Assembly: GCF_018326005.1 (NCBI RefSeq)
Contig: NZ_AP021903.1
Location: forward strand, 2,296,001-2,360,000
From: Pseudomonas sp. Seg1
Lineage (GTDB): Bacteria > Pseudomonadota > Gammaproteobacteria > Pseudomonadales > Pseudomonadaceae
Direction: 5' to 3'
DNA: 64,000 nt
Positions 1-64,000 of this stretch are shown one piece after another; the first letter of the stretch is position 1; each line of letters opens with the position of its first letter. Both the position numbers and the translations under genes were made by a program. The notes beneath the pieces are model-generated. The model was given only the letters and a program-made list of their open reading frames with translations, searched no databases and was not told the origin of the DNA.

Positions 1-2306
1 ACAAGGCGATTCGTTACGGTGCCCAAGTGCCGTACTACGAAGGCGACCCGTATGGCAGCTTCCGCTACGTGCGCGTGGGGGGCCCGACCTCGGCCGACGA
101 AGATGAGTTCGCCAGCCTCAAGGACTCGATCCTGTTCCCGATGCTGAAAAACCGTCGTCCGGTGTGGAATTCCCAGCCGAACCTGCACGGCAACCTGACC
201 GAGCGCGGTTTGTTCTACGCCGACCGCATGAAGAAAGAGATCGACACGCCGCCGGACAACTGGCTGGTGTTCGACGAGCGCTACAAGACCCCGTCGATCG
301 AACCGGCAGCGATGGAGCCGGACAACGGCAACGGCTGGTACGAGCCAGCGACCAAAACCCTGCACTTCGTCGTGGCCACTCAGTGCCCATTGGAAGCGGC
401 GACCGAGACCGCGAAAATGATCGCGCCGTCGCGCTTCGGCCTTGCCAACCTGAACATGCACCCGGGTTACACCGTCGGTTACGGATCCAAAGACCACAAC
501 ATCTTTGTCTATTACGCAGCCCTCGCGGCGCTGTATGGCGCCGGTGTACCGATTCGCCTGGCGAACGACCGCTACGAGCAATTCCAGAGTGGTATCAAGC
601 GTCACCCGTTCGACATCCGCTACCAGTTGGCTGTGGACAAAAACGACTACAGCTTCAAGATTTTCCGCGCAGAAATGAGCGTCGACGGTGGTGGCCGGAT
701 CAACTACAGCCCGTCGGTAGCTGCCGTTGGTGCCACGGCCGCACAGTCGATCTACTACATGCCGCAGAACGATCTGCAAGTCACTGCTTACCACTCGCGT
801 GGTGTTGAAGCCGGCTCGATGCGCGGTTACGGCACCCTGCAGAGCATGGCGTCGACCGAAATGATGGTCGACGAAATCGCCAATCGTCTGGGGGTCGACG
901 CGATCGACCTGCGCCGCAAGAACGCCCTGCGTTCCGGCATGAAAAACACCCAGGGCGCGATCCCGGCCGGTGCGTTGCGCCTGCACGAGATCCTCGACAA
1001 AGCCTCGGTGCACGAAGTCTGGAAGAACCGCGACGCAATCAAGAAGCAGCGCGAAGCGGCCGACCCGGACAACTGGTACGGCGTCGGTTTTGCCATCTGC
1101 CAGAAAGACTTCGGCACCGGTTCCGAAGCGCCGATGGCCAGCATCGAGTTCACCGCTGAAGGTCGCATCAGCCTGCGCCACATCGGTATCGAGATCGGCA
1201 CCGGCATGTCCACTTCGCAAGCCTTGGTGGTCGCCGATTTCCTCGGCAACCCGGCGCACGAAGTGAAGACCGGCGAAACCGAATGGAAGGAAATGCAGCT
1301 GATCACCAGCGGCAACCCTTACATCATGACTCAGGCCGAACAGGACAACCTGCTGCGTAACCCGCGCTGGGTCGGCAAATTGGCTTCGGCCTCGTCGGCG
1401 ACCAACTCGGCCTACTACTTCAGCCACGCCACCCGTGAAGCGGCGCGTGTGTTGTTCAACCACGGCTTGTGGCCGGCGGCGCTGGAGATCTGGCGTCAGG
1501 GTCCGTTCGGTGGCCAGGCCAACCCTTACGTGGTACGTCGCGAAGATGCGCATTGGGTCGACGGCAAACTCACCGCCAACGGCATGCAGCCGCTGAGTTT
1601 CGAAGAATTGGCCAAGCGTGCTCACGAGCGCGGTCTGGTCACCGCTGCCACGGTGCACGGTTTCAACCGTTGGAGCTGGGCTGAGGCCGAATACAGCATC
1701 GACGGCGTGAAAGAGCGTCTGCCGCTCGACGGTCTGGCGGTGAAGTACGGCGATGGCGCACCAAAAGCCAAGCAAGCGCTGATGAGCACTGCCGGTTTCC
1801 ACCTGCTCGATCGCCAGAACATCAGCTATCCAGCCACTCAGCTGAACAACGCTGCCGTGACTTACTACAGCCCGGTCGCGACGCTGGTCGAACTGAAGGT
1901 CAACAAGGGCTCGGCGGAAGTCGAAGTGCTCAACCACCATTCGTGGGTCGAGTGCGGCCGTGTGCTGGTCGAAGAGCTGGTCAAGGGTCAGATGGAAGGC
2001 GGTATCGCCATGGGCATCGGTCACGCCTTGATGGAAGAAATGCCGCTGTACGAAGGCGGGCCGGGGGAGGGTGACTGGAACTTCAACCGTTATCGCCTGC
2101 CGATGGCGCGCCACGTTGCGGTGTGGAAACAGACGTCGGAGATTCTCCCGGCGCTGTCGCCAAGCGACCCGTCCAAAGGCATCGCCGAAGTGGTGATGAT
2201 CCCGATCGTCGGTGCCATCGGTAACGCCGTGGCGCACGCCATCGGTAAACGTGTTCGCGATCTGCCTATCACTGCTACGCGCATCAAGGAGGCCCTCAAT
2301 GGCTAA
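1..2306 (+). CDS. Molybdopterin-binding subunit of a xanthine dehydrogenase/aldehyde oxidase-family hydroxylase (3' part)
   Basis: The frame is already open at the first base of the window, so the true start lies upstream; about 767 residues are visible. The protein resembles the large subunits of isoquinoline 1-oxidoreductase and membrane-linked aldehyde dehydrogenases, which bind molybdopterin cytosine dinucleotide and hydroxylate aldehydes or N-heterocycles. Supporting stretches include SMRGYGTLQSMASTEMMVDE and, near the C-terminus, GQMEGGIAMGIGHALMEE, typical of this fold. It overlaps the 2Fe-2S subunit gene by 8 nt, followed by a cytochrome c and an XdhC factor. This is the usual order of three-subunit enzymes that pass electrons to a cytochrome rather than to NAD. 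The substrate cannot be read from the sequence. Confidence 0.9.
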   Translation, partial: KAIRYGAQVPYYEGDPYGSFRYVRVGGPTSADEDEFASLKDSILFPMLKNRRPVWNSQPNLHGNLTERGLFYADRMKKEIDTPPDNWLVFDERYKTPSIEPAAMEPDNGNGWYEPATKTLHFVVATQCPLEAATETAKMIAPSRFGLANLNMHPGYTVGYGSKDHNIFVYYAALAALYGAGVPIRLANDRYEQFQSGIKRHPFDIRYQLAVDKNDYSFKIFRAEMSVDGGGRINYSPSVAAVGATAAQSIYYMPQNDLQVTAYHSRGVEAGSMRGYGTLQSMASTEMMVDEIANRLGVDAIDLRRKNALRSGMKNTQGAIPAGALRLHEILDKASVHEVWKNRDAIKKQREAADPDNWYGVGFAICQKDFGTGSEAPMASIEFTAEGRISLRHIGIEIGTGMSTSQALVVADFLGNPAHEVKTGETEWKEMQLITSGNPYIMTQAEQDNLLRNPRWVGKLASASSATNSAYYFSHATREAARVLFNHGLWPAALEIWRQGPFGGQANPYVVRREDAHWVDGKLTANGMQPLSFEELAKRAHERGLVTAATVHGFNRWSWAEAEYSIDGVKERLPLDGLAVKYGDGAPKAKQALMSTAGFHLLDRQNISYPATQLNNAAVTYYSPVATLVELKVNKGSAEVEVLNHHSWVECGRVLVEELVKGQMEGGIAMGIGHALMEEMPLYEGGPGEGDWNFNRYRLPMARHVAVWKQTSEILPALSPSDPSKGIAEVVMIPIVGAIGNAVAHAIGKRVRDLPITATRIKEALNG

Positions 2307-2838
2307 CCGTCCGCTTCAACTGACCCTCAATGGTCAATCCGTCGGCCCGGTGGACATCCCTGATGACCTGCCGATGATCGACTACCTGCACGAATACAAG
2401 AACCTCACCGGTTCGCGCCTGGGCTGCGGCCAGGGCATCTGCCACGCCTGTGTGGTGATCGTCGATAACCCTGACGGCACCAGCGAAGAAGTGCGCACCT
2501 GCATCACCGGCGCGCATTACTTCGAAGGCAAGAAAGTCCGCACCATCGAAGGTCATGCAAGCCGCGATGAGCAGGGCCAGGTCACCGAGCTGAACCCGAT
2601 CCAGCAACGCTTCGTCGACGAATTCGCTTTCCAGTGCAGCTACTGCGCGCCGGGCTTCGTCAACGCCGCGACCGTGCTGGTGGAAAAGCTGCAACGCCAG
2701 CCGATCGTCAAAAGCAAACTGGAACAAGTCATCGAGGACAGCCTCGGCCATCACGTCTGCCGTTGCACCGGGTACGTGCGTTATTACAACGCCACCCGCA
2801 ACGTGCTGACCGATCTCGGCCTGGTCAAGGAGGGTTAA
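2299..2838 (+). CDS. (2Fe-2S)-binding small subunit of the molybdenum hydroxylase
   Basis: This 179-aa protein carries two iron-sulfur clusters that relay electrons from the molybdenum centre. A plant-type ferredoxin motif (LGCGQGICHACVV) lies near residues 40-52. The second cluster domain has FQCSYCAPGF and HHVCRCTGYVRY toward the C-terminus. The start ATG at 2299 lies inside the last codons of the molybdopterin subunit gene, with an AAGGAGG Shine-Dalgarno sequence at about 2287, which argues for translational coupling. Length and motif spacing match the family (about 150-180 aa). Confidence 0.93.
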   Translation: MANRPLQLTLNGQSVGPVDIPDDLPMIDYLHEYKNLTGSRLGCGQGICHACVVIVDNPDGTSEEVRTCITGAHYFEGKKVRTIEGHASRDEQGQVTELNPIQQRFVDEFAFQCSYCAPGFVNAATVLVEKLQRQPIVKSKLEQVIEDSLGHHVCRCTGYVRYYNATRNVLTDLGLVKEG

Positions 2839-2840
2839 GC

Positions 2841-4076
2841 ATGAAGCTATTACTGACCCGCCTGACCCTGGCGGTCGGGTTGGCTGCGCCGCTGGTATTT
2901 GCTCACGCTGATGATCAGGTCAAGCGCGGCGAGTATCTCGCTCGCGCGGCTGACTGCATGGCTTGCCATACCGCTCCGGGTGGCGCGCCATTTGCGGGTG
3001 GTCTGCCGATCGTGTCGCCGTTCGGCACGATCTACGGCACCAACATCACCCCGAGCAAAGAACACGGTATCGGTTTGTATAACGATGACGAGTTCTTCGC
3101 TGCGCTGACCGAAGGCAAGCGTCGCGATGGCGCGAACCTCTATCCGGCGATGCCGTATACCTCGTATCACCTGATGCCGCGTGCAGATTCGGATGCGATC
3201 CATGCGTACCTGAAAACCATCGAGCCGATCGAGCGCCCAGCCCCGGTCACCAGCCTGAGCTTTCCGTTCAACGTGCGTCCGGGCCTGATCGGCTGGAACA
3301 TCATGTACGGCAAAGCGTTGAAACTGGAGCCGGCGGAAGGCAAAAGCGACGCCTGGAAACGCGGCCAGTACATGGTCGAAGTCCTCGGCCACTGCGGTGA
3401 ATGCCACACGCCACGCGGCCTGCCGGGCGCGATGCAGTTGGATAAACGCCTCACTGGCGGCATTCTCAATGGTTATCTGGCACCAAGCCTTCTGGCCACC
3501 GATCTGGCCGCTCGCGGCTGGAATGAGCAGGATCTGAGCACGTTCCTCAAGCACGGCATGAGTGCGCAGGGGACGATGTTCAACGAGATGTTCCCGGTGT
3601 TCCACAACAGCACTCAGGGCCTGAACGATACCGATCTGGCAGCGATGGCAACTTTCCTGCTCGGCGATAAACCGCCGGCAGCCAAAGAACTCGTCGAAGT
3701 GCCCGTGGACAAGCTCAGCGCGAGTGCCCAGCGCGGCCGTCAGGAATACTTGAACGTCTGCGCCGGTTGCCACGCCGCCGGTGGCGAAGGCAAACCGCAT
3801 ATCGCCGTGGCCATGCGCGGCAACACCACGCTGCGCCTGGAAGACCCGCGCAACCTGCTGCGGGTGATCGAGGACGGTATCGGCGAACAGAAGTTCGCAG
3901 GCTTCGAGCACATGCAACCAATGCCGGGTTTTGCCGACAAGCTCAGTCCTGAACAGCTGACAGATCTGCTCAACTACCTGCGTCAGGGTTGGGGTGGCCA
4001 GTCCGCCGAGCTGGCGGTGAGCGAGGTGCAGAAGTTGCAGGCTGATGCACCGCCCATCGAGCACAAGGCGCACTGA
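2841..4076 (+). CDS. Tri-heme cytochrome c, electron acceptor of the hydroxylase
   Basis: This 411-aa exported cytochrome begins with a Sec signal peptide (MKLLLTRLTLAVGLAAPLVFAHA). It has three CXXCH heme-binding motifs: CMACH in the first domain, CGECH in the middle and CAGCH in the last. The layout matches the cytochrome subunits of membrane-bound alcohol and aldehyde dehydrogenases, which carry electrons to the quinone pool or terminal oxidases on the periplasmic side. It starts 2 nt after the 2Fe-2S subunit, with GGAGGG upstream, so it belongs to the same transcript. The longer frame upstream of 2841 only reads through the previous gene. Confidence 0.92.
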   Translation: MKLLLTRLTLAVGLAAPLVFAHADDQVKRGEYLARAADCMACHTAPGGAPFAGGLPIVSPFGTIYGTNITPSKEHGIGLYNDDEFFAALTEGKRRDGANLYPAMPYTSYHLMPRADSDAIHAYLKTIEPIERPAPVTSLSFPFNVRPGLIGWNIMYGKALKLEPAEGKSDAWKRGQYMVEVLGHCGECHTPRGLPGAMQLDKRLTGGILNGYLAPSLLATDLAARGWNEQDLSTFLKHGMSAQGTMFNEMFPVFHNSTQGLNDTDLAAMATFLLGDKPPAAKELVEVPVDKLSASAQRGRQEYLNVCAGCHAAGGEGKPHIAVAMRGNTTLRLEDPRNLLRVIEDGIGEQKFAGFEHMQPMPGFADKLSPEQLTDLLNYLRQGWGGQSAELAVSEVQKLQADAPPIEHKAH

Positions 4077-4077
4077 C

Positions 4078-5049
4078 ATGCAGCATCTCGATCTACAGGT
4101 TGTGCGACGGGCGCTGGAGTGGTCGGTGGCGGGGCAGCGCATCTGGCTCTGCACCGTGCTGACCACCTACGGCTCGGCGCCGCGAGCGCCGGGTTCGCTG
4201 CTGGCGGTGAACGACGGCGGGCAGTGGATCGGGTCGCTGTCGGGTGGTTGCGTCGAAGAAGATTTTCTCGAGCGCGTTGCCGAAGGTGCGTTTCTCGATG
4301 CGGTCAACGTCGTGCGTTATGGGGAAGGCGATGATCCGCGCTCGCGGGTCAGCCTGCCCTGTGGCGGCATCCTCGATGTGCTGGTTGAGAAATTTGACGC
4401 TGATTGTGATGTTCAGGCGCATCTGCGTGAACTGGAGTCGGCGCTGCTCGGTCAGCGTCGCTTGATCCGTGAGGTCGATCTGGCCAGTGGTGCGCGCAGT
4501 CTGTTCACTGATCGTGAGCAGGGGGCGCGCATCGAACGTGAGATCGATCGGGTGCGCATTCGTGTCGGTGCGGCGCAACGCTTGTTGCTCGCCGGGTACT
4601 CCAGTGTGGCGCAGGCGTGTGCCGAGTTTGCCGTCGGCCTTGGGTTTGAGGTGATTCTCTGCGATCCGCGCGATGAGGTGCTCGAAGGTGTGGTGCTCAA
4701 TGGCGTGGAGGTGCGTCGGCAATTGCCTTCGGTATTTATTGCCGACGGTGGCTGCCATCGCGACACGGCGGTGGTGGCGCTGACCCACGATCCGCGCATC
4801 GACGATCTGGCGATGATGGAGGCGGTGCGTACCGAAGCGTTCTACATTGGCGTGATGGGCTCACAGCAAACATCGCAGAAGCGCTTCGAGCGTCTGCGGC
4901 GGATTGGTGGTCTGGGGGAGGGCGAGCTGGCGCGGATTCATGCGCCGATCGGACTGAACCTTGGCAGCAAAACGCCTGCGGAAATCGCCTTGGCGGTGCT
5001 GGCCGACATCCTGCGGATTCGTAGCGGGATTGCCCGGGACCAACTCTGA
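4078..5049 (+). CDS. XdhC/CoxI-family molybdenum cofactor maturation protein
   Basis: This 323-aa protein is the XdhC/CoxF type. It probably binds and sulfurates or delivers the molybdenum cofactor to the apoenzyme encoded upstream. The N-terminal domain has the family signature LSGGCVEEDFLERV. The C-terminal half has a Rossmann-like region with ALTHDPRIDDLAMMEA and the conserved YIGVMGS segment. It begins directly after the cytochrome stop (TGACATG), so it is the last gene of this operon. A large inverted repeat follows it. Confidence 0.9.
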   Translation: MQHLDLQVVRRALEWSVAGQRIWLCTVLTTYGSAPRAPGSLLAVNDGGQWIGSLSGGCVEEDFLERVAEGAFLDAVNVVRYGEGDDPRSRVSLPCGGILDVLVEKFDADCDVQAHLRELESALLGQRRLIREVDLASGARSLFTDREQGARIEREIDRVRIRVGAAQRLLLAGYSSVAQACAEFAVGLGFEVILCDPRDEVLEGVVLNGVEVRRQLPSVFIADGGCHRDTAVVALTHDPRIDDLAMMEAVRTEAFYIGVMGSQQTSQKRFERLRRIGGLGEGELARIHAPIGLNLGSKTPAEIALAVLADILRIRSGIARDQL

Positions 5050-5069
5050 TACGGGCGTATATATCTACT

Positions 5070-5163
5070 TGTGGCGAGGGGATTTATCCCCGATGGACTG
5101 CGCAGCAGTCCCTTCTTTAAGGGGGCGCTGCGCGACCCATCGGGGATAAATCCCCTCGCCACA
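5070..5163. repeat. REP-type palindrome
   Basis: Two perfect 27-bp inverted arms (5070-5096 and 5137-5163) flank about 40 bp of imperfectly paired sequence. The arm beginning TGTGGCGAGGGGATTTATCC is characteristic of extragenic repeats of the P. fluorescens group. It sits between the convergent xdhC-like and puuB-like genes, and the transcript hairpin could act as a bidirectional terminator or RNA stabiliser. Confidence 0.85.
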
Positions 5164-5179
5164 GTTGTTTCACGGTCAG

Positions 5180-6463
5180 TCAGAAGCCGAGTTTATCCCG
5201 CAACCCGTAATACCAGGCCCCCAGCGCCGCAAACGGCGTCCGCAACATCTGTCCACCCGGGAACGGGTAATGCGGCAAATCAGCAAAAGCATCAAAGCGC
5301 TCAGCCTGCCCACGCAACGCCTCGGCCAGCACCTTGCCAGCCAGATGCGTGTACGTCACGCCATGACCACTGCAACCTTGCGAGTAATAGATGTTGTCGC
5401 CCAGCCGTCCAACCTGTGGCAAGCGCGACAGCGTCAGCAGGAAATTTCCGGTCCAGGCGTAATCAATCTTCACATCCTTCAACTGCGGAAACGCCTTGAG
5501 CATTTTCGGGCGGATGATCGCTTCGATGTTTGCCGGATCCCGCGCGCCATACACCACGCCGCCGCCGAAGATCAGACGCTTGTCGCCCGTCAGACGGTAG
5601 TAGTCCAGCAGGTAATTGCAGTCTTCGACGCAATAATCCTGCGGCAGCAAAGACTTGGCCAACTCATCACCCAGCGGTTCGGTGGTGATCACCTGCGTGC
5701 CGCACGGCATCGATTTGGCCGCCAGTTCCGGCACCAGATTGCCCAGGTAGGCGTTGCCGGCGACGATGATGAACTTGGCCCTGACCTTGCCTTGTGGCGT
5801 GTGCACCACCGGATTGGCCCCGCGCTCAATGCGCACGGCAGGCGATTGCTCATAGATAGTGCCGCCGAGGGATTCAACCGCCGCCGCTTCGCCAAGCGCC
5901 AGGTTCAGCGGATGAATATGCCCGCCGCTCATGTCGAGCATGCCGCCGACGTACTGATCGCACGCCACGACTTCGCGAATGCGGCGTTGGTCGAGCAATT
6001 CAAGCTGCGTATGACCGAAGCGCTCCCACAGGCGTTTCTGCGACTCCAGGTGACCCATCTGCTTGGCCGTGATGGCGGCGAAAACGCCGCCATCCTTCAG
6101 ATCGCACTGGATGTTGTACTTGGCCACACGCTCACGAATGATCCGGCCGCCTTCAAAAGCCATCTGTCCGAGCAGTTGCGCTTGCTTCGGGCCGACGCTG
6201 CGCTCGATCACATCGATATCGCGGCTATAGCTGTTGACGATCTGACCGCCATTGCGACCCGATGCACCGAAGCCGACCTTGGCCGCTTCCAGCACGGTCA
6301 CGCGAAAACCGTTCTCCAGCAGAAACAGCGCAGAGGACAGCCCGGTATACCCGGCGCCAATCACACAGACATCCGTCTCCACATCATCCTGCAAGGCCGG
6401 ACGTGGCGGTACGGCGTTGGCCGACGCCGCGTAGTAAGACTCTGGGTAGGGGGTGTTCGCCAT
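5180..6463 (-). CDS. puuB: FAD-dependent amine oxidase, PuuB-like (gamma-glutamylputrescine oxidoreductase family)
   Basis: This 427-aa protein is a DAO-fold flavoenzyme. The dinucleotide-binding motif is VIGAGYTGLSSALFL near residue 33, followed by GFGASGRNGGQI, typical of the glycine/D-amino-acid oxidase family. The C-terminal region YSQGCSGHGVTYTHLAGKVL matches PuuB/OrdL proteins that oxidise gamma-glutamyl-putrescine in polyamine breakdown. The gene is transcribed alone toward the REP palindrome. No other puu gene lies next to it, so the exact substrate is inferred from family resemblance only. Confidence 0.85.
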   Translation of the reverse strand: MANTPYPESYYAASANAVPPRPALQDDVETDVCVIGAGYTGLSSALFLLENGFRVTVLEAAKVGFGASGRNGGQIVNSYSRDIDVIERSVGPKQAQLLGQMAFEGGRIIRERVAKYNIQCDLKDGGVFAAITAKQMGHLESQKRLWERFGHTQLELLDQRRIREVVACDQYVGGMLDMSGGHIHPLNLALGEAAAVESLGGTIYEQSPAVRIERGANPVVHTPQGKVRAKFIIVAGNAYLGNLVPELAAKSMPCGTQVITTEPLGDELAKSLLPQDYCVEDCNYLLDYYRLTGDKRLIFGGGVVYGARDPANIEAIIRPKMLKAFPQLKDVKIDYAWTGNFLLTLSRLPQVGRLGDNIYYSQGCSGHGVTYTHLAGKVLAEALRGQAERFDAFADLPHYPFPGGQMLRTPFAALGAWYYGLRDKLGF

Positions 6464-6606
6464 CCTGCAGCCTCTGTTTAATATATTTTACGAGTGCGCC
6501 GATCCTACCCGAGTTGAAAAACCTCCGCCAGCCACCGGAAAAATCTTCTTCGCTGGCCTGAAATTAAATATTTTGCATATTCATAGGGTTAGGTGAAAAA
6601 AAGGTG

Positions 6607-6634
6607 TTGACACCCCTCCGGAATTCCGTAGAAT
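6607..6634 (+). promoter_or_regulatory. Sigma-70-type promoter of tRNA-Val
   Basis: A perfect -35 hexamer TTGACA (6607-6612) and a near-consensus -10 hexamer TAGAAT (6629-6634) are separated by 16 bp. They end 13 bp before the tRNA, as expected for a strong stable-RNA promoter. Confidence 0.8.
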
Positions 6635-6647
6635 GCCGCCTCACAGC

Positions 6648-6724
6648 AGGCACGTAGCTCAGTTGGTTAGAGCACCACCTTGACATGGTGGGGGTCGTTG
6701 GTTCGAGTCCAATCGCGCCTACCA
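6648..6724 (+). tRNA. tRNA-Val(GAC)
   Basis: A 77-nt cloverleaf can be drawn with an encoded CCA end. The anticodon arm is CCACC-TTGACAT-GGTGG, giving anticodon GAC. The T arm is GTTGG-TTCGAGT-CCAAT. The acceptor stem pairs AGGCACG with CGCGCCT and has one A-C mismatch at the fifth pair. Confidence 0.93.
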
Positions 6725-6754
6725 AACAAAATCCGCTCTGCTGGGCGGTCTAGA

Positions 6755-6784
6755 AGGGCTCACCGAAAGGTGGGCCCTTTTTTG
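6755..6784 (+). terminator. Rho-independent terminator after tRNA-Val
   Basis: A 10-bp stem (AGGGCTCACC / GGTGGGCCCT, one G-U pair) with a GAAA loop is followed directly by a run of seven T. It ends the tRNA-Val transcript. Confidence 0.85.
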
Positions 6785-6836
6785 TTGTCTGTCGTTTGGG
6801 AAAACTTTGGGAATACTTTGGGCAAACGACCACCGA

Positions 6837-6943
6837 TTACACCCTCAGATCGGCACTCGCCCGCATGTACACAAAGGCCTCATTGCCATGGCCCGTCAGA
6901 TAATGCTTCGTCACTTTCTCGTCCGCATCTACACCAAAGCTTT
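6837..6943 (-). pseudogene. Short C-terminal gene remnant next to tRNA-Val
   Basis: The minus strand reads about 33 residues without a start codon (core VTKHYLTGHGNEAFVYMRAS) before a stop at 6837. It looks like the tail of a recombinase-type protein left after an old integration at the tRNA, but the piece is too short to be sure. An 8-bp GC-rich hairpin at 6992-7013 lies between it and the next gene. Confidence 0.3.
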
Positions 6944-7020
6944 ATGGCAGTGTTAAGGCTCCAAAGGCCAGCCACAGTCAATCAGCGGAGAAGCCCGGCT
7001 CGGGCGCCGGGCTCGTTAAA

Positions 7021-7188
7021 TTAACTTCGGCGCGAATCCAGCTTTTTCACAATCTGGTCGGAGGATCTTTCTTTGCGTCTCTGCACCCAACTATGAAGGG
7101 CGTGCAGTGGGTGTAGAAAGGCTGCAAGCACGCCCAGTAGCATGATGATGAAAATGGTGATCAGCGGGATGCTTTCGTGCGAGAACAT
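7021..7188 (-). CDS. Small single-pass membrane protein (55 aa)
   Basis: I do not recognise this family. The 55-aa frame starts at ATG 7188 with AGGAG nine bases upstream. It has one hydrophobic helix (IPLITIFIIMLLGVLAAFL, about residues 7-25) followed by a basic tail (HSWVQRRKERSSDQIVKKLD). The topology is that of a short inner-membrane protein with a charged cytoplasmic tail. It lies between the tRNA-Val region and a pair of secreted paralogues on the same strand. Confidence 0.6.
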   Translation of the reverse strand: MFSHESIPLITIFIIMLLGVLAAFLHPLHALHSWVQRRKERSSDQIVKKLDSRRS

Positions 7189-7377
7189 GGTGGGTTACTC
7201 CTGTAGTCACTATGTTGGAACCCGCAGACTAGACGCATATAACGATGATTTCGATGAACGTATGTTCATCAATGGGCGCATGAATTGTGCTACGGCAGAG
7301 CTCGCCAAATTGACGAATTGTGGAAATCAGCGAGCGGTTCTCGATGGGGCTCAATGCGCGTCCATGCACCTGATGAA

Positions 7378-7743
7378 TCATGGGCAGCTGAAATTCCAGG
7401 CATCAATAACAAGGTCCTCTGCCTCCTCGCCAATAGTCGTGATGCCCAGGCATTCCTGGTTTTTCCTGTAATGGAATTGGCAGTACTGCACGCCCTGGGT
7501 GCATCGCTCGACTTCCGTGATGCCCATATTCAGAAGTTCTACCGCAGTGCCGACAGGCTGCCTCTGAATGAGCGCATCTGGCCTCCAGCCGTTCTTGATC
7601 AATGCACTTCGCGCCGATAAAAACGGCATACCTTCTCTGATGGGTATCTCTGTAGCGCAGGCAAAGGCACTGGAGAGATAAAGCAAAATGCAAGCGCAAG
7701 GGAAGGATCTCACTTTCCGCACCCTTACTCTCTTTCGGGGCAT
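7378..7743 (-). CDS. Small secreted protein, paralogue of its upstream neighbour
   Basis: The function is unknown. The protein is about 121 aa from ATG 7743. After a short basic stretch there is a signal-peptide-like segment (CACILLYLSSAFACA). The mature part begins ATEIPIREGMPFLSARSALI and contains GWRPD, C-x5-YC and NFSCP. The same landmarks occur in the same order in the gene at 7725-8072, so the two are tandem duplicates. The conserved cysteines suggest disulfides in the periplasm. The start overlaps the end of the upstream gene, so the two are probably co-translated. Confidence 0.65.
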   Translation of the reverse strand: MPRKRVRVRKVRSFPCACILLYLSSAFACATEIPIREGMPFLSARSALIKNGWRPDALIQRQPVGTAVELLNMGITEVERCTQGVQYCQFHYRKNQECLGITTIGEEAEDLVIDAWNFSCP

Positions 7744-8072
7744 TCGAAATTCCATGAGTAGATCTTCATGTCTTTAATCTCTTCGCCCACTGTTGCGACG
7801 CCGAGACAGGTTTGGTCTTTTAAATAGTAGAAACTGCAGAACTGAATGCCCATCGTGCAGGATTCAATTTCGATGAAGCCTTTTCTTATGAAAATATTTT
7901 CGACCCCGATCTTTTCTAAGTCGGTTGGGTTCGGTTTCCAGCCGTTTTGAATCAGAGCATTTCTGGCGCTTGTAAATGACATCCCCTCTTTGATTGGCAC
8001 CTCTGCAGCGTCTACATGAAAACTTGCACAGCATAAGAAGCCGATGAAGAGCCAAGTGCTCACGCTGCTCAT
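7725..8072 (-). CDS. Small secreted protein, paralogue of its downstream neighbour
   Basis: The function is unknown. From ATG 8072 the protein is 115 aa with a clean signal peptide (MSSVSTWLFIGFLCCASFHV, cleavage likely after VDA). The mature domain EVPIKEGMSFTSARNALI ... NGWKP ... IESCTMGIQFCSFYY ... NFECP parallels the downstream copy. The frame stays open up to 8165, but the extra N-terminal residues would precede the signal peptide, so 8072 is preferred. No strong Shine-Dalgarno sequence is visible at either start. The four shared cysteines and the ENGW/NGW core may define a small periplasmic inhibitor-like fold, but this is inference. Confidence 0.65.
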   Translation of the reverse strand: MSSVSTWLFIGFLCCASFHVDAAEVPIKEGMSFTSARNALIQNGWKPNPTDLEKIGVENIFIRKGFIEIESCTMGIQFCSFYYLKDQTCLGVATVGEEIKDMKIYSWNFECPERE

Positions 8073-8560
8073 GTTGAGGAGGAGTCCCTGCGGAGTTTTT
8101 GGTGGGGAGATTGCCGAGAGGGCGCGTCGTCCATGGTGGGGATGTTTCATTGCTTTGCGATCCATGCTGGTTTTGCGTGCGAATGATCCAGTGGGGGGAG
8201 ATCATGGTCAATCATTGCTGTGGGGATGGCTTTGGTTTTCAGGCGTAGAGTCACCGTCCGTCGCCATCATCCTTGGAAAAAGTGTGGATATTGAATGACT
8301 TACGCGTGTTACTAACCAGCCGGTTATCGAAAAAATGTTGTTACATGCGGGATAAATCAGTAACATCCGCCCCGCGTTCACCACCACGGTTTATGCACTT
8401 TTAAATCCCAAGCTTCCATCAGCTGCTTGGGATTTTTTTTGCCTGCGATTTGGCTGTCGCAGTACCTGTCTTTCATCCGCCGATCCTGCGCGGGCAAATC
8501 CTTGCTTATTCGACTACTACTGACTGGCCGATTTTCAACTCTTTCCAAAGGGGTTTGTCG
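8073..8560. other. Gene-poor stretch ending in an orphan plus-strand terminator
   Basis: No convincing coding frame is seen. At 8403-8440 there is a strong hairpin (AAATCCCAAGC / GCTTGGGATTT, 11-bp stem) followed by eight T, oriented as a plus-strand terminator. There is no plus-strand gene upstream of it, so it may end an unannotated small RNA from about 8270-8440. Confidence 0.5.
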
Positions 8561-9016
8561 ATGCTGGTTCATTGGTTTCTAGCGGCAATTCATCTATTGG
8601 CTTTTGCCTTGGGTTTTTGGGCGGTGCTTACACGCGGTACAGCGTTCCGCCGCTTGGCGGCCGGTACTGGAGAGGCCGGGCGAGTGTTGCTTGCCGATAA
8701 CTTATGGGGCATTTCTGCATTGATCCTGCTGGTGACCGGCGGGATGCGCGCATTTGGCGAGTATGAGAAGGGCACTGACTATTACCTTCATCAGCCGCTG
8801 TTTCATCTGAAGATGACGCTGTTGGTGCTCATTCTGCTGATTGAACTCGCCCCGATGGTCACGCTGGTCAAATGGCGGATCGCATCTGCACGCGGTGCGG
8901 CATTAAATACCGGGCGTGCAAAGTTGTACGCGCGAATCAGTCATGTCCAGGCGTTGCTGCTAGTGCTGATGGTGATTGCCGCCACCGGCATGGCGCGTGG
9001 CGTGACATTCGGCTAG
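8561..9016 (+). CDS. DUF2214-family integral membrane protein
   Basis: This 151-aa protein has four predicted membrane helices: near the N-terminus (HWFLAAIHLLAFALGFWAVL), LWGISALILLVTGG, LFHLKMTLLVLILLIELAPM and VQALLLVLMVIAATGMARG. It matches the DUF2214 family of unknown function in proteobacteria. The start at 8561 is chosen for the AAAGGGG Shine-Dalgarno sequence seven bases upstream; the open frame further upstream reads through the terminator hairpin. Confidence 0.8.
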   Translation: MLVHWFLAAIHLLAFALGFWAVLTRGTAFRRLAAGTGEAGRVLLADNLWGISALILLVTGGMRAFGEYEKGTDYYLHQPLFHLKMTLLVLILLIELAPMVTLVKWRIASARGAALNTGRAKLYARISHVQALLLVLMVIAATGMARGVTFG

Positions 9017-9247
9017 GAAGGCGAATTCTCTGCGCTCTATCGGAAACGTCCGACAGCCAGCCCTAAAAATGGCGGGTAATATCGCTCGGCAACGAAGGAT
9101 AGGGATGCGGTAAAGCGTTGAGAGGGAAGGAGGTCGCGTGTCAGGCGCCGTGCCCAACAGAGTGGGGAGCGGATGGCAATACGGCGCGTGTATCTCTAGC
9201 CAGTCATTACACGAGGCAAACGAACTGGCTACTGACTGCGGGGCGGC

Positions 9248-9442
9248 TCAGGGAGTTTGTGGCTTGTCCGGGGCGGTCAGGCCAGCCTGAATGCGCTGGT
9301 AAATCTCTTCACGATGCACGGCAACGTTTTTCGGAGCGTTGATGCCGATTCGTACTTGCTGGCCGCTAACGCCCAGAATGGTGATGGTGATGTCATCACC
9401 AATGTTTATGCTTTCACCGACTTTGCGGGTGAGTATCAGCAT
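9248..9442 (-). CDS. csrA: CsrA/RsmA-family post-transcriptional regulator
   Basis: This is a 64-aa CsrA/RsmA homologue. It begins [20 protein letters not shown] and contains [11 protein letters not shown] and the RNA-contacting [10 protein letters not shown] segment. These proteins bind GGA motifs in mRNA leaders to block translation and are titrated by RsmY/RsmZ small RNAs under GacS/GacA control. The start has AAGGAG seven bases upstream. Pseudomonads carry several paralogues; which one (RsmA, RsmE or another) cannot be settled here. Confidence 0.95.
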
Positions 9443-9692
9443 GGTCTTCTCCTTGATTGCTTTGTAGGGCACCTGATTCAGACAGTGCAGAGGTCGGTGG
9501 TACGTATAGATTAGTGCGAAGTCTCACGGTTTGGGTGCCTCTTTCTGACGCGCAGATGCGGCATTAATTCCCAGGGCGTAACTATACAGAGGCTGCAATC
9601 ATCAATCTCGTTGTTTTGTGCCCATTTTGCGGGGCTCACGAAGTATTTATGAATGATAAGATCGCCGCTTTGAGATTTTCGAGGAAAGCGTT

Positions 9693-10061
9693 GTGCGCAA
9701 ATTGGTCTGGATGGTCGCGGCACTGGCATTGGCAGGATGTGGTGAAGGCAAAGGTGTAGACGCGCAGAAACCGAAAACGACAGTCGCGAGCGCTCCTGCG
9801 GTTGCCGCCGCCCCTCAATGGGACCTTGAGGTGCGCGGTGAAACCCCTCAAGCCGTCAGTGACCTGAGCGGCTGGTTGATCGAGCATGCTTTCGTTCCGA
9901 CGGTCATCAAGGATGGCAGCGGCAAAACGCGGATTCTGATTGGCCCGTTCAACTCCCAGGCCGAGGCGGAAGCTCGCAAGGTGCAGGTGGATGCTGCATT
10001 GGTGAAGGCCAAAAAGCAGAATGTTGAATCCGTGTTGGTTGAGCATCCGCTCACGCCGTAA
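9693..10061 (+). CDS. SPOR-domain-like lipoprotein
   Basis: This 122-aa protein starts at GTG 9693 and has a lipoprotein signal (MRKLVWMVAALALAGC), with lipidation expected at Cys16. A Lys/Ala/Pro-rich linker leads to a C-terminal domain of about 70 aa. The pattern there (GWLIEHAFVPTVIK ... TRILIGPFNSQAEAEA) is that of SPOR domains, which bind denuded peptidoglycan at division sites. It stands alone between csrA (opposite strand) and the reductase gene. The assignment rests on the R-x-x-I-G-P-F motif and is moderately firm. Confidence 0.75.
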   Translation: MRKLVWMVAALALAGCGEGKGVDAQKPKTTVASAPAVAAAPQWDLEVRGETPQAVSDLSGWLIEHAFVPTVIKDGSGKTRILIGPFNSQAEAEARKVQVDAALVKAKKQNVESVLVEHPLTP

Positions 10062-10148
10062 ACGATTCATCTGGTGGAGCTGCCTAAAGGTTGTCAACTG
10101 CGATTCGTTCCTATTCAAGTCGCTGATGATTTCCAGAAGGAGCTCCCC

Positions 10149-11060
10149 ATGGCCTCCGCCAATCCCTACAAGTTGTTCGATGTCACCTTGCATCGTAAAA
10201 CGCAGTTGAGCCCGCATATGATGCGGATCACCCTTTGCGGCCCGTCCGTCAATGAAATGGCGACTTGGGCGCCGGATCAAAGGGTGAAGCTGTTTTTCCC
10301 TGCCGCCGACGGGTCGCCATCACGGCTTTCTCAAGATGAAGGTTGGTTCGCTCGCTTCCGGGCGATGCTGGCGGATCGACGTCCTGCGATGCGCACCTAC
10401 ACAATCCGTCACCTGCGCGCTGAGCAAGGCGAGGTAGATATCGATTTTGTCCTGCATGGCGAGAACGGCCCGGCATCGCGTTGGGCGCTAAGGGCTCAAC
10501 CCGGTGAGTCGATGCAGATCCTTGCGCCCGACAGTCATTTCTCGGCGCAGGATGCCGGTGGATTCGAATGGAAGCCACCGCAAATTCTCAAACAGGTTCT
10601 GCTCGTCGCCGACGCCACCGCGCTGCCGGCGGCCATGGGTATTCTCGATGAGTTGGCGGCGCTCAATAAGCCGCCTCAAGTCCAGGCATTCTTTGAGGTG
10701 GATAGCGCGCAGGACATGCTCGCCGTCCCTGACTGGCCGGGACTGTCAGTGCGATGGCTGATTCGTGATCAAGCGAGTGAAACCGTCGCCGGGGCGCTGA
10801 TGGTTGAAGCGGTGCGCGGGGCAACGCTACCCGTTCATGCGTCGTCAGAGGGACGTGCAGTCGAGTTGGCCGATGTCGATATCGAAAAGGATATTCTCTG
10901 GGAAATTGCCGATAACGCCCCTGAAGGATTTTACGGCTGGGTCGCCGGTGAAAGTGCGGCAGTCATGAGCTTGCGCAAATACCTGATCAAGGAGTGCGGC
11001 ATTCCTCGCGAGTCGCTCAATCTGATGGGGTATTGGCGTTACAACAAGTCTGGAAGCTAG
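10149..11060 (+). CDS. Siderophore-interacting protein (FAD-binding ferric-siderophore reductase family)
   Basis: This 303-aa SIP-family flavoprotein probably releases iron from ferric siderophores in the cytoplasm by reduction with NAD(P)H. The FAD-binding motif RTYTIRHLR is near residues 80-88, followed by VDIDFVLHGENGPASRWA. The C-terminal domain has VLLVADATALPAAMGILDEL and FYGWVAGESAAVMSLRKYL. ATG 10149 is chosen because of the GAAGGAG ribosome site; the frame upstream lacks a credible start. No obvious Fur box was recognised in the short upstream gap. A strong terminator follows. Confidence 0.9.
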   Translation: MASANPYKLFDVTLHRKTQLSPHMMRITLCGPSVNEMATWAPDQRVKLFFPAADGSPSRLSQDEGWFARFRAMLADRRPAMRTYTIRHLRAEQGEVDIDFVLHGENGPASRWALRAQPGESMQILAPDSHFSAQDAGGFEWKPPQILKQVLLVADATALPAAMGILDELAALNKPPQVQAFFEVDSAQDMLAVPDWPGLSVRWLIRDQASETVAGALMVEAVRGATLPVHASSEGRAVELADVDIEKDILWEIADNAPEGFYGWVAGESAAVMSLRKYLIKECGIPRESLNLMGYWRYNKSGS

Positions 11061-11064
11061 CCAC

Positions 11065-11102
11065 AAAAAAGGCCTCGAACATAACATTCGAGGCCTTTTT
11101 TT
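11065..11102 (+). terminator. Bidirectional terminator between the convergent SIP and endA genes
   Basis: The stem AAAAAAGGCCTCGAA / TTCGAGGCCTTTTTTT has a short loop and is flanked by A and T runs. It can therefore serve both convergent genes. Confidence 0.9.
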
Positions 11103-11112
11103 CACGCTGCGA

Positions 11113-11802
11113 TCAGCCGCAGGCTTTCATGTTCACCGGGCCGACAAACTCATTGCCGCGCCCCATCACGCACGCCACGCTCTGATTGCGCTGGCGTTCC
11201 CAGTCTTGCACCGGATAAGTCTTGTCCCACGCTTCGTACAATTGCCGATCCTGTTTCGACAGGCGCAAGCCGTACTGCTTGCTCATGTAGAAATAGGTGC
11301 GGGCGATCATGCCGCGAATCGAAGGGCGGGGCATGACCTTCTTGGCCTTGAAGTCGACCTGGGTCAGGCACGAGCCGTACTGACCGGATTGCACCGGCAA
11401 CCAGCCGTAGCTGAAGTTGCTGCGGTCGCCGTTGACCTCGCCAATACTTGGTACCAGGTTATGCAGGTCGGCTTCTGCCTTTTGATAAGTCGGGTCATAA
11501 CGGGTGCAGTTCTTGCGTCCGCCTTCCTGCCAGCATTGGCGCTGGTGGCCGAACTGCCAGGCCGGCACGATGTGTTCCCACTCGATGCGTGACGCACGCT
11601 TGGCATTTTTGCGCGGTACGTAACCGCACGCCTTCAGATCAACTTTGTTGCCGGTGTACTTACACCCGCAATAAAACTCGGTGGACTGCGGAGCATACAA
11701 CTTCCACGCGACCTTCTTGGCTTCTGAAAAAGTGCGGGGCGCGCCGGCCTGGGCGCCCATGGCGATGAACAGCAGCAGCAAAGCAAAACAGCGGACAATC
11801 AT
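11113..11802 (-). CDS. endA: Endonuclease I (periplasmic/extracellular DNase)
   Basis: This 229-aa exported nuclease has the signal peptide MIVRCFALLLLFIAMGAQAG. The catalytic beta-beta-alpha-metal core is visible: RIEWEHIVPAWQFGHQRQCW, then DLHNLVPSIGEVNGDRSN, as in E. coli EndA and Vibrio Vvn. Eight cysteines are consistent with a disulfide-stabilised periplasmic enzyme. The gene begins only 4 nt after the DUF1654 gene and probably shares its promoter, which carries a LexA-type box. If so, the nuclease would be induced by DNA damage. Confidence 0.93.
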   Translation of the reverse strand: MIVRCFALLLLFIAMGAQAGAPRTFSEAKKVAWKLYAPQSTEFYCGCKYTGNKVDLKACGYVPRKNAKRASRIEWEHIVPAWQFGHQRQCWQEGGRKNCTRYDPTYQKAEADLHNLVPSIGEVNGDRSNFSYGWLPVQSGQYGSCLTQVDFKAKKVMPRPSIRGMIARTYFYMSKQYGLRLSKQDRQLYEAWDKTYPVQDWERQRNQSVACVMGRGNEFVGPVNMKACG

Positions 11803-11806
11803 TGAA

Positions 11807-12046
11807 TCAATCTTCCTTCGGCACAACCCAAAAAATCTGCACGCCGCCATCGTCGCGATAGGCGAGGGTGACGTTGTCGTTCTCGTCGATTTCCTCGAGC
11901 AGGCGCTCCCACTCATCCATTGGTTCGTCCGGCAAGCGGAAGATCAATGCGGCTTTGGATTTTTGCGCTGTGGGGGAATTGATGATTTTTTGAACGCGCA
12001 TACCCATGCGTTCATAAGCGTCAGGAGCATCAGGGGAGGTGGCCAC
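11807..12046 (-). CDS. DUF1654-family protein
   Basis: From GTG 12046 this is a 79-aa acidic protein (VATSPDAPDAYERMGMRVQK ... PDEPMDEWERLLEEIDENDN) matching the Pseudomonas DUF1654 family of unknown function. GTG is preferred over ATG 12076 because AAGGAT sits eight bases upstream. The ATG would also place the first codons inside a LexA-type operator. It is followed after 4 nt by endA. The function is unknown; association with an SOS-type operator suggests a role in the DNA damage response, which is inference. Confidence 0.8.
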   Translation of the reverse strand: MATSPDAPDAYERMGMRVQKIINSPTAQKSKAALIFRLPDEPMDEWERLLEEIDENDNVTLAYRDDGGVQIFWVVPKED

Positions 12047-12064
12047 GAGGTTATCCTTATTAAG

Positions 12065-12080
12065 CTGTACGTGCATACAG
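12065..12080 (-). promoter_or_regulatory. Candidate LexA (SOS) box before DUF1654-endA
   Basis: The 16-mer CTGTACGTGCATACAG fits CTG-N10-CAG, with TGTA and TAC extending the palindrome. It lies 19-34 bp upstream of the chosen GTG start, where it would overlap the promoter. It was found by eye and not scored against a LexA matrix. Confidence 0.6.
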
Positions 12081-12273
12081 TATTTAACTGTAAGCAATTT
12101 CGCAACTGCTTAAAATTCAAGAAAATCCTCTGACAGCGGTTTTCCGATTTTGGTGTGAGGTGTGTCGATTTTTTTGTAGGGGAAATGCTTGCGTGCTGTA
12201 GGCGACGCTCCATTTGCCAGGCAGGTGAATGGAGCGAAGGGTGCCCGACCGGGATTGGTCGGGCGGAGGTCAA

Positions 12274-13711
<1,438 letters not shown>

Positions 13712-14158
13712 ATGTCACTGACGATCGGTATAGCAAATCCCGGTGCTGTCACCATTGGTGGTAAGACCGCAGCGACGATCAATGCAATAAATGAAGCCGA
13801 AGCGGATGCCTCCGCCGAGGCGCTGGGCACCGAGGAAGAAAGCAGTAATCAGGTCAGAACCGGTGGTCCCGCGCAGGAAGCGAGCAAGACTGAAAGCAGC
13901 GATAATCTCAGCATTACCGTCAAGATGCTGCTGAAACGCATGCAGGAATTGCAGAAGCAAATGCAGGAGCAGCAACAGCAACTCGCTGCCGCGCAGGCTG
14001 CGAGCTATCCGACGCCAGAGGCCAAGTCGCAGGCAGTCATGTCCATTCAGGGGCAGATCGCGCAAACCAGCGGCGCAATGATGGAAGTATCGGCGGCGCT
14101 GCTGAAAGAGATGTCCAAGGGTTCCACCAGCGGTAACCTGGTCAGCACCACGGCATAA
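13712..14158 (+). CDS. Coiled-coil protein, FlxA-like
   Basis: This 148-aa protein has a low-complexity acidic N-terminus. A central coiled coil (LLKRMQELQKQMQEQQQQLA, about residues 70-90) is followed by SIQGQIAQTSGAMMEVSAAL. This layout resembles FlxA-family proteins, whose role is unclear. There is no signal peptide or membrane helix. It is a stand-alone gene with a good ribosome site, upstream of the ribose operon on the same strand but outside its operator. Confidence 0.65.
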   Translation: MSLTIGIANPGAVTIGGKTAATINAINEAEADASAEALGTEEESSNQVRTGGPAQEASKTESSDNLSITVKMLLKRMQELQKQMQEQQQQLAAAQAASYPTPEAKSQAVMSIQGQIAQTSGAMMEVSAALLKEMSKGSTSGNLVSTTA

Positions 14159-14251
14159 ACAGCGACCGGGCGGATCAGCAGATTCGCCCTACAATACATG
14201 ACGATTTCTGATTGTTGACAAATGTCGGCGGGATTCGCATAGTTCGGTCTA

Positions 14252-14265
14252 CGCAAACGTTTGCG
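14252..14265. promoter_or_regulatory. LacI-family operator (probable RbsR site)
   Basis: CGCAAACGTTTGCG is a perfect 14-bp palindrome, the classic core recognised by LacI/GalR-family repressors. It lies about 95 bp before rbsB and the operon encodes its own LacI-type regulator. A second, imperfect copy (GCAAGCGTTGC) occurs at about 14322-14332. Confidence 0.8.
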
Positions 14266-14359
14266 CGACGTTCGTCGGGGCATTCTGTCATCGGCAAAGT
14301 AATGTAGATTACGCCAGCGCAAGCGTTGCTCACAATAATCATAAGATCGGAGTGAACCC

Positions 14360-15316
14360 ATGAAGCTGCCATTTGCTGGACGTCTTCTTGCTGTCGCTAT
14401 GCTGGCTGCCACAGCCGCTGCACTGCCTGTCTCTTCGGCGTTCGCCGAATCCCCTGAAAAACCCAAAGTCGCACTGGTCATGAAATCTCTGGCCAACGAA
14501 TTCTTCCTGACCATGGAAGACGGCGCAAAGGCCTACCAGAAAGAACACTCCGCCGATTTCGACCTGATCTCCAACGGCATCAAGGATGAAACCGACACCG
14601 CCGGCCAGACCCGCATCGTCGAGCAAATGATTCTGGCCAAGGTCAATGCGCTGGTCATCGCGCCTTCCGATTCCAAGGCCATGGTGCCGGTGATCAAGAA
14701 AGCAGTCGACGCCGGTATCACAGTGATCAACATCGACAACCAGCTTGATCCGGCAATCGTCAAAAGCAAAAACATCAGCGTGCCATTCGTAGGTCCGGAC
14801 AACCGCAAAGGTGCGCGTCTGGTCGGTGAATACCTGGCCAAACAGCTCAAGGCCGGTGACGAAGTCGGCATCATTGAAGGCGTGTCGACCACGACCAACG
14901 CCCAGCAGCGTACCGCCGGTTTCAAGGATGCGATGGACGCGGCGCAAATCAAGGTTGTTTCCCTGCAGTCCGGCGACTGGGAAATCGACAAGGGCAACAA
15001 GGTTGCCGCGTCGATTCTCAGCGAATATCCGCAAGTCAAAGCGTTGCTGGCGGGTAACGACAGCATGGCCGTCGGTGCCGTTTCCGCCGTACGCGCCGCC
15101 GGCAAGGCAGGCCAAGTGCAGGTGGTCGGTTACGACAACATCAATGCCATCAAGCCAATGTTGAAGGATGGTCGCGTACTGGCGACTGCCGACCAATATG
15201 CTGCCAAACAAGCCGTGTTCGGCATCGAGACCGCGCTGAAAATCATCAAGGGCGAGAAAGTCGACAGCGGTGCCAATGGCGTGATCGAAACGCCGGTCGA
15301 GCTGGTCACCAAGTAA
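14360..15316 (+). CDS. rbsB: Ribose ABC transporter periplasmic binding protein
   Basis: This 318-aa sugar-binding protein has a signal peptide (GRLLAVAMLAATAAALPVSS). The mature fold is a type I periplasmic binding protein (VALVMKSLANEFFLTMEDGA; later VVGYDNINAIKPMLKDGRVL). It captures ribose or a related pentose in the periplasm and docks on RbsC. It is the first gene of rbsBACRKD and lies directly downstream of the palindromic operator. Length is normal for the family. Confidence 0.93.
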   Translation: MKLPFAGRLLAVAMLAATAAALPVSSAFAESPEKPKVALVMKSLANEFFLTMEDGAKAYQKEHSADFDLISNGIKDETDTAGQTRIVEQMILAKVNALVIAPSDSKAMVPVIKKAVDAGITVINIDNQLDPAIVKSKNISVPFVGPDNRKGARLVGEYLAKQLKAGDEVGIIEGVSTTTNAQQRTAGFKDAMDAAQIKVVSLQSGDWEIDKGNKVAASILSEYPQVKALLAGNDSMAVGAVSAVRAAGKAGQVQVVGYDNINAIKPMLKDGRVLATADQYAAKQAVFGIETALKIIKGEKVDSGANGVIETPVELVTK

Positions 15317-15371
15317 GTCCTCTGGCGACACAACGGCGCTCGTCCGTCCGGGCGAGCGCATGGAGATTTTT

Positions 15372-16925
15372 ATGTCAGTTTCCGCCCCGAACGCTGTCCT
15401 CTCGGTCAGCGGTATCGGTAAGACCTATGCGCAACCGGTGCTCACCGGCATCGATTTGACGCTGATGCGCGGTGAAGTGCTGGCGCTCACTGGCGAGAAT
15501 GGCGCCGGTAAAAGCACGCTTTCGAAGATCATTGGCGGTCTGGTCACTCCGACCACGGGCCATATGCAGTTTCAGGGCAAGGACTATCGCCCGGGCAGTC
15601 GTACCCAGGCAGAAGACCTTGGCGTACGCATGGTCATGCAAGAACTCAATCTGTTGCCGACGCTGTCGGTGGCGGAGAATCTGTTTCTCGATAATCTGCC
15701 AAGCAATGGTGGCTGGATCAGCCGCAAGCAGTTGCGTAAAGCCGCTATCGAAGCCATGGCGCAAGTCGGCCTCGACGCGATCGATCCGGATACGTTGGTC
15801 GGCGAGCTGGGCATCGGGCATCAGCAGATGGTCGAAATCGCCCGGAACCTGATCGGCGATTGCCATGTGCTGATTCTCGACGAACCCACCGCGATGCTGA
15901 CGGCGCGTGAAGTTGAAATGCTCTTTGAGCAGATCACTCGTTTGCAGGCGCGCGGCGTCTCGATCATCTACATTTCCCACCGCCTCGAAGAGCTGTCCCG
16001 TGTTGCCCAGCGCATTGCCGTGTTGCGTGACGGCAACCTGGTCTGTGTCGAACCGATGGCCAATTACAACAGCGAGCAACTGGTCACGCTGATGGTCGGT
16101 CGTGAACTGGGTGAACACATCGACATGGGCCCGCGCAAGATTGGCGCCCCGGCGTTGACGGTCAAGGGTCTGACGCGTTCCGACAAGGTGCGCGACGTCT
16201 CGTTCGAAGTGCGCGCCGGAGAGATCTTCGGGATTTCCGGGCTGATCGGGGCAGGGCGCACGGAATTGCTGCGGCTGATTTTCGGTGCCGATGTCGCCGA
16301 CAGCGGCACGATATCGTTGGGCTCGCCCGCACAAGTTGTGAGTGTGCGTTCGCCGGTCGATGCGGTACGCAATGGCATCGCGTTGATCACCGAAGACCGC
16401 AAGGGCGAAGGCTTGCTGCTCAGTCAGTCGATCAGCGCCAACATCGCGTTGGGCAACATGCCGGAAATCTCCAGTGGCGGTTTCGTCAACAATGGCGACG
16501 AGATCGCCTTGGCGCAACGGCAGATCGATGCCATGCGCATCCGCAGTTCGAGCCCGACCCAGTTGGTGTCAGAGCTTTCCGGGGGGAACCAGCAGAAGGT
16601 TGTGATTGGTCGATGGCTGGAGCGTGATTGTTCGGTGCTGCTGTTCGATGAGCCGACTCGTGGCATCGACGTCGGCGCCAAGTTCGACATTTATGCCTTG
16701 CTCGGTGAATTGACTCGCCAGGGCAAAGCGCTGGTGGTGGTCTCCAGTGACCTGCGTGAATTGATGCTGATCTGCGACCGGATCGGCGTGCTGTCCGCAG
16801 GTCGTCTGATCGATACCTTCGAGCGCGACAGCTGGACCCAGGATGATTTGCTTGCCGCCGCGTTCGCCGGCTACCAAAAACGTGATGCGTTGCTCAACGA
16901 AGCGGCGCCTAGGGATCTCCCATGA
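15372..16925 (+). CDS. rbsA: Ribose ABC transporter, duplicated ATPase subunit
   Basis: This 517-aa protein has two fused ABC domains. The first has Walker A GENGAGKST at residues 41-49 and Walker B VLILDEPTAML. The second has the degenerate Walker A GLIGAGRTELL usual for this subfamily, the signature LSGGNQQKVVIG and Walker B VLLFDEPTRGID. It powers import through RbsC. The start at 15372 is preferred over 15360 because GGAG lies between them. The end overlaps rbsC by 4 nt (ATGA), showing translational coupling. Confidence 0.94.
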   Translation: MSVSAPNAVLSVSGIGKTYAQPVLTGIDLTLMRGEVLALTGENGAGKSTLSKIIGGLVTPTTGHMQFQGKDYRPGSRTQAEDLGVRMVMQELNLLPTLSVAENLFLDNLPSNGGWISRKQLRKAAIEAMAQVGLDAIDPDTLVGELGIGHQQMVEIARNLIGDCHVLILDEPTAMLTAREVEMLFEQITRLQARGVSIIYISHRLEELSRVAQRIAVLRDGNLVCVEPMANYNSEQLVTLMVGRELGEHIDMGPRKIGAPALTVKGLTRSDKVRDVSFEVRAGEIFGISGLIGAGRTELLRLIFGADVADSGTISLGSPAQVVSVRSPVDAVRNGIALITEDRKGEGLLLSQSISANIALGNMPEISSGGFVNNGDEIALAQRQIDAMRIRSSSPTQLVSELSGGNQQKVVIGRWLERDCSVLLFDEPTRGIDVGAKFDIYALLGELTRQGKALVVVSSDLRELMLICDRIGVLSAGRLIDTFERDSWTQDDLLAAAFAGYQKRDALLNEAAPRDLP

Positions 16926-17899
16926 AAACTGCATCTCCTGCCGGCAAACGTAGTGGCAATTTTTACGGGCTGGGTACTTATCTGGGGCTGGCCGGTGCCT
17001 TGCTGGCGATGGTCGCGCTGTTCTCGATCTTGAGCAGCCACTTTCTGTCCTATAACACCTTCAGCACCCTGGCCAACCAGATTCCCGATCTGATGGTGCT
17101 GGCAGTCGGCATGACCTTCGTGCTGATCATCGGCGGCATCGACCTTTCGGTGGGCTCGGTGCTGGCATTGGCGGCATCAACGGTCAGTGTCGCCATTCTC
17201 GGCTGGGGCTGGAGTGTTCTGCCGTCGGCGCTGCTGGGCATGGCGGTAGCGGCGCTGGCCGGCACCGTCACTGGTTCGATCACCGTTGCCTGGCGGATTC
17301 CATCGTTCATTGTGTCCCTCGGCGTGCTGGAAATGGCTCGCGGCCTGGCGTACCAGATGACTGGTTCGCGCACGGCTTATATCGGTGATTCTTTTGCCTG
17401 GCTGTCGAACCCGATCGCATTCGGCATCTCGCCTTCGTTCATCATTGCCTTGCTGGTGATCTTCATGGCCCAGGCGGTTTTGACTCGCACCGTGTTTGGT
17501 CGCTACCTGATCGGCATCGGCACCAACGAAGAGGCGGTAAGGCTGGCGGGGATCAATCCGAAGCCCTACAAGATTCTGGTGTTCAGCCTGATGGGGTTGT
17601 TGGCCGGTATCGCCGCGCTGTTCCAGATTTCTCGTCTGGAAGCGGCTGACCCGAACGCCGGCTCCGGTCTGGAGTTGCAAGTGATTGCTGCTGTGGTGAT
17701 CGGCGGGACCAGCCTGATGGGCGGGCGCGGTTCGGTAATCAGCACGTTCTTTGGGGTGTTGATCATTTCCGTGCTGGCAGCGGGTCTGGCGCAGATCGGT
17801 GCGACCGAACCGACCAAACGTATCATCACCGGTGCAGTGATTGTCATCGCGGTCGTGCTCGATACCTATCGTAGCCAGCGCGCCAGTCGGCGGGGCTGA
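16922..17899 (+). CDS. rbsC: Ribose ABC transporter permease
   Basis: This 325-aa inner-membrane permease has about eight to ten hydrophobic helices. It carries the family motif GIDLSVGSVLALAA near residue 65, the cytoplasmic-loop EEAVRLAGINPKPYK, and VIGGTSLMGGRGSVISTFFG near the C-terminus. It forms the membrane channel for RbsA and RbsB. The start overlaps the rbsA stop. Confidence 0.94.
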   Translation: MKTASPAGKRSGNFYGLGTYLGLAGALLAMVALFSILSSHFLSYNTFSTLANQIPDLMVLAVGMTFVLIIGGIDLSVGSVLALAASTVSVAILGWGWSVLPSALLGMAVAALAGTVTGSITVAWRIPSFIVSLGVLEMARGLAYQMTGSRTAYIGDSFAWLSNPIAFGISPSFIIALLVIFMAQAVLTRTVFGRYLIGIGTNEEAVRLAGINPKPYKILVFSLMGLLAGIAALFQISRLEAADPNAGSGLELQVIAAVVIGGTSLMGGRGSVISTFFGVLIISVLAAGLAQIGATEPTKRIITGAVIVIAVVLDTYRSQRASRRG

Positions 17900-17902
17900 G
17901 CC

Positions 17903-18922
17903 ATGGCGACTATCAAGGATGTGGCGGCCCTCGCGGGAATTTCCTACACAACCGTGTCGCATGTGGTGAACAACACGCGGCCGGTCAGTCAGGAAGTGCG
18001 GCGCAAAGTCGAGGCGGCCATCAAGAGCCTTGACTATGTGCCGAGTGCGGTGGCGCGCTCGTTGAAAGCCAAGACCACGGCAACCATTGGCCTTTTGGTA
18101 CCCAACAGCCTCAACCCGTACTTCGCCGAACTGGCGCGGGGCATCGAGGATTACTGCGAGCGTAACGGCTACTGCGTGATCCTCTGCAACTCCGATGACA
18201 ACCCGGAAAAGCAACGCAGCTATTTGCGCGTGTTGCTGGAAAAACGTATCGATGGGTTGATCGTCGCTTCGGCGGGCGGTGACAGTGGTTTGGCGCAAGG
18301 GTTGGCCGGGGTGAAGACGCCCATGGTGATTGTCGACCGTGGCCTCGATGGCGTGGATGCCGATCTGGTACGCATCGACCACGAATACGGCGCCTATCTC
18401 GCCACCCGCCATCTACTGGAGCTTGGCCATCGCGATATTGCAACGATCGGCGGTCCGGCGAGCACCAGCGTGGCGCAGATGCGTCAGGCCGGATATTGCC
18501 GGGCGCTGAAAGAGGCGGGCATAGAAATACGTCAGGCGCGCATGCTGGAAAGTGATTTCACCAGTACCGGTGGTTACAACGCCGCGGCGATCCTGCTCGA
18601 GAGCAACCCGCCGAGCGCGATTTTCGCCGGTAACGACATGATTGGTATCGGTGTGCTGCGTGCAGCGGCAGAGCGTAATGTGCGGGTGCCGAGTGATCTG
18701 TCGGTGATCGGCTTCGACGATATCCAGATGAGCCGTTATGTCTATCCGGCACTCACTACCGTCGGCCAGTCAATCCTGCAGTTGGGCGAAATGGCGGCCG
18801 AGGTGCTGCTGCGAAGACTTGCTACTCCAACTCTGGGCACGGATCAAAGGATCGTGACCCCGAGTATTGTCCTGCGCGAGTCGACCGCGCCGCTGTCCGG
18901 CGTGTTCACCGAATATCGCTGA
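17903..18922 (+). CDS. rbsR: LacI-family ribose operon regulator
   Basis: This 339-aa regulator has an N-terminal LacI helix-turn-helix (TIKDVAALAGISYTTVSHVV) with hinge helix, then a periplasmic-binding-protein-like effector domain (GLLVPNSLNPYFAELARGIE; FAGNDMIGIGVLRAAAER). It lies inside the transport operon, between permease and kinase. It probably represses the operon through the palindrome at 14252-14265, with ribose or a phosphorylated form as inducer. Autoregulation follows from its position. Confidence 0.93.
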   Translation: MATIKDVAALAGISYTTVSHVVNNTRPVSQEVRRKVEAAIKSLDYVPSAVARSLKAKTTATIGLLVPNSLNPYFAELARGIEDYCERNGYCVILCNSDDNPEKQRSYLRVLLEKRIDGLIVASAGGDSGLAQGLAGVKTPMVIVDRGLDGVDADLVRIDHEYGAYLATRHLLELGHRDIATIGGPASTSVAQMRQAGYCRALKEAGIEIRQARMLESDFTSTGGYNAAAILLESNPPSAIFAGNDMIGIGVLRAAAERNVRVPSDLSVIGFDDIQMSRYVYPALTTVGQSILQLGEMAAEVLLRRLATPTLGTDQRIVTPSIVLRESTAPLSGVFTEYR

Positions 18923-18946
18923 AACCGAATTGACGAGTAATGATGT

Positions 18947-19864
18947 ATGCCAGCAAATGTAGTGGTAATAGGCAGCCTGAATATGGATCTGGTGACCCGG
19001 GCGCCACGGTTGCCCCGGGGCGGTGAAACGCTGATCGGTCACTCCTTCGCCACCGTGTCCGGCGGCAAGGGTGCCAATCAGGCAGTGGCTGCCGCGCGAC
19101 TGGGTGCACAAGTGGCTATGGTCGGTTGTGTCGGCAATGACGACTATGGCGTGCAATTGCGTGATGCCTTGCTGGCTGAGCAGATTGACTGCCAGGCGGT
19201 GAGCGTCGTCGAGGATTCCAGTGGCGTGGCGTTGATCGTTGTCGATGACAACAGTCAGAACGCCATCGTGATTGTCGCTGGAGCCAACGGCGCGATGACA
19301 CCGGCGGTGATCGACCGGTTCGACGCCGTGCTACAGGCTGCCGATGTTGTCATCTGTCAGCTTGAAATTCCGGATGCGACGGTGGGCCATGCGCTCAAGC
19401 GCGCACGTGCGCTGGGCAAGACGGTGATCCTCAACCCCGCGCCAGCCAGCCGCCCGTTACCGTCGGATTGGTTCGCGGCCATCGATTATCTGATTCCCAA
19501 TGAAAGCGAAGCCGCTGCATTGAGCGGCCTGCCGGTAGATTCGCTGGAAACCGCAGAAAGCGCTGCAAGTCACTTGATCGCGATGGGTGCGGGCAAAGTC
19601 ATCATCACCCTCGGCGCCGAGGGCTCATTGTTCGCCAACGGCAAAGGCTTCGAGCATTTTCCTGCCCCCAAAGTGAAAGCCGTCGATACCACGGCGGCAG
19701 GGGATACCTTTGTCGGTGGTTTTGCCGCTGCCCTGGCCGCTGGCAAGTCCGAAGCTGAAGCGATTCGCTACGGGCAGATTGCCGCTGCATTGTCAGTGAC
19801 TCGCGCTGGCGCGCAGCCTTCTATCCCAACAATGTCCGACGTACAGGCCTTTAAACCCGCATGA
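18947..19864 (+). CDS. rbsK: Ribokinase
   Basis: This 305-aa PfkB-family kinase phosphorylates ribose to ribose 5-phosphate. The N-terminal signature is [20 protein letters not shown]. The C-terminal signature [18 protein letters not shown] contains the catalytic Asp and anion hole. The length is typical. The stop overlaps the rbsD start by 4 nt. Confidence 0.95.
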
Positions 19865-20265
19865 AAAAGACTCCTCTGCTCAATGTCGCGCTGTCGCGGC
19901 TGATCGCCTCCCTGGGCCATGGCGACATGGTGGTCATCGGTGACGCCGGGTTGCCGGTGCCGCCCGGTGTCGAATTGATTGATCTGGCGCTGACCCACGG
20001 CGTCCCGGATTTCGTCACCACGTTGAAAGTGCTGCTCAGCGAAATGCAGGTGGAAAGCCACGCGTTGGCCAAAGAGATTTTCGATAAGCAGCCGACGGCG
20101 CTCACCACGCTGGAGGCGTTGAATGAAGAGGGCGCACTGGGGCGTCGCGATCTGCTCAGTCACGACCAATTCAAGGTTCTCAGCCGACAGGCACGAGCGA
20201 TTGTTCGTACAGGCGAATGTCAGCCGTACTGCAACATCGTTCTGGTCGCTGGGGTTACGTTCTGA
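19861..20265 (+). CDS. rbsD: D-ribose pyranase
   Basis: This 134-aa RbsD-family mutarotase converts beta-pyranose to furanose ribose, the form used by ribokinase. It shows the conserved [20 protein letters not shown] near the N-terminus, where the catalytic histidine sits, and the C-terminal [17 protein letters not shown]. It overlaps rbsK and precedes the nucleoside hydrolase by 31 nt. Confidence 0.95.
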
Positions 20266-20296
20266 TTTTCGATTTCATCTGCACAAGGAATGCGCC

Positions 20297-21325
20297 ATGC
20301 AACGCTATGCTCAAAAACTGCATCAACTGGTCCGGAGTCTGCTGCTTTTGTCCGTGATAACTGCAACCGGCGCTCATGCGGCGGAAAAAATCGACCTGAT
20401 CATCGACACCGATCCGGGTGCCGACGACGTGGTCGCCTTGCTGTTCGCCCTGGCCTCGCCGGACGAACTGAATATTCGTGCGCTGACCACCGTGGCCGGC
20501 AACGTGCGCCTCGACAAGACGTCGCGTAATGCGCGTCTGGCTCGCGAGTGGGCAGGGCGCGAGGATGTACCGGTGTACGCCGGTGCGCCGAAACCGCTGA
20601 TGCGTACGCCGATCTACGCCGAAAACATCCATGGCAAGGAAGGCCTGTCGGGTGTCACCGTGCATGAACCGAAAAAAGGCCTGGCTGAAGGCAATGCGGT
20701 CAACTACCTGATCGATACCCTGAAAAAAGCCAAGCCGCACAGCATCACCATCGCCATGCTCGGTCCGCAGACCAACCTGGCGCTGGCGCTGATCCAGGAG
20801 CCCGAGATTGTTCAGGGCATCAAGGAAGTGGTGATCATGGGTGGTGCGCACTTCAACGGTGGCAACATCACCCCGGTGGCTGAATTCAACCTGTTTGCCG
20901 ATCCGCAAGCGGCTGAAGTGGTACTCAAGAGCGGCGTGAAGCTGACCTACCTGCCGCTGGACGTGACCCACAAGATTCTCACCAGCGATGCGCGCCTCAA
21001 GCAGATTGCAGCGCTCAACAACAATGCGAGCAAGATTGTCGGCGACATTCTCAACGAGTACATCAAAGGGGATATGGAGCATTACGGCATCCCGGGCGGC
21101 CCGGTGCATGACGCTACCGTCATCGCTTACCTGCTGAAGCCGGAACTGTTCACCGGTCGCTCGGTTAACGTGGCTGTTGATAGCCGTGAAGGGATCACTT
21201 TCGGTCAGACCGTCGTTGATTGGTACGACGGCCTGAAACAACCGAAAAATGCATTCTGGGTCGAGAATGGTGATGCCCAAGGCTTCTTCGATCTGCTGAC
21301 TGAGCGCCTGAAACGCCTGAAGTAA
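20297..21325 (+). CDS. Periplasmic nucleoside hydrolase (IUNH family)
   Basis: This 342-aa enzyme has a signal peptide (LVRSLLLLSVITATGAHA). The calcium-binding motif IIDTDPGADDVVALLFALAS is followed by VIMGGAHFNGGNITPVAEFN and the C-terminal PGGPVHDATVIAYLL, all marks of inosine-uridine hydrolases. It would split nucleosides in the periplasm and release ribose for RbsBAC, which explains its place at the end of the ribose operon. The start at 20297 is chosen for the AAGGA ribosome site and signal peptide; the longer frame reads back into rbsD. Confidence 0.92.
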   Translation: MQRYAQKLHQLVRSLLLLSVITATGAHAAEKIDLIIDTDPGADDVVALLFALASPDELNIRALTTVAGNVRLDKTSRNARLAREWAGREDVPVYAGAPKPLMRTPIYAENIHGKEGLSGVTVHEPKKGLAEGNAVNYLIDTLKKAKPHSITIAMLGPQTNLALALIQEPEIVQGIKEVVIMGGAHFNGGNITPVAEFNLFADPQAAEVVLKSGVKLTYLPLDVTHKILTSDARLKQIAALNNNASKIVGDILNEYIKGDMEHYGIPGGPVHDATVIAYLLKPELFTGRSVNVAVDSREGITFGQTVVDWYDGLKQPKNAFWVENGDAQGFFDLLTERLKRLK

Positions 21326-21331
21326 GGCAAA

Positions 21332-21357
21332 GACCCGCAGGTGCCAGCCTGCGGGTC
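21332..21357 (+). terminator. Hairpin at the end of the ribose operon
   Basis: A 10-bp perfect stem (GACCCGCAGG / CCTGCGGGTC) with a 6-nt loop lies 6 bp after the nucleoside hydrolase stop and touches the stop of the convergent gene. There is no long T run, so termination may be weak or shared. Confidence 0.6.
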
Positions 21358-21358
21358 G

Positions 21359-21649
21359 CTACTCTCTCTCGGTGTCCGGTTTGCCCTTTGGGTCGTGCTG
21401 ATACCTCTCGAACACTTGGGCTATAAACGTTTGCGCGCCTTGTGTTCCCATCGTTTTGACCAGCAGATCAATGCTGATCAATGCCAGCTCTTCCGAACTG
21501 CCCGGGCTGTATGAACTGTGCCCTTTCGGCCACAGGACTTTGATGTCGGCGGTGATGCTTACGGTGCTCATGAGTGCGCTCGAAAGGTCGGGAATGTCGG
21601 TGGACGAGTTAACCACTTTGTCGCTCGTTTGGCACTGCGACTTAGGCAT
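21359..21649 (-). CDS. Hypothetical protein (96 aa)
   Basis: The family is not recognised. The 96-aa frame from ATG 21649 begins MPKSQCQTSDKVVNSSTDIP and continues VSITADIKVLWPKGHSSYSP, SSEELALISIDLLVKTMGTQ and AQTFIAQVFERYQHD. It has no signal peptide or membrane helix. It is divergent from the 21704 gene with about 55 bp between the starts. An in-frame ATG seven codons upstream (21670) is possible. Confidence 0.55.
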   Translation of the reverse strand: MPKSQCQTSDKVVNSSTDIPDLSSALMSTVSITADIKVLWPKGHSSYSPGSSEELALISIDLLVKTMGTQGAQTFIAQVFERYQHDPKGKPDTERE

Positions 21650-21703
21650 GAGCACAACGCTATGCGACACTTGGTCTTTTCCGGCTTATCCAAGGATCGT
21701 GCT

Positions 21704-22009
21704 GTGCAGATCGATTTGAATACCCCTGACGGCCTTACGCTTGATGCCGTACGCCAATTGCTGGCGTCGGCCAGCGATGATGAGCACACGCAACTGCGCG
21801 TGACCAAGGGCGGTATTGCGTATATTTCTTCGGGCGTGACGGGCGGTCAGGACATTGATGGCCTGTTGTTTCGTCTGGAAACCTGGGCCAAGGGTTCAGG
21901 CTATGTGGGAAATGTCGCGGCCAGCGACGAAGTGTGGGTGATGCAGATTTTCAATGCGCTCAAAGACAACTGGCCGAATCCACCTTACGACTACATCGAC
22001 GTCTACTGA
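21704..22009 (+). CDS. Hypothetical protein conserved in Pseudomonas-type genomes (101 aa)
   Basis: From GTG 21704 the protein reads VQIDLNTPDGLTLDAVRQLL ... LRVTKGGIAYISSGVTGG, with GLLFRLETWAKGSGYVG and a C-terminal DNWPNPPYDYIDVY. It is a soluble, acidic small protein of unknown function. GTG is chosen because AAGGA lies nine bases upstream; ATG 21662 would extend it by 14 residues and almost touch the divergent gene start. The strong codon bias in this frame supports a real gene. Confidence 0.6.
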   Translation: MQIDLNTPDGLTLDAVRQLLASASDDEHTQLRVTKGGIAYISSGVTGGQDIDGLLFRLETWAKGSGYVGNVAASDEVWVMQIFNALKDNWPNPPYDYIDVY

Positions 22010-22176
22010 GCTCGTTAATATTCAGTCACGATTGATTGATGAAGGGGTGAGGGCTGCTCAGGCAAACTCGGCGTTTTTCCGGTCGTGGGGCAGGGGGATG
22101 GCATTTGTCATGAAACCAAACGCCGCATTGGCGGTCGCACGATCTCAGCTTAATCATTTGAAAGTAAGGAGGCTTC

Positions 22177-22491
22177 ATGCCTTTGAAGTTCGCGACACTG
22201 GGTGCACTTATGGCCGCTGCCATGTTGGCCGGTTGCAGTACGACCTCCAGCGAGTCGGCAAAGGATCCTGTGGCGCCAGAAGCTGGTAGCCGCTGTGAAG
22301 CGACGGCAGCGGAGTTCGCCATTGGCAAGAAAGCTTCGCCCGCATTGCTGGAGCAGGCCCGAGCGAAAGCCGGTGCGCAAAACGCACGCTTCCTCAAGCC
22401 CGATGACATGATCACCCTGGAATACCGCTCCGATCGCTTGAACCTGAACACCGATAACGCTCTGGTGGTTACCCGCGTCAACTGCGGCTGA
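22177..22491 (+). CDS. Lipoprotein with peptidase inhibitor I78-like domain
   Basis: This 104-aa protein has a lipobox at MLAGC (Cys20) and a mature domain with CEATAAEFAIGKKASPALLE, RFLKPDDMITLEYRSDRLNL and a final VNCG. This pattern, including T-L-E-Y-R-x-D-R-L-N and two conserved cysteines, matches the I78 (potato-inhibitor-like) family found in proteobacteria. It may protect envelope proteins from serine proteases. A strong AAGGAGG ribosome site precedes the ATG and a strong terminator follows. Confidence 0.8.
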   Translation: MPLKFATLGALMAAAMLAGCSTTSSESAKDPVAPEAGSRCEATAAEFAIGKKASPALLEQARAKAGAQNARFLKPDDMITLEYRSDRLNLNTDNALVVTRVNCG

Positions 22492-22519
22492 TCGCCGAGC
22501 GCTTTTGTTTCAGGCATAA

Positions 22520-22549
22520 AAAACCCCGTCACATGGACGGGGTTTTTTT
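22520..22549 (+). terminator. Rho-independent terminator between the I78 lipoprotein and csp genes
   Basis: The 11-bp stem AAAACCCCGTC / GACGGGGTTTT is followed by a T run, with an A run on the other side. It is therefore likely bidirectional for the two convergent genes. Confidence 0.9.
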
Positions 22550-22564
22550 AGTTCTGCTCAGAAA

Positions 22565-22777
22565 TTACTCTGGGCGAACCTGTGCTGCTTGCATACCCTT
22601 TTGGCCTTTCTCAGCCACGAAAGAGACGGTCTGGCCTTCTTTCAGGCTTTTGAAACCGTCGGATTCGATAGCTTTGAAGTGTACGAACAGGTCGTCACCG
22701 CCACCTTGAGGAGTGATGAAGCCGAAGCCTTTTTCATCGTTGAACCACTTAACGGTGCCGGTTTGGCGATTAGACAT
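22565..22777 (-). CDS. CspA-family cold shock / RNA chaperone protein
   Basis: This 70-aa single cold-shock domain has [18 protein letters not shown] (RNP1 KGFGFI) and DLFVHF (RNP2). It binds single-stranded nucleic acid and melts mRNA structure. Its high match to CspA/CapB proteins is unmistakable, but pseudomonads have several paralogues and the specific name cannot be assigned. GGAGA lies ahead of the start. The A/T-rich upstream region of about 200 bp could carry a long structured leader. Confidence 0.95.
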
Positions 22778-23065
22778 GGTGTATCTCCAAGAAACATATA
22801 TTTTTCAGTACTGTGCTGCTCAGGCCAACTGGGCACACCCGGGTATCATAGTCGAAATGTTCGCTTTGGTAGCCCCCCGGACGTGCTGTTTGCCAATCAG
22901 TCGTGTTTTCTTTGCTGCCTTTGTACGCTGAAAGCCCCGGTTTCAAAGGCTTTTAGCGAAAAGTAAAGACAATAAAAAAACCTGTAAAACCTGCATAAAT
23001 CGTCCGAAAAGGCTCAAATTCAGCCGTTTTCAGGGGCGCTGAGCCGAGTCAGAAGTGCTTTTTAC

Positions 23066-23368
23066 TTACTTTTTTGCCGGGGTGTTGGCTTTGCATTTGG
23101 CAATTTGGCCCAGCGCTTTCTGCTTCAATTCAGGCGTAGCCTTGTTGTCCATCAACGCCTGAATGTCGCTGGCCGGATAAGACTTGATGGCATCTGCACC
23201 ACAAGCACAGTGAGATTTGGCAGCAGCGGCGCCGATTTGTGGAGTAGCCGCCTGGGTGCACTGTGCCATGTATTTCTCGCGTTCGCCCTTCGGCCAATCA
23301 GCGTGAGCGGCCAGCGGCACCAACAGAACAATAGGGGCGACTACGGCGAATAAGGTGTTCAGACGCAT
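23066..23368 (-). CDS. Small periplasmic cysteine-containing protein
   Basis: The family is unknown. The 100-aa precursor starts at ATG 23368 (AGGAG upstream) with the signal peptide MRLNTLFAVVAPIVLLVPLA, cleaved after AHA. The mature part has four cysteines (YMAQC, SHCAC, AKC) and a repeated Ala/Lys pattern ending in TPAKK. The C-x-C pair could form a redox or structural disulfide. It is monocistronic. Confidence 0.65.
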   Translation of the reverse strand: MRLNTLFAVVAPIVLLVPLAAHADWPKGEREKYMAQCTQAATPQIGAAAAKSHCACGADAIKSYPASDIQALMDNKATPELKQKALGQIAKCKANTPAKK

Positions 23369-23392
23369 GCGAGGATGCTCCTTGTGGGTCAA

Positions 23393-23739
23393 TGTCTTGT
23401 TATCTGAGGGGGTAAAGGCCTCTCAAGTTCAGCACTCTGGCATAAAAACGGACGATTTGCCTTCTGCTCAAACAGAGGCATAAGTGACCGCTCATCTGTG
23501 CTAGCATGCCGGGCTCAAGCGTTTACAGGCACCGGATGACTTTCCGTCCCGGCTGCGGTCAGCGTGCGAACATTCTGATTTGAATCCCAGTCACTCTGGT
23601 TCGGTTTTCCGGTTGGCCGCAAGGCTCCTGCCGCTGTAAGGCAGGCGTTCGTCATTGAATGGCCTGGATCGGATCTTGTACTGGCTCATCCCAACCCACG
23701 TGACCTTTGGTAGGGGTCACCACTAGGAGAGGAGGCGCC
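23393..23739. other. thrS leader region
   Basis: There is no coding frame with support. Near the end, GTGACC and GGGTCAC (about 23700-23720) can form a hairpin just upstream of the GGAGAGGAGG ribosome site of thrS. Such a structure could modulate translation of thrS, as operator-like leaders do in E. coli, but no clear tRNA-Thr mimic was recognised. Confidence 0.35.
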
Positions 23740-25662
23740 ATGCCAACTATTACTCTTCCCGACGGCAGTCAACGTTCATTCGATCACCCGGTTTCCGTAG
23801 CCGAGGTCGCCGCATCCATTGGTGCAGGCCTGGCCAAAGCCACCGTGGCCGGCAAGGTCAATGGCAAGCTGGTTGACGCCAGCGACATCATCGACAGCGA
23901 CGCGACGCTGCAAATCATCACGCCAAAGGATGAAGAGGGGCTGGAGATCATTCGCCACTCTTGCGCGCACCTTGTTGGCCATGCGGTCAAGCAGTTGTAC
24001 CCGACTGCCAAAATGGTGATCGGGCCGGTCATCGACGAAGGCTTCTATTACGACATCGCCTTCGAGCGTCCTTTCACTCCGGACGATATGGCCGCCATCG
24101 AGCAGCGCATGCAGCAGCTGATCGAAAAAGATTACGACGTCATCAAGAAGGTCACTCCGCGCGCCGAGGTGATCGAAGTGTTCAAGGCCCGCGGCGAAGA
24201 CTACAAGCTGCGTCTGGTCGAGGACATGCCGAACGAGCAGGCGATGGGCCTGTACTATCACGAAGAATACGTCGACATGTGCCGCGGTCCGCACGTGCCG
24301 AACACGCGCTTCCTGAAATCCTTCAAGCTGACCAAGCTGTCGGGCGCCTACTGGCGCGGCGACGCCAAAAACGAGCAGTTGCAGCGCGTTTACGGCACCG
24401 CTTGGGCAGACAAGAAGCAGCTCGCGGCTTACATCCAGCGCATCGAAGAAGCTGAAAAGCGCGATCACCGCAAGATCGGCAAGCGTCTGGGCCTGTTCCA
24501 TACCCAGGAAGAAGCGCCGGGCATGGTGTTCTGGCACCCGAACGGCTGGACTCTGTACCAGGTGCTCGAGCAATACATGCGCAAGGTGCAGCGTGACAAC
24601 GGCTACCTTGAGATCAAGACGCCGCAGGTCGTTGATCGCAGCCTTTGGGAGAAATCCGGGCACTGGGCCAACTACGCCGACAACATGTTTACCACGCAGT
24701 CGGAAAGCCGCGACTACGCCATCAAGCCGATGAACTGCCCTTGCCACGTGCAGGTGTTCAACCAAGGCCTGAAGAGCTACCGCGAGCTGCCGATGCGTCT
24801 GGCCGAGTTCGGTGCCTGCCACCGTAACGAGCCATCGGGCGCGCTGCACGGCATCATGCGCGTGCGTGGGTTCACTCAGGACGACGCCCATATCTTCTGT
24901 ACTGAAGAGCAGATGCAGGCCGAATCCGCTGCGTTCATCAAGCTGACCATGGACGTATATCGCGACTTCGGCTTTACCGATGTCGAGATGAAGCTGTCCA
25001 CTCGTCCGGAAAAACGCGTCGGTTCCGACGAGCTGTGGGATCGCGCTGAAGCCGCACTGGCTGCAGCCCTTGATTCTGCGGGCCTGCCGTACGATCTGCA
25101 GCCGGGTGAGGGCGCGTTCTATGGTCCGAAAATCGAATTTTCGCTGAAAGATTGCCTCGGTCGCGTCTGGCAATGTGGTACCTTGCAGCTCGATTTTAAC
25201 CTGCCTGTCCGTTTGGGCGCTGAATACGTCTCCGAAGACAACAGCCGCAAACATCCAGTGATGTTGCACCGTGCGATCCTCGGTTCCTTCGAGCGTTTCG
25301 TCGGGATTCTGATCGAGCACTATGAAGGTGCATTCCCTGCGTGGCTCGCGCCAACCCAGGCGGTGATCATGAATATCACTGATAAACAGGCAGATTTTGT
25401 TGCAGAAGTAGAAAAAACTCTCAACGAAAGCGGATTTCGTGCCAAGTCCGACTTGAGAAATGAAAAGATCGGCTTTAAAATCCGCGAGCATACTTTGCTC
25501 AAGGTTCCCTATCTTTTGGTTATCGGAGATAAGGAAGTCGAGATGCAGACTGTCGCTGTGCGTACTCGTGAAGGTGCTGACCTGGGCTCGATGCCCGTCG
25601 CCCAGTTCGCTGAGTTTCTCGCGCAAGCGGTTTCCCGGCGTGGTCGCCCAGATTCGGAGTAA
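23740..25662 (+). CDS. thrS: Threonyl-tRNA synthetase
   Basis: This 640-aa class II synthetase has, in order: an N-terminal TGS domain ([20 protein letters not shown]); an editing domain with [16 protein letters not shown] and DMCRGPHVP; a catalytic core with motif 2 [20 protein letters not shown] and the zinc ligands MNCPCH; motif 3 [20 protein letters not shown]; and an anticodon-binding domain. Length and motifs match the bacterial enzyme. It heads the thrS-infC-rpmI-rplT cluster. The start at 23740 follows a very strong ribosome site. Confidence 0.98.
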
Positions 25663-26213
25663 TTATTATTAAGCGTGAAATGAGACAAGATAAACGAGCT
25701 GCACCGAAAGCCCCGATCAACGAGAATATCTCGGCACGCGAGGTTCGGTTAATTGGCGCTGATGGCGAGCAGATTGGCATCGTCTCGATTGATGAAGCGC
25801 TTCGTATTGCTGAAGAAGCAAAGCTTGATCTGGTAGAAATCTCTGCCGACGCAATCCCACCGGTTTGCCGGGTGATGGATTACGGCAAATCTATCTTCGA
25901 AAAGAAGAAACAGGTTGCAGCGGCGAAGAAGAACCAGAAGCAGATTCAGGTAAAAGAAATCAAGTTTCGTCCAGGGACGGAGGAAGGGGATTACCAGGTA
26001 AAACTGCGCAACCTGGTACGTTTCCTGAGTGATGGGGACAGGGCCAAGGTATCCTTGCGATTCCGCGGCCGTGAGATGGCCCACCAGGAGCTGGGGATGG
26101 AACTCCTCAAGCGGGTTGAAGCTGACCTGCTCGAGTACGGTTCGGTCGAACAGCATCCTAAGATGGAAGGACGCCAACTGATCATGGTCATCGCCCCGAA
26201 AAAGAAGAAGTAA
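25662..26213 (+). CDS. infC: Translation initiation factor IF-3, non-AUG start
   Basis: This factor binds the 30S subunit, prevents premature 50S joining and rejects non-AUG starts. The frame carries the family segments [20 protein letters not shown] and [19 protein letters not shown]. There is no ATG before residue 7. Three ATT codons (25662, 25665, 25668) precede AAGCGTGAAATG, and infC of gamma-proteobacteria classically uses an ATT start that gives autoregulation. I take 25662, overlapping the thrS stop by one base and giving 183 aa; 25665 is equally possible. The ATG at 25680 would remove part of the conserved N-terminus. Confidence 0.93.
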
Positions 26214-26273
26214 TCATCAGGGCACGGCAGGCCTTCTGATTATGTTTATCAACTGAATGCGGAGTATCCGAAC

Positions 26274-26468
26274 ATGCCAAAAATGAAAACCAAAAGTGGT
26301 GCTGCTAAGCGGTTTCTGAAAACTGCTAACGGTATCAAGCACAAGCACGCTTTCAAGAGCCACATCCTGACTAAAATGTCGACCAAGCGTAAGCGTCAAC
26401 TGCGCGGTAGCAGCTTGCTGCATCCGTCTGACGTGGCAAAAGTCGAGCGCATGCTGCGCCTTCGTTAA
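26274..26468 (+). CDS. rpmI: Ribosomal protein bL35
   Basis: This 64-aa basic protein begins [20 protein letters not shown] and contains [15 protein letters not shown], the signature of bL35. It lies between infC and rplT in the conserved order. Its normal length and a ribosome site (GCGGAG) support the call. Confidence 0.97.
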
Positions 26469-26496
26469 TTTTAGTCAAGAATAGAGGAAGTAACTC

Positions 26497-26853
26497 ATGG
26501 CTCGTGTAAAGCGTGGCGTCATTGCCCGTAAACGTCACAAAAAAATTCTGAAACTTGCTAAAGGCTACTACGGCGCACGCTCGCGCGTATTCCGTGTTGC
26601 CAAGCAAGCGGTAATCAAGGCAGGCCAATACGCCTACCGTGACCGTCGTCAGAAAAAACGTCAGTTCCGCGCTCTGTGGATCGCTCGTATCAACGCTGGT
26701 GCGCGTGTTAACGGTCTGTCCTACAGCCGTTTCATCGCTGGCCTGAAAAAAGCGTCCATCGAGATCGACCGTAAGGTTCTGGCTGATCTGGCAGTGAACG
26801 AAAAAGCGGTGTTTGCTGCGATTGTCGAGAAAGCTAAAGCCACCTTGGCTTAA
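26497..26853 (+). CDS. rplT: Ribosomal protein bL20
   Basis: This 118-aa protein begins [20 protein letters not shown] and contains the L20 signature ([20 protein letters not shown]). It is needed early in 50S assembly and in E. coli represses translation of rpmI-rplT by binding the leader. It follows rpmI with AGAGGAAG before the start. Confidence 0.98.
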
Positions 26854-26912
26854 GTACCCCCGACAATCACCCGGTCTCACTTCCGTGGGGCCAGGTGGTA
26901 AACGTCTTAAAT

Positions 26913-27979
<1,067 letters not shown>

Positions 27980-28005
27980 TCGTAACGAATTCTTAGGAGA
28001 GCAGG

Positions 28006-30384
28006 ATGAAATTCAGTGAACAATGGCTGCGTGGCTGGGTTAGCCCGCAGGTAGATCGCGACGAGCTGGTTGCTCGTCTGTCGATGGCCGGTCTTGAGGT
28101 CGATAGCGTTACGCCGGCCGCCGGTGTATTCAGTGGCGTGGTGGTGGGCGAGGTGCTGAGCACCGAGCAACACCCTGATGCTGACAAGTTGCGTGTGTGC
28201 CAGGTCAGTAATGGTGCGGAAACCTTCCAGGTCGTATGCGGTGCGCCAAACGTGCGTCCGGGCCTGAAGATTCCGTTCGCCATGATCGGTGCCGAGTTGC
28301 CAGGCGACTTCAAGATCAAGAAGGCCAAGCTGCGCGGCGTTGAGTCCAACGGCATGCTTTGCTCGCAAGCCGAGCTGCAAGTCGGTGAAGGCAACGACGG
28401 TCTGATGGAACTGCCGGCCGATGCGCCGGTGGGCGAAGATTTCCGTGTGTATCTGGATCTGGAAGACGCCAGCATCGAGGTTGACCTGACCCCGAACCGT
28501 GGCGACTGCCTGTCCCTGGCCGGTCTGGCTCGTGAAGTCGGCGCGCTGTACGCCGTTCCGGTCACCCGTCCTGTCGTGATGACTATTCCTGCCGTGCACG
28601 AAGAAGTGCGTTCGGTAGAAGTCCTGGCGCCGGCTGCCTGCCCGCGATACCTGGGCCGTGTTATCCGCAACGTTGACCTGTCCAAGCCTACGCCGCTGTG
28701 GATGGTCGAACGCCTGCGCCGTGCCGAAGTGCGCAGCATCGACGCTGCCGTCGACATCACCAACTACGTGATGCTCGAGCTGGGTCAGCCGCTGCACGCT
28801 TTCGATCTTGCCGAAATCAATGGCGGTATCCGCGTGCGCATGGCGGAAGAGGGCGAGAAACTGGTTCTGCTCGACGGTCAGGAAGTTAGCCTGCGTAGCG
28901 ATACGCTGGTGATCGCTGACCACACCCGCGCTCTGGCGATTGCCGGTGTGATGGGTGGCGAGCACAGCGGCGTGTCCGCGACCACTCGCGATGTATTCCT
29001 GGAAAGTGCGTTCTTCGATCAGATCGCGGTCGCGGGCAAAGCTCGTTCCTACGGCCTGCATACCGATGCTTCGCACCGTTACGAGCGTGGTGTGGATTGG
29101 CAGCTGGCCCGTGAAGCCATGGAGCGGGCCACCGGCCTGCTGCTGGAAATCACTGGCGGCGAAGCCGGCCCGATCATCGAGACAGTCAGCGAGCAACATC
29201 TGCCGTCGATCGCGCCGATCACCCTGCGTGCCCAGCGCATTACCCAGATGCTCGGCATGGAAATGGATTCGGCGCAGGTCGAGCGTCTGCTCAGCGCCTT
29301 GGGTCTGAACATTTCCGCCGATGGTGCAGGCCAGTGGCGCGTAGAAGTGCCAAGCCATCGCTTCGACATTAGTCTGGAAGTCGATCTGATCGAAGAGCTG
29401 GCTCGCCTGTACGGCTACAACCGTCTGCCGGTTCGTTACCCGCAAGCGCGTCTGGCGCCACAAGCCAAGGCTGAAGCGCGTAGCGATCTGCCGGAGCTGC
29501 GTCGTCTGCTGGTGGCGCGCGGTTATCAGGAAGCGATCACTTACAGCTTCATCGATCCAAAGCAGTTCGAACTGTTCAACCCAGGCGTCGAGCCGCTGTT
29601 GTTGGCCAATCCGATCTCCAATGACATGGCCGCTATGCGTCCGTCGTTGTGGCCGGGTCTGGTCAAGGCGTTGCAGCACAACTTGAATCGTCAGCAGGAT
29701 CGCGTGCGTCTGTTCGAAAGCGGTCTGCGCTTCGTTGGTCAGCTGGAAGGTCTGAAGCAAGAGCCGATGCTGTCCGGTGTTGTCTGCGGTAGCCGTCTGC
29801 CGGAAGGTTGGGCGCAGGGTCGCGATACTGTGGACTTCTTCGACGTCAAAGCTGACGTAGAAGCTGTACTGGGTTTTGCCGGTGCGCTGGACTCGTTCAC
29901 TTTCGCACCGGGCAAACACCCGGCGCTGCACCCGGGTCAAACCGCACGCATTGAGCGCGAAGGGCGTGAAGTCGGCTTCATCGGCGCCATTCACCCGGAA
30001 CTGTCGAAAGCTTTGGGTCTGGATCGTCCAGTCTTTGTTTTCGAGCTGGTTCTGGCGGAAGTGGCACTCGGTAAAATGCCGAAATTCCACGAGTTGTCGC
30101 GCTTTCCTGAAGTGCGTCGTGACCTTGCACTGATCGCGCACAAAGACGTTGCAGCCTCGGCTGTATTGGACGTAATCCGTGAAAATGCAGGCGAATGGCT
30201 CACAGATCTAAGGCTGTTTGACGTTTATCAGGGTAAAGGCATTGATCCTGATAGAAAAAGCCTTGCAGTTGGCTTGACCTGGCAGCATCCATCGCGCACT
30301 CTTAATGACGATGAGGTGAATTCGACGACGCAAAATATCCTCACCTCGCTCGAACAAAGGTTGAACGCCACGTTAAGGAAGTGA
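28006..30384 (+). CDS. pheT: Phenylalanyl-tRNA synthetase beta subunit
   Basis: This 792-aa subunit has an N-terminal tRNA-binding OB domain (VVVGEVLSTEQHPDADKLRV), the B3/B4 editing domain (VDLTPNRGDCLSLAGLAREV), the B5 region and the C-terminal ferredoxin-like anticodon domain (FHELSRFPEVRRDLALIAHK). It corrects mischarged Tyr-tRNA and supports the alpha subunit. AGGAGAG lies before the start. It ends 3 nt before ihfA. Confidence 0.98.
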   Translation: MKFSEQWLRGWVSPQVDRDELVARLSMAGLEVDSVTPAAGVFSGVVVGEVLSTEQHPDADKLRVCQVSNGAETFQVVCGAPNVRPGLKIPFAMIGAELPGDFKIKKAKLRGVESNGMLCSQAELQVGEGNDGLMELPADAPVGEDFRVYLDLEDASIEVDLTPNRGDCLSLAGLAREVGALYAVPVTRPVVMTIPAVHEEVRSVEVLAPAACPRYLGRVIRNVDLSKPTPLWMVERLRRAEVRSIDAAVDITNYVMLELGQPLHAFDLAEINGGIRVRMAEEGEKLVLLDGQEVSLRSDTLVIADHTRALAIAGVMGGEHSGVSATTRDVFLESAFFDQIAVAGKARSYGLHTDASHRYERGVDWQLAREAMERATGLLLEITGGEAGPIIETVSEQHLPSIAPITLRAQRITQMLGMEMDSAQVERLLSALGLNISADGAGQWRVEVPSHRFDISLEVDLIEELARLYGYNRLPVRYPQARLAPQAKAEARSDLPELRRLLVARGYQEAITYSFIDPKQFELFNPGVEPLLLANPISNDMAAMRPSLWPGLVKALQHNLNRQQDRVRLFESGLRFVGQLEGLKQEPMLSGVVCGSRLPEGWAQGRDTVDFFDVKADVEAVLGFAGALDSFTFAPGKHPALHPGQTARIEREGREVGFIGAIHPELSKALGLDRPVFVFELVLAEVALGKMPKFHELSRFPEVRRDLALIAHKDVAASAVLDVIRENAGEWLTDLRLFDVYQGKGIDPDRKSLAVGLTWQHPSRTLNDDEVNSTTQNILTSLEQRLNATLRK

Positions 30385-30387
30385 CGT

Positions 30388-30690
30388 ATGGGGGCTTTGA
30401 CGAAAGCTGAGATGGCGGAACGTCTGTATGAAGAGCTGGGCCTGAACAAGCGGGAAGCCAAGGAATTGGTCGAACTGTTTTTCGAGGAGATCAGGCACGC
30501 TCTTGAAGACAACGAGCAGGTCAAATTGTCCGGTTTCGGCAATTTCGATCTTCGGGACAAACGCCAGCGGCCTGGCCGCAACCCGAAAACGGGGGAAGAA
30601 ATCCCGATCACGGCTCGCCGTGTGGTCACCTTTCGTCCAGGGCAGAAGTTGAAGGCCCGAGTTGAGGCTTATGCTGGAACCAAGTCATAA
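30388..30690 (+). CDS. ihfA: Integration host factor alpha subunit
   Basis: This 100-aa HU/IHF-family protein has [20 protein letters not shown] and the DNA-intercalating arm [20 protein letters not shown] with the conserved proline. It bends DNA as a heterodimer with IHF-beta and also supports integrase-mediated recombination, relevant to the island integrated 460 bp away. It sits directly after pheT, as in other gamma-proteobacteria. Confidence 0.97.
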
Positions 30691-31027
30691 CGACGAACTA
30701 CCCGTCATCCCGGGCAAACGCTACTTCACCATTGGTGAAGTCAGCGAGCTGTGTGCCGTAAAGCCACACGTGCTGCGCTACTGGGAGCAGGAGTTTCCTC
30801 AACTCAACCCCGTCAAACGCCGCGGAAACCGCCGGTATTATCAGCGCCAGGACGTGCTGATGATCCGGCAGATCCGCGCGCTCCTTTACGATCAGGGTTT
30901 TACCATCGGCGGCGCACGTTTGCGTCTGTCCGGCGATGAAGCCAAAGACGACACCACCCAGTACAAGCAAATGATCCGCCAGATGATCGCCGAGCTCGAA
31001 GATGTGCTGGTGGTACTCAAGAAATAA
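30671..31027 (+). CDS. MerR-family transcriptional regulator downstream of ihfA
   Basis: This 118-aa protein has an N-terminal MerR winged helix ([20 protein letters not shown], then [20 protein letters not shown]) and a short helical C-terminus without cysteines. It is therefore not a metal sensor. It overlaps the end of ihfA by 20 nt and is the standard partner gene after ihfA in Pseudomonas. Its targets are unknown. Confidence 0.9.
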
Positions 31028-31116
31028 AAAGCTGCGTTTGAATACTTCCAGTTTTCAAAAGCTTGCGATATATTCTTGAGCGCTCTTAGAGGTGAAGAGC
31101 GAAATGCAACATCAGT

Positions 31117-31193
31117 CGGGGCGTAGCGCAGTCCGGTAGCGCACTAGCATGGGGTGCTAGGGGTCGAGTGTTCGAATCACTCCGTCCCGACCA
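31117..31193 (+). tRNA. tRNA-Pro(GGG), island integration target
   Basis: A 77-nt cloverleaf has an acceptor stem CGGGGCG/CGTCCCG, anticodon arm CTAGC-ATGGGGT-GCTAG (anticodon GGG), T loop TTCGAAT and encoded CCA. The 3' part from the anticodon loop onward is duplicated at 61726-61771, so the gene was restored by the integrated element. Confidence 0.95.
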
Positions 31194-31194
31194 T
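31149..31194 (+). repeat. attL: 46-bp direct repeat at the left end of the genomic island
   Basis: This 46-bp stretch, from the anticodon loop of tRNA-Pro to one base past CCA, recurs exactly at 61726-61771. It marks the left junction of an island of about 30.6 kb. Confidence 0.93.
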
Positions 31195-31205
31195 ATAATT
31201 CAAGG

Positions 31206-31241
31206 GGTTGCGAGATTTTATCTCGCGACCATTTTTTATTT
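31206..31241 (+). terminator. Terminator after tRNA-Pro
   Basis: The stem GGTTGCGAGAT / ATCTCGCGACC (one G-U pair) with a short T-rich loop is followed by ATTTTTTATTTTT. It lies inside the island side of attL, so the current tRNA-Pro terminator may have been brought by the island. Confidence 0.8.
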
Positions 31242-31249
31242 TTGGTCGT

Positions 31250-31265
31250 TTTTACCCCCACAAAA
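31250..31265 (+). repeat. 16-bp repeat near attL, candidate integrase arm site
   Basis: TTTTACCCCCACAAAA lies 56 bp inside attL and recurs in direct orientation at 61583-61598, just upstream of the integrase gene. Paired short repeats at both element ends are typical of arm-type binding sites of P4-like tyrosine integrases. Confidence 0.55.
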
Positions 31266-31449
31266 CCACTGGCTCTGGGTGGAATCCTCGCGGCTTCCGC
31301 GTGGGCGGACGCAGTCTTTGGCGCTCACGCGTGGTCTCTTTACCAATGTTGTTTGGTCTTTCTCTTCAGGTCCTGATGTTTTTGAGTGTTTAAGACTATT
31401 TTCTTGCTTATTGAGAACTACATACAGGTCAACCAGCAGCTTGTTTATC

Positions 31450-32355
31450 TCAGGTCGCTCGGGTCATCCTGCGTACTCGGTAGTTAGGCTTGGGCGGCAC
31501 CGGGATCGTATAGCCGTCGGGGACTAAACTGCGTAGGTCGTAGCCCATCATGAACAATCCAGCTTCAAAGGCGTGGCAGCGGTCTACCAGGTGAGGCTGC
31601 TTGGCGAATAGTTCGGACCCTTCTAGCGCCGCGCGAATGATCCAACCTAATTGGAGCTGGCGCCGTGCCCAAAGGTGGCGACTGGTGGTGGAGAGTCGCG
31701 GTGTACCGTTGTAGCCAAGCTTTAAGTCTTGTGGGTTTCGAATCTGGTCGCCAATCCCTGGCCCCCAGGCGAAGTCCAGTGCCTGCGACGCAGTGGTGCC
31801 GGTGCCTTGGCGGTACAGGTGGTAGAGCAGCGCGATGGCGGCACCGACCCGGCCGTCATAGATGGGAGAGCCTGTGGTGTCAAGCAGGGCATGGATCTTA
31901 GTCATGCCCGAGTCGAATCTTAGGATCTTCTGCTTGGTGAGGTGGTTGAGCTGCTGCTTGCGGTCCAGCGCGAGAAGCGCCTGGCACTGCTTTAGGTAAT
32001 TCACCAAGTTCTTATCGTGCATTTGCTCCTTGAGGAATCCGACGGCGCCATCGACATTTCCCCACGCTAGGATCGCTTCGCAGGCTCCATGCGTGGCGAA
32101 CTCATCGCGGGCGCGAACCGCCAGGCGCAAGCGAATACGCAGCCGGCGCAGCTCCGCCTTAACCGTCTCCCAGTTCCCGCCCCACTGGTATTCCGCCTGA
32201 ACCGCTTCGATACCTTGAACCTTGCAGTCGATCGCTTTGCGCACAAACCTGCTGCGCGCGACCTTCAGATGCACTGGCAGAGTGGGGAGGTTTTCGATTA
32301 GCCACTCGATAAGGCCGAGCACGTCCGGTTGCTCGAGAAACTGCTTGCGATTCAT
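31450..32355 (-). CDS. Hypothetical island protein (301 aa)
   Basis: The family is not recognised. The 301-aa protein from ATG 32355 is soluble and helical, rich in Arg and Leu (LRRLRIRLRLAVRARDEFAT), with SPIYDGRVGAAIALLYHLYR in the middle and a basic C-terminus (KPNYRVRRMTRAT). The frame runs 34 codons further upstream, but MNRKQFLEQPDVLGLIEWLI reads as a natural start. It is the first gene inside attL, transcribed toward the tRNA. The next gene is divergent with a gap of about 215 bp. Codon use is less biased than in the core genes, as expected for acquired DNA. Confidence 0.6.
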   Translation of the reverse strand: MNRKQFLEQPDVLGLIEWLIENLPTLPVHLKVARSRFVRKAIDCKVQGIEAVQAEYQWGGNWETVKAELRRLRIRLRLAVRARDEFATHGACEAILAWGNVDGAVGFLKEQMHDKNLVNYLKQCQALLALDRKQQLNHLTKQKILRFDSGMTKIHALLDTTGSPIYDGRVGAAIALLYHLYRQGTGTTASQALDFAWGPGIGDQIRNPQDLKLGYNGTPRLSTTSRHLWARRQLQLGWIIRAALEGSELFAKQPHLVDRCHAFEAGLFMMGYDLRSLVPDGYTIPVPPKPNYRVRRMTRAT

Positions 32356-32569
32356 TCCATGGTTCCTAGTCGCGTCGTGATGAGGATGAAGCTCTAAGGT
32401 AGAGCTCGACGGGGTATGTTTGAGTGCCTGTTTTTCGATCCACAGTGGATCTTTCACTATTGACTACACTCGACGAGCGGGCATTCGCTTTGGCTAATCC
32501 TAAAAGTCACTTGAGCTGGCATTTGGACGACAGAGCATCTGAATGGACTTTTGATGAGGTCGGAATCAA

Positions 32570-35500
32570 ATGCAAAGGCAAGGCGATTCGATTTTTCTTA
32601 GTGCTTCTGACTTGGTTGGACATCTTAACTGCCGGCACTTAACGAGCCTTGACTTAGCGGTGGCGAATGGCGAGCTAGAACGCCCTGCTATCTGGGACCC
32701 ATTGCTGCAGATTTTATGGGAGCGTGGCACGCGACATGAACAAGGCTTTGTCGAGCACCTACGATCCCAGGGTCTATCCGTGACAATCATTGACGGTATC
32801 GGAGTTGATGACGAATCGGTTGAGCGCACAAGGAGCGCCATGCTCGCTGGGGATGAGATCATAGTACAAGGCGCGTTTCGCGCGAATGGTTGGGTGGGTC
32901 GCACGGATGTCCTCAGGCGAGTAGAGGCCGAGAGCAATCTTGGAGCATGGTCTTATGAGGTGATCGATACCAAGCTTGCTCGTGAGACGAAAGGTGGAAC
33001 TGTCTTGCAGCTTTGCTTGTACGCCGATCTAGTCGGCACCATCCAAGGGGGTTGCCCGACACATAGCTATGTAGTTGCCCCATGGTCCGGGTATGAGCCA
33101 CAGATGTATCGAATGGACGATTACGCAGCGTACTTCCGACGAGTCAAAAGCAGTCTTGTAGCTGCTATCGAGCATGCGGGGGAGTTGATCTATCCTGAAC
33201 CGAAGGAGCATTGCGACATCTGTCGTTGGCAGAGTCGTTGCGACCGGAAACGTCGAGAGGATGACCATCTCTCGCTTGTGGCCGGGATTACCAAAGTCCA
33301 TATCGATGAGTTAAGACGGCACGGCATAGAAACTATGACGGATCTAGCAGCAATGCCGGTTCCGCTTCCATGGAGACCCTCGCGCGGGGCAGTACATTCG
33401 TACGAGCGGGTACGAGAGCAGGCGCGCATTCAGGTCGAGGGACGCGAAGCAGGGAGCGTGCTTCACGAACTTTTACCTGTTACGGAGGGATTCGGTTTAG
33501 CGAGCTTACCCGAACCTTCAGTCGGGGATATCTTCTTCGATCTGGAGGGCGACCCATTTGCTGGGGAAGGCGGCCTTGAGTACTTGTTTGGTTATACTTT
33601 TATTGATGGTAACAATGGCATCGCTTATACGGCTGACTGGGCGCTATCTCGTGAGGAGGAAAAACTGAATTTCGAGCGTTTCATCGATTTCGTCGTCGCT
33701 CGACAGGAGCAATACCCGGATCTGCACATTTACCATTTCGCACCCTATGAGCCGGCTGCTCTAAAACGGTTGATGGGGCGTCATGCAAGTCGTGAAGAAG
33801 AGATTGATGCTCTTCTGCGCTCTAAACGTTTCGTTGACCTTTACAGCGTGATACGAAATGGTCTGCGAGCGAGCGTGGAAAGTTACTCGATCAAAAAGCT
33901 TGAGCCCTTATACGATTTCAGCCGAGATACAGAACTTTCAGAAGCAAACAAGGCGCTTGCTAAGGTTCAAGCATGTCTTGAGCTGGGAGATTTAGCGTTC
34001 ATCAATGATGTTGATCGTTCTGTTGTGACTGGATACAACCGAGATGATTGCGTATCTACATGGCGACTTCGGGACTGGCTAGAAATACAGCGCACCAACT
34101 TGATCAACGTTGGCAATATCATTCCTCGACCGGAAGTCCCTGGGAGCGTGCCAAGCGAGGCACTTGGTGAATGGCAAGAGAAGATCATTGGGCTTATCGA
34201 ACGGTTGACGGACGGGGTTCCTACTGATGCGGCGGAGCGCACGGCCGAGGAGCATGCTCGATGGATTCTCGCGCATTCGCTCGACTGGCACCGGCGAGAA
34301 CAGAAGGCGCTTTGGTGGGAGTATTTCCGCCTTTCCGACCTTATGGCAGAAGATTTGCTCGACGAGCGAGCTGGACTTTCAGGTCTAACATTTGTGGGCG
34401 TGAATGGGGGAACCGCTAAGGCACCCATTCATCGCTACAGCTTCCCTCCTCAAGAAACGGAGATGCGCGGCAGTGAGGATTTGCACACTTTGGGAGGCAG
34501 GAAGCTAGGCAGCGTCGACGCAATTTCTCTGGATGAACGTTGGGTCGATATTAAGAAAAGAGGGGACAGTGCAAATATTCATCCTGAGGCAGTTTTTTCC
34601 CACACAGTTATTAATACGACTGTCCTCGCCAATGCGCTTGTTCGCATCGGCGAACATGTCGTTGCTCATGGGATGGAGGGAGGCGGACCCTTTCAGGCCG
34701 CTCGTGATCCTCTGATGCGTCTGCCCCCTCGTATAGGCAATCAACCGATCCAGCATGAAGGTGAGCCTGCCCTAGATTCCGCACTCCGTGTTGCGGCACA
34801 TATCGAAAGTGGACTGCTTCCAATTCAAGGGCCACCAGGTGCCGGCAAGACGCACACAGGCTCACGCATGATCTGTTCTCTGGTACAAGCCGGGAAGACT
34901 GTTGGAGTGACTGCCAATAGCCACAAGGTCATCCGTAACCTTCTCGATGGAGTTGTGAAGGCTTCTGAAGAAATGGGAATTGATGTTTGCTGCTTTCAAA
35001 AACCTTCGGAGATGGAACCAGATCAGCAGCGATTGCGATTTGTAAAAAGTAATGATGATTTGCTAAACGCCATCGGCAGCAGAGCAAACGTGGCAGGAGG
35101 GACTGCTTGGCTGTGGGCGTCGCCTGATGCAGCGCAATCCGTAGATGTGCTGTTTATTGATGAAGCGGCGCAAATGGCGCTTGCGAATGTAATTGCTGTA
35201 TCACAAGCGGCGAATAGCGTTGTGTTGCTAGGCGATCCGCAACAACTCGATCAGCCGATGCAGGGTAGTCATCCAGAAGGCACTGATGTTTCAGCTCTGC
35301 ATCATATTCTAGGTGAAGAGCAGACGATTGCGTCTGACCGAGGACTTTTTCTTGCGGAGACATGGCGTCTTCATCCGGACATCTGCTCCTATACGTCCGA
35401 ACTATTCTACGAGGGACGTCTTCATCCTCGCCCAGGATTGGAGGCTCAAGCAATTCGCTCACCCGGACGCCTCAATGGTTCAGGCCTCCGCTATGTTGCA

Positions 35501-35962
35501 GTCGTTTCTGAAGGCAATCAGAGTTCATCGCCGGAAGAGGCTGATTGCGTTCGAACGCTCGTGGAGGAAATCCTTGCGTCAGGCACTACCTGGATCGACA
35601 GACATGGTGTTGAGCGACTGATATCGCTTCAAGATATATTAATCATTGCTCCCTACAATGCGCAGGTGTTCGAGCTACAGGACCGCATTTCGGGCGCTCG
35701 GATCGGAACTGTCGACAAATTCCAAGGACAGGAAGCGCCGATCGTTATTTACTCGATGACAACATCAAGTTACGTCGATGCACCGCGTGGCATGGAGTTT
35801 CTCTACAGCCTAAACCGACTGAATGTCGCTACATCACGTGCAAAATGTGTTTGTGTACTCGTTGCGTCACCTACTTTGTTTGAGGCTCAATGCCGAACAC
35901 CCCGCCAGATGCAGCTTGCCAATGCTTTCTGCCGTTACGATGAACTTGCGACGAAAATATAG
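32570..35962 (+). CDS. Fused RecB-like nuclease / RNase H-like / SF1 DNA helicase (TM0106-type)
   Basis: This 1130-aa protein has three parts. The N-terminal third is a RecB/Cas4-like nuclease domain, with SYEVIDTKLARETKGGTVLQ as the D-x-K active site and a late cysteine cluster (CDICRWQSRC, from residue 215) that may hold an Fe-S cluster. The middle third has the acidic DLEGDPF and YFGYTF-like pattern of a DnaQ/RNase H-fold domain. The C-terminal third is a Dna2/UPF1-like SF1 helicase: Walker A GPPGAGKTHT (about residue 754), Walker B LFIDEAAQM (D864), LLGDPQQLDQP, GTVDKFQGQEAPIVIYSMT and LNRLNVATSRAK. Such proteins process DNA ends and some act in defence islands. It is complete and apparently monocistronic. 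Confidence 0.85.
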   Translation: MQRQGDSIFLSASDLVGHLNCRHLTSLDLAVANGELERPAIWDPLLQILWERGTRHEQGFVEHLRSQGLSVTIIDGIGVDDESVERTRSAMLAGDEIIVQGAFRANGWVGRTDVLRRVEAESNLGAWSYEVIDTKLARETKGGTVLQLCLYADLVGTIQGGCPTHSYVVAPWSGYEPQMYRMDDYAAYFRRVKSSLVAAIEHAGELIYPEPKEHCDICRWQSRCDRKRREDDHLSLVAGITKVHIDELRRHGIETMTDLAAMPVPLPWRPSRGAVHSYERVREQARIQVEGREAGSVLHELLPVTEGFGLASLPEPSVGDIFFDLEGDPFAGEGGLEYLFGYTFIDGNNGIAYTADWALSREEEKLNFERFIDFVVARQEQYPDLHIYHFAPYEPAALKRLMGRHASREEEIDALLRSKRFVDLYSVIRNGLRASVESYSIKKLEPLYDFSRDTELSEANKALAKVQACLELGDLAFINDVDRSVVTGYNRDDCVSTWRLRDWLEIQRTNLINVGNIIPRPEVPGSVPSEALGEWQEKIIGLIERLTDGVPTDAAERTAEEHARWILAHSLDWHRREQKALWWEYFRLSDLMAEDLLDERAGLSGLTFVGVNGGTAKAPIHRYSFPPQETEMRGSEDLHTLGGRKLGSVDAISLDERWVDIKKRGDSANIHPEAVFSHTVINTTVLANALVRIGEHVVAHGMEGGGPFQAARDPLMRLPPRIGNQPIQHEGEPALDSALRVAAHIESGLLPIQGPPGAGKTHTGSRMICSLVQAGKTVGVTANSHKVIRNLLDGVVKASEEMGIDVCCFQKPSEMEPDQQRLRFVKSNDDLLNAIGSRANVAGGTAWLWASPDAAQSVDVLFIDEAAQMALANVIAVSQAANSVVLLGDPQQLDQPMQGSHPEGTDVSALHHILGEEQTIASDRGLFLAETWRLHPDICSYTSELFYEGRLHPRPGLEAQAIRSPGRLNGSGLRYVAVVSEGNQSSSPEEADCVRTLVEEILASGTTWIDRHGVERLISLQDILIIAPYNAQVFELQDRISGARIGTVDKFQGQEAPIVIYSMTTSSYVDAPRGMEFLYSLNRLNVATSRAKCVCVLVASPTLFEAQCRTPRQMQLANAFCRYDELATKI

Positions 35963-36012
35963 AAAAAGGAGTTAGTAATCCTGACGGCCGCTGCGTTTTC
36001 TGCTGCATCACC

Positions 36013-36244
36013 ATGGCTCGTGATGATACGTACTCGCCAGGAGCGACATCGCGCACGCGGAGCTTGGGCTTCATTAAATCGCAGGCTCGAAGCTTGCTGC
36101 CGATGGCCAGATCGAAGAGAGCCAGATCTCTGCGTCGATGCCTGCCCCTGCGGTCCAGGACCAGGCGGAGAAATCAGACTTCGTCATGAGCGTTTATCCG
36201 AAAGGCGACAGTGGGGCAGTATCCCCGTCGGTGCAGGGCGCATA
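36013..36244 (+). pseudogene. Frameshifted C-terminal gene fragment
   Basis: Two plus-strand frames join into one plausible protein tail: MARDDTYSPGATSRTRSLGF ending near 36090, then KLAADGQIEESQISASMPAP to YPKGDSGAVSPSVQGA and a stop at 36244. A one-base shift near 36090 separates them. The parent family is not recognised. The remaining sequence of 35963-36381 shows no supported gene. Confidence 0.35.
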
Positions 36245-36381
36245 AATACGCCGGCCGGAATACAGTTGTGAGACGCAATAATCAATCAGCGGATGCGTTT
36301 GAACGATGCCATGCAAGGGTAGCCTGTCACCTATAAGATTTAGGGCTTCAAAAACAGTAATGCGATGAGGTTCGTGTTCCA

Positions 36382-37434
36382 ATGCAGCAACTTAATATCG
36401 CTGTGCCTTATGACGAACGATGCGTGCTCACACCAAGTGGTTGCGCAGTGGTGTGGCCGTTTCTGAATGCAAAGAAAGGCGATGGTCCCTATGAGCTATT
36501 TCTGGACACCAATGCCCTGAGTAAAGTGGATTGGGCGCGCCAGCTACCGCAGTACGTCCGAGACCAGTCAATTCTGAATCCGTTGCCGGCGCTGATGGAA
36601 CAGTGGTTTTCCAATCCAGAGTTTCGCGCTGACCCGATTACCCGGATAGACGCGATGACCCAAACCTTGTGCGATTTGGGCTTTAACTTTCGAGCGAATT
36701 TCGCCGAGCAACAAGTGGCAATTTTACGCAGGAATGAAGCGGCACTGAAGACGCAGTTCAGCCTCATTTTTCCCTATGTAGTGATCATGAAATCATTGCT
36801 GTCGAGGAAGATGCCGGTGGATACGGCGCTGGCTGAGCTTGATCGAATTGGCCAAGCTGATATTCCGCGCTTCACTTCCAGCCTTATGTTGACTGCCTTA
36901 GGGGTTGTGCTGAAAAGTAAGCAGGCGCTCAAACTCGACGGGGATACGAAGCCTGCCTACTCGTATCTGGATTCCTTCCTGGCTTTCCAGTCGGGACAAA
37001 AGGTTGAGGGCAGCCACATCACAGTGCCGTACCTGCGCAACCGGGCGGGGGATTTGAACCTATGGTTGATACTGCCGACGCTACGCCAGCAGGGTTATTC
37101 ATTTATTGGCACACCTGCAGTGGTCACGGGCGATAAAGCACTGCACCGATTGATCCTGCGCGTACTGCCACCGCTGCTGCATGTCAGTCAGAAAACGTGC
37201 TTTTCCATCTTTCCGGAGGGATTGGATGAGGCCCAATGCACGAAAATTCTCCAGACTGTACAGACCGTTGGGATCAGAGACGAGATGACCACGGAGCAGC
37301 GCCGGCAGCGAGTGGCGGCGTTGTTCGAGTTGGCCAAGGATTTTTGTGCCAACGCTGAAGAGCGTGCGGCCGTAGACGAAAGTTGGCAGGAATGGTGCCT
37401 GCCGGGGCTTGGGTTGGATATCCGATTGGACTGA
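36382..37434 (+). CDS. Hypothetical protein with possible PIN-like nuclease fold
   Basis: This 350-aa soluble protein is of unrecognised family. Two regions resemble a PIN nuclease: YELFLDTNALSKVDWARQLP near residue 36 (Asp and Asn after a beta strand), and late in the protein RNRAGDLNLWLILPTLRQQG followed by PAVVTGDKALHRL, the Asp and T-x-D positions of a PIN core. Between them is a long helical insert. If correct it would be a metal-dependent RNase, but the match is by eye only. It follows the nuclease-helicase gene on the same strand with a gap of about 420 bp, and a hairpin terminator comes after it. Confidence 0.5.
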   Translation: MQQLNIAVPYDERCVLTPSGCAVVWPFLNAKKGDGPYELFLDTNALSKVDWARQLPQYVRDQSILNPLPALMEQWFSNPEFRADPITRIDAMTQTLCDLGFNFRANFAEQQVAILRRNEAALKTQFSLIFPYVVIMKSLLSRKMPVDTALAELDRIGQADIPRFTSSLMLTALGVVLKSKQALKLDGDTKPAYSYLDSFLAFQSGQKVEGSHITVPYLRNRAGDLNLWLILPTLRQQGYSFIGTPAVVTGDKALHRLILRVLPPLLHVSQKTCFSIFPEGLDEAQCTKILQTVQTVGIRDEMTTEQRRQRVAALFELAKDFCANAEERAAVDESWQEWCLPGLGLDIRLD

Positions 37435-37444
37435 ACTGCCAGCG

Positions 37445-37468
37445 CCGGTCCTGATTGCTCAGGACCGG
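37445..37468 (+). terminator. Hairpin after the PIN-like gene
   Basis: A perfect 10-bp stem CCGGTCCTGA / TCAGGACCGG with a TTGC loop is followed by AATTAGTTT. It lies 11 bp after the stop codon at 37434. Confidence 0.65.
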
Positions 37469-37534
37469 AATTAGTTTGGTGAACTACGCGCTGGCCAATA
37501 TCACGGCAGTGCCACCGGCGACTTCATCAGAGAG

Positions 37535-37687
37535 TCACGACTCGATCAACACCCGCACCCGCGCCGTCAAGGTGCCGAGTTGTGGAAGTGACTTGAGGAT
37601 GGCCTGCATCAAGGCGCTTTCACTGCCGCGAAAGCCATAAATGGCCTGTTTGATGTCGCCCACCCCGTAGTCACGCCCTGTCGGCAT
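37535..37687 (-). pseudogene. Possible small ORF or gene tail (50 aa)
   Basis: The minus strand encodes MPTGRDYGVGDIKQAIYGFR ... QLGTLTARVRVLIES. The segment GDIKQAIYGFRG resembles a UvrD-family helicase motif (GD-x-KQ-x-IY-x-FRG), but the rest of a helicase is absent. It lies just outside the IS1182-type element and may be a remnant. Confidence 0.25.
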
Positions 37688-37874
37688 GATGCTCTCGACG
37701 TCCTTTTATCCATCGGTGTTGCGTTTATCAATATATGGCGTGGTCCTGTGGTTCTACTAAATCGATATTGGTGGGGGAGGCTGCCCATCAGAACAATGAG
37801 CAGGCCAAGCCTAAGCTGTGTACCTAGCGCAAGCTGCGGAAGGCTGCGCGCAGTTCCTTGGAGGGGCCGTTTAT

Positions 37875-39491
37875 GGCCGATTCTGTTGAAAAAGTAGCTC
37901 CCCTGTCTGGCCTGCGGCAAAATCCGCGCATCGGCCAGCAGGGAAGCACGCAGCATGATGGGACAGTTATCGAGTGGGCAGGAACGGCTGTTTTACTCAT
38001 TCAACCTTGAAGACCACATCCCCGCCAATCACCTTCTGCGTAGCATTGATCGGTGTCTCGATCTGAGCGACTTGCGCCATTACCTCGCCGATTTTTACAG
38101 CCCGATTGGGCGTCCGTCGATTGATCCCGAACTGATGATCCGCATGCTGATCGTGGGCTATTGCTACGGCATTCGCTCAGAGCGTCGGCTGTGCGAAGAG
38201 GCCCATTTGAACCTGGCGTATCGCTGGTTTTGCCGGTTGAGCCTTGAAGATGAAGTCCCCAATCACTCGACCTTTTCCAAAAATAGACACGGCCGTTTTC
38301 GGGACAGCGATCTGTTTCGCTGGCTGTTCAATGAAGTGCTGCGTCGTTGCATGGACGCCGACCTGGTCAAGGGCGAAGGCTTTGCCGTGGACGCCAGCAT
38401 CATCAAAGCGGATGCCAGCCGGCAGCGCGGCGTACCGGGTGATGAACCGGTCAACTGGAGCGATCCAGCCCTGAGCACCCGCGCCGTGCGTGAGTATATT
38501 GAGGCACTCGATGAAGAGGCTCTGGCCGAAACGCTACCGAAGCGCCTATCGCTGACTGATCCTCAAGCCCGCTGGACCGCAGCTCCAGGTGGCCCAGCGT
38601 TCTACGCTTACTCCACGAATTATCTGATCGATACCGAGCACGGCGTGATCATGGATGTGGAACCCACACCGGCTCATCGAACCGCAGAAGTCGAGAGCAC
38701 CAAGACGATGATCGATCGGGTCGAAGCGCAGTTCGACATCAAGCCGGAACGCCTGATTGGCGACACCGCTTACGGTACCGCGCCGATGCTGGCCTGGATG
38801 GTGGAGGAAAAGGACATCGAGCCACATGTGCCGGTGTGGGACAAAACCGAACGCAAGAACGACAGTTTTTCGAGCAACGATTTCCGCTGGAATGAAGAGA
38901 CTGAGGAATACTGCTGCCCGGCTGGCAATGCATTACGTAGCGAATGGCGAGCCTTCAAGAACGAGCGTTCGCACGTCACCAAAGCCAACACCACCATCTT
39001 CCGATCCAGGCAGACCGACTGCGTTGCCTGTCCGATGAAAGCCAAGTGCTGCCCGAACACTGCGTTCCGCAAGATCGCCCGCAGCATCCATGAAGCCGCG
39101 CGCGATGTGGCTCGGCGAATCGCAACGACACCTGTGTACGTGCACTCTCGCCACGAACGTAAGAAGGTCGAAATGTTGTTTGCCCACCTCAAGCGCATCC
39201 TGAAACTGGATCGCCTGAGACTACGTGGCATGAGTGGCGCGACTGATGAATTCACGCTGGCCGCTGCGGTACAGAACCTGCGACGGCTGGCTAAATTTAC
39301 ATCTCAAGGGCCACCTGTCACGAGATAGGTGCGCCTGCACTCAGCAAAAAACCTCAAATTAACCCACTAACTGAGCAGCAACGGTCAACGAAGGGCCGAG
39401 AAACTACTCAATGTGGTGAGTCGGTTCTTAGGCGATGGTCGTGCCTGAGTTCAGGTCAGCTGAAAAACCGACTTTTTCAACAGAATCGGCC
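37875..39491 (+). mobile_element. IS1182-family insertion sequence, complete
   Basis: The element is 1617 bp with perfect 21-bp terminal inverted repeats (left GGCCGATTCTGTTGAAAAAG plus T; right the exact complement at 39471-39491). The outermost GGCC is identical on both sides in direct orientation too. The true ends may therefore be 17-bp repeats flanked by a 4-bp GGCC target duplication. It contains one intact transposase gene and is probably recent. Confidence 0.9.
37955..39328 (+). CDS. IS1182-family DDE transposase
   Basis: This 457-aa transposase has the N-terminal DUF772-type domain (LADFYSPIGRPSIDPELMIR, RLCEEAHLNLAYRWFCRLSL). The DDE catalytic core has GEGFAVDASIIKADAS (first Asp), LIGDTAYGTAPMLAW (second Asp) and HERKKVEMLFAHLKRIL (Glu). 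A cysteine-rich stretch CVACPMKAKCCPN precedes the Glu, typical of this family. The frame is intact. Confidence 0.93.
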   Translation: MMGQLSSGQERLFYSFNLEDHIPANHLLRSIDRCLDLSDLRHYLADFYSPIGRPSIDPELMIRMLIVGYCYGIRSERRLCEEAHLNLAYRWFCRLSLEDEVPNHSTFSKNRHGRFRDSDLFRWLFNEVLRRCMDADLVKGEGFAVDASIIKADASRQRGVPGDEPVNWSDPALSTRAVREYIEALDEEALAETLPKRLSLTDPQARWTAAPGGPAFYAYSTNYLIDTEHGVIMDVEPTPAHRTAEVESTKTMIDRVEAQFDIKPERLIGDTAYGTAPMLAWMVEEKDIEPHVPVWDKTERKNDSFSSNDFRWNEETEEYCCPAGNALRSEWRAFKNERSHVTKANTTIFRSRQTDCVACPMKAKCCPNTAFRKIARSIHEAARDVARRIATTPVYVHSRHERKKVEMLFAHLKRILKLDRLRLRGMSGATDEFTLAAAVQNLRRLAKFTSQGPPVTR

Positions 39492-39692
39492 GAAAGCAGC
39501 CGGTCGTGGATGGCAAACATGGCCCGAATGACTTCTCGCAGAAGCGGATTGACCTTGATCACGACTCATTTTGCAAAGGGGCGTCACCGCACTGCTTGAT
39601 GATTATGAAAGGCTCAACCGAGAAGGTTCTCATCGCAATGTCAGCCAAGAGATCGACCGGTCATTCGACGGCGACGGGACTCGTTAACGCCT

Positions 39693-40212
39693 CTATATTG
39701 CCGCCGGGCCAAGGCAGCGTGAAGGAGCGCATATGAGCAGGCCGGATATCTCTATGAAGGTCATGAGCAGATTGGCAGAGAGGAGCTCCTTGATGCCGCA
39801 AATATTGAGCAGCGCGATGACGCCAAGAAACACCAATGCCTGACTGGCGGTGAGGCTTACATAAACGCTGAGAGGTAGTCGCCGACAAATGCCAACGAAG
39901 TCCCGCCGCACTGGTCACCCCAACTGCTGGCATGCAAAACCCCATCAGGAACGAGATCAGTGGCTACTTGAAGGCCCTTGCGGCGAACAAGGCAGAGGCA
40001 CCGGCATCTGGATATTTGGTCACAAGTTCCGCGTAGGAACCCGCTATGAGTAACGCGAAACACAAGGCGATCAGCAGAAATACCTAAATGGCACCTGTAG
40101 GTTATCGAATTAAATGCGAGTTTTTCGAAATAGATGCGACTGCGCCGAAGGCCAGAGCGAAAATGATCAGGACGCCGTTACTTGTGGAGTTTTTTGCCTT
40201 CTTCCTTGCCAT
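39693..40212 (-). pseudogene. Degraded APC-family amino acid permease (N-terminal half)
   Basis: On the minus strand, successive frames give transporter sequence. FLLIALCFALLIAGSYAELV runs into TKYPDAGASALFAARAFK and then a stop. SFLMGFCMPAVGVTSAA follows, and ALLNICGIKELLSANLLMTF leads into IEISGLLI. This is the APC superfamily pattern (GSYAELVTKYPDAG; NI-x-GIKE). At least two stops and two frame changes are present. Nothing C-terminal remains. It is evidence of earlier rearrangement beside the insertion sequence. Confidence 0.75.
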
Positions 40213-40389
40213 GAGTCGTTTCAACCTTGAAAAGATGGGTGCTGGTAATGGCAGTATTCGATAATTGCCCCACGAGAACCATGGGCTGAGGAAAGCTATT
40301 GATCGGAAAATTTTGCTTGCGCACGAATAGCTACAATCATTAAAAGTAGCTTTTCAGCAGGAAGCGCGCAGATCATTCTCACTCCATGT

Positions 40390-40561
40390 AAAGCGGGAGC
40401 GGATCAAGCGAACAATCTACACCATGTGGGAAGATGCTCGCATTCATGTGTTCGATTACATCGAGATGTTCTACAACGCAAAACTTCGCCATAGTTTCAA
40501 CAATCAGATGTCACCAGTAGAGTTTGAAAAACGTTACGCAATGAGCTTGCAAGGTGTTTAG
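40390..40561 (+). pseudogene. IS3-family transposase OrfB remnant (C-terminus)
   Basis: The last 45 or so residues of an IS3-type integrase-core transposase remain: KRERIKRTIYTMWEDARIHV, then DYIEMFYNAKLRHSFNNQMS and PVEFEKRYAM before a stop. No inverted repeats or OrfA were recognised. Confidence 0.85.
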
Positions 40562-40914
40562 AGAATCGGGGACGATTCATGGTGCTGCGGCTCACTTGTT
40601 GAGTACGGCGGCAAGGTAACGATCACGAAAGAGGGGAATCACACCAAGTATTCATACGATCAGCCACAGGGTTATGACTTTTTCAGGCTCAAAGAGAGGA
40701 CCGCTTACTCCAAAAAATCGTCGACATCCAGTATGATATTTTCTTGCACACAGACCCGAATTGGTCGGAAGGCAGTGGCTTCCTGCTCCTCACGGGCGAG
40801 CTCCAGGATTGGTACTTCCACATCGACTGGACAAATCAGCGCTATTACGGTTTCGCCCGCGAATTTGGAGCGGTCAACTCGTATGCAGGATCGTGCACTG
40901 TTCTCAAGAAATAG
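40562..40914 (+). pseudogene. Frameshifted small gene of unknown family
   Basis: The reading VEYGGKVTITKEGNHTKYSY ... QGYDF in one frame continues in the next frame as FQAQREDRLLQKIVDIQYDI, then TGELQDWYFHIDWTNQRYYG and SYAGSCTVLKK with stop at 40914. The switch is at the GACTTTTTCAGG run near 40678-40686, suggesting a one-base indel in a T tract. The family is not recognised. Confidence 0.45.
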
Positions 40915-41046
40915 CCCGCATGTCAGCGAGGGCGACCATCACGCCTTGATATGACACACGCATCCTGAATCTGTCAGGCTTGGGCGTGGCATTGTGCTAT
41001 GATTTGCCACGTTTTGCAGCCATTTTCATTTGAAGTAAGGATACAT

Positions 41047-41607
41047 ATGAGAGTTGAGCGGGTTGTTGAGCAGCTGTACAAAAAGTATTCTGCTATTGCA
41101 GAAGATTCATCTGTAGAAGATCGGATAAAAAAGCTATATATCAATCCGCTGATCGGGCTCATGGAAATTGCTATCGATTTGGCATCGTTTCACGATGACA
41201 GAATGCAAAGCTCTAAGAACTTTGTTGGCTTGATGCAGCTTGTGTCCACAGCCTATGCAAATAATCTTAGGTTGACTGTTGAAGAAAGTCTCGGCCTGGA
41301 TTCAAATAATGATGATGTCGCTCTTCAATTAATGTACACTCCTCAAGTTATGTTTTATCCAGACTTCTTCGATCTGATAATCTCTGACGCAGATGCTGCA
41401 AAGGAAGCCGGGGAAAAATTTATTATGGTCGGGCGTTGGTTGTCGGATAACTCTTATAGTCTTGAAAAACCAGATGCACTCGTATTCTTGATGAAAAATA
41501 CTGGTCTGAAGATTGATGACGTGTCGATCTCATCGCTTGACTCCGCAATGACTGCGGCAATTGCACAAGCCTACAGCGTTGCCATATTCTTACTCATGAA
41601 GAAGTAG
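41047..41607 (+). CDS. Hypothetical protein (186 aa), AT-rich
   Basis: The family is not recognised. This 186-aa soluble, helical, acidic protein starts at ATG 41047 after GTAAGGAT. It begins MRVERVVEQLYKKYSAIAED and contains FYPDFFDLIISDADAAKEAG and FIMVGRWLSDNSYSLEKPDA. Base composition is clearly more AT-rich than in the core genes, pointing to foreign origin. It stands alone, convergent with the next minus-strand cassette, with a terminator-like hairpin after it. Confidence 0.6.
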   Translation: MRVERVVEQLYKKYSAIAEDSSVEDRIKKLYINPLIGLMEIAIDLASFHDDRMQSSKNFVGLMQLVSTAYANNLRLTVEESLGLDSNNDDVALQLMYTPQVMFYPDFFDLIISDADAAKEAGEKFIMVGRWLSDNSYSLEKPDALVFLMKNTGLKIDDVSISSLDSAMTAAIAQAYSVAIFLLMKK

Positions 41608-41643
41608 CAGTATAAACGGTCGTTGATTACTCAAAAAAATAGG

Positions 41644-41680
41644 CCCCAACTGCGATGTCTCAGCAGGTTGGGGTTTAGCG
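41644..41680 (+). terminator. Terminator-like hairpin after the 41047 gene
   Basis: CCCCAACTGC pairs with GCAGGTTGGGG (one bulged base), followed by TTTAG; A-rich sequence precedes the stem. The gap to 41898 holds nothing else that I can support. Confidence 0.5.
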
Positions 41681-41898
41681 CTTAAATATATTCGAGCAAA
41701 AAATCGCATCCAAAAAAGTGAGTTGCTACTCTAAAATGGCTGAAGAGAGGGCGAGGCCGCCGAACTATTCCCGACAGTCAGAATCATGAAAATTATTGAC
41801 CATGATCCCTCCCTTCATACTTGTGTTATAAATATACATTTCAATAAATACAATTTACTCAGCAAACTGCCCGCTGGTCAGCTTCAGCGAAGCTGGTA

Positions 41899-42726
41899 TT
41901 AGTCAGCGAATGCCACAAATCTGGTGCATTCAGGCATCATTGATAAGTAGCCTAAAAATGTTTCTCTGCTGAGGTCATCGTCAGTGATGCGTACTTCTTT
42001 AAAGTCGATGGTTTCGACATCGCTGTACGCCAGATAATTTGCTTTCATCAATTGGAGCAATTGCTTGGGCGTAAGCAGAGGCGGAAGGTCTCTTTCTCTT
42101 GATACAAACGCAGGGGTTGGAAGGGAGCACCACTGCGCGTTAGCGCCCGAGATGGTCTGAAAGTAGATGTAATGTGTTTCTTTATCTCTGTATGTTGAAG
42201 TCTGATTTGTTACCTGAACAAGGTTAAGGTCGTTGACAGATCTTGTTGAAACATGGGGGATGCCGTTGGATAGCAAGAATTTTGGTGCACAATAGTAGAT
42301 ATTAGTTCCTTTGACTTTGGTAAGGCGGCATAGTGCCTCATGCTGGCTGAATGGACGGCGTCTTGTTCTATTGGCATAAAGTTTTCTTTCGGTATAAAGC
42401 TCTATCCTGTATGCAGGAGCGCTCGCAATATATCCTTTTAGAACAAGTCCTTCTTTTGTAGATTTGTTGCGTGTCGATGAGAGGCGTGTTACATAGTCGA
42501 GAACCTTGTACTGATAAAAGTAAGCCATCAAAAAAGCACTGTCGGCTGAGGATGTGTCGCTTATCCTATCTTTCATCCACTCAAAAAACTGATCGCCGTT
42601 CAAGTTAAAGTTTCGAAGTGGTAGGGCGAATCCAAGATCATATCCGACATGTACCTCTTCTGCATTTGGGATGTACACCTCAAATCTCTTCTTTTTATAT
42701 TTGGCTGTGAAGTCTTGCTCCCACAA
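41899..42726 (-). CDS. Hypothetical protein (275 aa), last of a three-gene AT-rich cassette
   Basis: The family is not recognised. The 275-aa soluble protein has a basic N-terminus (MWEQDFTAKYKKKRFEVYIP), a central ERKLYANRTRRRPFSQHEAL and a C-terminal TDDDLSRETFLGYLSMMPEC. There is no signal peptide or clear membrane helix. It lies about 70 nt after the small membrane protein gene on the same strand and is AT-rich like its partners. The cassette could be an uncharacterised cargo module. Confidence 0.6.
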   Translation of the reverse strand: MWEQDFTAKYKKKRFEVYIPNAEEVHVGYDLGFALPLRNFNLNGDQFFEWMKDRISDTSSADSAFLMAYFYQYKVLDYVTRLSSTRNKSTKEGLVLKGYIASAPAYRIELYTERKLYANRTRRRPFSQHEALCRLTKVKGTNIYYCAPKFLLSNGIPHVSTRSVNDLNLVQVTNQTSTYRDKETHYIYFQTISGANAQWCSLPTPAFVSRERDLPPLLTPKQLLQLMKANYLAYSDVETIDFKEVRITDDDLSRETFLGYLSMMPECTRFVAFAD

Positions 42727-42796
42727 AAAGTGGTAAGAGTTGGCGATAAGTATTTCGCTAAAACGAGCTCATAATTCTTCCTTAAAGGCTAGGCGC

Positions 42797-43249
42797 CTAG
42801 CCGTTATTTTTTTCTGGGTTGCCGAGAATTTGAAGAACAACATTGTTCGTAGAGTTGATGATGGCACTCCCAAATATTTTTTCAAATTTGGTGTGTGTGA
42901 ATTCCATAGAGGGTAATTTGATGTCAGCGCAAAGCCCTGCAAGGTAATCGGGAAGCCTTACATGTTCTGCGTAGTCAGTTTTACCGTCCATAAAAGGATA
43001 TGCGAAAATGTATTGGGGCTTGTTTGGATTTTTTACTGCCCCCGACTGAAGACGAGCAACGAGAAACAGCACAAAAGCGATGTCGAATGCCACTTCGTTG
43101 TATTTTTCGAATGTCGCATCTCGATCAGTGATCCACCGAATGTAGGCGGGCTCTTTAAGCTGATTCAGTGTTAGGAAGAGGAATGCAGCAAAGGTCGAGG
43201 TCAGCAACACCTGTCTTGCAAGCTTGGCATTGAATTTCTTGCGCCTCAC
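42797..43249 (-). CDS. Hypothetical membrane protein (150 aa), GTG start or continuation of the upstream frame
   Basis: The family is unknown. It has two hydrophobic helices (QVLLTSTFAAFLFLTLNQ and YNEVAFDIAFVLFLVARL) and a soluble C-terminal part with YPFMDGKTDYAEHVRLPDYL. The only start codon in frame is GTG 43249. Upstream of it the same frame stays open for 24 codons, reading protein-like sequence (DKGYWQRIDRALGDFASEVR), right up to the TGA that ends the 43322-43717 gene. So this may be the second half of one longer gene broken by, or read through, that TGA. Confidence 0.55.
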   Translation of the reverse strand: MRRKKFNAKLARQVLLTSTFAAFLFLTLNQLKEPAYIRWITDRDATFEKYNEVAFDIAFVLFLVARLQSGAVKNPNKPQYIFAYPFMDGKTDYAEHVRLPDYLAGLCADIKLPSMEFTHTKFEKIFGSAIINSTNNVVLQILGNPEKNNG

Positions 43250-43321
43250 CTCGGAGGCAAAGTCTCCCAGCGCCCTGTCAATTCGTTGCCAATACCCTTT
43301 ATCGATTCCTGGTTCACCTAG

Positions 43322-43717
43322 TCATGACGCGATCAATTCCCGCAGACCCAGGCAGAACCCATGAATGTTGTCATCAGTGATGAAGTCACGAAGCAGCTTA
43401 GAATCTCGCTCAACGATGAACGAAACGCTGAAAGCTCCCGGGCAGTTGAGGTAGGAGATCAGGCCTTCTGACGCCTGCCGTGTCTTCTTCAGATCCTTCG
43501 GAGCCACGTTCGCGATATACTCTGAAAAATTCTTGTCAGTGTCATGCTTGAGCGTGATGACGAAGGAAAAGCTGTCGTTCGCTTTCTCTGTGTTGCCAAC
43601 GCAGTAGTCTGAGTAGATGTTCCAGGCTGCGTCTGGCCGATACTGCTTAATCCATTCCTGCATATCGCGGGTGAGCGACGGGCTGTTATCAGTGAGCAGC
43701 TTGAGTAGATCGAACAT
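43322..43717 (-). CDS. Hypothetical protein (131 aa), first of the AT-rich cassette
   Basis: The family is not recognised. The 131-aa soluble protein begins MFDLLKLLTDNSPSLTRDMQ and ends GFCLGLRELIAS. It starts at ATG 43717 with AGGGAAG upstream. The stop TGA is in frame with the downstream membrane-protein frame. The N-terminal cytosolic domain and the following membrane domain would together make about 305 aa if joined. Confidence 0.55.
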   Translation of the reverse strand: MFDLLKLLTDNSPSLTRDMQEWIKQYRPDAAWNIYSDYCVGNTEKANDSFSFVITLKHDTDKNFSEYIANVAPKDLKKTRQASEGLISYLNCPGAFSVSFIVERDSKLLRDFITDDNIHGFCLGLRELIAS

Positions 43718-43778
43718 GCGCTTCCCTGCCAGCGATGTGAAAGTGCCATCCTACCAGCGGCAGCAGGGAAACGCTTCG

Positions 43779-44040
43779 TCAGCAAAGCTCCAAGTGGACA
43801 AGATCAAGGAATCGCTCATCTTTCGATTTGGCGTCCCAGTCGCCATCCCACCGGAGTGGTATGCCCTTCGCGTTCGCTACTGCTTGTACGTAACCAGCGA
43901 GACGAGCAAATGCCAGCGAATCGCTCCAGTCGAGTGGGTGTGGTGCGATGTGTAGGGTGTTGTGTTTGCTGTGCGGCCATTCCTGCTTCGACTTACCCTC
44001 CCTGAGCGCCTTATTTTGAGCCTCTTTGTCGCGATACCAC
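43779..44040 (-). pseudogene. Remnant of phage-type M15 (L-Ala-D-Glu) peptidase
   Basis: The minus strand reads YRDKEAQNKALREGKSKQEW, PHSKHNTLHIAPHPLDWSDS, then AGYVQAVANAKGIPLRWDGD and DLVHLEL before the stop. This is the zinc-peptidase pattern S-x-H ... D ... H of phage endolysins. The aspartate expected after the first histidine is replaced (HIAP in place of DIAP) and there is no start codon. It is therefore probably inactive. Confidence 0.7.
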
Positions 44041-44044
44041 CTCG

Positions 44045-44497
44045 ATGTTAGCCAGGGCGGTTGAATTTTGGCGAGCGCGCGGGATGTATCGGGTGACACA
44101 CCAGGACAGGTACTGCTTAAGCAACCGCAGGTACCGGTCACGGGTACGCGGATCGATCTTCGGAGAAGGTGCAATTTCAGCTTTGCCGATTCTGGCGACC
44201 AGCTTGTCGGTTTGACGGCTGCTTTGGAGCCAGATGGCGTAACCGTCCAATAAAGCCAGAATCGGCTCGAAGTGGCAGGCCAAGATGGCGTCATCAATAT
44301 TGAGGCCACAGCTTTTGGCATAGATATAAAGCCTGGATCGCACTCAGATGTGCCGCAGCAGTGTTGTAAACGCGGTACCTTAGCTTGAGTTGAACGTAGA
44401 TGAACGGGACAAGCATGGGCAACGGCGCCGCGTTACCTGCTTGAACGACCAACGGCACACGCTGACCTGAAGAGAAACGGCATTGAATCAGCTTCAT
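44045..44497 (-). pseudogene. Truncated, frameshifted tyrosine recombinase (N-terminal part)
   Basis: From ATG 44497 the minus strand reads MKLIQCRFSSGQRVPLVVQA, then PLPMLVPFIYVQLKLRYRVY and AIQALYL. A one-base shift near 44330 continues it as IYAKSCGLNIDDAILACHFE, with RDRYLRLLKQYLSWCVTRYI later. This looks like the N-terminal arm- and core-binding region of a large site-specific integrase. The catalytic domain is missing and the sequence runs into the M15 peptidase remnant. Confidence 0.6.
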
Positions 44498-44650
44498 CGG
44501 CAGCCACCTCATTCAATGACGCGCCATGAACACGAAGGACATGGCCCGTTGAGTGAGTGGACGTCAGAAGCGATTTTGTCGAATCAGTAGCTTACGAGGC
44601 TCATGAACACATATGACATAGCATCTCGCTTTACATAAATCGCAGCTCGT

Positions 44651-45562
44651 TCAACTCGCTCCAACTTTATCGCTCCCGCCCAAGTCTCCATTTGGGCTTC
44701 TGTATCCCGGCGCGAACATTGAGCTTTCTACCCCATAGAGAGCCAAGGGATCACTGAGCCATAGGCGGTATGCATTGTCTTCAATGCTGTGGTCAGGTGA
44801 GCAGTCCACGTGGTATTGCTGCAGGACGTACCCAGCCATCGCTGCGCGCACTCGCAGCCTAAGCACGCCGCCAGGCATTTCGTAGTCGAGCATCACAATC
44901 TGCGCATAATTCTTATTAGGGTGCGGCACGAGGGGGAGATCCAGCATTCGATTCCACTGATCATCGTGCTTTTGGTTTTCGTCGTTCTTGGGTTTAGCCC
45001 CCCACTGAGTCTGAGCCGTACCGATTCGAGCCAAAACGAAGTCCACAAATTTCTGGCGTTTCCGATCGTACGCTCGGACATGCCAGCGCAAGCCATCGCA
45101 ACTGACCGCGAACGGCACGATTTCCCGCTCAGACTCGCCCGACCCCGAGGTATAGCTGATTTTTACCACCTGGTTGAGGCTGATCGCGCGCGAGATCGGC
45201 GCCAAAACCTCTACCTTTGGCTTGCTGAGCAGCGAAATGGATTCGTTCAGGATGAGCGGCTTCTCTCCATCTAGACCGTATCCGTACCCTTGGGAAAGCG
45301 CCGTGAGCACGCGCTCAGGCGAGTGCACGATTAGAGGCGAGAACGTCTCGCGTATCGCATAATGCTTGGTCACAGTGTCCAGCTCAGTGTTCTCAGGAGC
45401 AATCTCCCGATACTGCGCGAAGTCGCGGGTGGCAGCTGCCGCGCCCACCCCGAAACGATCCATGAGATCAGTTCGTGAAACGGCCCCCGTGAAGTACAGG
45501 CGAAAATCTATGTACACCAGGCGCTCCCGTTGCGCTTGGCTGTATTCGCTCAAATCAATCAT
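44651..45562 (-). CDS. WYL-domain transcriptional regulator, BrxR/CapW type
   Basis: This 303-aa protein has three parts. An N-terminal winged helix begins QRERLVYIDFRLYFTGAVSR and continues DLMDRFGVGAAAATRDFAQY. A WYL domain (about residues 125-200) has IVPFAVSCDGLRWHVRAYDR and FVDFVLARIG. A C-terminal WCX-like region follows. This architecture defines the BrxR/CapW repressors that control BREX, CBASS and other defence loci, probably by sensing nucleic acid ligands. It is divergent from the 45744-46871 genes. An inverted repeat sits inside the promoter that would drive those genes. Confidence 0.85.
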   Translation of the reverse strand: MIDLSEYSQAQRERLVYIDFRLYFTGAVSRTDLMDRFGVGAAAATRDFAQYREIAPENTELDTVTKHYAIRETFSPLIVHSPERVLTALSQGYGYGLDGEKPLILNESISLLSKPKVEVLAPISRAISLNQVVKISYTSGSGESEREIVPFAVSCDGLRWHVRAYDRKRQKFVDFVLARIGTAQTQWGAKPKNDENQKHDDQWNRMLDLPLVPHPNKNYAQIVMLDYEMPGGVLRLRVRAAMAGYVLQQYHVDCSPDHSIEDNAYRLWLSDPLALYGVESSMFAPGYRSPNGDLGGSDKVGAS

Positions 45563-45650
45563 TTGCTCTCCGTCTTGCCTTCTTACCTGTCTTGCTGAAT
45601 ATCCAATATCTGATCGGGCGCATCTAGCAACAATGATAACACACGAGTGC

Positions 45651-45680
45651 TTGACGTCATCAAAATGATGATGATAGAGT
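45651..45680 (+). promoter_or_regulatory. Divergent promoter with an inverted repeat, candidate operator of the WYL regulator
   Basis: A -35 box TTGACG (45651-45656) and a -10-like TAGAGT (45675-45680) are 18 bp apart on the plus strand. The spacer contains the inverted repeat CATCA-AAA-TGATG (45658-45670). A dimeric repressor bound there would block transcription toward the small ORFs, the TIR gene and perhaps the MksGBFE operon. Confidence 0.5.
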
Positions 45681-45743
45681 TTAGTTATGGTTGTGATACA
45701 TATCTATCCATAGCACCTTAGGCGATTCAAAAAGGAGGCTTGG

Positions 45744-45914
45744 ATGGGATGTCAGAACGCCAGAAACAGAAAGGCCGGTCAAGGTACGAACTTGACCGGC
45801 CTTTGGGAAAAGACGTCTGAATTGGTTCCAGATGTCTCTCGCGCTTTGTGGAAAAAGCTTGTGGATGGTAGCCCCTATGGGCTCCCTCCGCAAGGGAGCG
45901 AGTTCTGTGTTTGA
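45744..45914 (+). CDS. Small protein (56 aa) at the head of the defence operon
   Basis: The frame starts at ATG 45744 with AAAGGAGG seven bases upstream, a near-perfect ribosome site. It reads MGCQNARNRKAGQGTNLTGL, then WEKTSELVPDVSRALWKKLV and a stop at 45914. The family is unknown. A strong 14-bp hairpin (45770-45804) lies inside its coding sequence. It may thus be a leader peptide linked to attenuation, or a genuine small partner of the next genes. Confidence 0.5.
   Translation: MGCQNARNRKAGQGTNLTGLWEKTSELVPDVSRALWKKLVDGSPYGLPPQGSEFCV
45770..45804 (+). promoter_or_regulatory. Strong RNA hairpin inside the 56-aa ORF
   Basis: The arms AAAGGCCGGTCAAG and CTTGACCGGCCTTT pair perfectly (14 bp) with a 7-nt loop. 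Only three T follow, so it may be an attenuator, a weak terminator or an mRNA processing site rather than a simple terminator. Confidence 0.6.
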
Positions 45915-45936
45915 GCCACCTCATAGGAGACATTTT

Positions 45937-46083
45937 ATGTCCCAGCTTGAGATGTTCGAAAAGCCCGAGGCGGAAGGCGAGGTCATTTACCGTATGACGA
46001 TCACCACCAAATCGGGGAAGGTGATTCGACGTGCTAACGGCCAACCGTTCCGCATCGTCATTCGCCCAAAAGCGAGCAATTGA
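45937..46083 (+). CDS. Small protein (48 aa) upstream of the TIR gene
   Basis: The frame starts at ATG 45937 with TAGGAGA seven bases upstream. It reads MSQLEMFEKPEAEGEVIYRM, then TITTKSGKVIRRANGQPFRI and VIRPKASN. It looks like a short beta-rich protein with a charged N-terminus. The family is unknown. It starts 22 nt after the 56-aa ORF and precedes the TIR gene by 74 nt, with a GC-rich hairpin at 46104-46124 in between. Its order suggests a co-transcribed partner. Confidence 0.55.
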   Translation: MSQLEMFEKPEAEGEVIYRMTITTKSGKVIRRANGQPFRIVIRPKASN

Positions 46084-46157
46084 TTTAGTCGCTTAACAGA
46101 GCTCAGGGCACGTTTTGTGCCCTGGGGCTAGTCGCTCCCATATAAAAGGATTACGAC

Positions 46158-46871
46158 ATGTCTAGATGTACAGCACCAGTACGTGGACATAACTCAGCTG
46201 CCGCTGCCGCTGCCTGTCCTGCATGCCGCTATCGCACCAGTTCCCGCAGTAGCTCTCGCTATGACGGTTATGGCTCGTCCTACTCCCCCTCGGTCGGCAA
46301 TGGAGGTAGCCATGCTAACAGTAGCGGTGGTGGTGGCGGGTCCAGCAGCAGTTCAAAGCCGCGCTGGTCGAGAGCAGGTTCATCCGTATCGTACTCACCG
46401 GCCCAGGTGCAGTCCCTCACTCCAATTCGCGAAACCGTTGAGACGCGAGCAGCGGAGCAACCTGACCTTCGTGACGTCTTCCTGTGCCACGCATGGGACG
46501 ATCGGCACGGACCTGCCAAAGAGCTGCACGAGTTGCTCGTGGCGGCTGGTGTCAAAGTTTGGTTTAGCGAGAGGGACCTAGGTCTCGGTGTTCCAATGAT
46601 GCGCACAATCGACAAGGGCCTAGCGAATTCGCGAATCGGGCTTGTGCTGGTCACTCCCGCGTTGCTGACGCGCCTTCCCAAAGAGAGTGTTGCTGACAAA
46701 GAGCTTTCGGCACTCCTGGCGGGTAACCAGCTCGTTCCCATTGTGCACAACACGACGTATGAAGCTCTCCGCAATGTAAGTCCCTTGCTCGCCTCCCGAA
46801 GCGGCTTGGACACTGCAGAAGATTCAATGGCGGTGGTTGCGGCAAAAATCGCCGAGCTGGTAGCGCTCTAG
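46158..46871 (+). CDS. TIR-domain protein with N-terminal Cys/His motif
   Basis: This 237-aa protein has three parts. Residues 4-23 hold CTAPVRGH...CPAC, four possible zinc ligands (C4, H11, C20, C23). Residues 27-85 are a Ser/Gly-rich flexible linker. Residues 105-225 form a TIR domain: DVFLCHAWDDRHGPAKELHE, VKVWFSERDLGLG, IGLVLVTPALL and DKELSALL, where E182 sits at the position of the catalytic glutamate of NAD-hydrolysing TIRs. Bacterial TIR proteins often deplete NAD or make signalling nucleotides on phage infection. An AAAGGA ribosome site precedes it. It lies between the WYL regulator and the SMC operon. Confidence 0.82.
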   Translation: MSRCTAPVRGHNSAAAAAACPACRYRTSSRSSSRYDGYGSSYSPSVGNGGSHANSSGGGGGSSSSSKPRWSRAGSSVSYSPAQVQSLTPIRETVETRAAEQPDLRDVFLCHAWDDRHGPAKELHELLVAAGVKVWFSERDLGLGVPMMRTIDKGLANSRIGLVLVTPALLTRLPKESVADKELSALLAGNQLVPIVHNTTYEALRNVSPLLASRSGLDTAEDSMAVVAAKIAELVAL

Positions 46872-47234
46872 CTCTTTTGCTCACACAGTTTCGGCATTCA
46901 GATGCGGATGCTCGTACCTTTTATCCTCTACGGTTTAACAGACCTGCCTTCGGCAGGGCTGTTAGCTCCGACTAAGAGACCGATTTGGGCCGATTGCTGC
47001 CTGTTGTCAACAGCTGAAGGCAGTCTGAGGATGCCGTCAACGGTCGAGTTGCAGCAGCAATTTTTAGGCAGTCACCCAACGGTATTGTTTGGATACTTTT
47101 ACCCGCGAAGGCGTTACACGAGACGGCTATCCATGGTGGAAAAGTAGTGCAGGCGATTCTCCATGGAGGGGGAGTGATTTCAATATGCCTTTATGGTGAT
47201 GGTCCGAATGGAATTTCTAAGGAGGAGTGGGTTG
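46872..47234 (+). other. Gap between the TIR gene and the SMC operon
   Basis: A hairpin (AACAGACCTGCC / GGCAGGGCTGTT, one mismatch, 46937-46962) lies about 65 bp after the TIR stop and may terminate that transcript. At about 47080-47180 a frame without a start reads protein-like sequence (REGVTRDGYPWWKSSAGDSP) to a stop, possibly a gene tail. No full gene is supported. Confidence 0.4.
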
Positions 47235-47348
47235 ATGGTAAAGGAATACGCTGAGTATGAAGTCCAACGGGCATTGCATCAGGTGTGTTCTGCGAATACC
47301 CCAAAGGATGCGTTGGAATGCTTTCAGAGAAATCGAGCTGCTCGGTGA
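47235..47348 (+). CDS. Very small ORF (37 aa) before mksG/jetD
   Basis: The frame begins at ATG 47235 after TAAGGAGG and reads MVKEYAEYEVQRALHQVCSA, then NTPKDALECFQRNRAAR. The strong ribosome site supports translation. It may be a leader or a truncated N-terminus of something longer. It is in the same frame as the JetD-like gene but separated by two stops. Confidence 0.4.
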   Translation: MVKEYAEYEVQRALHQVCSANTPKDALECFQRNRAAR

Positions 47349-47474
47349 CTGGCGCATCATGTATGCGGCAGCTCAATCGGGTGGGCCGTTTAGCTCGGTA
47401 GCCGCGACGAGCGGTATATGCTTCAGCCAAGAAACCTTATGGTTTCACTTGTTTCGCAGAGCGCAAGGGATGCA

Positions 47475-48290
47475 ATGTCGAGGATCTACACCTATCTGAA
47501 CTCAATCAGCTCTGGTCAGCCGATCAACTTTGAGGCTTTTGCTAAGGAGTTGAAGAAGCATGGCAAGGGTGCTGGCTATCTGTTCGATACGTTTTCAACG
47601 TCGAAAATTGGAAAGAGCAGCTATCAGGTGGCTGTCTTGCGTGAGGATCGCTTTGCGGAGCTGATTCGTGAACACGCTCCATCAGAAGTTACGGGTCGTA
47701 TTGGTGCTGCTTTCGACGGAAGTAGCCACGCAGCAGCAGTAAGCGGCTCGCTTTTGATAACACGAAGCATGGTCCATCCTCATCCAAGCGTAGTTCTTCT
47801 GAGCAAGCATGGATGGGAAGCACCTAACACTCTCCGGCCAGCGGCGTTGCTGGTGGAAAATCTCGAGAATTTCCTAGCTCTCAAACAGACCGTCGACATC
47901 CTGGCCGACTGTGGCGTAGCTGAGCAAAGTGAAAGTTTCGATGTCATTTTCAGCGCCGGTAATCAGATCACCAACAGACTGAATATGCCATTTCTCAGCC
48001 AATACCAGAGGCTGTACTGCCTTTTTGATGTCGACTTAGGTGGGCTGACAATGTATCGAACCCTTCTCAAAGGGCTGCCAGACGGGCACCGGGTCGTGTT
48101 TGTGTACCCTGATGATATCGCCCACCGGTTAAGCGCTTCCAAATACTCACTAAATCAGCAAACGAGACAAGATCTCCTTGAGTTCGTTGGTCTATCCAAG
48201 GAAACCAATGAGCTGATCGGACTTATGCGAGACAGCCATAGAGCGCTAGAGCAAGAAACCTATTTGATGTTGGCAACGACAAGGGACTGA
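47475..48290 (+). CDS. TOPRIM nuclease subunit of an SMC system (MksG/JetD-like, compact)
   Basis: This 271-aa protein is related to the Wadjet nuclease JetD. The TOPRIM signatures are LLVENLENFLAL (E128) and LYCLFDVDLGGLTMY (D185, D187), which in JetD bind metal and cut DNA stalled in the SMC loop. The C-terminus (LGLSKE-like FVGLSKETNELIGLM, ALEQETYLM) also fits. At 271 aa it is much shorter than the usual 380-400 aa, lacking most of the N-terminal arm. ATG 47475 has AAGGG upstream; the frame is open from 47418. It overlaps the ATPase gene (TGATG). Confidence 0.75.
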   Translation: MSRIYTYLNSISSGQPINFEAFAKELKKHGKGAGYLFDTFSTSKIGKSSYQVAVLREDRFAELIREHAPSEVTGRIGAAFDGSSHAAAVSGSLLITRSMVHPHPSVVLLSKHGWEAPNTLRPAALLVENLENFLALKQTVDILADCGVAEQSESFDVIFSAGNQITNRLNMPFLSQYQRLYCLFDVDLGGLTMYRTLLKGLPDGHRVVFVYPDDIAHRLSASKYSLNQQTRQDLLEFVGLSKETNELIGLMRDSHRALEQETYLMLATTRD

Positions 48291-51241
48291 TGATGTTGAG
48301 CGACTCCTACGCGTTTCAGGACGTATACAAATTCCACAGACTGATTTTTGTTAACAGTGCTGCCTATGCCTACACCGTAATCCGCGTGGACAAGCACACC
48401 GCTTTGTGTGGCCAGAACAACCTCGGAAAGACCTCGATGCTGAATGCATTGAAGCTTTTTTTGCTGCCACACGAGAACTTCAAGAGCTGCAATAAGAAAT
48501 TCGCCTTCAAGGGGCCGGCCGGGACGTACTACTCGACTGATGCTAGCTACAGCTACTACTTCCCGGAAAACCACTCCTTCATCATCCTCGAAGCGGAGAA
48601 CATGCACGGCCCGTTCTGCCTGGTCCTGCACCGCGGGAATCGACCATTCTCATACGGCCGTATGGCAGTACCTTGCATGTATGCCGATATCCAGCACATG
48701 TTTTGGGACCTTGAGTCGCCCATCAATGGAGGCATGGGGGCTCCGATAGAAGGCATCTCACTTTCTGGTGTGCTTTCGGATCTCCGAGCTCGGGGCGGGG
48801 AGGCAATGAACGACGGTGCTGTCATTCGCCAGCGGCTCTTCGGTCAACAGGCTCTTAATCGTGAGGAGGGCCGATTCTGCTTGCTGCCTCTTAGGAATGG
48901 CGGTACCGCACGCGAGATCGACGCGTGGAAGATGCTAATCCACCTGGCCTTCGACATTGGGGCGAAGGACAACCGCACTCTGCCGGATACTATCGCCACG
49001 ATCATCGAAGGGGATAAGGACCGGAAGAATGCAGAGCTGAGTGTCAGCCTGAGCGAGATCCTCGATGACTATGAGAACCTGAAAAAAGAAGGCGATCGCC
49101 TGGCGGACATAGAAAGCGCGCGGAGGTCTTGGGAGGGCTTTGATAGCCAGTTCCAACTGTTTGAGACGAAATCCGAACTGATCGTTCAGAGTATCGTCGA
49201 TGTTGAGCATGCCTTGGCTGAAAGGCAGTCCAGCATTCTTGATGATGTTAAGGCAGCATCCGAGAGATATCAGGCTCTTGATGTGGCTCACTCAGCTAAG
49301 AGACAGCACCACGGTCTGGTCAAGGCTGAGTATCTGAAGCTGGCTGGAGCACTGAGTCTCCGGCATAAGGATTTGGACGGTGTCCAAAAGCAGCTATTCA
49401 AGGTCAGCGAGATTCTTCGGCGTTACCCTGGCACAACAGAGCATGAGGTCCGCGAGCTCTTATCCGATCTCTCCGCAGAGTTGACCGCAGACATCGAGAC
49501 CCTGACAAACAAGGTTCAGAGCGCTGAGCAACTAGCCCAGGCGATCAGGAATAAGAACAGTCTTTCCCATCAGCGCGACCAACTCCGAAAAATTCTTGAT
49601 GAACATGTGGAAACTGTTCTCGAGCAGGTCGATCGTCACAGTGCGTCGGTGCTGAGTAGCTTGAACTCGACGCTGTTCACCAAGCTGACTCCTCGACTCA
49701 ACTCTGACCAGAAGCAAGCCATCAAAGAGTTTGGCTGCCTATTCCAGGAGCGAGGTTCTTTCATCAGCTTCCTGAGCCAGGAGACCTCATTTGGTTTCAT
49801 GTCTTTCGACCCGACCAGAGCAAGGAAGCAGCACGAGCAAGACCTGATCAAACTGGATGACGATATCAAGGACTGTGATGACCTCATTCAGCGTCTAAAC
49901 GATGACAGCAAGTTGACTGCTGAGCAGGCCAAGGATAAAGCCAAGAAGCTGACCCGCGAGCGGATTGAAACTGATGAAGAGGTTCAACTACTCAGTCGGC
50001 ATGGCTACATGCGCGAGCAGCAGAAAGCATTGGAACTTGAGGTGGGGGAACAGACGGTAGAGTTGGCCAAGCTACATGAGAGTGTGGCGGATGCCGCCGG
50101 CGAGCTGGAGGACCTAGCGGTACAGGTTGAGCACGCAAAAGAAGTGCTCGGCAGGGTCAGGAAGGAAAACGAAGATCTGCGCAATTACCTTGAGCAGATC
50201 CGGAACGTAGCTGAGATCACTTTAGGATTCCTTTCGATCCGCGAAATGAAGCTGAAAGCTCGCGATACTTTCTTTCACCCTAGCCAGATCAAGGAGATTT
50301 CCCAGTTCGCTTCTGAGGTAGCCAAGAGCAGAGAAGCTCTGCAAGTGGCCTTGGATGAACTGCTGAAACGTAACTTGCTGGGCGAAGAGGGCAGAGACTT
50401 TGGCTACCATGCTTTCCATGACTTGAGTCGGATGCGTAGCTGTCGGAGAGCTTTCGCGGCGATGTTTGGCACCTTGGAAGGCGAGCAGCAGACCTACCAG
50501 GCCAAGGTCACCGCACATAACTCGAATACCTCTATTCAAATCGACGAAATCAAACACGCCAGAAGGATGATCAAGGAGTTCGAGAAAGAGGTAGATGACC
50601 AGCTCTCGGAGTTCAGTGTGTCTGACCTCGAGGCGATCGAGATTTACTGCGTATTGAATCCCCATTTCGAAGAGCTGTTGGTCGATATTGATTCCATAAA
50701 CCTCATGACAACCGGGCTCCACGAGAAGCGCTTGTATGAACGGTTACGAGCTTTCTGTACCGAGTTCTTTGTTCACGGTGGCCGTCGGGGGACCACCCTG
50801 GATATGAGCCTACTGATTGATCGGGTTGGATATCGGTACCGCAAGCGTGGGCATGACAAGTACACCGAAGAGGATCAATCCAACGGTACTACGGCAATGA
50901 TTAACTGCCGCCTGCTATCGATTCTTCTGCGTAGGCTGCTGGTTGCGAATACACAGATCTGTTTGCCATTGGTAATGGATGAGCTGTCGAATCTGAGCCA
51001 CTTGAATCTGAAGGCTGCGCGTGGCATCGCTGAGTCAGAAGGGTTCGTGCTGTTCGGGGCAACGCCGGAGCCGACGTCTACTATCGCGAAAGTAATCGAA
51101 AACTACATCGACCTTTCGCATTTTCTCGCCACCGACAGGGCATACAGCCACTTACGTCGAGTGATCTACACAGGTGAAAGCGAGTCGCTGAGAACAAAGA
51201 AAGATCCCGCCGATGCTGTTGCGGAGATCACTGCCGGATGA
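48290..51241 (+). CDS. SMC-like ATPase (MksB/JetC type)
   Basis: This 983-aa MukB/MksB-family ATPase has Walker A GQNNLGKTSM at residues 41-50. A long coiled coil with a central hinge spans roughly 230-800. A signature-like SNGTTAMINCRLLSILLRR and Walker B LPLVMDELSNL (D897, E898) complete a split ATPase head. In Wadjet/MksBEFG complexes it extrudes DNA loops and, with the TOPRIM subunit, cleaves small circular plasmids. It is the second of four overlapping genes. The length is close to pseudomonad MksB. Confidence 0.83.
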   Translation: MMLSDSYAFQDVYKFHRLIFVNSAAYAYTVIRVDKHTALCGQNNLGKTSMLNALKLFLLPHENFKSCNKKFAFKGPAGTYYSTDASYSYYFPENHSFIILEAENMHGPFCLVLHRGNRPFSYGRMAVPCMYADIQHMFWDLESPINGGMGAPIEGISLSGVLSDLRARGGEAMNDGAVIRQRLFGQQALNREEGRFCLLPLRNGGTAREIDAWKMLIHLAFDIGAKDNRTLPDTIATIIEGDKDRKNAELSVSLSEILDDYENLKKEGDRLADIESARRSWEGFDSQFQLFETKSELIVQSIVDVEHALAERQSSILDDVKAASERYQALDVAHSAKRQHHGLVKAEYLKLAGALSLRHKDLDGVQKQLFKVSEILRRYPGTTEHEVRELLSDLSAELTADIETLTNKVQSAEQLAQAIRNKNSLSHQRDQLRKILDEHVETVLEQVDRHSASVLSSLNSTLFTKLTPRLNSDQKQAIKEFGCLFQERGSFISFLSQETSFGFMSFDPTRARKQHEQDLIKLDDDIKDCDDLIQRLNDDSKLTAEQAKDKAKKLTRERIETDEEVQLLSRHGYMREQQKALELEVGEQTVELAKLHESVADAAGELEDLAVQVEHAKEVLGRVRKENEDLRNYLEQIRNVAEITLGFLSIREMKLKARDTFFHPSQIKEISQFASEVAKSREALQVALDELLKRNLLGEEGRDFGYHAFHDLSRMRSCRRAFAAMFGTLEGEQQTYQAKVTAHNSNTSIQIDEIKHARRMIKEFEKEVDDQLSEFSVSDLEAIEIYCVLNPHFEELLVDIDSINLMTTGLHEKRLYERLRAFCTEFFVHGGRRGTTLDMSLLIDRVGYRYRKRGHDKYTEEDQSNGTTAMINCRLLSILLRRLLVANTQICLPLVMDELSNLSHLNLKAARGIAESEGFVLFGATPEPTSTIAKVIENYIDLSHFLATDRAYSHLRRVIYTGESESLRTKKDPADAVAEITAG

Positions 51242-52644
51242 TCGTTGCAGCAGACAAAACGGTCATGCTCATGATCGAGCATAAGCACATTTTTCTTGAT
51301 CTTATCGACATCATGGATGAAGGCTCGGCTGGCGAAGAAGTGTCAACTCGCCTGTACGAGTCCAAAGTGATGAAGCTGCTTGATTCGCTGGGAGACAGTA
51401 AGTCCGATCGGCAAAAAATTGAAGCGGCCTTCGACGTGCGTAACCTCGTCCGAGCAAGCCTGATATTGCACCATGACACCAAGCGAGGAGTCATTGCCTT
51501 CGCCCCGTTTTTGATCGAGTTATTTCGCCACTTTGATAGATCGCGTCTTCGGCAGCTGAGTAGCGCCGATCTTGAGGCGCTGTGCGACAGCTTCAATGAT
51601 AGTCTTGAAAAGCTTCGCGATTTGACAGTGATTGAGCAGGGGAACGACACGTTCGAGGATGAGCTTAAGCTCCTCCGGGAACGCATCCGCTACGCTCAAG
51701 GGAAGATCAAGGAGAACGTGGACAGTCTTCAGGGGCAGACTCTTCGCCTGGCGGAGATCGTCGAAGTGATGAGCCTTGAGAACCTCGACGAGGTGAAGCA
51801 GGCTCGCGGTGCTTTGCAGGCGATCACCCGAATCTACGGTAGGCATGTTCTCCCCACATTGCAGTTCCTCAACGAGAGGGAACCTCTGAAGAAAGGCCTG
51901 CCGGCACTCACTGCCTTGCTGCGGATATCCGAGATGTTCCGCGATGCCAAGTTGCCAAAATTGGGTCAGCAGATTCTCTACGCAGTGGCATCCATTCGCT
52001 CCTATCGCTACGACGTGGAAGTCATCAGCAAGTCTCTGCAGCGCTACGTGCATCAGAATGAACGTCAGCGTCGTGAGTACGACCAGGTTGAGAGCGTTTT
52101 CAACGATCTACTAGTTGCCTGTCGGGAGCTCCATGACGGGAAACTAAGGGGCAACCTCATACCTAAAGATCATGAGGTACTGGAGCGTTTCTCTACCTTC
52201 AAAGGCATGAAGAGGCAGAGAGCCGATAGCAAGATTGAATGGCACAACGTAGATCATTGGCTTCACCTTCAGGAGCATCTGCGGAGTAGCCTGGATTCAC
52301 TCAAAAATACCCGAGTAACAACAACGTCTGTTGAGCCGGTTGGAGAGGACGTGCTCAAAGCCAGGCGTGCTTCAGACGTGCGCCGAAAACTAATTGGAAG
52401 GCTGATAGATGAGTGGCCTGTTCAGGTCGGGCCTGACGCCCATGCGTCGCTTCACGCACATCTGGCCCAGCAGATCAGCGACTACGAAATTGCTGACCTA
52501 GTGGAAGGCGTGTCTTGGCTAAAGCACCGAGAGGACATTGTGCTAACTCCTCGATTCCAGTTAGGGGTGATTGAGGACGACAGGCAGAAGTTGACCTATT
52601 ACAAATTGAGGATCGAGGAGCAGGGCAGTGAGACAACAGCTTAG
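51238..52644 (+). CDS. Kleisin-like subunit (MksF/JetA type)
   Basis: This 468-aa protein is mostly helical, with acidic linkers and coiled-coil segments. It fits the MukF/MksF kleisin that bridges the ATPase heads. It begins MIVAADKTVMLMIEHKHIFL and has LRERIRYAQGKIKENVDSLQ in the middle helical bundle and a winged-helix-like C-terminus (EDIVLTPRFQLGVIEDDRQK). The start overlaps the ATPase stop (ATGA) and the end overlaps the next gene by 17 nt. The assignment leans on size, position and fold pattern more than on sharp motifs. Confidence 0.72.
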   Translation: MIVAADKTVMLMIEHKHIFLDLIDIMDEGSAGEEVSTRLYESKVMKLLDSLGDSKSDRQKIEAAFDVRNLVRASLILHHDTKRGVIAFAPFLIELFRHFDRSRLRQLSSADLEALCDSFNDSLEKLRDLTVIEQGNDTFEDELKLLRERIRYAQGKIKENVDSLQGQTLRLAEIVEVMSLENLDEVKQARGALQAITRIYGRHVLPTLQFLNEREPLKKGLPALTALLRISEMFRDAKLPKLGQQILYAVASIRSYRYDVEVISKSLQRYVHQNERQRREYDQVESVFNDLLVACRELHDGKLRGNLIPKDHEVLERFSTFKGMKRQRADSKIEWHNVDHWLHLQEHLRSSLDSLKNTRVTTTSVEPVGEDVLKARRASDVRRKLIGRLIDEWPVQVGPDAHASLHAHLAQQISDYEIADLVEGVSWLKHREDIVLTPRFQLGVIEDDRQKLTYYKLRIEEQGSETTA

Positions 52645-53191
52645 CCAAGCCATCTACAAAGAGTTGATGTCGGGGAAGGTGATCAACAAAGACACCTACG
52701 AGAATGGTGAAATAAAACCCAACCCGCTCTTCGAAGAGATGCTCAATAACTACGATCAGAGCTACAAGCCCTTGTACTTGAACATCGGGTTTGAGTTGGT
52801 GATGCGGAATGGCTTTATCTACATCCGTTCAGTCGAGCGCGATGAGGAGTACAGCGAGGTGGTCAGGAAAATACAGGTTCTACTGCTGATCCTTGCTCGC
52901 GGACTGCATGAACAGGGGTACCAGCTTGATATTCTGCGCGACGGGGAAGCTGGTGTGTCTGATGGGATCATGGAGGAGATCGGGAAGGGAGAAGACAAAC
53001 AAGATGTCATGTCTGCCAGCAACATGAAAGGGGAGGCTCTTGCATCTGCAGTTAGGAAAAATCTCGAGCAGCGTGGGATCGCCTACAGGAATGCAAAAGG
53101 CAATCTGGTACTGACTCATGCTGGATTAGCGTTCTTTGACGACGTATTTAAGTACAGTAATGCTGAACCAGGTGCAGTTATGGTGGCTTGA
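52628..53191 (+). CDS. MksE/JetB-like subunit
   Basis: This 187-aa protein starts at GTG 52628 inside the kleisin gene. It has two winged-helix-like halves: LSQAIYKELMSGKVINKDTY leads to RVERDEEY-like SVERDEEYSEVVRKIQVLLL, and ALASAVRKNLEQRGIAYRNA precedes GNLVLTHAGLAFFDDVF. This is the MukE/MksE pattern. These proteins bind the kleisin as dimers and regulate the SMC heads. It ends the four-gene operon. The gene order G-B-F-E (D-C-A-B in Jet terms) differs from the A-B-C-D order usual for type I Wadjet. Confidence 0.75.
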   Translation: MRQQLSQAIYKELMSGKVINKDTYENGEIKPNPLFEEMLNNYDQSYKPLYLNIGFELVMRNGFIYIRSVERDEEYSEVVRKIQVLLLILARGLHEQGYQLDILRDGEAGVSDGIMEEIGKGEDKQDVMSASNMKGEALASAVRKNLEQRGIAYRNAKGNLVLTHAGLAFFDDVFKYSNAEPGAVMVA

Positions 53192-53680
53192 GTTTCCGGC
53201 TTTATCAATTGGTAGATGGTTTCTTTACCCTCCATCACATCCTCGACATAGATTGTTGGCGCCTACGCCGAATTGCCCCAGTTGCTGAGATTTCACTGAC
53301 CCAGTCTGACTCCTCGCGAATCCTTGTCTGTGCTGGATTTTTGAAGGTTTGGAGATGGGGCAGTCTTGCCTCGGCACGTGGGTCAATTCAGCGTCGGCGT
53401 GAACAATCAGAGCGTGAATCCAGCCGCTTGATCGTACGTAAATGCCGGATGTAGCTGACAAGGACAGTTCGCGCGTCCGTCTGCCGGTTTCGCAGGTAAC
53501 GCCCGTAACTTTCAGTTTTCGACGTATTGAGCGCGTTTCACACAGCCTGGACTCATTGCGGAGGTTATGAGTTCCAAGCTCATCTGCGCATCGATGGCAA
53601 TTGGCCCTATCATGCATTCATTGCGTGACTGCCCGATTGAATGTGGCTAAGTGGTTTGGATAGGACAAGGAGAGCGGAAG
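53192..53680 (+). other. Gap between the SMC operon and the DUF6361 operon
   Basis: About 490 bp with no coding frame that I can support on either strand and no strong terminator. It presumably holds the promoter of the next operon. The separation suggests that the two defence-type operons are transcribed independently. Confidence 0.45.
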
Positions 53681-54889
53681 GTGTCAGGCAAGAGTCAATT
53701 GGGATGGGTGGACTTTTCGAGCGAAGACCGGGACCGCGTCAAACACGCTCTCAAGCAGCTGTCGGAGCCGGGGACGCTGGATGAGCTGGGCATAGGAGGG
53801 TTGCGCGATGGGTTTGCGGATCTGATGTTTCCAGGTTTTTCCACGCTGCAGACTCGAGCCAAGTATTTCGTCACTGTGCCGCGGATCATCCGCGATTATC
53901 TGCACTTGAGCCCGTCGCAGCAGCGTAAGCAGCCGGCTGCGGATTACTTGGAGGAACAGGAAGCACGGTTGTCAGAGGTGCTCAGAGAAAAGCATCAGGA
54001 CGGAACCCAGACCGGCATTTCTGGATCTTCTTTGAGCAAAGGTGAGCGTGTCACTCGACAGCCTTCGTCGATCTATTGGGTAGGCCTGAGGACCTGGAAG
54101 CTTGTCGATACTGGGGGCTCGCTCCGGCAATTTCTGCAGGCAATCGGATCGTCAGAAGCGTTTCATGGAAGCATCTATGGCGATGAAGGGGACGACAGTG
54201 ATGCACACAACGTTGTCCGCAGTGTGTACCTAGATCGCTTTGTGCCTGATTGGCTGGACAAGGTCAAAATCACGCTGACGGCTTCCGAGGCACGTTTTTT
54301 AAGTGAAAAGTTCAAAGCCGGCCCCGAACTGAGCCTGCCTTGCCTACTGGAAATACAGGGGCTGCGCGAGCAGGCCCTCACCAAGACTGAGTTCCCAGCG
54401 CTGGCGGCTTGGGCCGCCGATCAGCCGTCGCTGCCTGGCCGGACCCGCGAATACGTGGCGATGGCGCAAGCGTTCAGTGAGCTGATCTACGGTGCTCACT
54501 TGCGATTCAACATAATCCTTGTCCGTAACGACTATCGCGAACATGACGCTCTGCTGGAGGACTTTGCCGAGCTTTGGGATGCATGGCGCACGCAGACTCA
54601 CGCGACGCCCGCCGACATCTTCCGCTGGCTTGAACAGACTCAAGTTACGCTGGCCAGTCACACGACTCTGTTTCTAACCCGATGGGCTGAAGGTTTAATC
54701 CAGGGGGCATCGGATGTCGAACTGGATAAGCTGGTGGAACATCAGGCGCGGGCAAACAAGAAGGAGCGGAGTGTGCTGAATAAACAGCTGCCCGAAGGGT
54801 TCGCTTGGCTAGGGATGGCGCGGCTGGATTATCGCTGGAGGCAGGTTCGAACCGTGCTGAAAGATATTCAGGAGGGCGTGGCATGCTGA
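53681..54889 (+). CDS. DUF6361-family protein
   Basis: This 402-aa protein begins VSGKSQLGWVDFSSEDRDRV and continues GTLDELGIGGLRDGFADLMF and LQTRAKYFVTVPRIIRDYL. I recognise this as the conserved N-terminal block of DUF6361, a family without known function. GTG 53681 is chosen for AAGGAGAG eight bases upstream. There is no membrane segment. It is the first of three tightly coupled genes: its stop overlaps the start of the PLD-like gene by 7 nt. Constant coupling with a PLD-like protein and a helicase suggests a substrate-recognition role, which is inference. Confidence 0.75.
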   Translation: MSGKSQLGWVDFSSEDRDRVKHALKQLSEPGTLDELGIGGLRDGFADLMFPGFSTLQTRAKYFVTVPRIIRDYLHLSPSQQRKQPAADYLEEQEARLSEVLREKHQDGTQTGISGSSLSKGERVTRQPSSIYWVGLRTWKLVDTGGSLRQFLQAIGSSEAFHGSIYGDEGDDSDAHNVVRSVYLDRFVPDWLDKVKITLTASEARFLSEKFKAGPELSLPCLLEIQGLREQALTKTEFPALAAWAADQPSLPGRTREYVAMAQAFSELIYGAHLRFNIILVRNDYREHDALLEDFAELWDAWRTQTHATPADIFRWLEQTQVTLASHTTLFLTRWAEGLIQGASDVELDKLVEHQARANKKERSVLNKQLPEGFAWLGMARLDYRWRQVRTVLKDIQEGVAC

Positions 54890-56661
54890 ATCCGCACGCT
54901 GATCGCCTGGACTATGGCGACAAACTCAAAGCCCCGGAAGGGTTCACGTTAAGCCATGCCATCGCGACGACCTACACCCTAGATCTTGAGACGCTCTTGT
55001 GTCTGCCGTTGGCGCTGTCGTTCAACTGCCCGCCGGAGGGCGATTTACAGACCGATAAGCTGGCGCTGCTGGAAGCGATCAGCCAGTTGAAGGGCAAGGT
55101 GAAGGTTTTCTTTCAGCAGGGCTGCATCAAACTTCCGCGCCACTTCAACCTGCTGTTTTCGTTGCTCGAACCGTTATTGGCGCCCCAGGTTCCCGGCGAT
55201 GCGTTCAGCTCGTTCCACCCCAAGTTCTGGCTGTTGCGATTCACCAGTCCGACGAAGGTGGTGCGGTACCGGTTGTTGGTGCTGTCGCGGAATCTGACGT
55301 TCGACCGCAGTTGGGACCTTGCAGTCGCTCTGGAAGGGGAACCCACGAGCGCACGCAGTGAAGACAACGATGGACTTGTGGCACTGCTGAAGGCGCTGGC
55401 CGCCGGTGCGGAGGACCTGCGTGCCGGACTGGAGCTTTTTGTCAAGGAGCTGCCTCGGGTGGCCTGGGACAAGCCTGCCGGATTCAACGCGCTGAAGACA
55501 TTGCCTGAAAAGCCAGGGAAGTTGCCGCTGTCATTGGGTACCGCTGCCAGCACGGTAATGGTGATGTCACCGTTTCTCCATCACGAAGCGCTCGACCTGG
55601 TCAAGCAGGCTGGTGCGCGGCACTGGCTGTTCAGCCGCGCAGAAGAGCTCGACCGTATGGGTGAATGCCAGCTGCAGGATTGGGAGTGCTTCGCGCTCAA
55701 TCCTTGCCTGATCGAGGGCGAGGATGAGCTCACCGCAGCCCGTCCCCAGAATCTGCATGCCAAGCTGGTGCTGCTGCAGGAGGGCGCCGTCAGTCATTGG
55801 CATATCGGTTCGGCGAATGTCACCAAGGCAGCCCTTGGCGCTTTGGGAGCGGCGCCGCGCAATACCGAGTTCATGCTGCGACTGTCGAGCAAAAGTGGCC
55901 AGCAGTCCGTCGACCAGCTCCGCGCAGAACTGGTAGGACGTGAGCAAGAGCCGACAGGTATTTTCATCCCTCATCGTTTCAGCCCAGCGTCGATCACGGA
56001 TGATCATCAGACGGAAGCGTGGATGCGCAGACTCCAGCACAACCTGATCCAGGCAGACTGGTGTCTGCAGGCCCGTGCCGAGGCCAACGGGACTTACACC
56101 TGTGTCATTGAATGCCCGCCGCCACTCCTGGAGCAACATGGCGATTGGGTGATCGAGGTGCAGCCGCTGGTCAGAGGCAAGCCGCTGAGTCTGGCTTCTC
56201 GTATGGTTTGGGAAGACCTGAATCTGACCCAGGTCAGTGCATTCGTTATTCTCAGAGTGATACCGGTGTCATCACCTCCCGTCGAACTGATGATCAAGGT
56301 CCGTCTTGAAATCGATGGTGGCGATACGCGAGAGCAGAAAATCACGACGACGCTGATTGATAGCCCGCACAAGCTGCTGGCTTATATTCAGATGCTGTTG
56401 CATCCAGGCCACGCGTATACGGCGGATACCGGCATGACGAGGGAGGGCGGTCCCGGGGCGGACGCTGATACCGACTTCAGCCAGATGTTCGGCGGGCCGC
56501 TGCACGAGGCTCTCTTGCGTTGTGCTGCCCGACAGCCTGAAAAGCTGCAGCGCATCGACGCCATTCTGGCCCGGCTCAGCGACACTGAACATCTGGTCCC
56601 TTCTGAGCTGTCTGTCTTATGGGCGCAGTACCAGCAGCTTGCATGGAAGAAGAAAGCATGA
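54883..56661 (+). CDS. Phospholipase D-like (HKD-type) protein
   Basis: This 592-aa protein has two half-sites of the PLD fold. The first is SFHPKFWLLRF (H112, K114) followed by LVLSRNLTFDRSWDLAV. The second is QNLHAKLVLLQ (H292, K294) followed by IGSANVTKAALGA. The two HxK motifs plus the S-x-N-x-T elements are those of PLD-superfamily nucleases rather than lipid enzymes; the third acidic residue of HKD is not evident. The C-terminal 200 residues are beta-rich and unassigned. An AGGAGGG ribosome site precedes ATG 54883, and the end overlaps the helicase start (ATGA). Confidence 0.8.
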   Translation: MLNPHADRLDYGDKLKAPEGFTLSHAIATTYTLDLETLLCLPLALSFNCPPEGDLQTDKLALLEAISQLKGKVKVFFQQGCIKLPRHFNLLFSLLEPLLAPQVPGDAFSSFHPKFWLLRFTSPTKVVRYRLLVLSRNLTFDRSWDLAVALEGEPTSARSEDNDGLVALLKALAAGAEDLRAGLELFVKELPRVAWDKPAGFNALKTLPEKPGKLPLSLGTAASTVMVMSPFLHHEALDLVKQAGARHWLFSRAEELDRMGECQLQDWECFALNPCLIEGEDELTAARPQNLHAKLVLLQEGAVSHWHIGSANVTKAALGALGAAPRNTEFMLRLSSKSGQQSVDQLRAELVGREQEPTGIFIPHRFSPASITDDHQTEAWMRRLQHNLIQADWCLQARAEANGTYTCVIECPPPLLEQHGDWVIEVQPLVRGKPLSLASRMVWEDLNLTQVSAFVILRVIPVSSPPVELMIKVRLEIDGGDTREQKITTTLIDSPHKLLAYIQMLLHPGHAYTADTGMTREGGPGADADTDFSQMFGGPLHEALLRCAARQPEKLQRIDAILARLSDTEHLVPSELSVLWAQYQQLAWKKKA

Positions 56662-59600
56662 CTCGATTTGTATCGGATCGCGACAACGTCGATCTAGCCC
56701 TGCAGATGACTTGGAGCAGGCTCAAGGATTTCCAGCGTGCGACAGTCGAGCGTATTGCCGAACAGTTCAAAGACCCGCAGCACAGCCGTCGGGTGCTGGT
56801 TGCCGACGAAGTCGGGTTAGGAAAGACCGTCGTAGCGAAAGGACTGATCGTGTCGATGCTGCGCGACTGGCATCGACGCGAACCGCTGCGTGTCACCTAT
56901 ATCTGTTCCAACTTGAGTCTGGCCGCTGAGAACCTGGCCAAGCTTGCCGTGTTTCCAGCAGGCAGCGGCTGGATTCGACAGCCGTCTTACGCACGCCTCG
57001 CACAAGTCGCGGTGTGCCAGCCCGAGCAGCACAGTGCATTGCTGGAAATTTGCACCCTGACGCCAGCCACATCGTTTTCGCTGACCCAGGGAACAGGAAA
57101 CCGGCAGGAGAGGGGCATCATCCTTGCGGCGTTGCTTCAGCACCCGCAGCTTCGAGGTTTTCGCCACAGTTTGACGGCGCTGTTCCAGGACCGAGTGCAA
57201 TGCGCTGACAGCTGGCAGGCGGAGCGGGATCAGATAGAACAGCAAGGACTGGTGAAGGAGATCGTTGCCAGCTTTCACGCAGCGATCACTTTCGTGTCGA
57301 ACGACGCGACGCCCTCATTGCTGGAACGACTGCGCAGCACTGCCTGTCTGCGTGCGGAACGTCACCGTGGCGTCAAACGCGAGCTGATGCGCGATTTGCG
57401 CGTGACGTTCGCCCGATGCTGCGCTACGCATCTCCGGGCGGATCTGTTCATTCTCGACGAGTTTCAGCGCTTCGAAAGCCTGCTCGATCTGCAGGAAAAC
57501 GAACAGTCCCTGATCGCGCGGGAGATATTCAGTCGCGAGCGCGAGAGCAATGTCTTGATGCTCTCGGCCACTCCGTTCAAAGCCATGAGCACCGTGGATG
57601 ACGATGAGAACGATGACGGCCATCTGGAGAAACTCAAGCAGATCCTCGCGTTTTTGAATCTGTCGCCACTCGATGCTTACGAACCTGCACGCAAGAAACT
57701 GCAGGCTGCGCTGCTGTGTCTGCGACGCGACTGCATCGATGGCGAAGCGCTGGACGATGCGCCTCGCCGAGAAGTGGAGCGATTGCTTCGCCCACTGATT
57801 TGCCGCACGGAGCGAAGCCAGATCGCTCGGGATGTGGACAGCCTGGTCGACGGGATACCCCCGCAAGACTTGCCACAATTGCGCACCGATGATATCCGCA
57901 CTTATATCGAGCTGGACCGGCTGGCGCTCGTTCTGGAAGCTGACAGCTCACTGCGCGTCTCCAGTCAGATCATGAGTTTTTTCAAGTCGGCAGCCTGGCC
58001 GCTGTCGTTCAGTACCGGTTACAAAGTGCAAGAAGTGCTGCAACGCCGCTTCGAGCGATCTCCGGCGCTGTTCAAGCAGTTGACCGCCAACAAAAACCTC
58101 TGGTTATCGCGCGAGCGGATCCGCAAGTTCACGCTGGATGTCGCCCGCGAGGCACCCAATCCGCAGGTTCGCTGGTTAGCCAGTCACTTGTTTGGAGACG
58201 GGCGTAAAGCCGGTCCGGAAATGCTGCTTTGGCTACCGCCTAGTTGGCCGCACTATAGACTCAGAGGCTTTTTTGCCGGTCACGAGCAACTCAGCAAGAC
58301 GTTACTGTTTTCCTCCTGGACGATGGTGCCGAGGATGGTGGGCGGGCTGATGAGCTACGAGGCGGAACGGCGAGTCCAGCAGCATCTCACGGACAAATCG
58401 GAGTACTTCAACAAGCGCCGTGCCGGTGTCAGCGAAGACGACCAGAACCGTCATCTGCAACAACGTCGCGCGGTGATCAAACTCGACAGCGGGGACGTTG
58501 CCAACTGGTCGCTGATTTATCCTGCCCGCTGCCTGACTGACATTCCGATAGCGCGTACTTCAGTCCCACTGGAGAGCCGCCTTGACGAACTCATCCGGCA
58601 CTTCACAAGGAGTCTAGCGTCATTGCGCGTCCGCAATCAGGGCGCTCAGAACAGCCACTACTGGTATCTGTTTGCCCCGATGCTGCTGGATCAGGCGCAC
58701 GAGGGATGGACCGCCACATGGTTCGAAGCCATGTCGGACGTCGGCAATCTCTCCGACGGAGCGCGGTTGCGCGTTCGCGAAATATCCCGTCGTTTCAACC
58801 AACTGGATGAACTGGGCGCAATGCCTGAAGACCTTCCTCAGTACCTTGCCAGGCTGGCTTTGGGATCGCCGGCGGTGTGCGCCTACCGCGTGCTGCGGCA
58901 GCTGTATCCCGGTCCTTGCCTGATAGGAGCCGCCAGTCGGGTCGCTCTGGGATTTGTCAGTCTATTCAACAGCGTCACGGGCAGTGCGATCGCCCGGCGG
59001 CTCGACCCGCTGCATCCTTGGCGAGGCATCGTGAGGTACTGCGCCGATGGCGGCATTCAGGCGATGCTTGAGGAGTACTGTTACCTACTTGCACCCGACA
59101 AGTTGCTGGATGATGTGGTGACTACGCTCGAAAGCGTTCTTCGCACGACACCGTCGAATGTGAAAGTCTGGAAGGTTGACAGGGAAAAAGACGACACTCA
59201 CCTGAGATGTCATTATGCCGTGCAACTGGGCGCTCAGAAAACCACGGATGAAGCGGGCCAGACACGAATCATCAATATACGTGAAAGCTTCAATTCGCCG
59301 TTTCGGCCGTTCGTTCTCGCATCAACTTCCATTGGTCAGGAAGGCCTGGATTTTCATTGGTACTGCAGCGAAGTCGTGCATTGGAATTTGCCGAATAACC
59401 CGATAGATCTGGAACAGCGGGAAGGGCGGGTCAATCGCTACCAGTCGCTGGTGGTCCGGCGTCGCGTGGTGCAAGCGGTGGCGGAGTACGACAGCGCGCC
59501 CGAAAACTGGAAGGCGTTGTTTACATCTGTCGAAAGCCCCACCTGGGGAACTGATCTGGTGCCCTATTGGCATTATCCCGAAGGTGACGCGAAGATCCGC

Positions 59601-59825
59601 CGCTTGATTCCGAGACTTGCCTTCAGCGAAGAAGCACGCCGCTATCCGAACATGCAAAAAGTCCTATCGCTTTACCGTCTAGCATTCGGTCAACCAGGGC
59701 AAAGCGAGATGCTAGAGCACTTGAAGAACTTGAATCTGGATGACGAAGCGCTTGAGCACATAAAAAGTCAGTTGTTGATCCGGTTAGCGCCCGTTCTGTA
59801 CCGGAGGGAGCGGTCACGTACTTGA
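56658..59825 (+). CDS. SF2 (SNF2/DEAD-like) helicase of the DUF6361-PLD operon
   Basis: This 1055-aa ATPase has motif I VADEVGLGKTVVAKGLI (K56), motif II LFILDEFQRF (D267, E268) and motif III MLSATPFKAM (about residue 303). The C-terminal RecA lobe has ASTSIGQEGLDFHWYCSEVV and NNPIDLEQREGRVNRYQ (arginine finger region about 920). A large insert of about 350 residues lies between the lobes. It resembles helicases of DISARM and other restriction-like systems in domain style, but no DUF1998 or methyltransferase partner is present. It would translocate on DNA and hand it to the PLD-like partner. Confidence 0.83.
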   Translation: MTRFVSDRDNVDLALQMTWSRLKDFQRATVERIAEQFKDPQHSRRVLVADEVGLGKTVVAKGLIVSMLRDWHRREPLRVTYICSNLSLAAENLAKLAVFPAGSGWIRQPSYARLAQVAVCQPEQHSALLEICTLTPATSFSLTQGTGNRQERGIILAALLQHPQLRGFRHSLTALFQDRVQCADSWQAERDQIEQQGLVKEIVASFHAAITFVSNDATPSLLERLRSTACLRAERHRGVKRELMRDLRVTFARCCATHLRADLFILDEFQRFESLLDLQENEQSLIAREIFSRERESNVLMLSATPFKAMSTVDDDENDDGHLEKLKQILAFLNLSPLDAYEPARKKLQAALLCLRRDCIDGEALDDAPRREVERLLRPLICRTERSQIARDVDSLVDGIPPQDLPQLRTDDIRTYIELDRLALVLEADSSLRVSSQIMSFFKSAAWPLSFSTGYKVQEVLQRRFERSPALFKQLTANKNLWLSRERIRKFTLDVAREAPNPQVRWLASHLFGDGRKAGPEMLLWLPPSWPHYRLRGFFAGHEQLSKTLLFSSWTMVPRMVGGLMSYEAERRVQQHLTDKSEYFNKRRAGVSEDDQNRHLQQRRAVIKLDSGDVANWSLIYPARCLTDIPIARTSVPLESRLDELIRHFTRSLASLRVRNQGAQNSHYWYLFAPMLLDQAHEGWTATWFEAMSDVGNLSDGARLRVREISRRFNQLDELGAMPEDLPQYLARLALGSPAVCAYRVLRQLYPGPCLIGAASRVALGFVSLFNSVTGSAIARRLDPLHPWRGIVRYCADGGIQAMLEEYCYLLAPDKLLDDVVTTLESVLRTTPSNVKVWKVDREKDDTHLRCHYAVQLGAQKTTDEAGQTRIINIRESFNSPFRPFVLASTSIGQEGLDFHWYCSEVVHWNLPNNPIDLEQREGRVNRYQSLVVRRRVVQAVAEYDSAPENWKALFTSVESPTWGTDLVPYWHYPEGDAKIRRLIPRLAFSEEARRYPNMQKVLSLYRLAFGQPGQSEMLEHLKNLNLDDEALEHIKSQLLIRLAPVLYRRERSRT

Positions 59826-60109
59826 TGCCTGGGCTGTGGCAGGAGGGACTGGGCGTGCCGCGAAACACTGATACAAACACTAGTTCCCTGCGCAGAACAT
59901 CGACAAAAACAGCCCGACCGGAGGATTGTTGCTTCACGTAACGGCGGCGAAGTTCGCCGACCTTTTGGCGCTGTACCGGCTAGAGAATATTTTCGGTGGA
60001 GCCGGGCTGCCGATGGCACGCCCTACACTGGCACAGCGAGTTGGACAACGGTTCCACTTCTCACGGGGTCGTCAATCGCTGATGACGACTCAACACTAAA
60101 GACGCCAAC
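59826..60109. other. Convergent gap between the helicase and integrase genes
   Basis: No supported gene and no strong terminator stem with T run was seen. Short frames here do not resemble proteins. Confidence 0.4.
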
Positions 60110-61564
60110 TTAAGACGGCGGTAAATAACTATTCCCGGTATATGCAGAAAACGACAACATCGACTCGGTCGGTGTGTGCTCGTAGGTTGCGGACAAGACT
60201 TCACTGAGACGATCGCCCAACAGATTCCAGGCACGTTTCTTCTCTTCGGCATAGTCGTGATGCAGGTAGTGTCGTCTCACCCGCGAACCGGCCAGTACAT
60301 GGTTTTGGCAGCGGTCGATGACGTCCAGGCTGACCCCCAAGGCCTGCATCATGGTCGCGCCCGTGCGGCGCAGGTCATGCGGCGTCCAGTCGCCGTTTTG
60401 GCCGTCGGCCAGGACCAGGGTATCGTCGTGACGCCGTCGTGAGAGGGCCTTGCGGTTTTTGAACCGGGCCTGGCGATCGCCAACCTGTTTACTCGCCACC
60501 TTTACGTCTACATGCCCATCATCCTGCTTGTTCGGAAAGCACCACTGGGAGTCCCCCGTCAGGGTCTTGAGCTCCTGAAAGAAATGCAAGGCGAAGGGGG
60601 AGAGGAAGACATGGTGGTCCTGTTTCTTGCCCCGGGTGCCTTTGACGTTTTCACTGGGAAGGAACCAAGTTTGCCGGTCCAGATCGACATTTTTCCATTC
60701 GGCCTGCAGCAACTCGCCTATCCGACACAGGGTGCCCAGACTGATCCAGAGCGCGAGTTGGGTTTCCTTCTTTAACGGCCGTATGCCGTCGTATTTTTGC
60801 CCAGCGGGCAGGGCGTTGTAATCGGCCGTCATTTGCTGGAAGCAGTTGTGAAGTTCCAACAGCTCAGCCGGGGAAAGGATCCGGCTTCTTTCGGCCTCGT
60901 AGTCGGCAGGGATCAGCGGGGAGATGTCGACCAGCTCAGTCGGATCGCCCTCGATCAATAAGGCCCGCCAGGGCTGACGCTTTCTGGCCCAACTGAACAT
61001 CTGAGTGAGGTCGGCGAAGAAACTGATGGCTTGCCGGTGAGCGCCGCGGTTGATCACGGCCCGGATCAGCGCCCGAACATCGTGTTCGGAGACGCTGCTC
61101 ACCGCGGTCTTGCCGAGTGCCGGAAAAAGGTCCTTGTTAAAACGGCGCTGCAATTCAGCATTGCCATCTTTGCGCGCCACGCCATCCAACAGCCACGCCT
61201 TGGCCAGATCCTGGACGGTCAGCGTTTTCACCTTCGTCGTTTTTACTAGTTCAGCCTCTACGTTAGCAGCGGCGTATGCTTGTGCCTTAGCGGTTTTCTT
61301 TTGCTCGTTGGGATTGATCTGCTCATCAATGAGCGCGCGGGCCTGATTACGCGCCTTGCGGATGTCTGTCAGGGATTTGCGCGGCCAGGTTCCGCAGGCG
61401 TACTCTTTGTTCTGGTCGCCCCACCGATAACGATAGAAAAAGCTGACCGACACACCGTCCTTGCGGACTGAGATTCGACCGGCCAGATTGCCATCCTCCC
61501 GGAGGATTCGGCCGGCATCGTTGGGAGTCAGCGACTCGAGTTCTTTGATGGTGATTTTGGCCAT
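60110..61564 (-). CDS. Tyrosine integrase of the genomic island
   Basis: This 484-aa P4/CP4-57-type integrase starts at ATG 61564 (GGGGGAG upstream). An N-terminal DUF4102-like arm-binding domain (SVSFFYRYRWGDQNKEYACG) is followed by a core-binding domain (TVQDLAKAWLLDGVARKDGN). The catalytic domain has all expected residues: R in GTLCRIGELLQAEWKNVDL, H-x-x-R in WTPHDLRRTGATMMQALGV, H in CQNHVLAGSRV and Y in RRHYLHHDY. It sits about 160 bp inside attR and reads away from it. It is intact, so the island may still be excisable. Confidence 0.95.
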   Translation of the reverse strand: MAKITIKELESLTPNDAGRILREDGNLAGRISVRKDGVSVSFFYRYRWGDQNKEYACGTWPRKSLTDIRKARNQARALIDEQINPNEQKKTAKAQAYAAANVEAELVKTTKVKTLTVQDLAKAWLLDGVARKDGNAELQRRFNKDLFPALGKTAVSSVSEHDVRALIRAVINRGAHRQAISFFADLTQMFSWARKRQPWRALLIEGDPTELVDISPLIPADYEAERSRILSPAELLELHNCFQQMTADYNALPAGQKYDGIRPLKKETQLALWISLGTLCRIGELLQAEWKNVDLDRQTWFLPSENVKGTRGKKQDHHVFLSPFALHFFQELKTLTGDSQWCFPNKQDDGHVDVKVASKQVGDRQARFKNRKALSRRRHDDTLVLADGQNGDWTPHDLRRTGATMMQALGVSLDVIDRCQNHVLAGSRVRRHYLHHDYAEEKKRAWNLLGDRLSEVLSATYEHTPTESMLSFSAYTGNSYLPPS

Positions 61565-61582
61565 GAAACGGACTCCCCCTAC

Positions 61583-61598
61583 TTTTACCCCCACAAAA
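61583..61598 (+). repeat. 16-bp repeat upstream of the integrase, candidate arm site
   Basis: The same 16 bases as at 31250-31265, in direct orientation, lie 19 bp upstream of the integrase start. They could bind the integrase arm domain and also autoregulate its promoter. Confidence 0.55.
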
Positions 61599-61725
61599 AA
61601 CGTCGGCTCTTGATGGACGTTACTGGACTCTCGTAGAGCAGAACAACGCTGGAGCTCAAGTAAATACTAGCTTGGAAAAATCCAGAGCAAAATTTTGGAA
61701 GCTTTCAAGAAGTATGAAAAAGGAG

Positions 61726-61771
61726 ATGGGGTGCTAGGGGTCGAGTGTTCGAATCACTCCGTCCCGACCAT
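61726..61771 (+). repeat. attR: 46-bp direct repeat at the right end of the genomic island
   Basis: An exact copy of 31149-31194, the 3' part of tRNA-Pro including CCA, but without the 5' half of the tRNA. It marks the right junction. Confidence 0.93.
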
Positions 61772-61803
61772 TATTCCTGAATAAAATCAGACACTTGAGC
61801 CGA

Positions 61804-61944
61804 TCAGATAGATCGGCTTTTTTGTGCCTGCGCAAAACTAGGCACCTTGCTTCCTGCGATCCCGAATTCTCGCCAGCATTCTTCGCCGCCGTTCTCGTCC
61901 CAGTAGACGCGTTTTCGTTTCGGAATCTCATCGTACTTTTTCAT
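61804..61944 (-). CDS. Small ORF (46 aa) in the phage-remnant flank
   Basis: The frame from ATG 61944 reads MKKYDEIPKRKRVYWDENGG, then EECWREFGIAGSKVPSFAQA. Its start overlaps the stop of the upstream remnant frame (ATGA), as in phage operons. The family is not recognised. A hairpin-like GATCGGC/GCCGATC element overlaps its end. Confidence 0.35.
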   Translation of the reverse strand: MKKYDEIPKRKRVYWDENGGEECWREFGIAGSKVPSFAQAQKSRSI

Positions 61945-62092
61945 GAGCCTTCGAATCCCATCAGGTCATCACTGACGTCGAAGACAATCACTAGGCCGGC
62001 AACCTTGGTCGCTGTAATTTGCTCCTTGGTGATAGAGCGGTAGTCGGGTATTGGATGACGCTCAATTCGGCGGCAAGCTTTTCTTTGGTCAT
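61941..62092 (-). pseudogene. Frameshifted small phage-type gene
   Basis: MTKEKLAAELSVIQYPT in one frame from ATG 62092 continues in another as DYRSITKEQITATKVAGLVI, then VFDVSDDLMGFEGS and a stop. The joined sequence resembles a small conserved prophage protein (pattern KA-x-GLV-x-VF-x-x-SDDLM-x-FEG), broken by one indel around 62050. Confidence 0.5.
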
Positions 62093-62393
62093 GACTTCGT
62101 CCTTGCCGCTATAGCGGCTGACTTTGAAGGGGGGAGTTAATGCTGGGTTGCGGCTTTGAGACGCTGCTCGAAATCGTCTGGGTATTCGCGTTCGTCTTTG
62201 AGGTACTGAGCAGGTCGATCGCTTCAGCCTGTTGATCGGTTAACACATCAATCCGCTGATCCGCTGCGTTCAGGCGCTCCTGCAGGGCATCACGCTCGTC
62301 CTGGACGCGCTTGAAGCCGGCCACATCACCAGCTCGTCGTCTTTCGGATCCCACGCTGTGGAGAATCCGAACCGATATCCGTCGCCATTCCAC

Positions 62394-62576
62394 TCAATAC
62401 CGGCTGACTTCGCTCATCCTGCAATCTCCAACGCCCGCCGTGCCAGTGCCCCAGGCTCTCAGCTCCGCAAAGGCTTGGCGCGTAGCGGGCAGGCTGTGAA
62501 ACCGAACCTCTACTTCGCCGCGGCCCTTCCTCTTCGCCGCGACTTTCTCTGAACGTTCCGCGTTGCTCTTGGCCAT
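62394..62576 (-). pseudogene. Remnant of a small phage regulatory protein
   Basis: From ATG 62576 the minus strand begins MAKSNAERSEKVAAKRKGRG, which resembles the N-terminus of small phage-borne ribbon-helix-helix-like proteins (MAKSNAER-x-x-x-x-x-x-RRK). The expected helical C-terminus is lost after a frame change. Downstream minus-strand sequence (62109-62330) has a coiled-coil-like piece (LQERLNAADQRIDVLTDQQA), also broken. Confidence 0.45.
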
Positions 62577-62720
62577 GGTCTACCTCTTCAATTCCGCTGG
62601 CCGGCAAGTACAGCCAGTTCAGTAACCTTTAGCCCGACAGTTCGTGATCCATCTCGACACCTAGATTGAAGTGATGGCTAAATGCGATTACGATGCCGCC
62701 CCTCATAAGGGAGTTACACA

Positions 62721-62897
62721 ATGTTTCCAAGGTATTTTCGCTGGATCGCAGCATTTGGCATTCTCGCGGCATTGGCGGTGTTGGTAATAACCGGGCTACA
62801 GGTGTTTTCCGGCATGGCCTCAGCAGCGGATCTGATACGACCTATCATTGGCGTGGTTGCATTTGGCTGGATGTTCACTCAATCGACCAAGGCTTGA
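62721..62897 (+). CDS. Small two-helix membrane protein (58 aa)
   Basis: The frame from ATG 62721 (TAAGGGAG eight bases upstream) reads MFPRYFRWIAAFGILAALAV, then LVITGLQVFSG, then IRPIIGVVAFGWMFTQSTKA. Two hydrophobic helices are joined by a short loop. The family is unknown. It is the only intact-looking gene in the decayed right flank. Confidence 0.6.
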   Translation: MFPRYFRWIAAFGILAALAVLVITGLQVFSGMASAADLIRPIIGVVAFGWMFTQSTKA

Positions 62898-62903
62898 GGC
62901 GGA

Positions 62904-63555
62904 TCATGCTGTCACCTTAACCAGCCTCACCCCGGCCATGCTGAACTTGTCGCCTTGGGCTGCGGCCATCGCGTCGAGGTTGTCCCAATCCACGGTGAGC
63001 ATCGAAATAGGGGCGTGGCCGTAGGCGAGGGCTATATCAGCGACTCCAGATCGAACACTTCGGCCTGCAGATTCACCGATGCTTCGGCTGTATTGGCAGT
63101 CTTCGTGGCAGGCTGAGCCGGTGTAGAAACTTTCATCGGTGCGCGGCTGGCGACTGGTGCAGACTCAGCAGTAGCTTCAGCCTCGATTCATTGCAGCTCC
63201 TGGTTGCGGATCTGCTCACGCTGGGTTTCGGCTTTCTGTTCCTCGACATTTTGGTGTTTCGAGATCCGCACCTTGGTCAACGCGACCAGGTCGTCGTTTG
63301 CCTATATCACCAACTGCTGCACTTAGTTGAACAGGACAGGTAGTCGGCGGCGAGTTCGTCCAGGCTGGCCATATTGCTCCGGATTCTGTCGCCAATCTAA
63401 CTTGCGTCGATCTTTGCCCTGGCCAATTCGTAGTTGGCGGAGTCGCGCAGACTGCTGATCATCCTCTTGCTTTTGATGACTCCGGCGAAATCTGCAGGAG
63501 CTGCCGGCATACGCGCTTTGCCACCCAGTGAAGCCTTGAACTGGTCGATGTGCAT
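62904..63555 (-). pseudogene. Decayed phage-type gene with several in-frame stops
   Basis: The minus strand encodes a continuous protein-like series: MHIDQFKASLGGKARMPAAP, then SLRDSANYELARAKIDAS, a stop, IRSNMASLDELAADYLSC, a shift and stop, and DDLVALTKVRISKHQNVEEQ. After another stop it continues APMKVSTPAQPATKTANTAE and finally HAPISMLTVDWDNLDAMAAA to VKVTA. At least three stops and one frame change are visible. The parent is a phage-type protein whose exact function I cannot name. Confidence 0.55.
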
Positions 63556-63599
63556 CTGAAGTGCCTAGGCTGCAGTCATGACGATATCTGCTGTACAGG

Positions 63600-64000
63600 T
63601 TTGTGTGTGTACAGTAATCGTGGCGCCAAGTGGGCGAGGGTGAGGTAGCGCGCTGTAGCATTTTTGGATGGTTCCTAGGCAGAACGCCGGAGGAGGAAAG
63701 TACACGCACTTCGACTGCATTTGCCACCGCGGGACTTTGAGGCGAAGTTATTGCGCCACCATGGCAAGGTGACCACAGATCCTACATAGGTCATTGAATA
63801 ATAAGGAAAATATGCAGTTTAGCCAGTCTATAAAAGCTACATATCAACCTATAGAAGTCAATAAGTGATTACCGGGCGCTGCCAAAAGAATGTTGATTGC
63901 CTAACAGCGGTCTGTTAAAAAGCCGCCTGATTTGCCGGCCCCTGCGTCTCTGAGGCAAACAACGCAAAAGTAATAAGGAAGTTACGTGCTACGGAAGTTG
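63600..64000. other. Window end, no supported gene
   Basis: No coding frame of convincing quality reaches the end of the window. The sequence from about 63780 is AT-rich and may be a promoter region of a gene beyond the window. Confidence 0.4.

Follow-up and report, generated by a model that had tools for sequence, protein, structure and literature searches.

Three genes coupled by overlapping stop and start codons in Pseudomonas sp. Seg1 raise the question of which defence system they encode and how it might act on DNA. They lie in a stretch of 64,000 nucleotides, here called the window, taken from a genome that consists of a single 6.6-Mb contig, and an earlier note had put them forward as an undescribed system. 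The genes are:

53681-54889, + strand: zacA, encoding a DUF6361 protein (GTG start, 402 aa)
54883-56661, + strand: zacB, encoding a PLD-superfamily protein of the HKN (Tdp1) type (ATG start, 592 aa)
56658-59825, + strand: zacC, encoding an SF2 (SNF2/RapA-like) ATPase (1055 aa; Pfam Helicase_C and motif conservation)

Identity of the three-gene operon

Inspection of the operon upheld its description as three coupled genes on the + strand between 53681 and 59825, with overlaps of 7 nt between zacA and zacB and of 4 nt (ATGA) between zacB and zacC; the start of zacC was taken as the ATG overlapping the zacB stop codon, the mechanical ORF beginning at 56619. The DUF6361 assignment of ZacA was borne out by a true Pfam match (PF19888, 92.8 bits against a cut-off of 25); the protein is all-helical by prediction and is proposed as a candidate sensor or adaptor. 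ZacC carries the intact SF2 helicase motifs that had been read from it, namely DEVGLGKT with K56, DEFQ (267-270), SATP (303-306) and QREGRxNR, which together with QEGLDFH are at least 95% conserved among 72 sequences (a filter on length and score had removed 8 of 80 rows as short or split). The nearest PDB sequence to ZacC is RapA, weakly matched over short stretches (20.9 bits), and by family knowledge ZacC is likely a DNA translocase.

A profile search against defence-system models, which the earlier note had named as a check, returned an anti-phage system that already has a name, Azaca. ZacA matched PADLOC PDLC03828 with 322 bits (profile positions 2-394 of 396), ZacB matched PDLC03829 with 500 bits (1-583 of 586) and ZacC matched PDLC03830 with 921 bits (6-1017 of 1019). 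The three genes are adjacent and in the order A-B-C, and ZacB has the PLD-like domain that a passage of PMC10952713, citing Millman et al. 2022, lists for Azaca, its predicted fold resembling Tdp1 and other PLD enzymes. Chance is excluded because the profile matches are near full-length and the synteny is conserved. Judged from sequence, the genes are thus a complete, ordinary ZacABC copy, with the same proteins, gene order and motifs and no difference found. The proposal of an undescribed system, which DUF6361 had seemed to favour by its absence from the literature searched, is refuted by these near full-length matches and keeps virtually no likelihood; the description of a self-contained three-gene cassette of a DUF6361 protein, a PLD-like protein and an SF2 helicase stands. 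Azaca has been placed in a Pseudomonas island hotspot in a passage of PMC12629846, and the passages of PMC10952713, PMC12278908, PMC12926258, PMC12629846 and PMC11680222 that name or count the system give no mechanism for it.

The operon was also set against other systems that combine a PLD protein with a helicase. PLD proteins belong to DISARM (DrmC) and to Dpd (DpdK) as well. The C-terminal helicase lobe of ZacC matched DrmD of DISARM with 55.8 bits, far short of the NCBIfam cut-off of 610, and DUF1998 was not found by Pfam in the three proteins, so that the earlier separation from DISARM holds by the models tested. DpdE matched ZacC with 59.5 bits against an NCBIfam cut-off of 500, and the only other Dpd match seen was a weak one to DpdJ (45.3 bits) in an unrelated helicase at 32570-35962. 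The single-protein PLD-helicase NF042964 was discarded at 33.1 bits against an NCBIfam cut-off of 1100; the PADLOC PLD_Helicase model gave 19.2 bits.

Linkage, spread and genomic setting

ZacB relatives were located at 257 places in a collection with one genome per species, and the best 80 of these, many of them in metagenome bins, were analysed. The triplet stays together, as the earlier note had asked to be counted: among these best 80 of 257 places a DUF6361 gene lies directly upstream of ZacB in 80/80 (truncated at the contig edge in L046), and ZacC lies directly downstream in 79/80, the sole exception (L044) lying on a contig of 3.3 kb with no sequence beyond ZacB. Seen from the DUF6361 side, all 9 full-length copies in other genomes adjoin B and C, and three partial matches (G378, G321 and another locus of G812) have neither B nor C next to them; in G823, ZacC is spread over two reading frames. 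DUF6361 matches occurred in 7/398 genomes of the phylum and 7/369 of the class, own genome counted in each. The closest named ZacB relatives among the matches listed are from Pseudomonas, and the best 80 of 257 places, judged by their record titles, extend over Pseudomonadota, Desulfocapsaceae, Campylobacteraceae, Bacteroidota, Verrucomicrobiota, Kiritimatiellota, Bacillota and Eremiobacterota and include Methanobrevibacter. Matches were also obtained in 38 plasmid records, and the two plasmid copies examined keep the A-B-C order. On the Haliscomenobacter hydrossis plasmid pHALHY01 (L138), a type I restriction system flanks Azaca, with its M and S genes on one side and its R gene on the other, and a scaffold from human faeces labelled 'bacteriophage' but unverified (L139, MT835621) also carries ZacA-B-C.

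The neighbours of these loci were taken as 132 ORFs (67 upstream, 65 downstream), of which 99 were scanned after removal of 11 longer than 1200 aa and 22 short ones. They matched 193 PADLOC families at E 1e-15, led among the matches listed by a GajB-type UvrD helicase and RTasHel (4 members each) and followed by type I restriction, MkoA and PDC-S41 (3 each); the ORFs were chosen by a mechanical rule and some may not be genes, and with no control set we claim no enrichment. Pfam returned helicases and restriction genes as well as ordinary genes for the same 99 ORFs, and WYL genes were present in three Azaca loci (L006, L009, L022).

In the window, Azaca occupies the right-hand end of an island of 30.6 kb integrated in tRNA-Pro, which has these features:

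31117-31193: tRNA-Pro (GGG)
31149-31194, + strand: left attachment repeat, a 46-bp perfect repeat in the 3' part of tRNA-Pro(GGG)
32570-35962, + strand: 1130-aa fusion of a TM0106-type RecB-like nuclease and an SF1 helicase (TIGR03491 252.6 bits, AAA_12, RNase_H_2)
37875-39491: transposase gene, DUF772/DDE type, flanked by 21-bp perfect inverted repeats
44651-45562, - strand: WYL-domain regulator
46158-46871, + strand: TIR protein with an end-to-end match to ThsB1 (PDLC00424, 415 bits)
47418-53191, + strand: condensin operon, divergent Wadjet/Mks-like, left of Azaca
53192-53680, + strand: intergenic leader; P. endophytica cassette homology starts at 53250
60110-61594, - strand: tyrosine integrase of the island (Pfam Phage_integrase and Arm-DNA-bind_3)
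61726-61771, + strand: right attachment repeat, a 46-bp perfect direct repeat

The integrase sits just inside the right repeat, and its position between perfect 46-bp direct repeats agrees with the tRNA-integrated island that had been described. P. endophytica (L003) shares 53250-61776 at 98.3%, a segment comprising Azaca, the integrase and the attachment repeat, and its flanks (3.3 kb on the left, 3 kb on the right) showed no match to the window. There, Azaca stands beside the integrase and no condensin operon lies to its left, and from the limits of this match it follows that Azaca occurs with about 430 nt of leader apart from that operon. Because the homology begins at 53250, the cassette edge is placed by this comparison within the leader; a consensus sigma-70 promoter or terminator was not found in 53150-53750.

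The presence of other defence-like genes nearby was also confirmed, the TIR protein and the condensin-like operon lying on the same island. The TIR gene is just upstream of the condensin operon, and no ThsA match was obtained among the proteins scanned near it. The condensin operon encodes a JetD-like protein (290 aa), an SMC-like protein (983 aa), a familyless protein (468 aa) and MksE (187 aa; PF21980, E 7e-17), none of the four matching PADLOC's Jet models at E 0.01. The JetD-like protein has 39 relatives in the protein collection, and relatives of it match JetD models weakly, one of them above the Pfam cut-off. Of 198 other genomes of the genus, only G564 and G504 gave an SMC match that was close to full length; both keep this gene order and carry a WYL regulator upstream, and the operon is possibly an uncatalogued Wadjet subtype. 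Elsewhere on the island, the RecB-like nuclease-helicase lies near the left end and matches MkoA and DpdJ weakly, 37875-39491 is an insertion sequence, and GC falls to 0.42-0.43 at 41000-43000; the ORF 40999-41607 and four - strand ORFs at 41899-44321 matched no family in the libraries tried.

Predicted fold and active site of ZacB

Both half-sites that had been read from ZacB, H112/K114 and H292/K294, and both S/R-x-N elements proved real, and H112, K114, N137 and H292, K294, N312 are the same in all 81 sequences, a set that spans Pseudomonas, Bacillota and Methanobrevibacter. The Asp of the HKD motif is absent in 81/81 and 75/81 of them, respectively, leaving two half-sites of H-x-K plus N that lack the HKD Asp, the pattern of the Tdp1 family. 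Tdp1 (tyrosyl-DNA phosphodiesterase 1) is an enzyme that clears proteins and damaged ends from DNA (for Tdp1 we drew on passages of PMC5750209 and PMC10547559). The predicted structure of ZacB also has the fold of this family, Tdp1 taking ranks 1-23 of the fold comparison, with phospholipase D and PLD3 only slightly lower in Z.

At the sequence level, ZacB has no Tdp1 match in Pfam or the PDB. The fold comparison aligned it to Tdp1 entries at 14-16% identity; when 36 ZacB sequences were searched at E up to 10, the 12 Pfam families listed included no Tdp1 model, the sole PLD family being PLDc_2, itself weak (E 0.056 for the window protein, 10 of 36 members), and no PDB sequence matched at E up to 1. 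ZacB further differs from Tdp1 in having an extra part (377-592) and in being encoded with a helicase. The term 'tyrosyl-DNA phosphodiesterase' was absent among the listed literature matches on anti-phage systems and defense islands, and we do not claim that the likeness is unpublished.

Proposed mechanism and alternatives

Family identity, intact motifs, gene order and mobility context are established for this locus, and to these the predicted fold of ZacB is added. The complete Azaca operon, a cassette on the integrase side of the tRNA-Pro island, probably processes DNA as follows. ZacA, ZacB and ZacC would form one complex, in which the SNF2/RapA-like ATPase ZacC would translocate on double-stranded DNA, the Tdp1-fold HKN phosphodiesterase ZacB would attack DNA or DNA ends, and the all-helical ZacA may recognise invading DNA or link the parts. 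By family knowledge, this attack would proceed via a covalent histidine intermediate. Neither the three genes nor the other scanned proteins of the island (a subset of ORFs) gave a methyltransferase match, and recognition therefore probably rests on the state of the DNA: self and invader would be told apart by the ends or structure of the DNA or by triggered activation, not by methylation. The roles suggested earlier, with the helicase loading, the PLD-like protein cutting and DUF6361 giving specificity, are plausible.

A Hachiman-like mode of action is somewhat unlikely. Hachiman pairs a nuclease with an SF2 helicase, according to PMC12278908, Azaca would follow the same two-part logic, and no host-protecting modification gene was matched here. 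However, the same source describes HamB as Ski2-like, whereas the PDB sequence nearest to ZacC is RapA; no HamA or HamB model was among the listed PADLOC matches of the three proteins (25 of 26 families for ZacC), and Hachiman has two genes where Azaca has three.

It is quite unlikely that Azaca works by Tdp1-like end processing, in which ZacB would strip proteins or terminal nucleotides from DNA ends with no internal cutting. Its targets would be relaxases, topoisomerases or integrases bound to DNA as phosphotyrosyl adducts, or terminal proteins, and protein-capped invader DNA would be spoiled. HKN in place of HKD and the leading fold ranks of Tdp1 argue for this, but a common fold does not fix the substrate, phospholipase D and PLD3 follow by small margins and Tdp1 is missing from the Pfam families listed. 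We give only a slim chance to Azaca being a Tdp1-based defence, in which a helicase-driven HKN phosphodiesterase would recognise and resolve covalent protein-DNA intermediates (relaxase, topoisomerase, integrase or terminal protein adducts) or capped ends of invader DNA.

For Azaca as we favour it, a complex processing DNA, the Tdp1-type active site of ZacB is the point worth carrying forward, offering testable residues and substrates. Should ZacB prove to act on DNA ends or on protein-DNA adducts, the recognition principle would be unlike restriction; a Tdp1-based defence, if true, would target the chemical state of invader DNA and not its sequence or a missing methyl mark.
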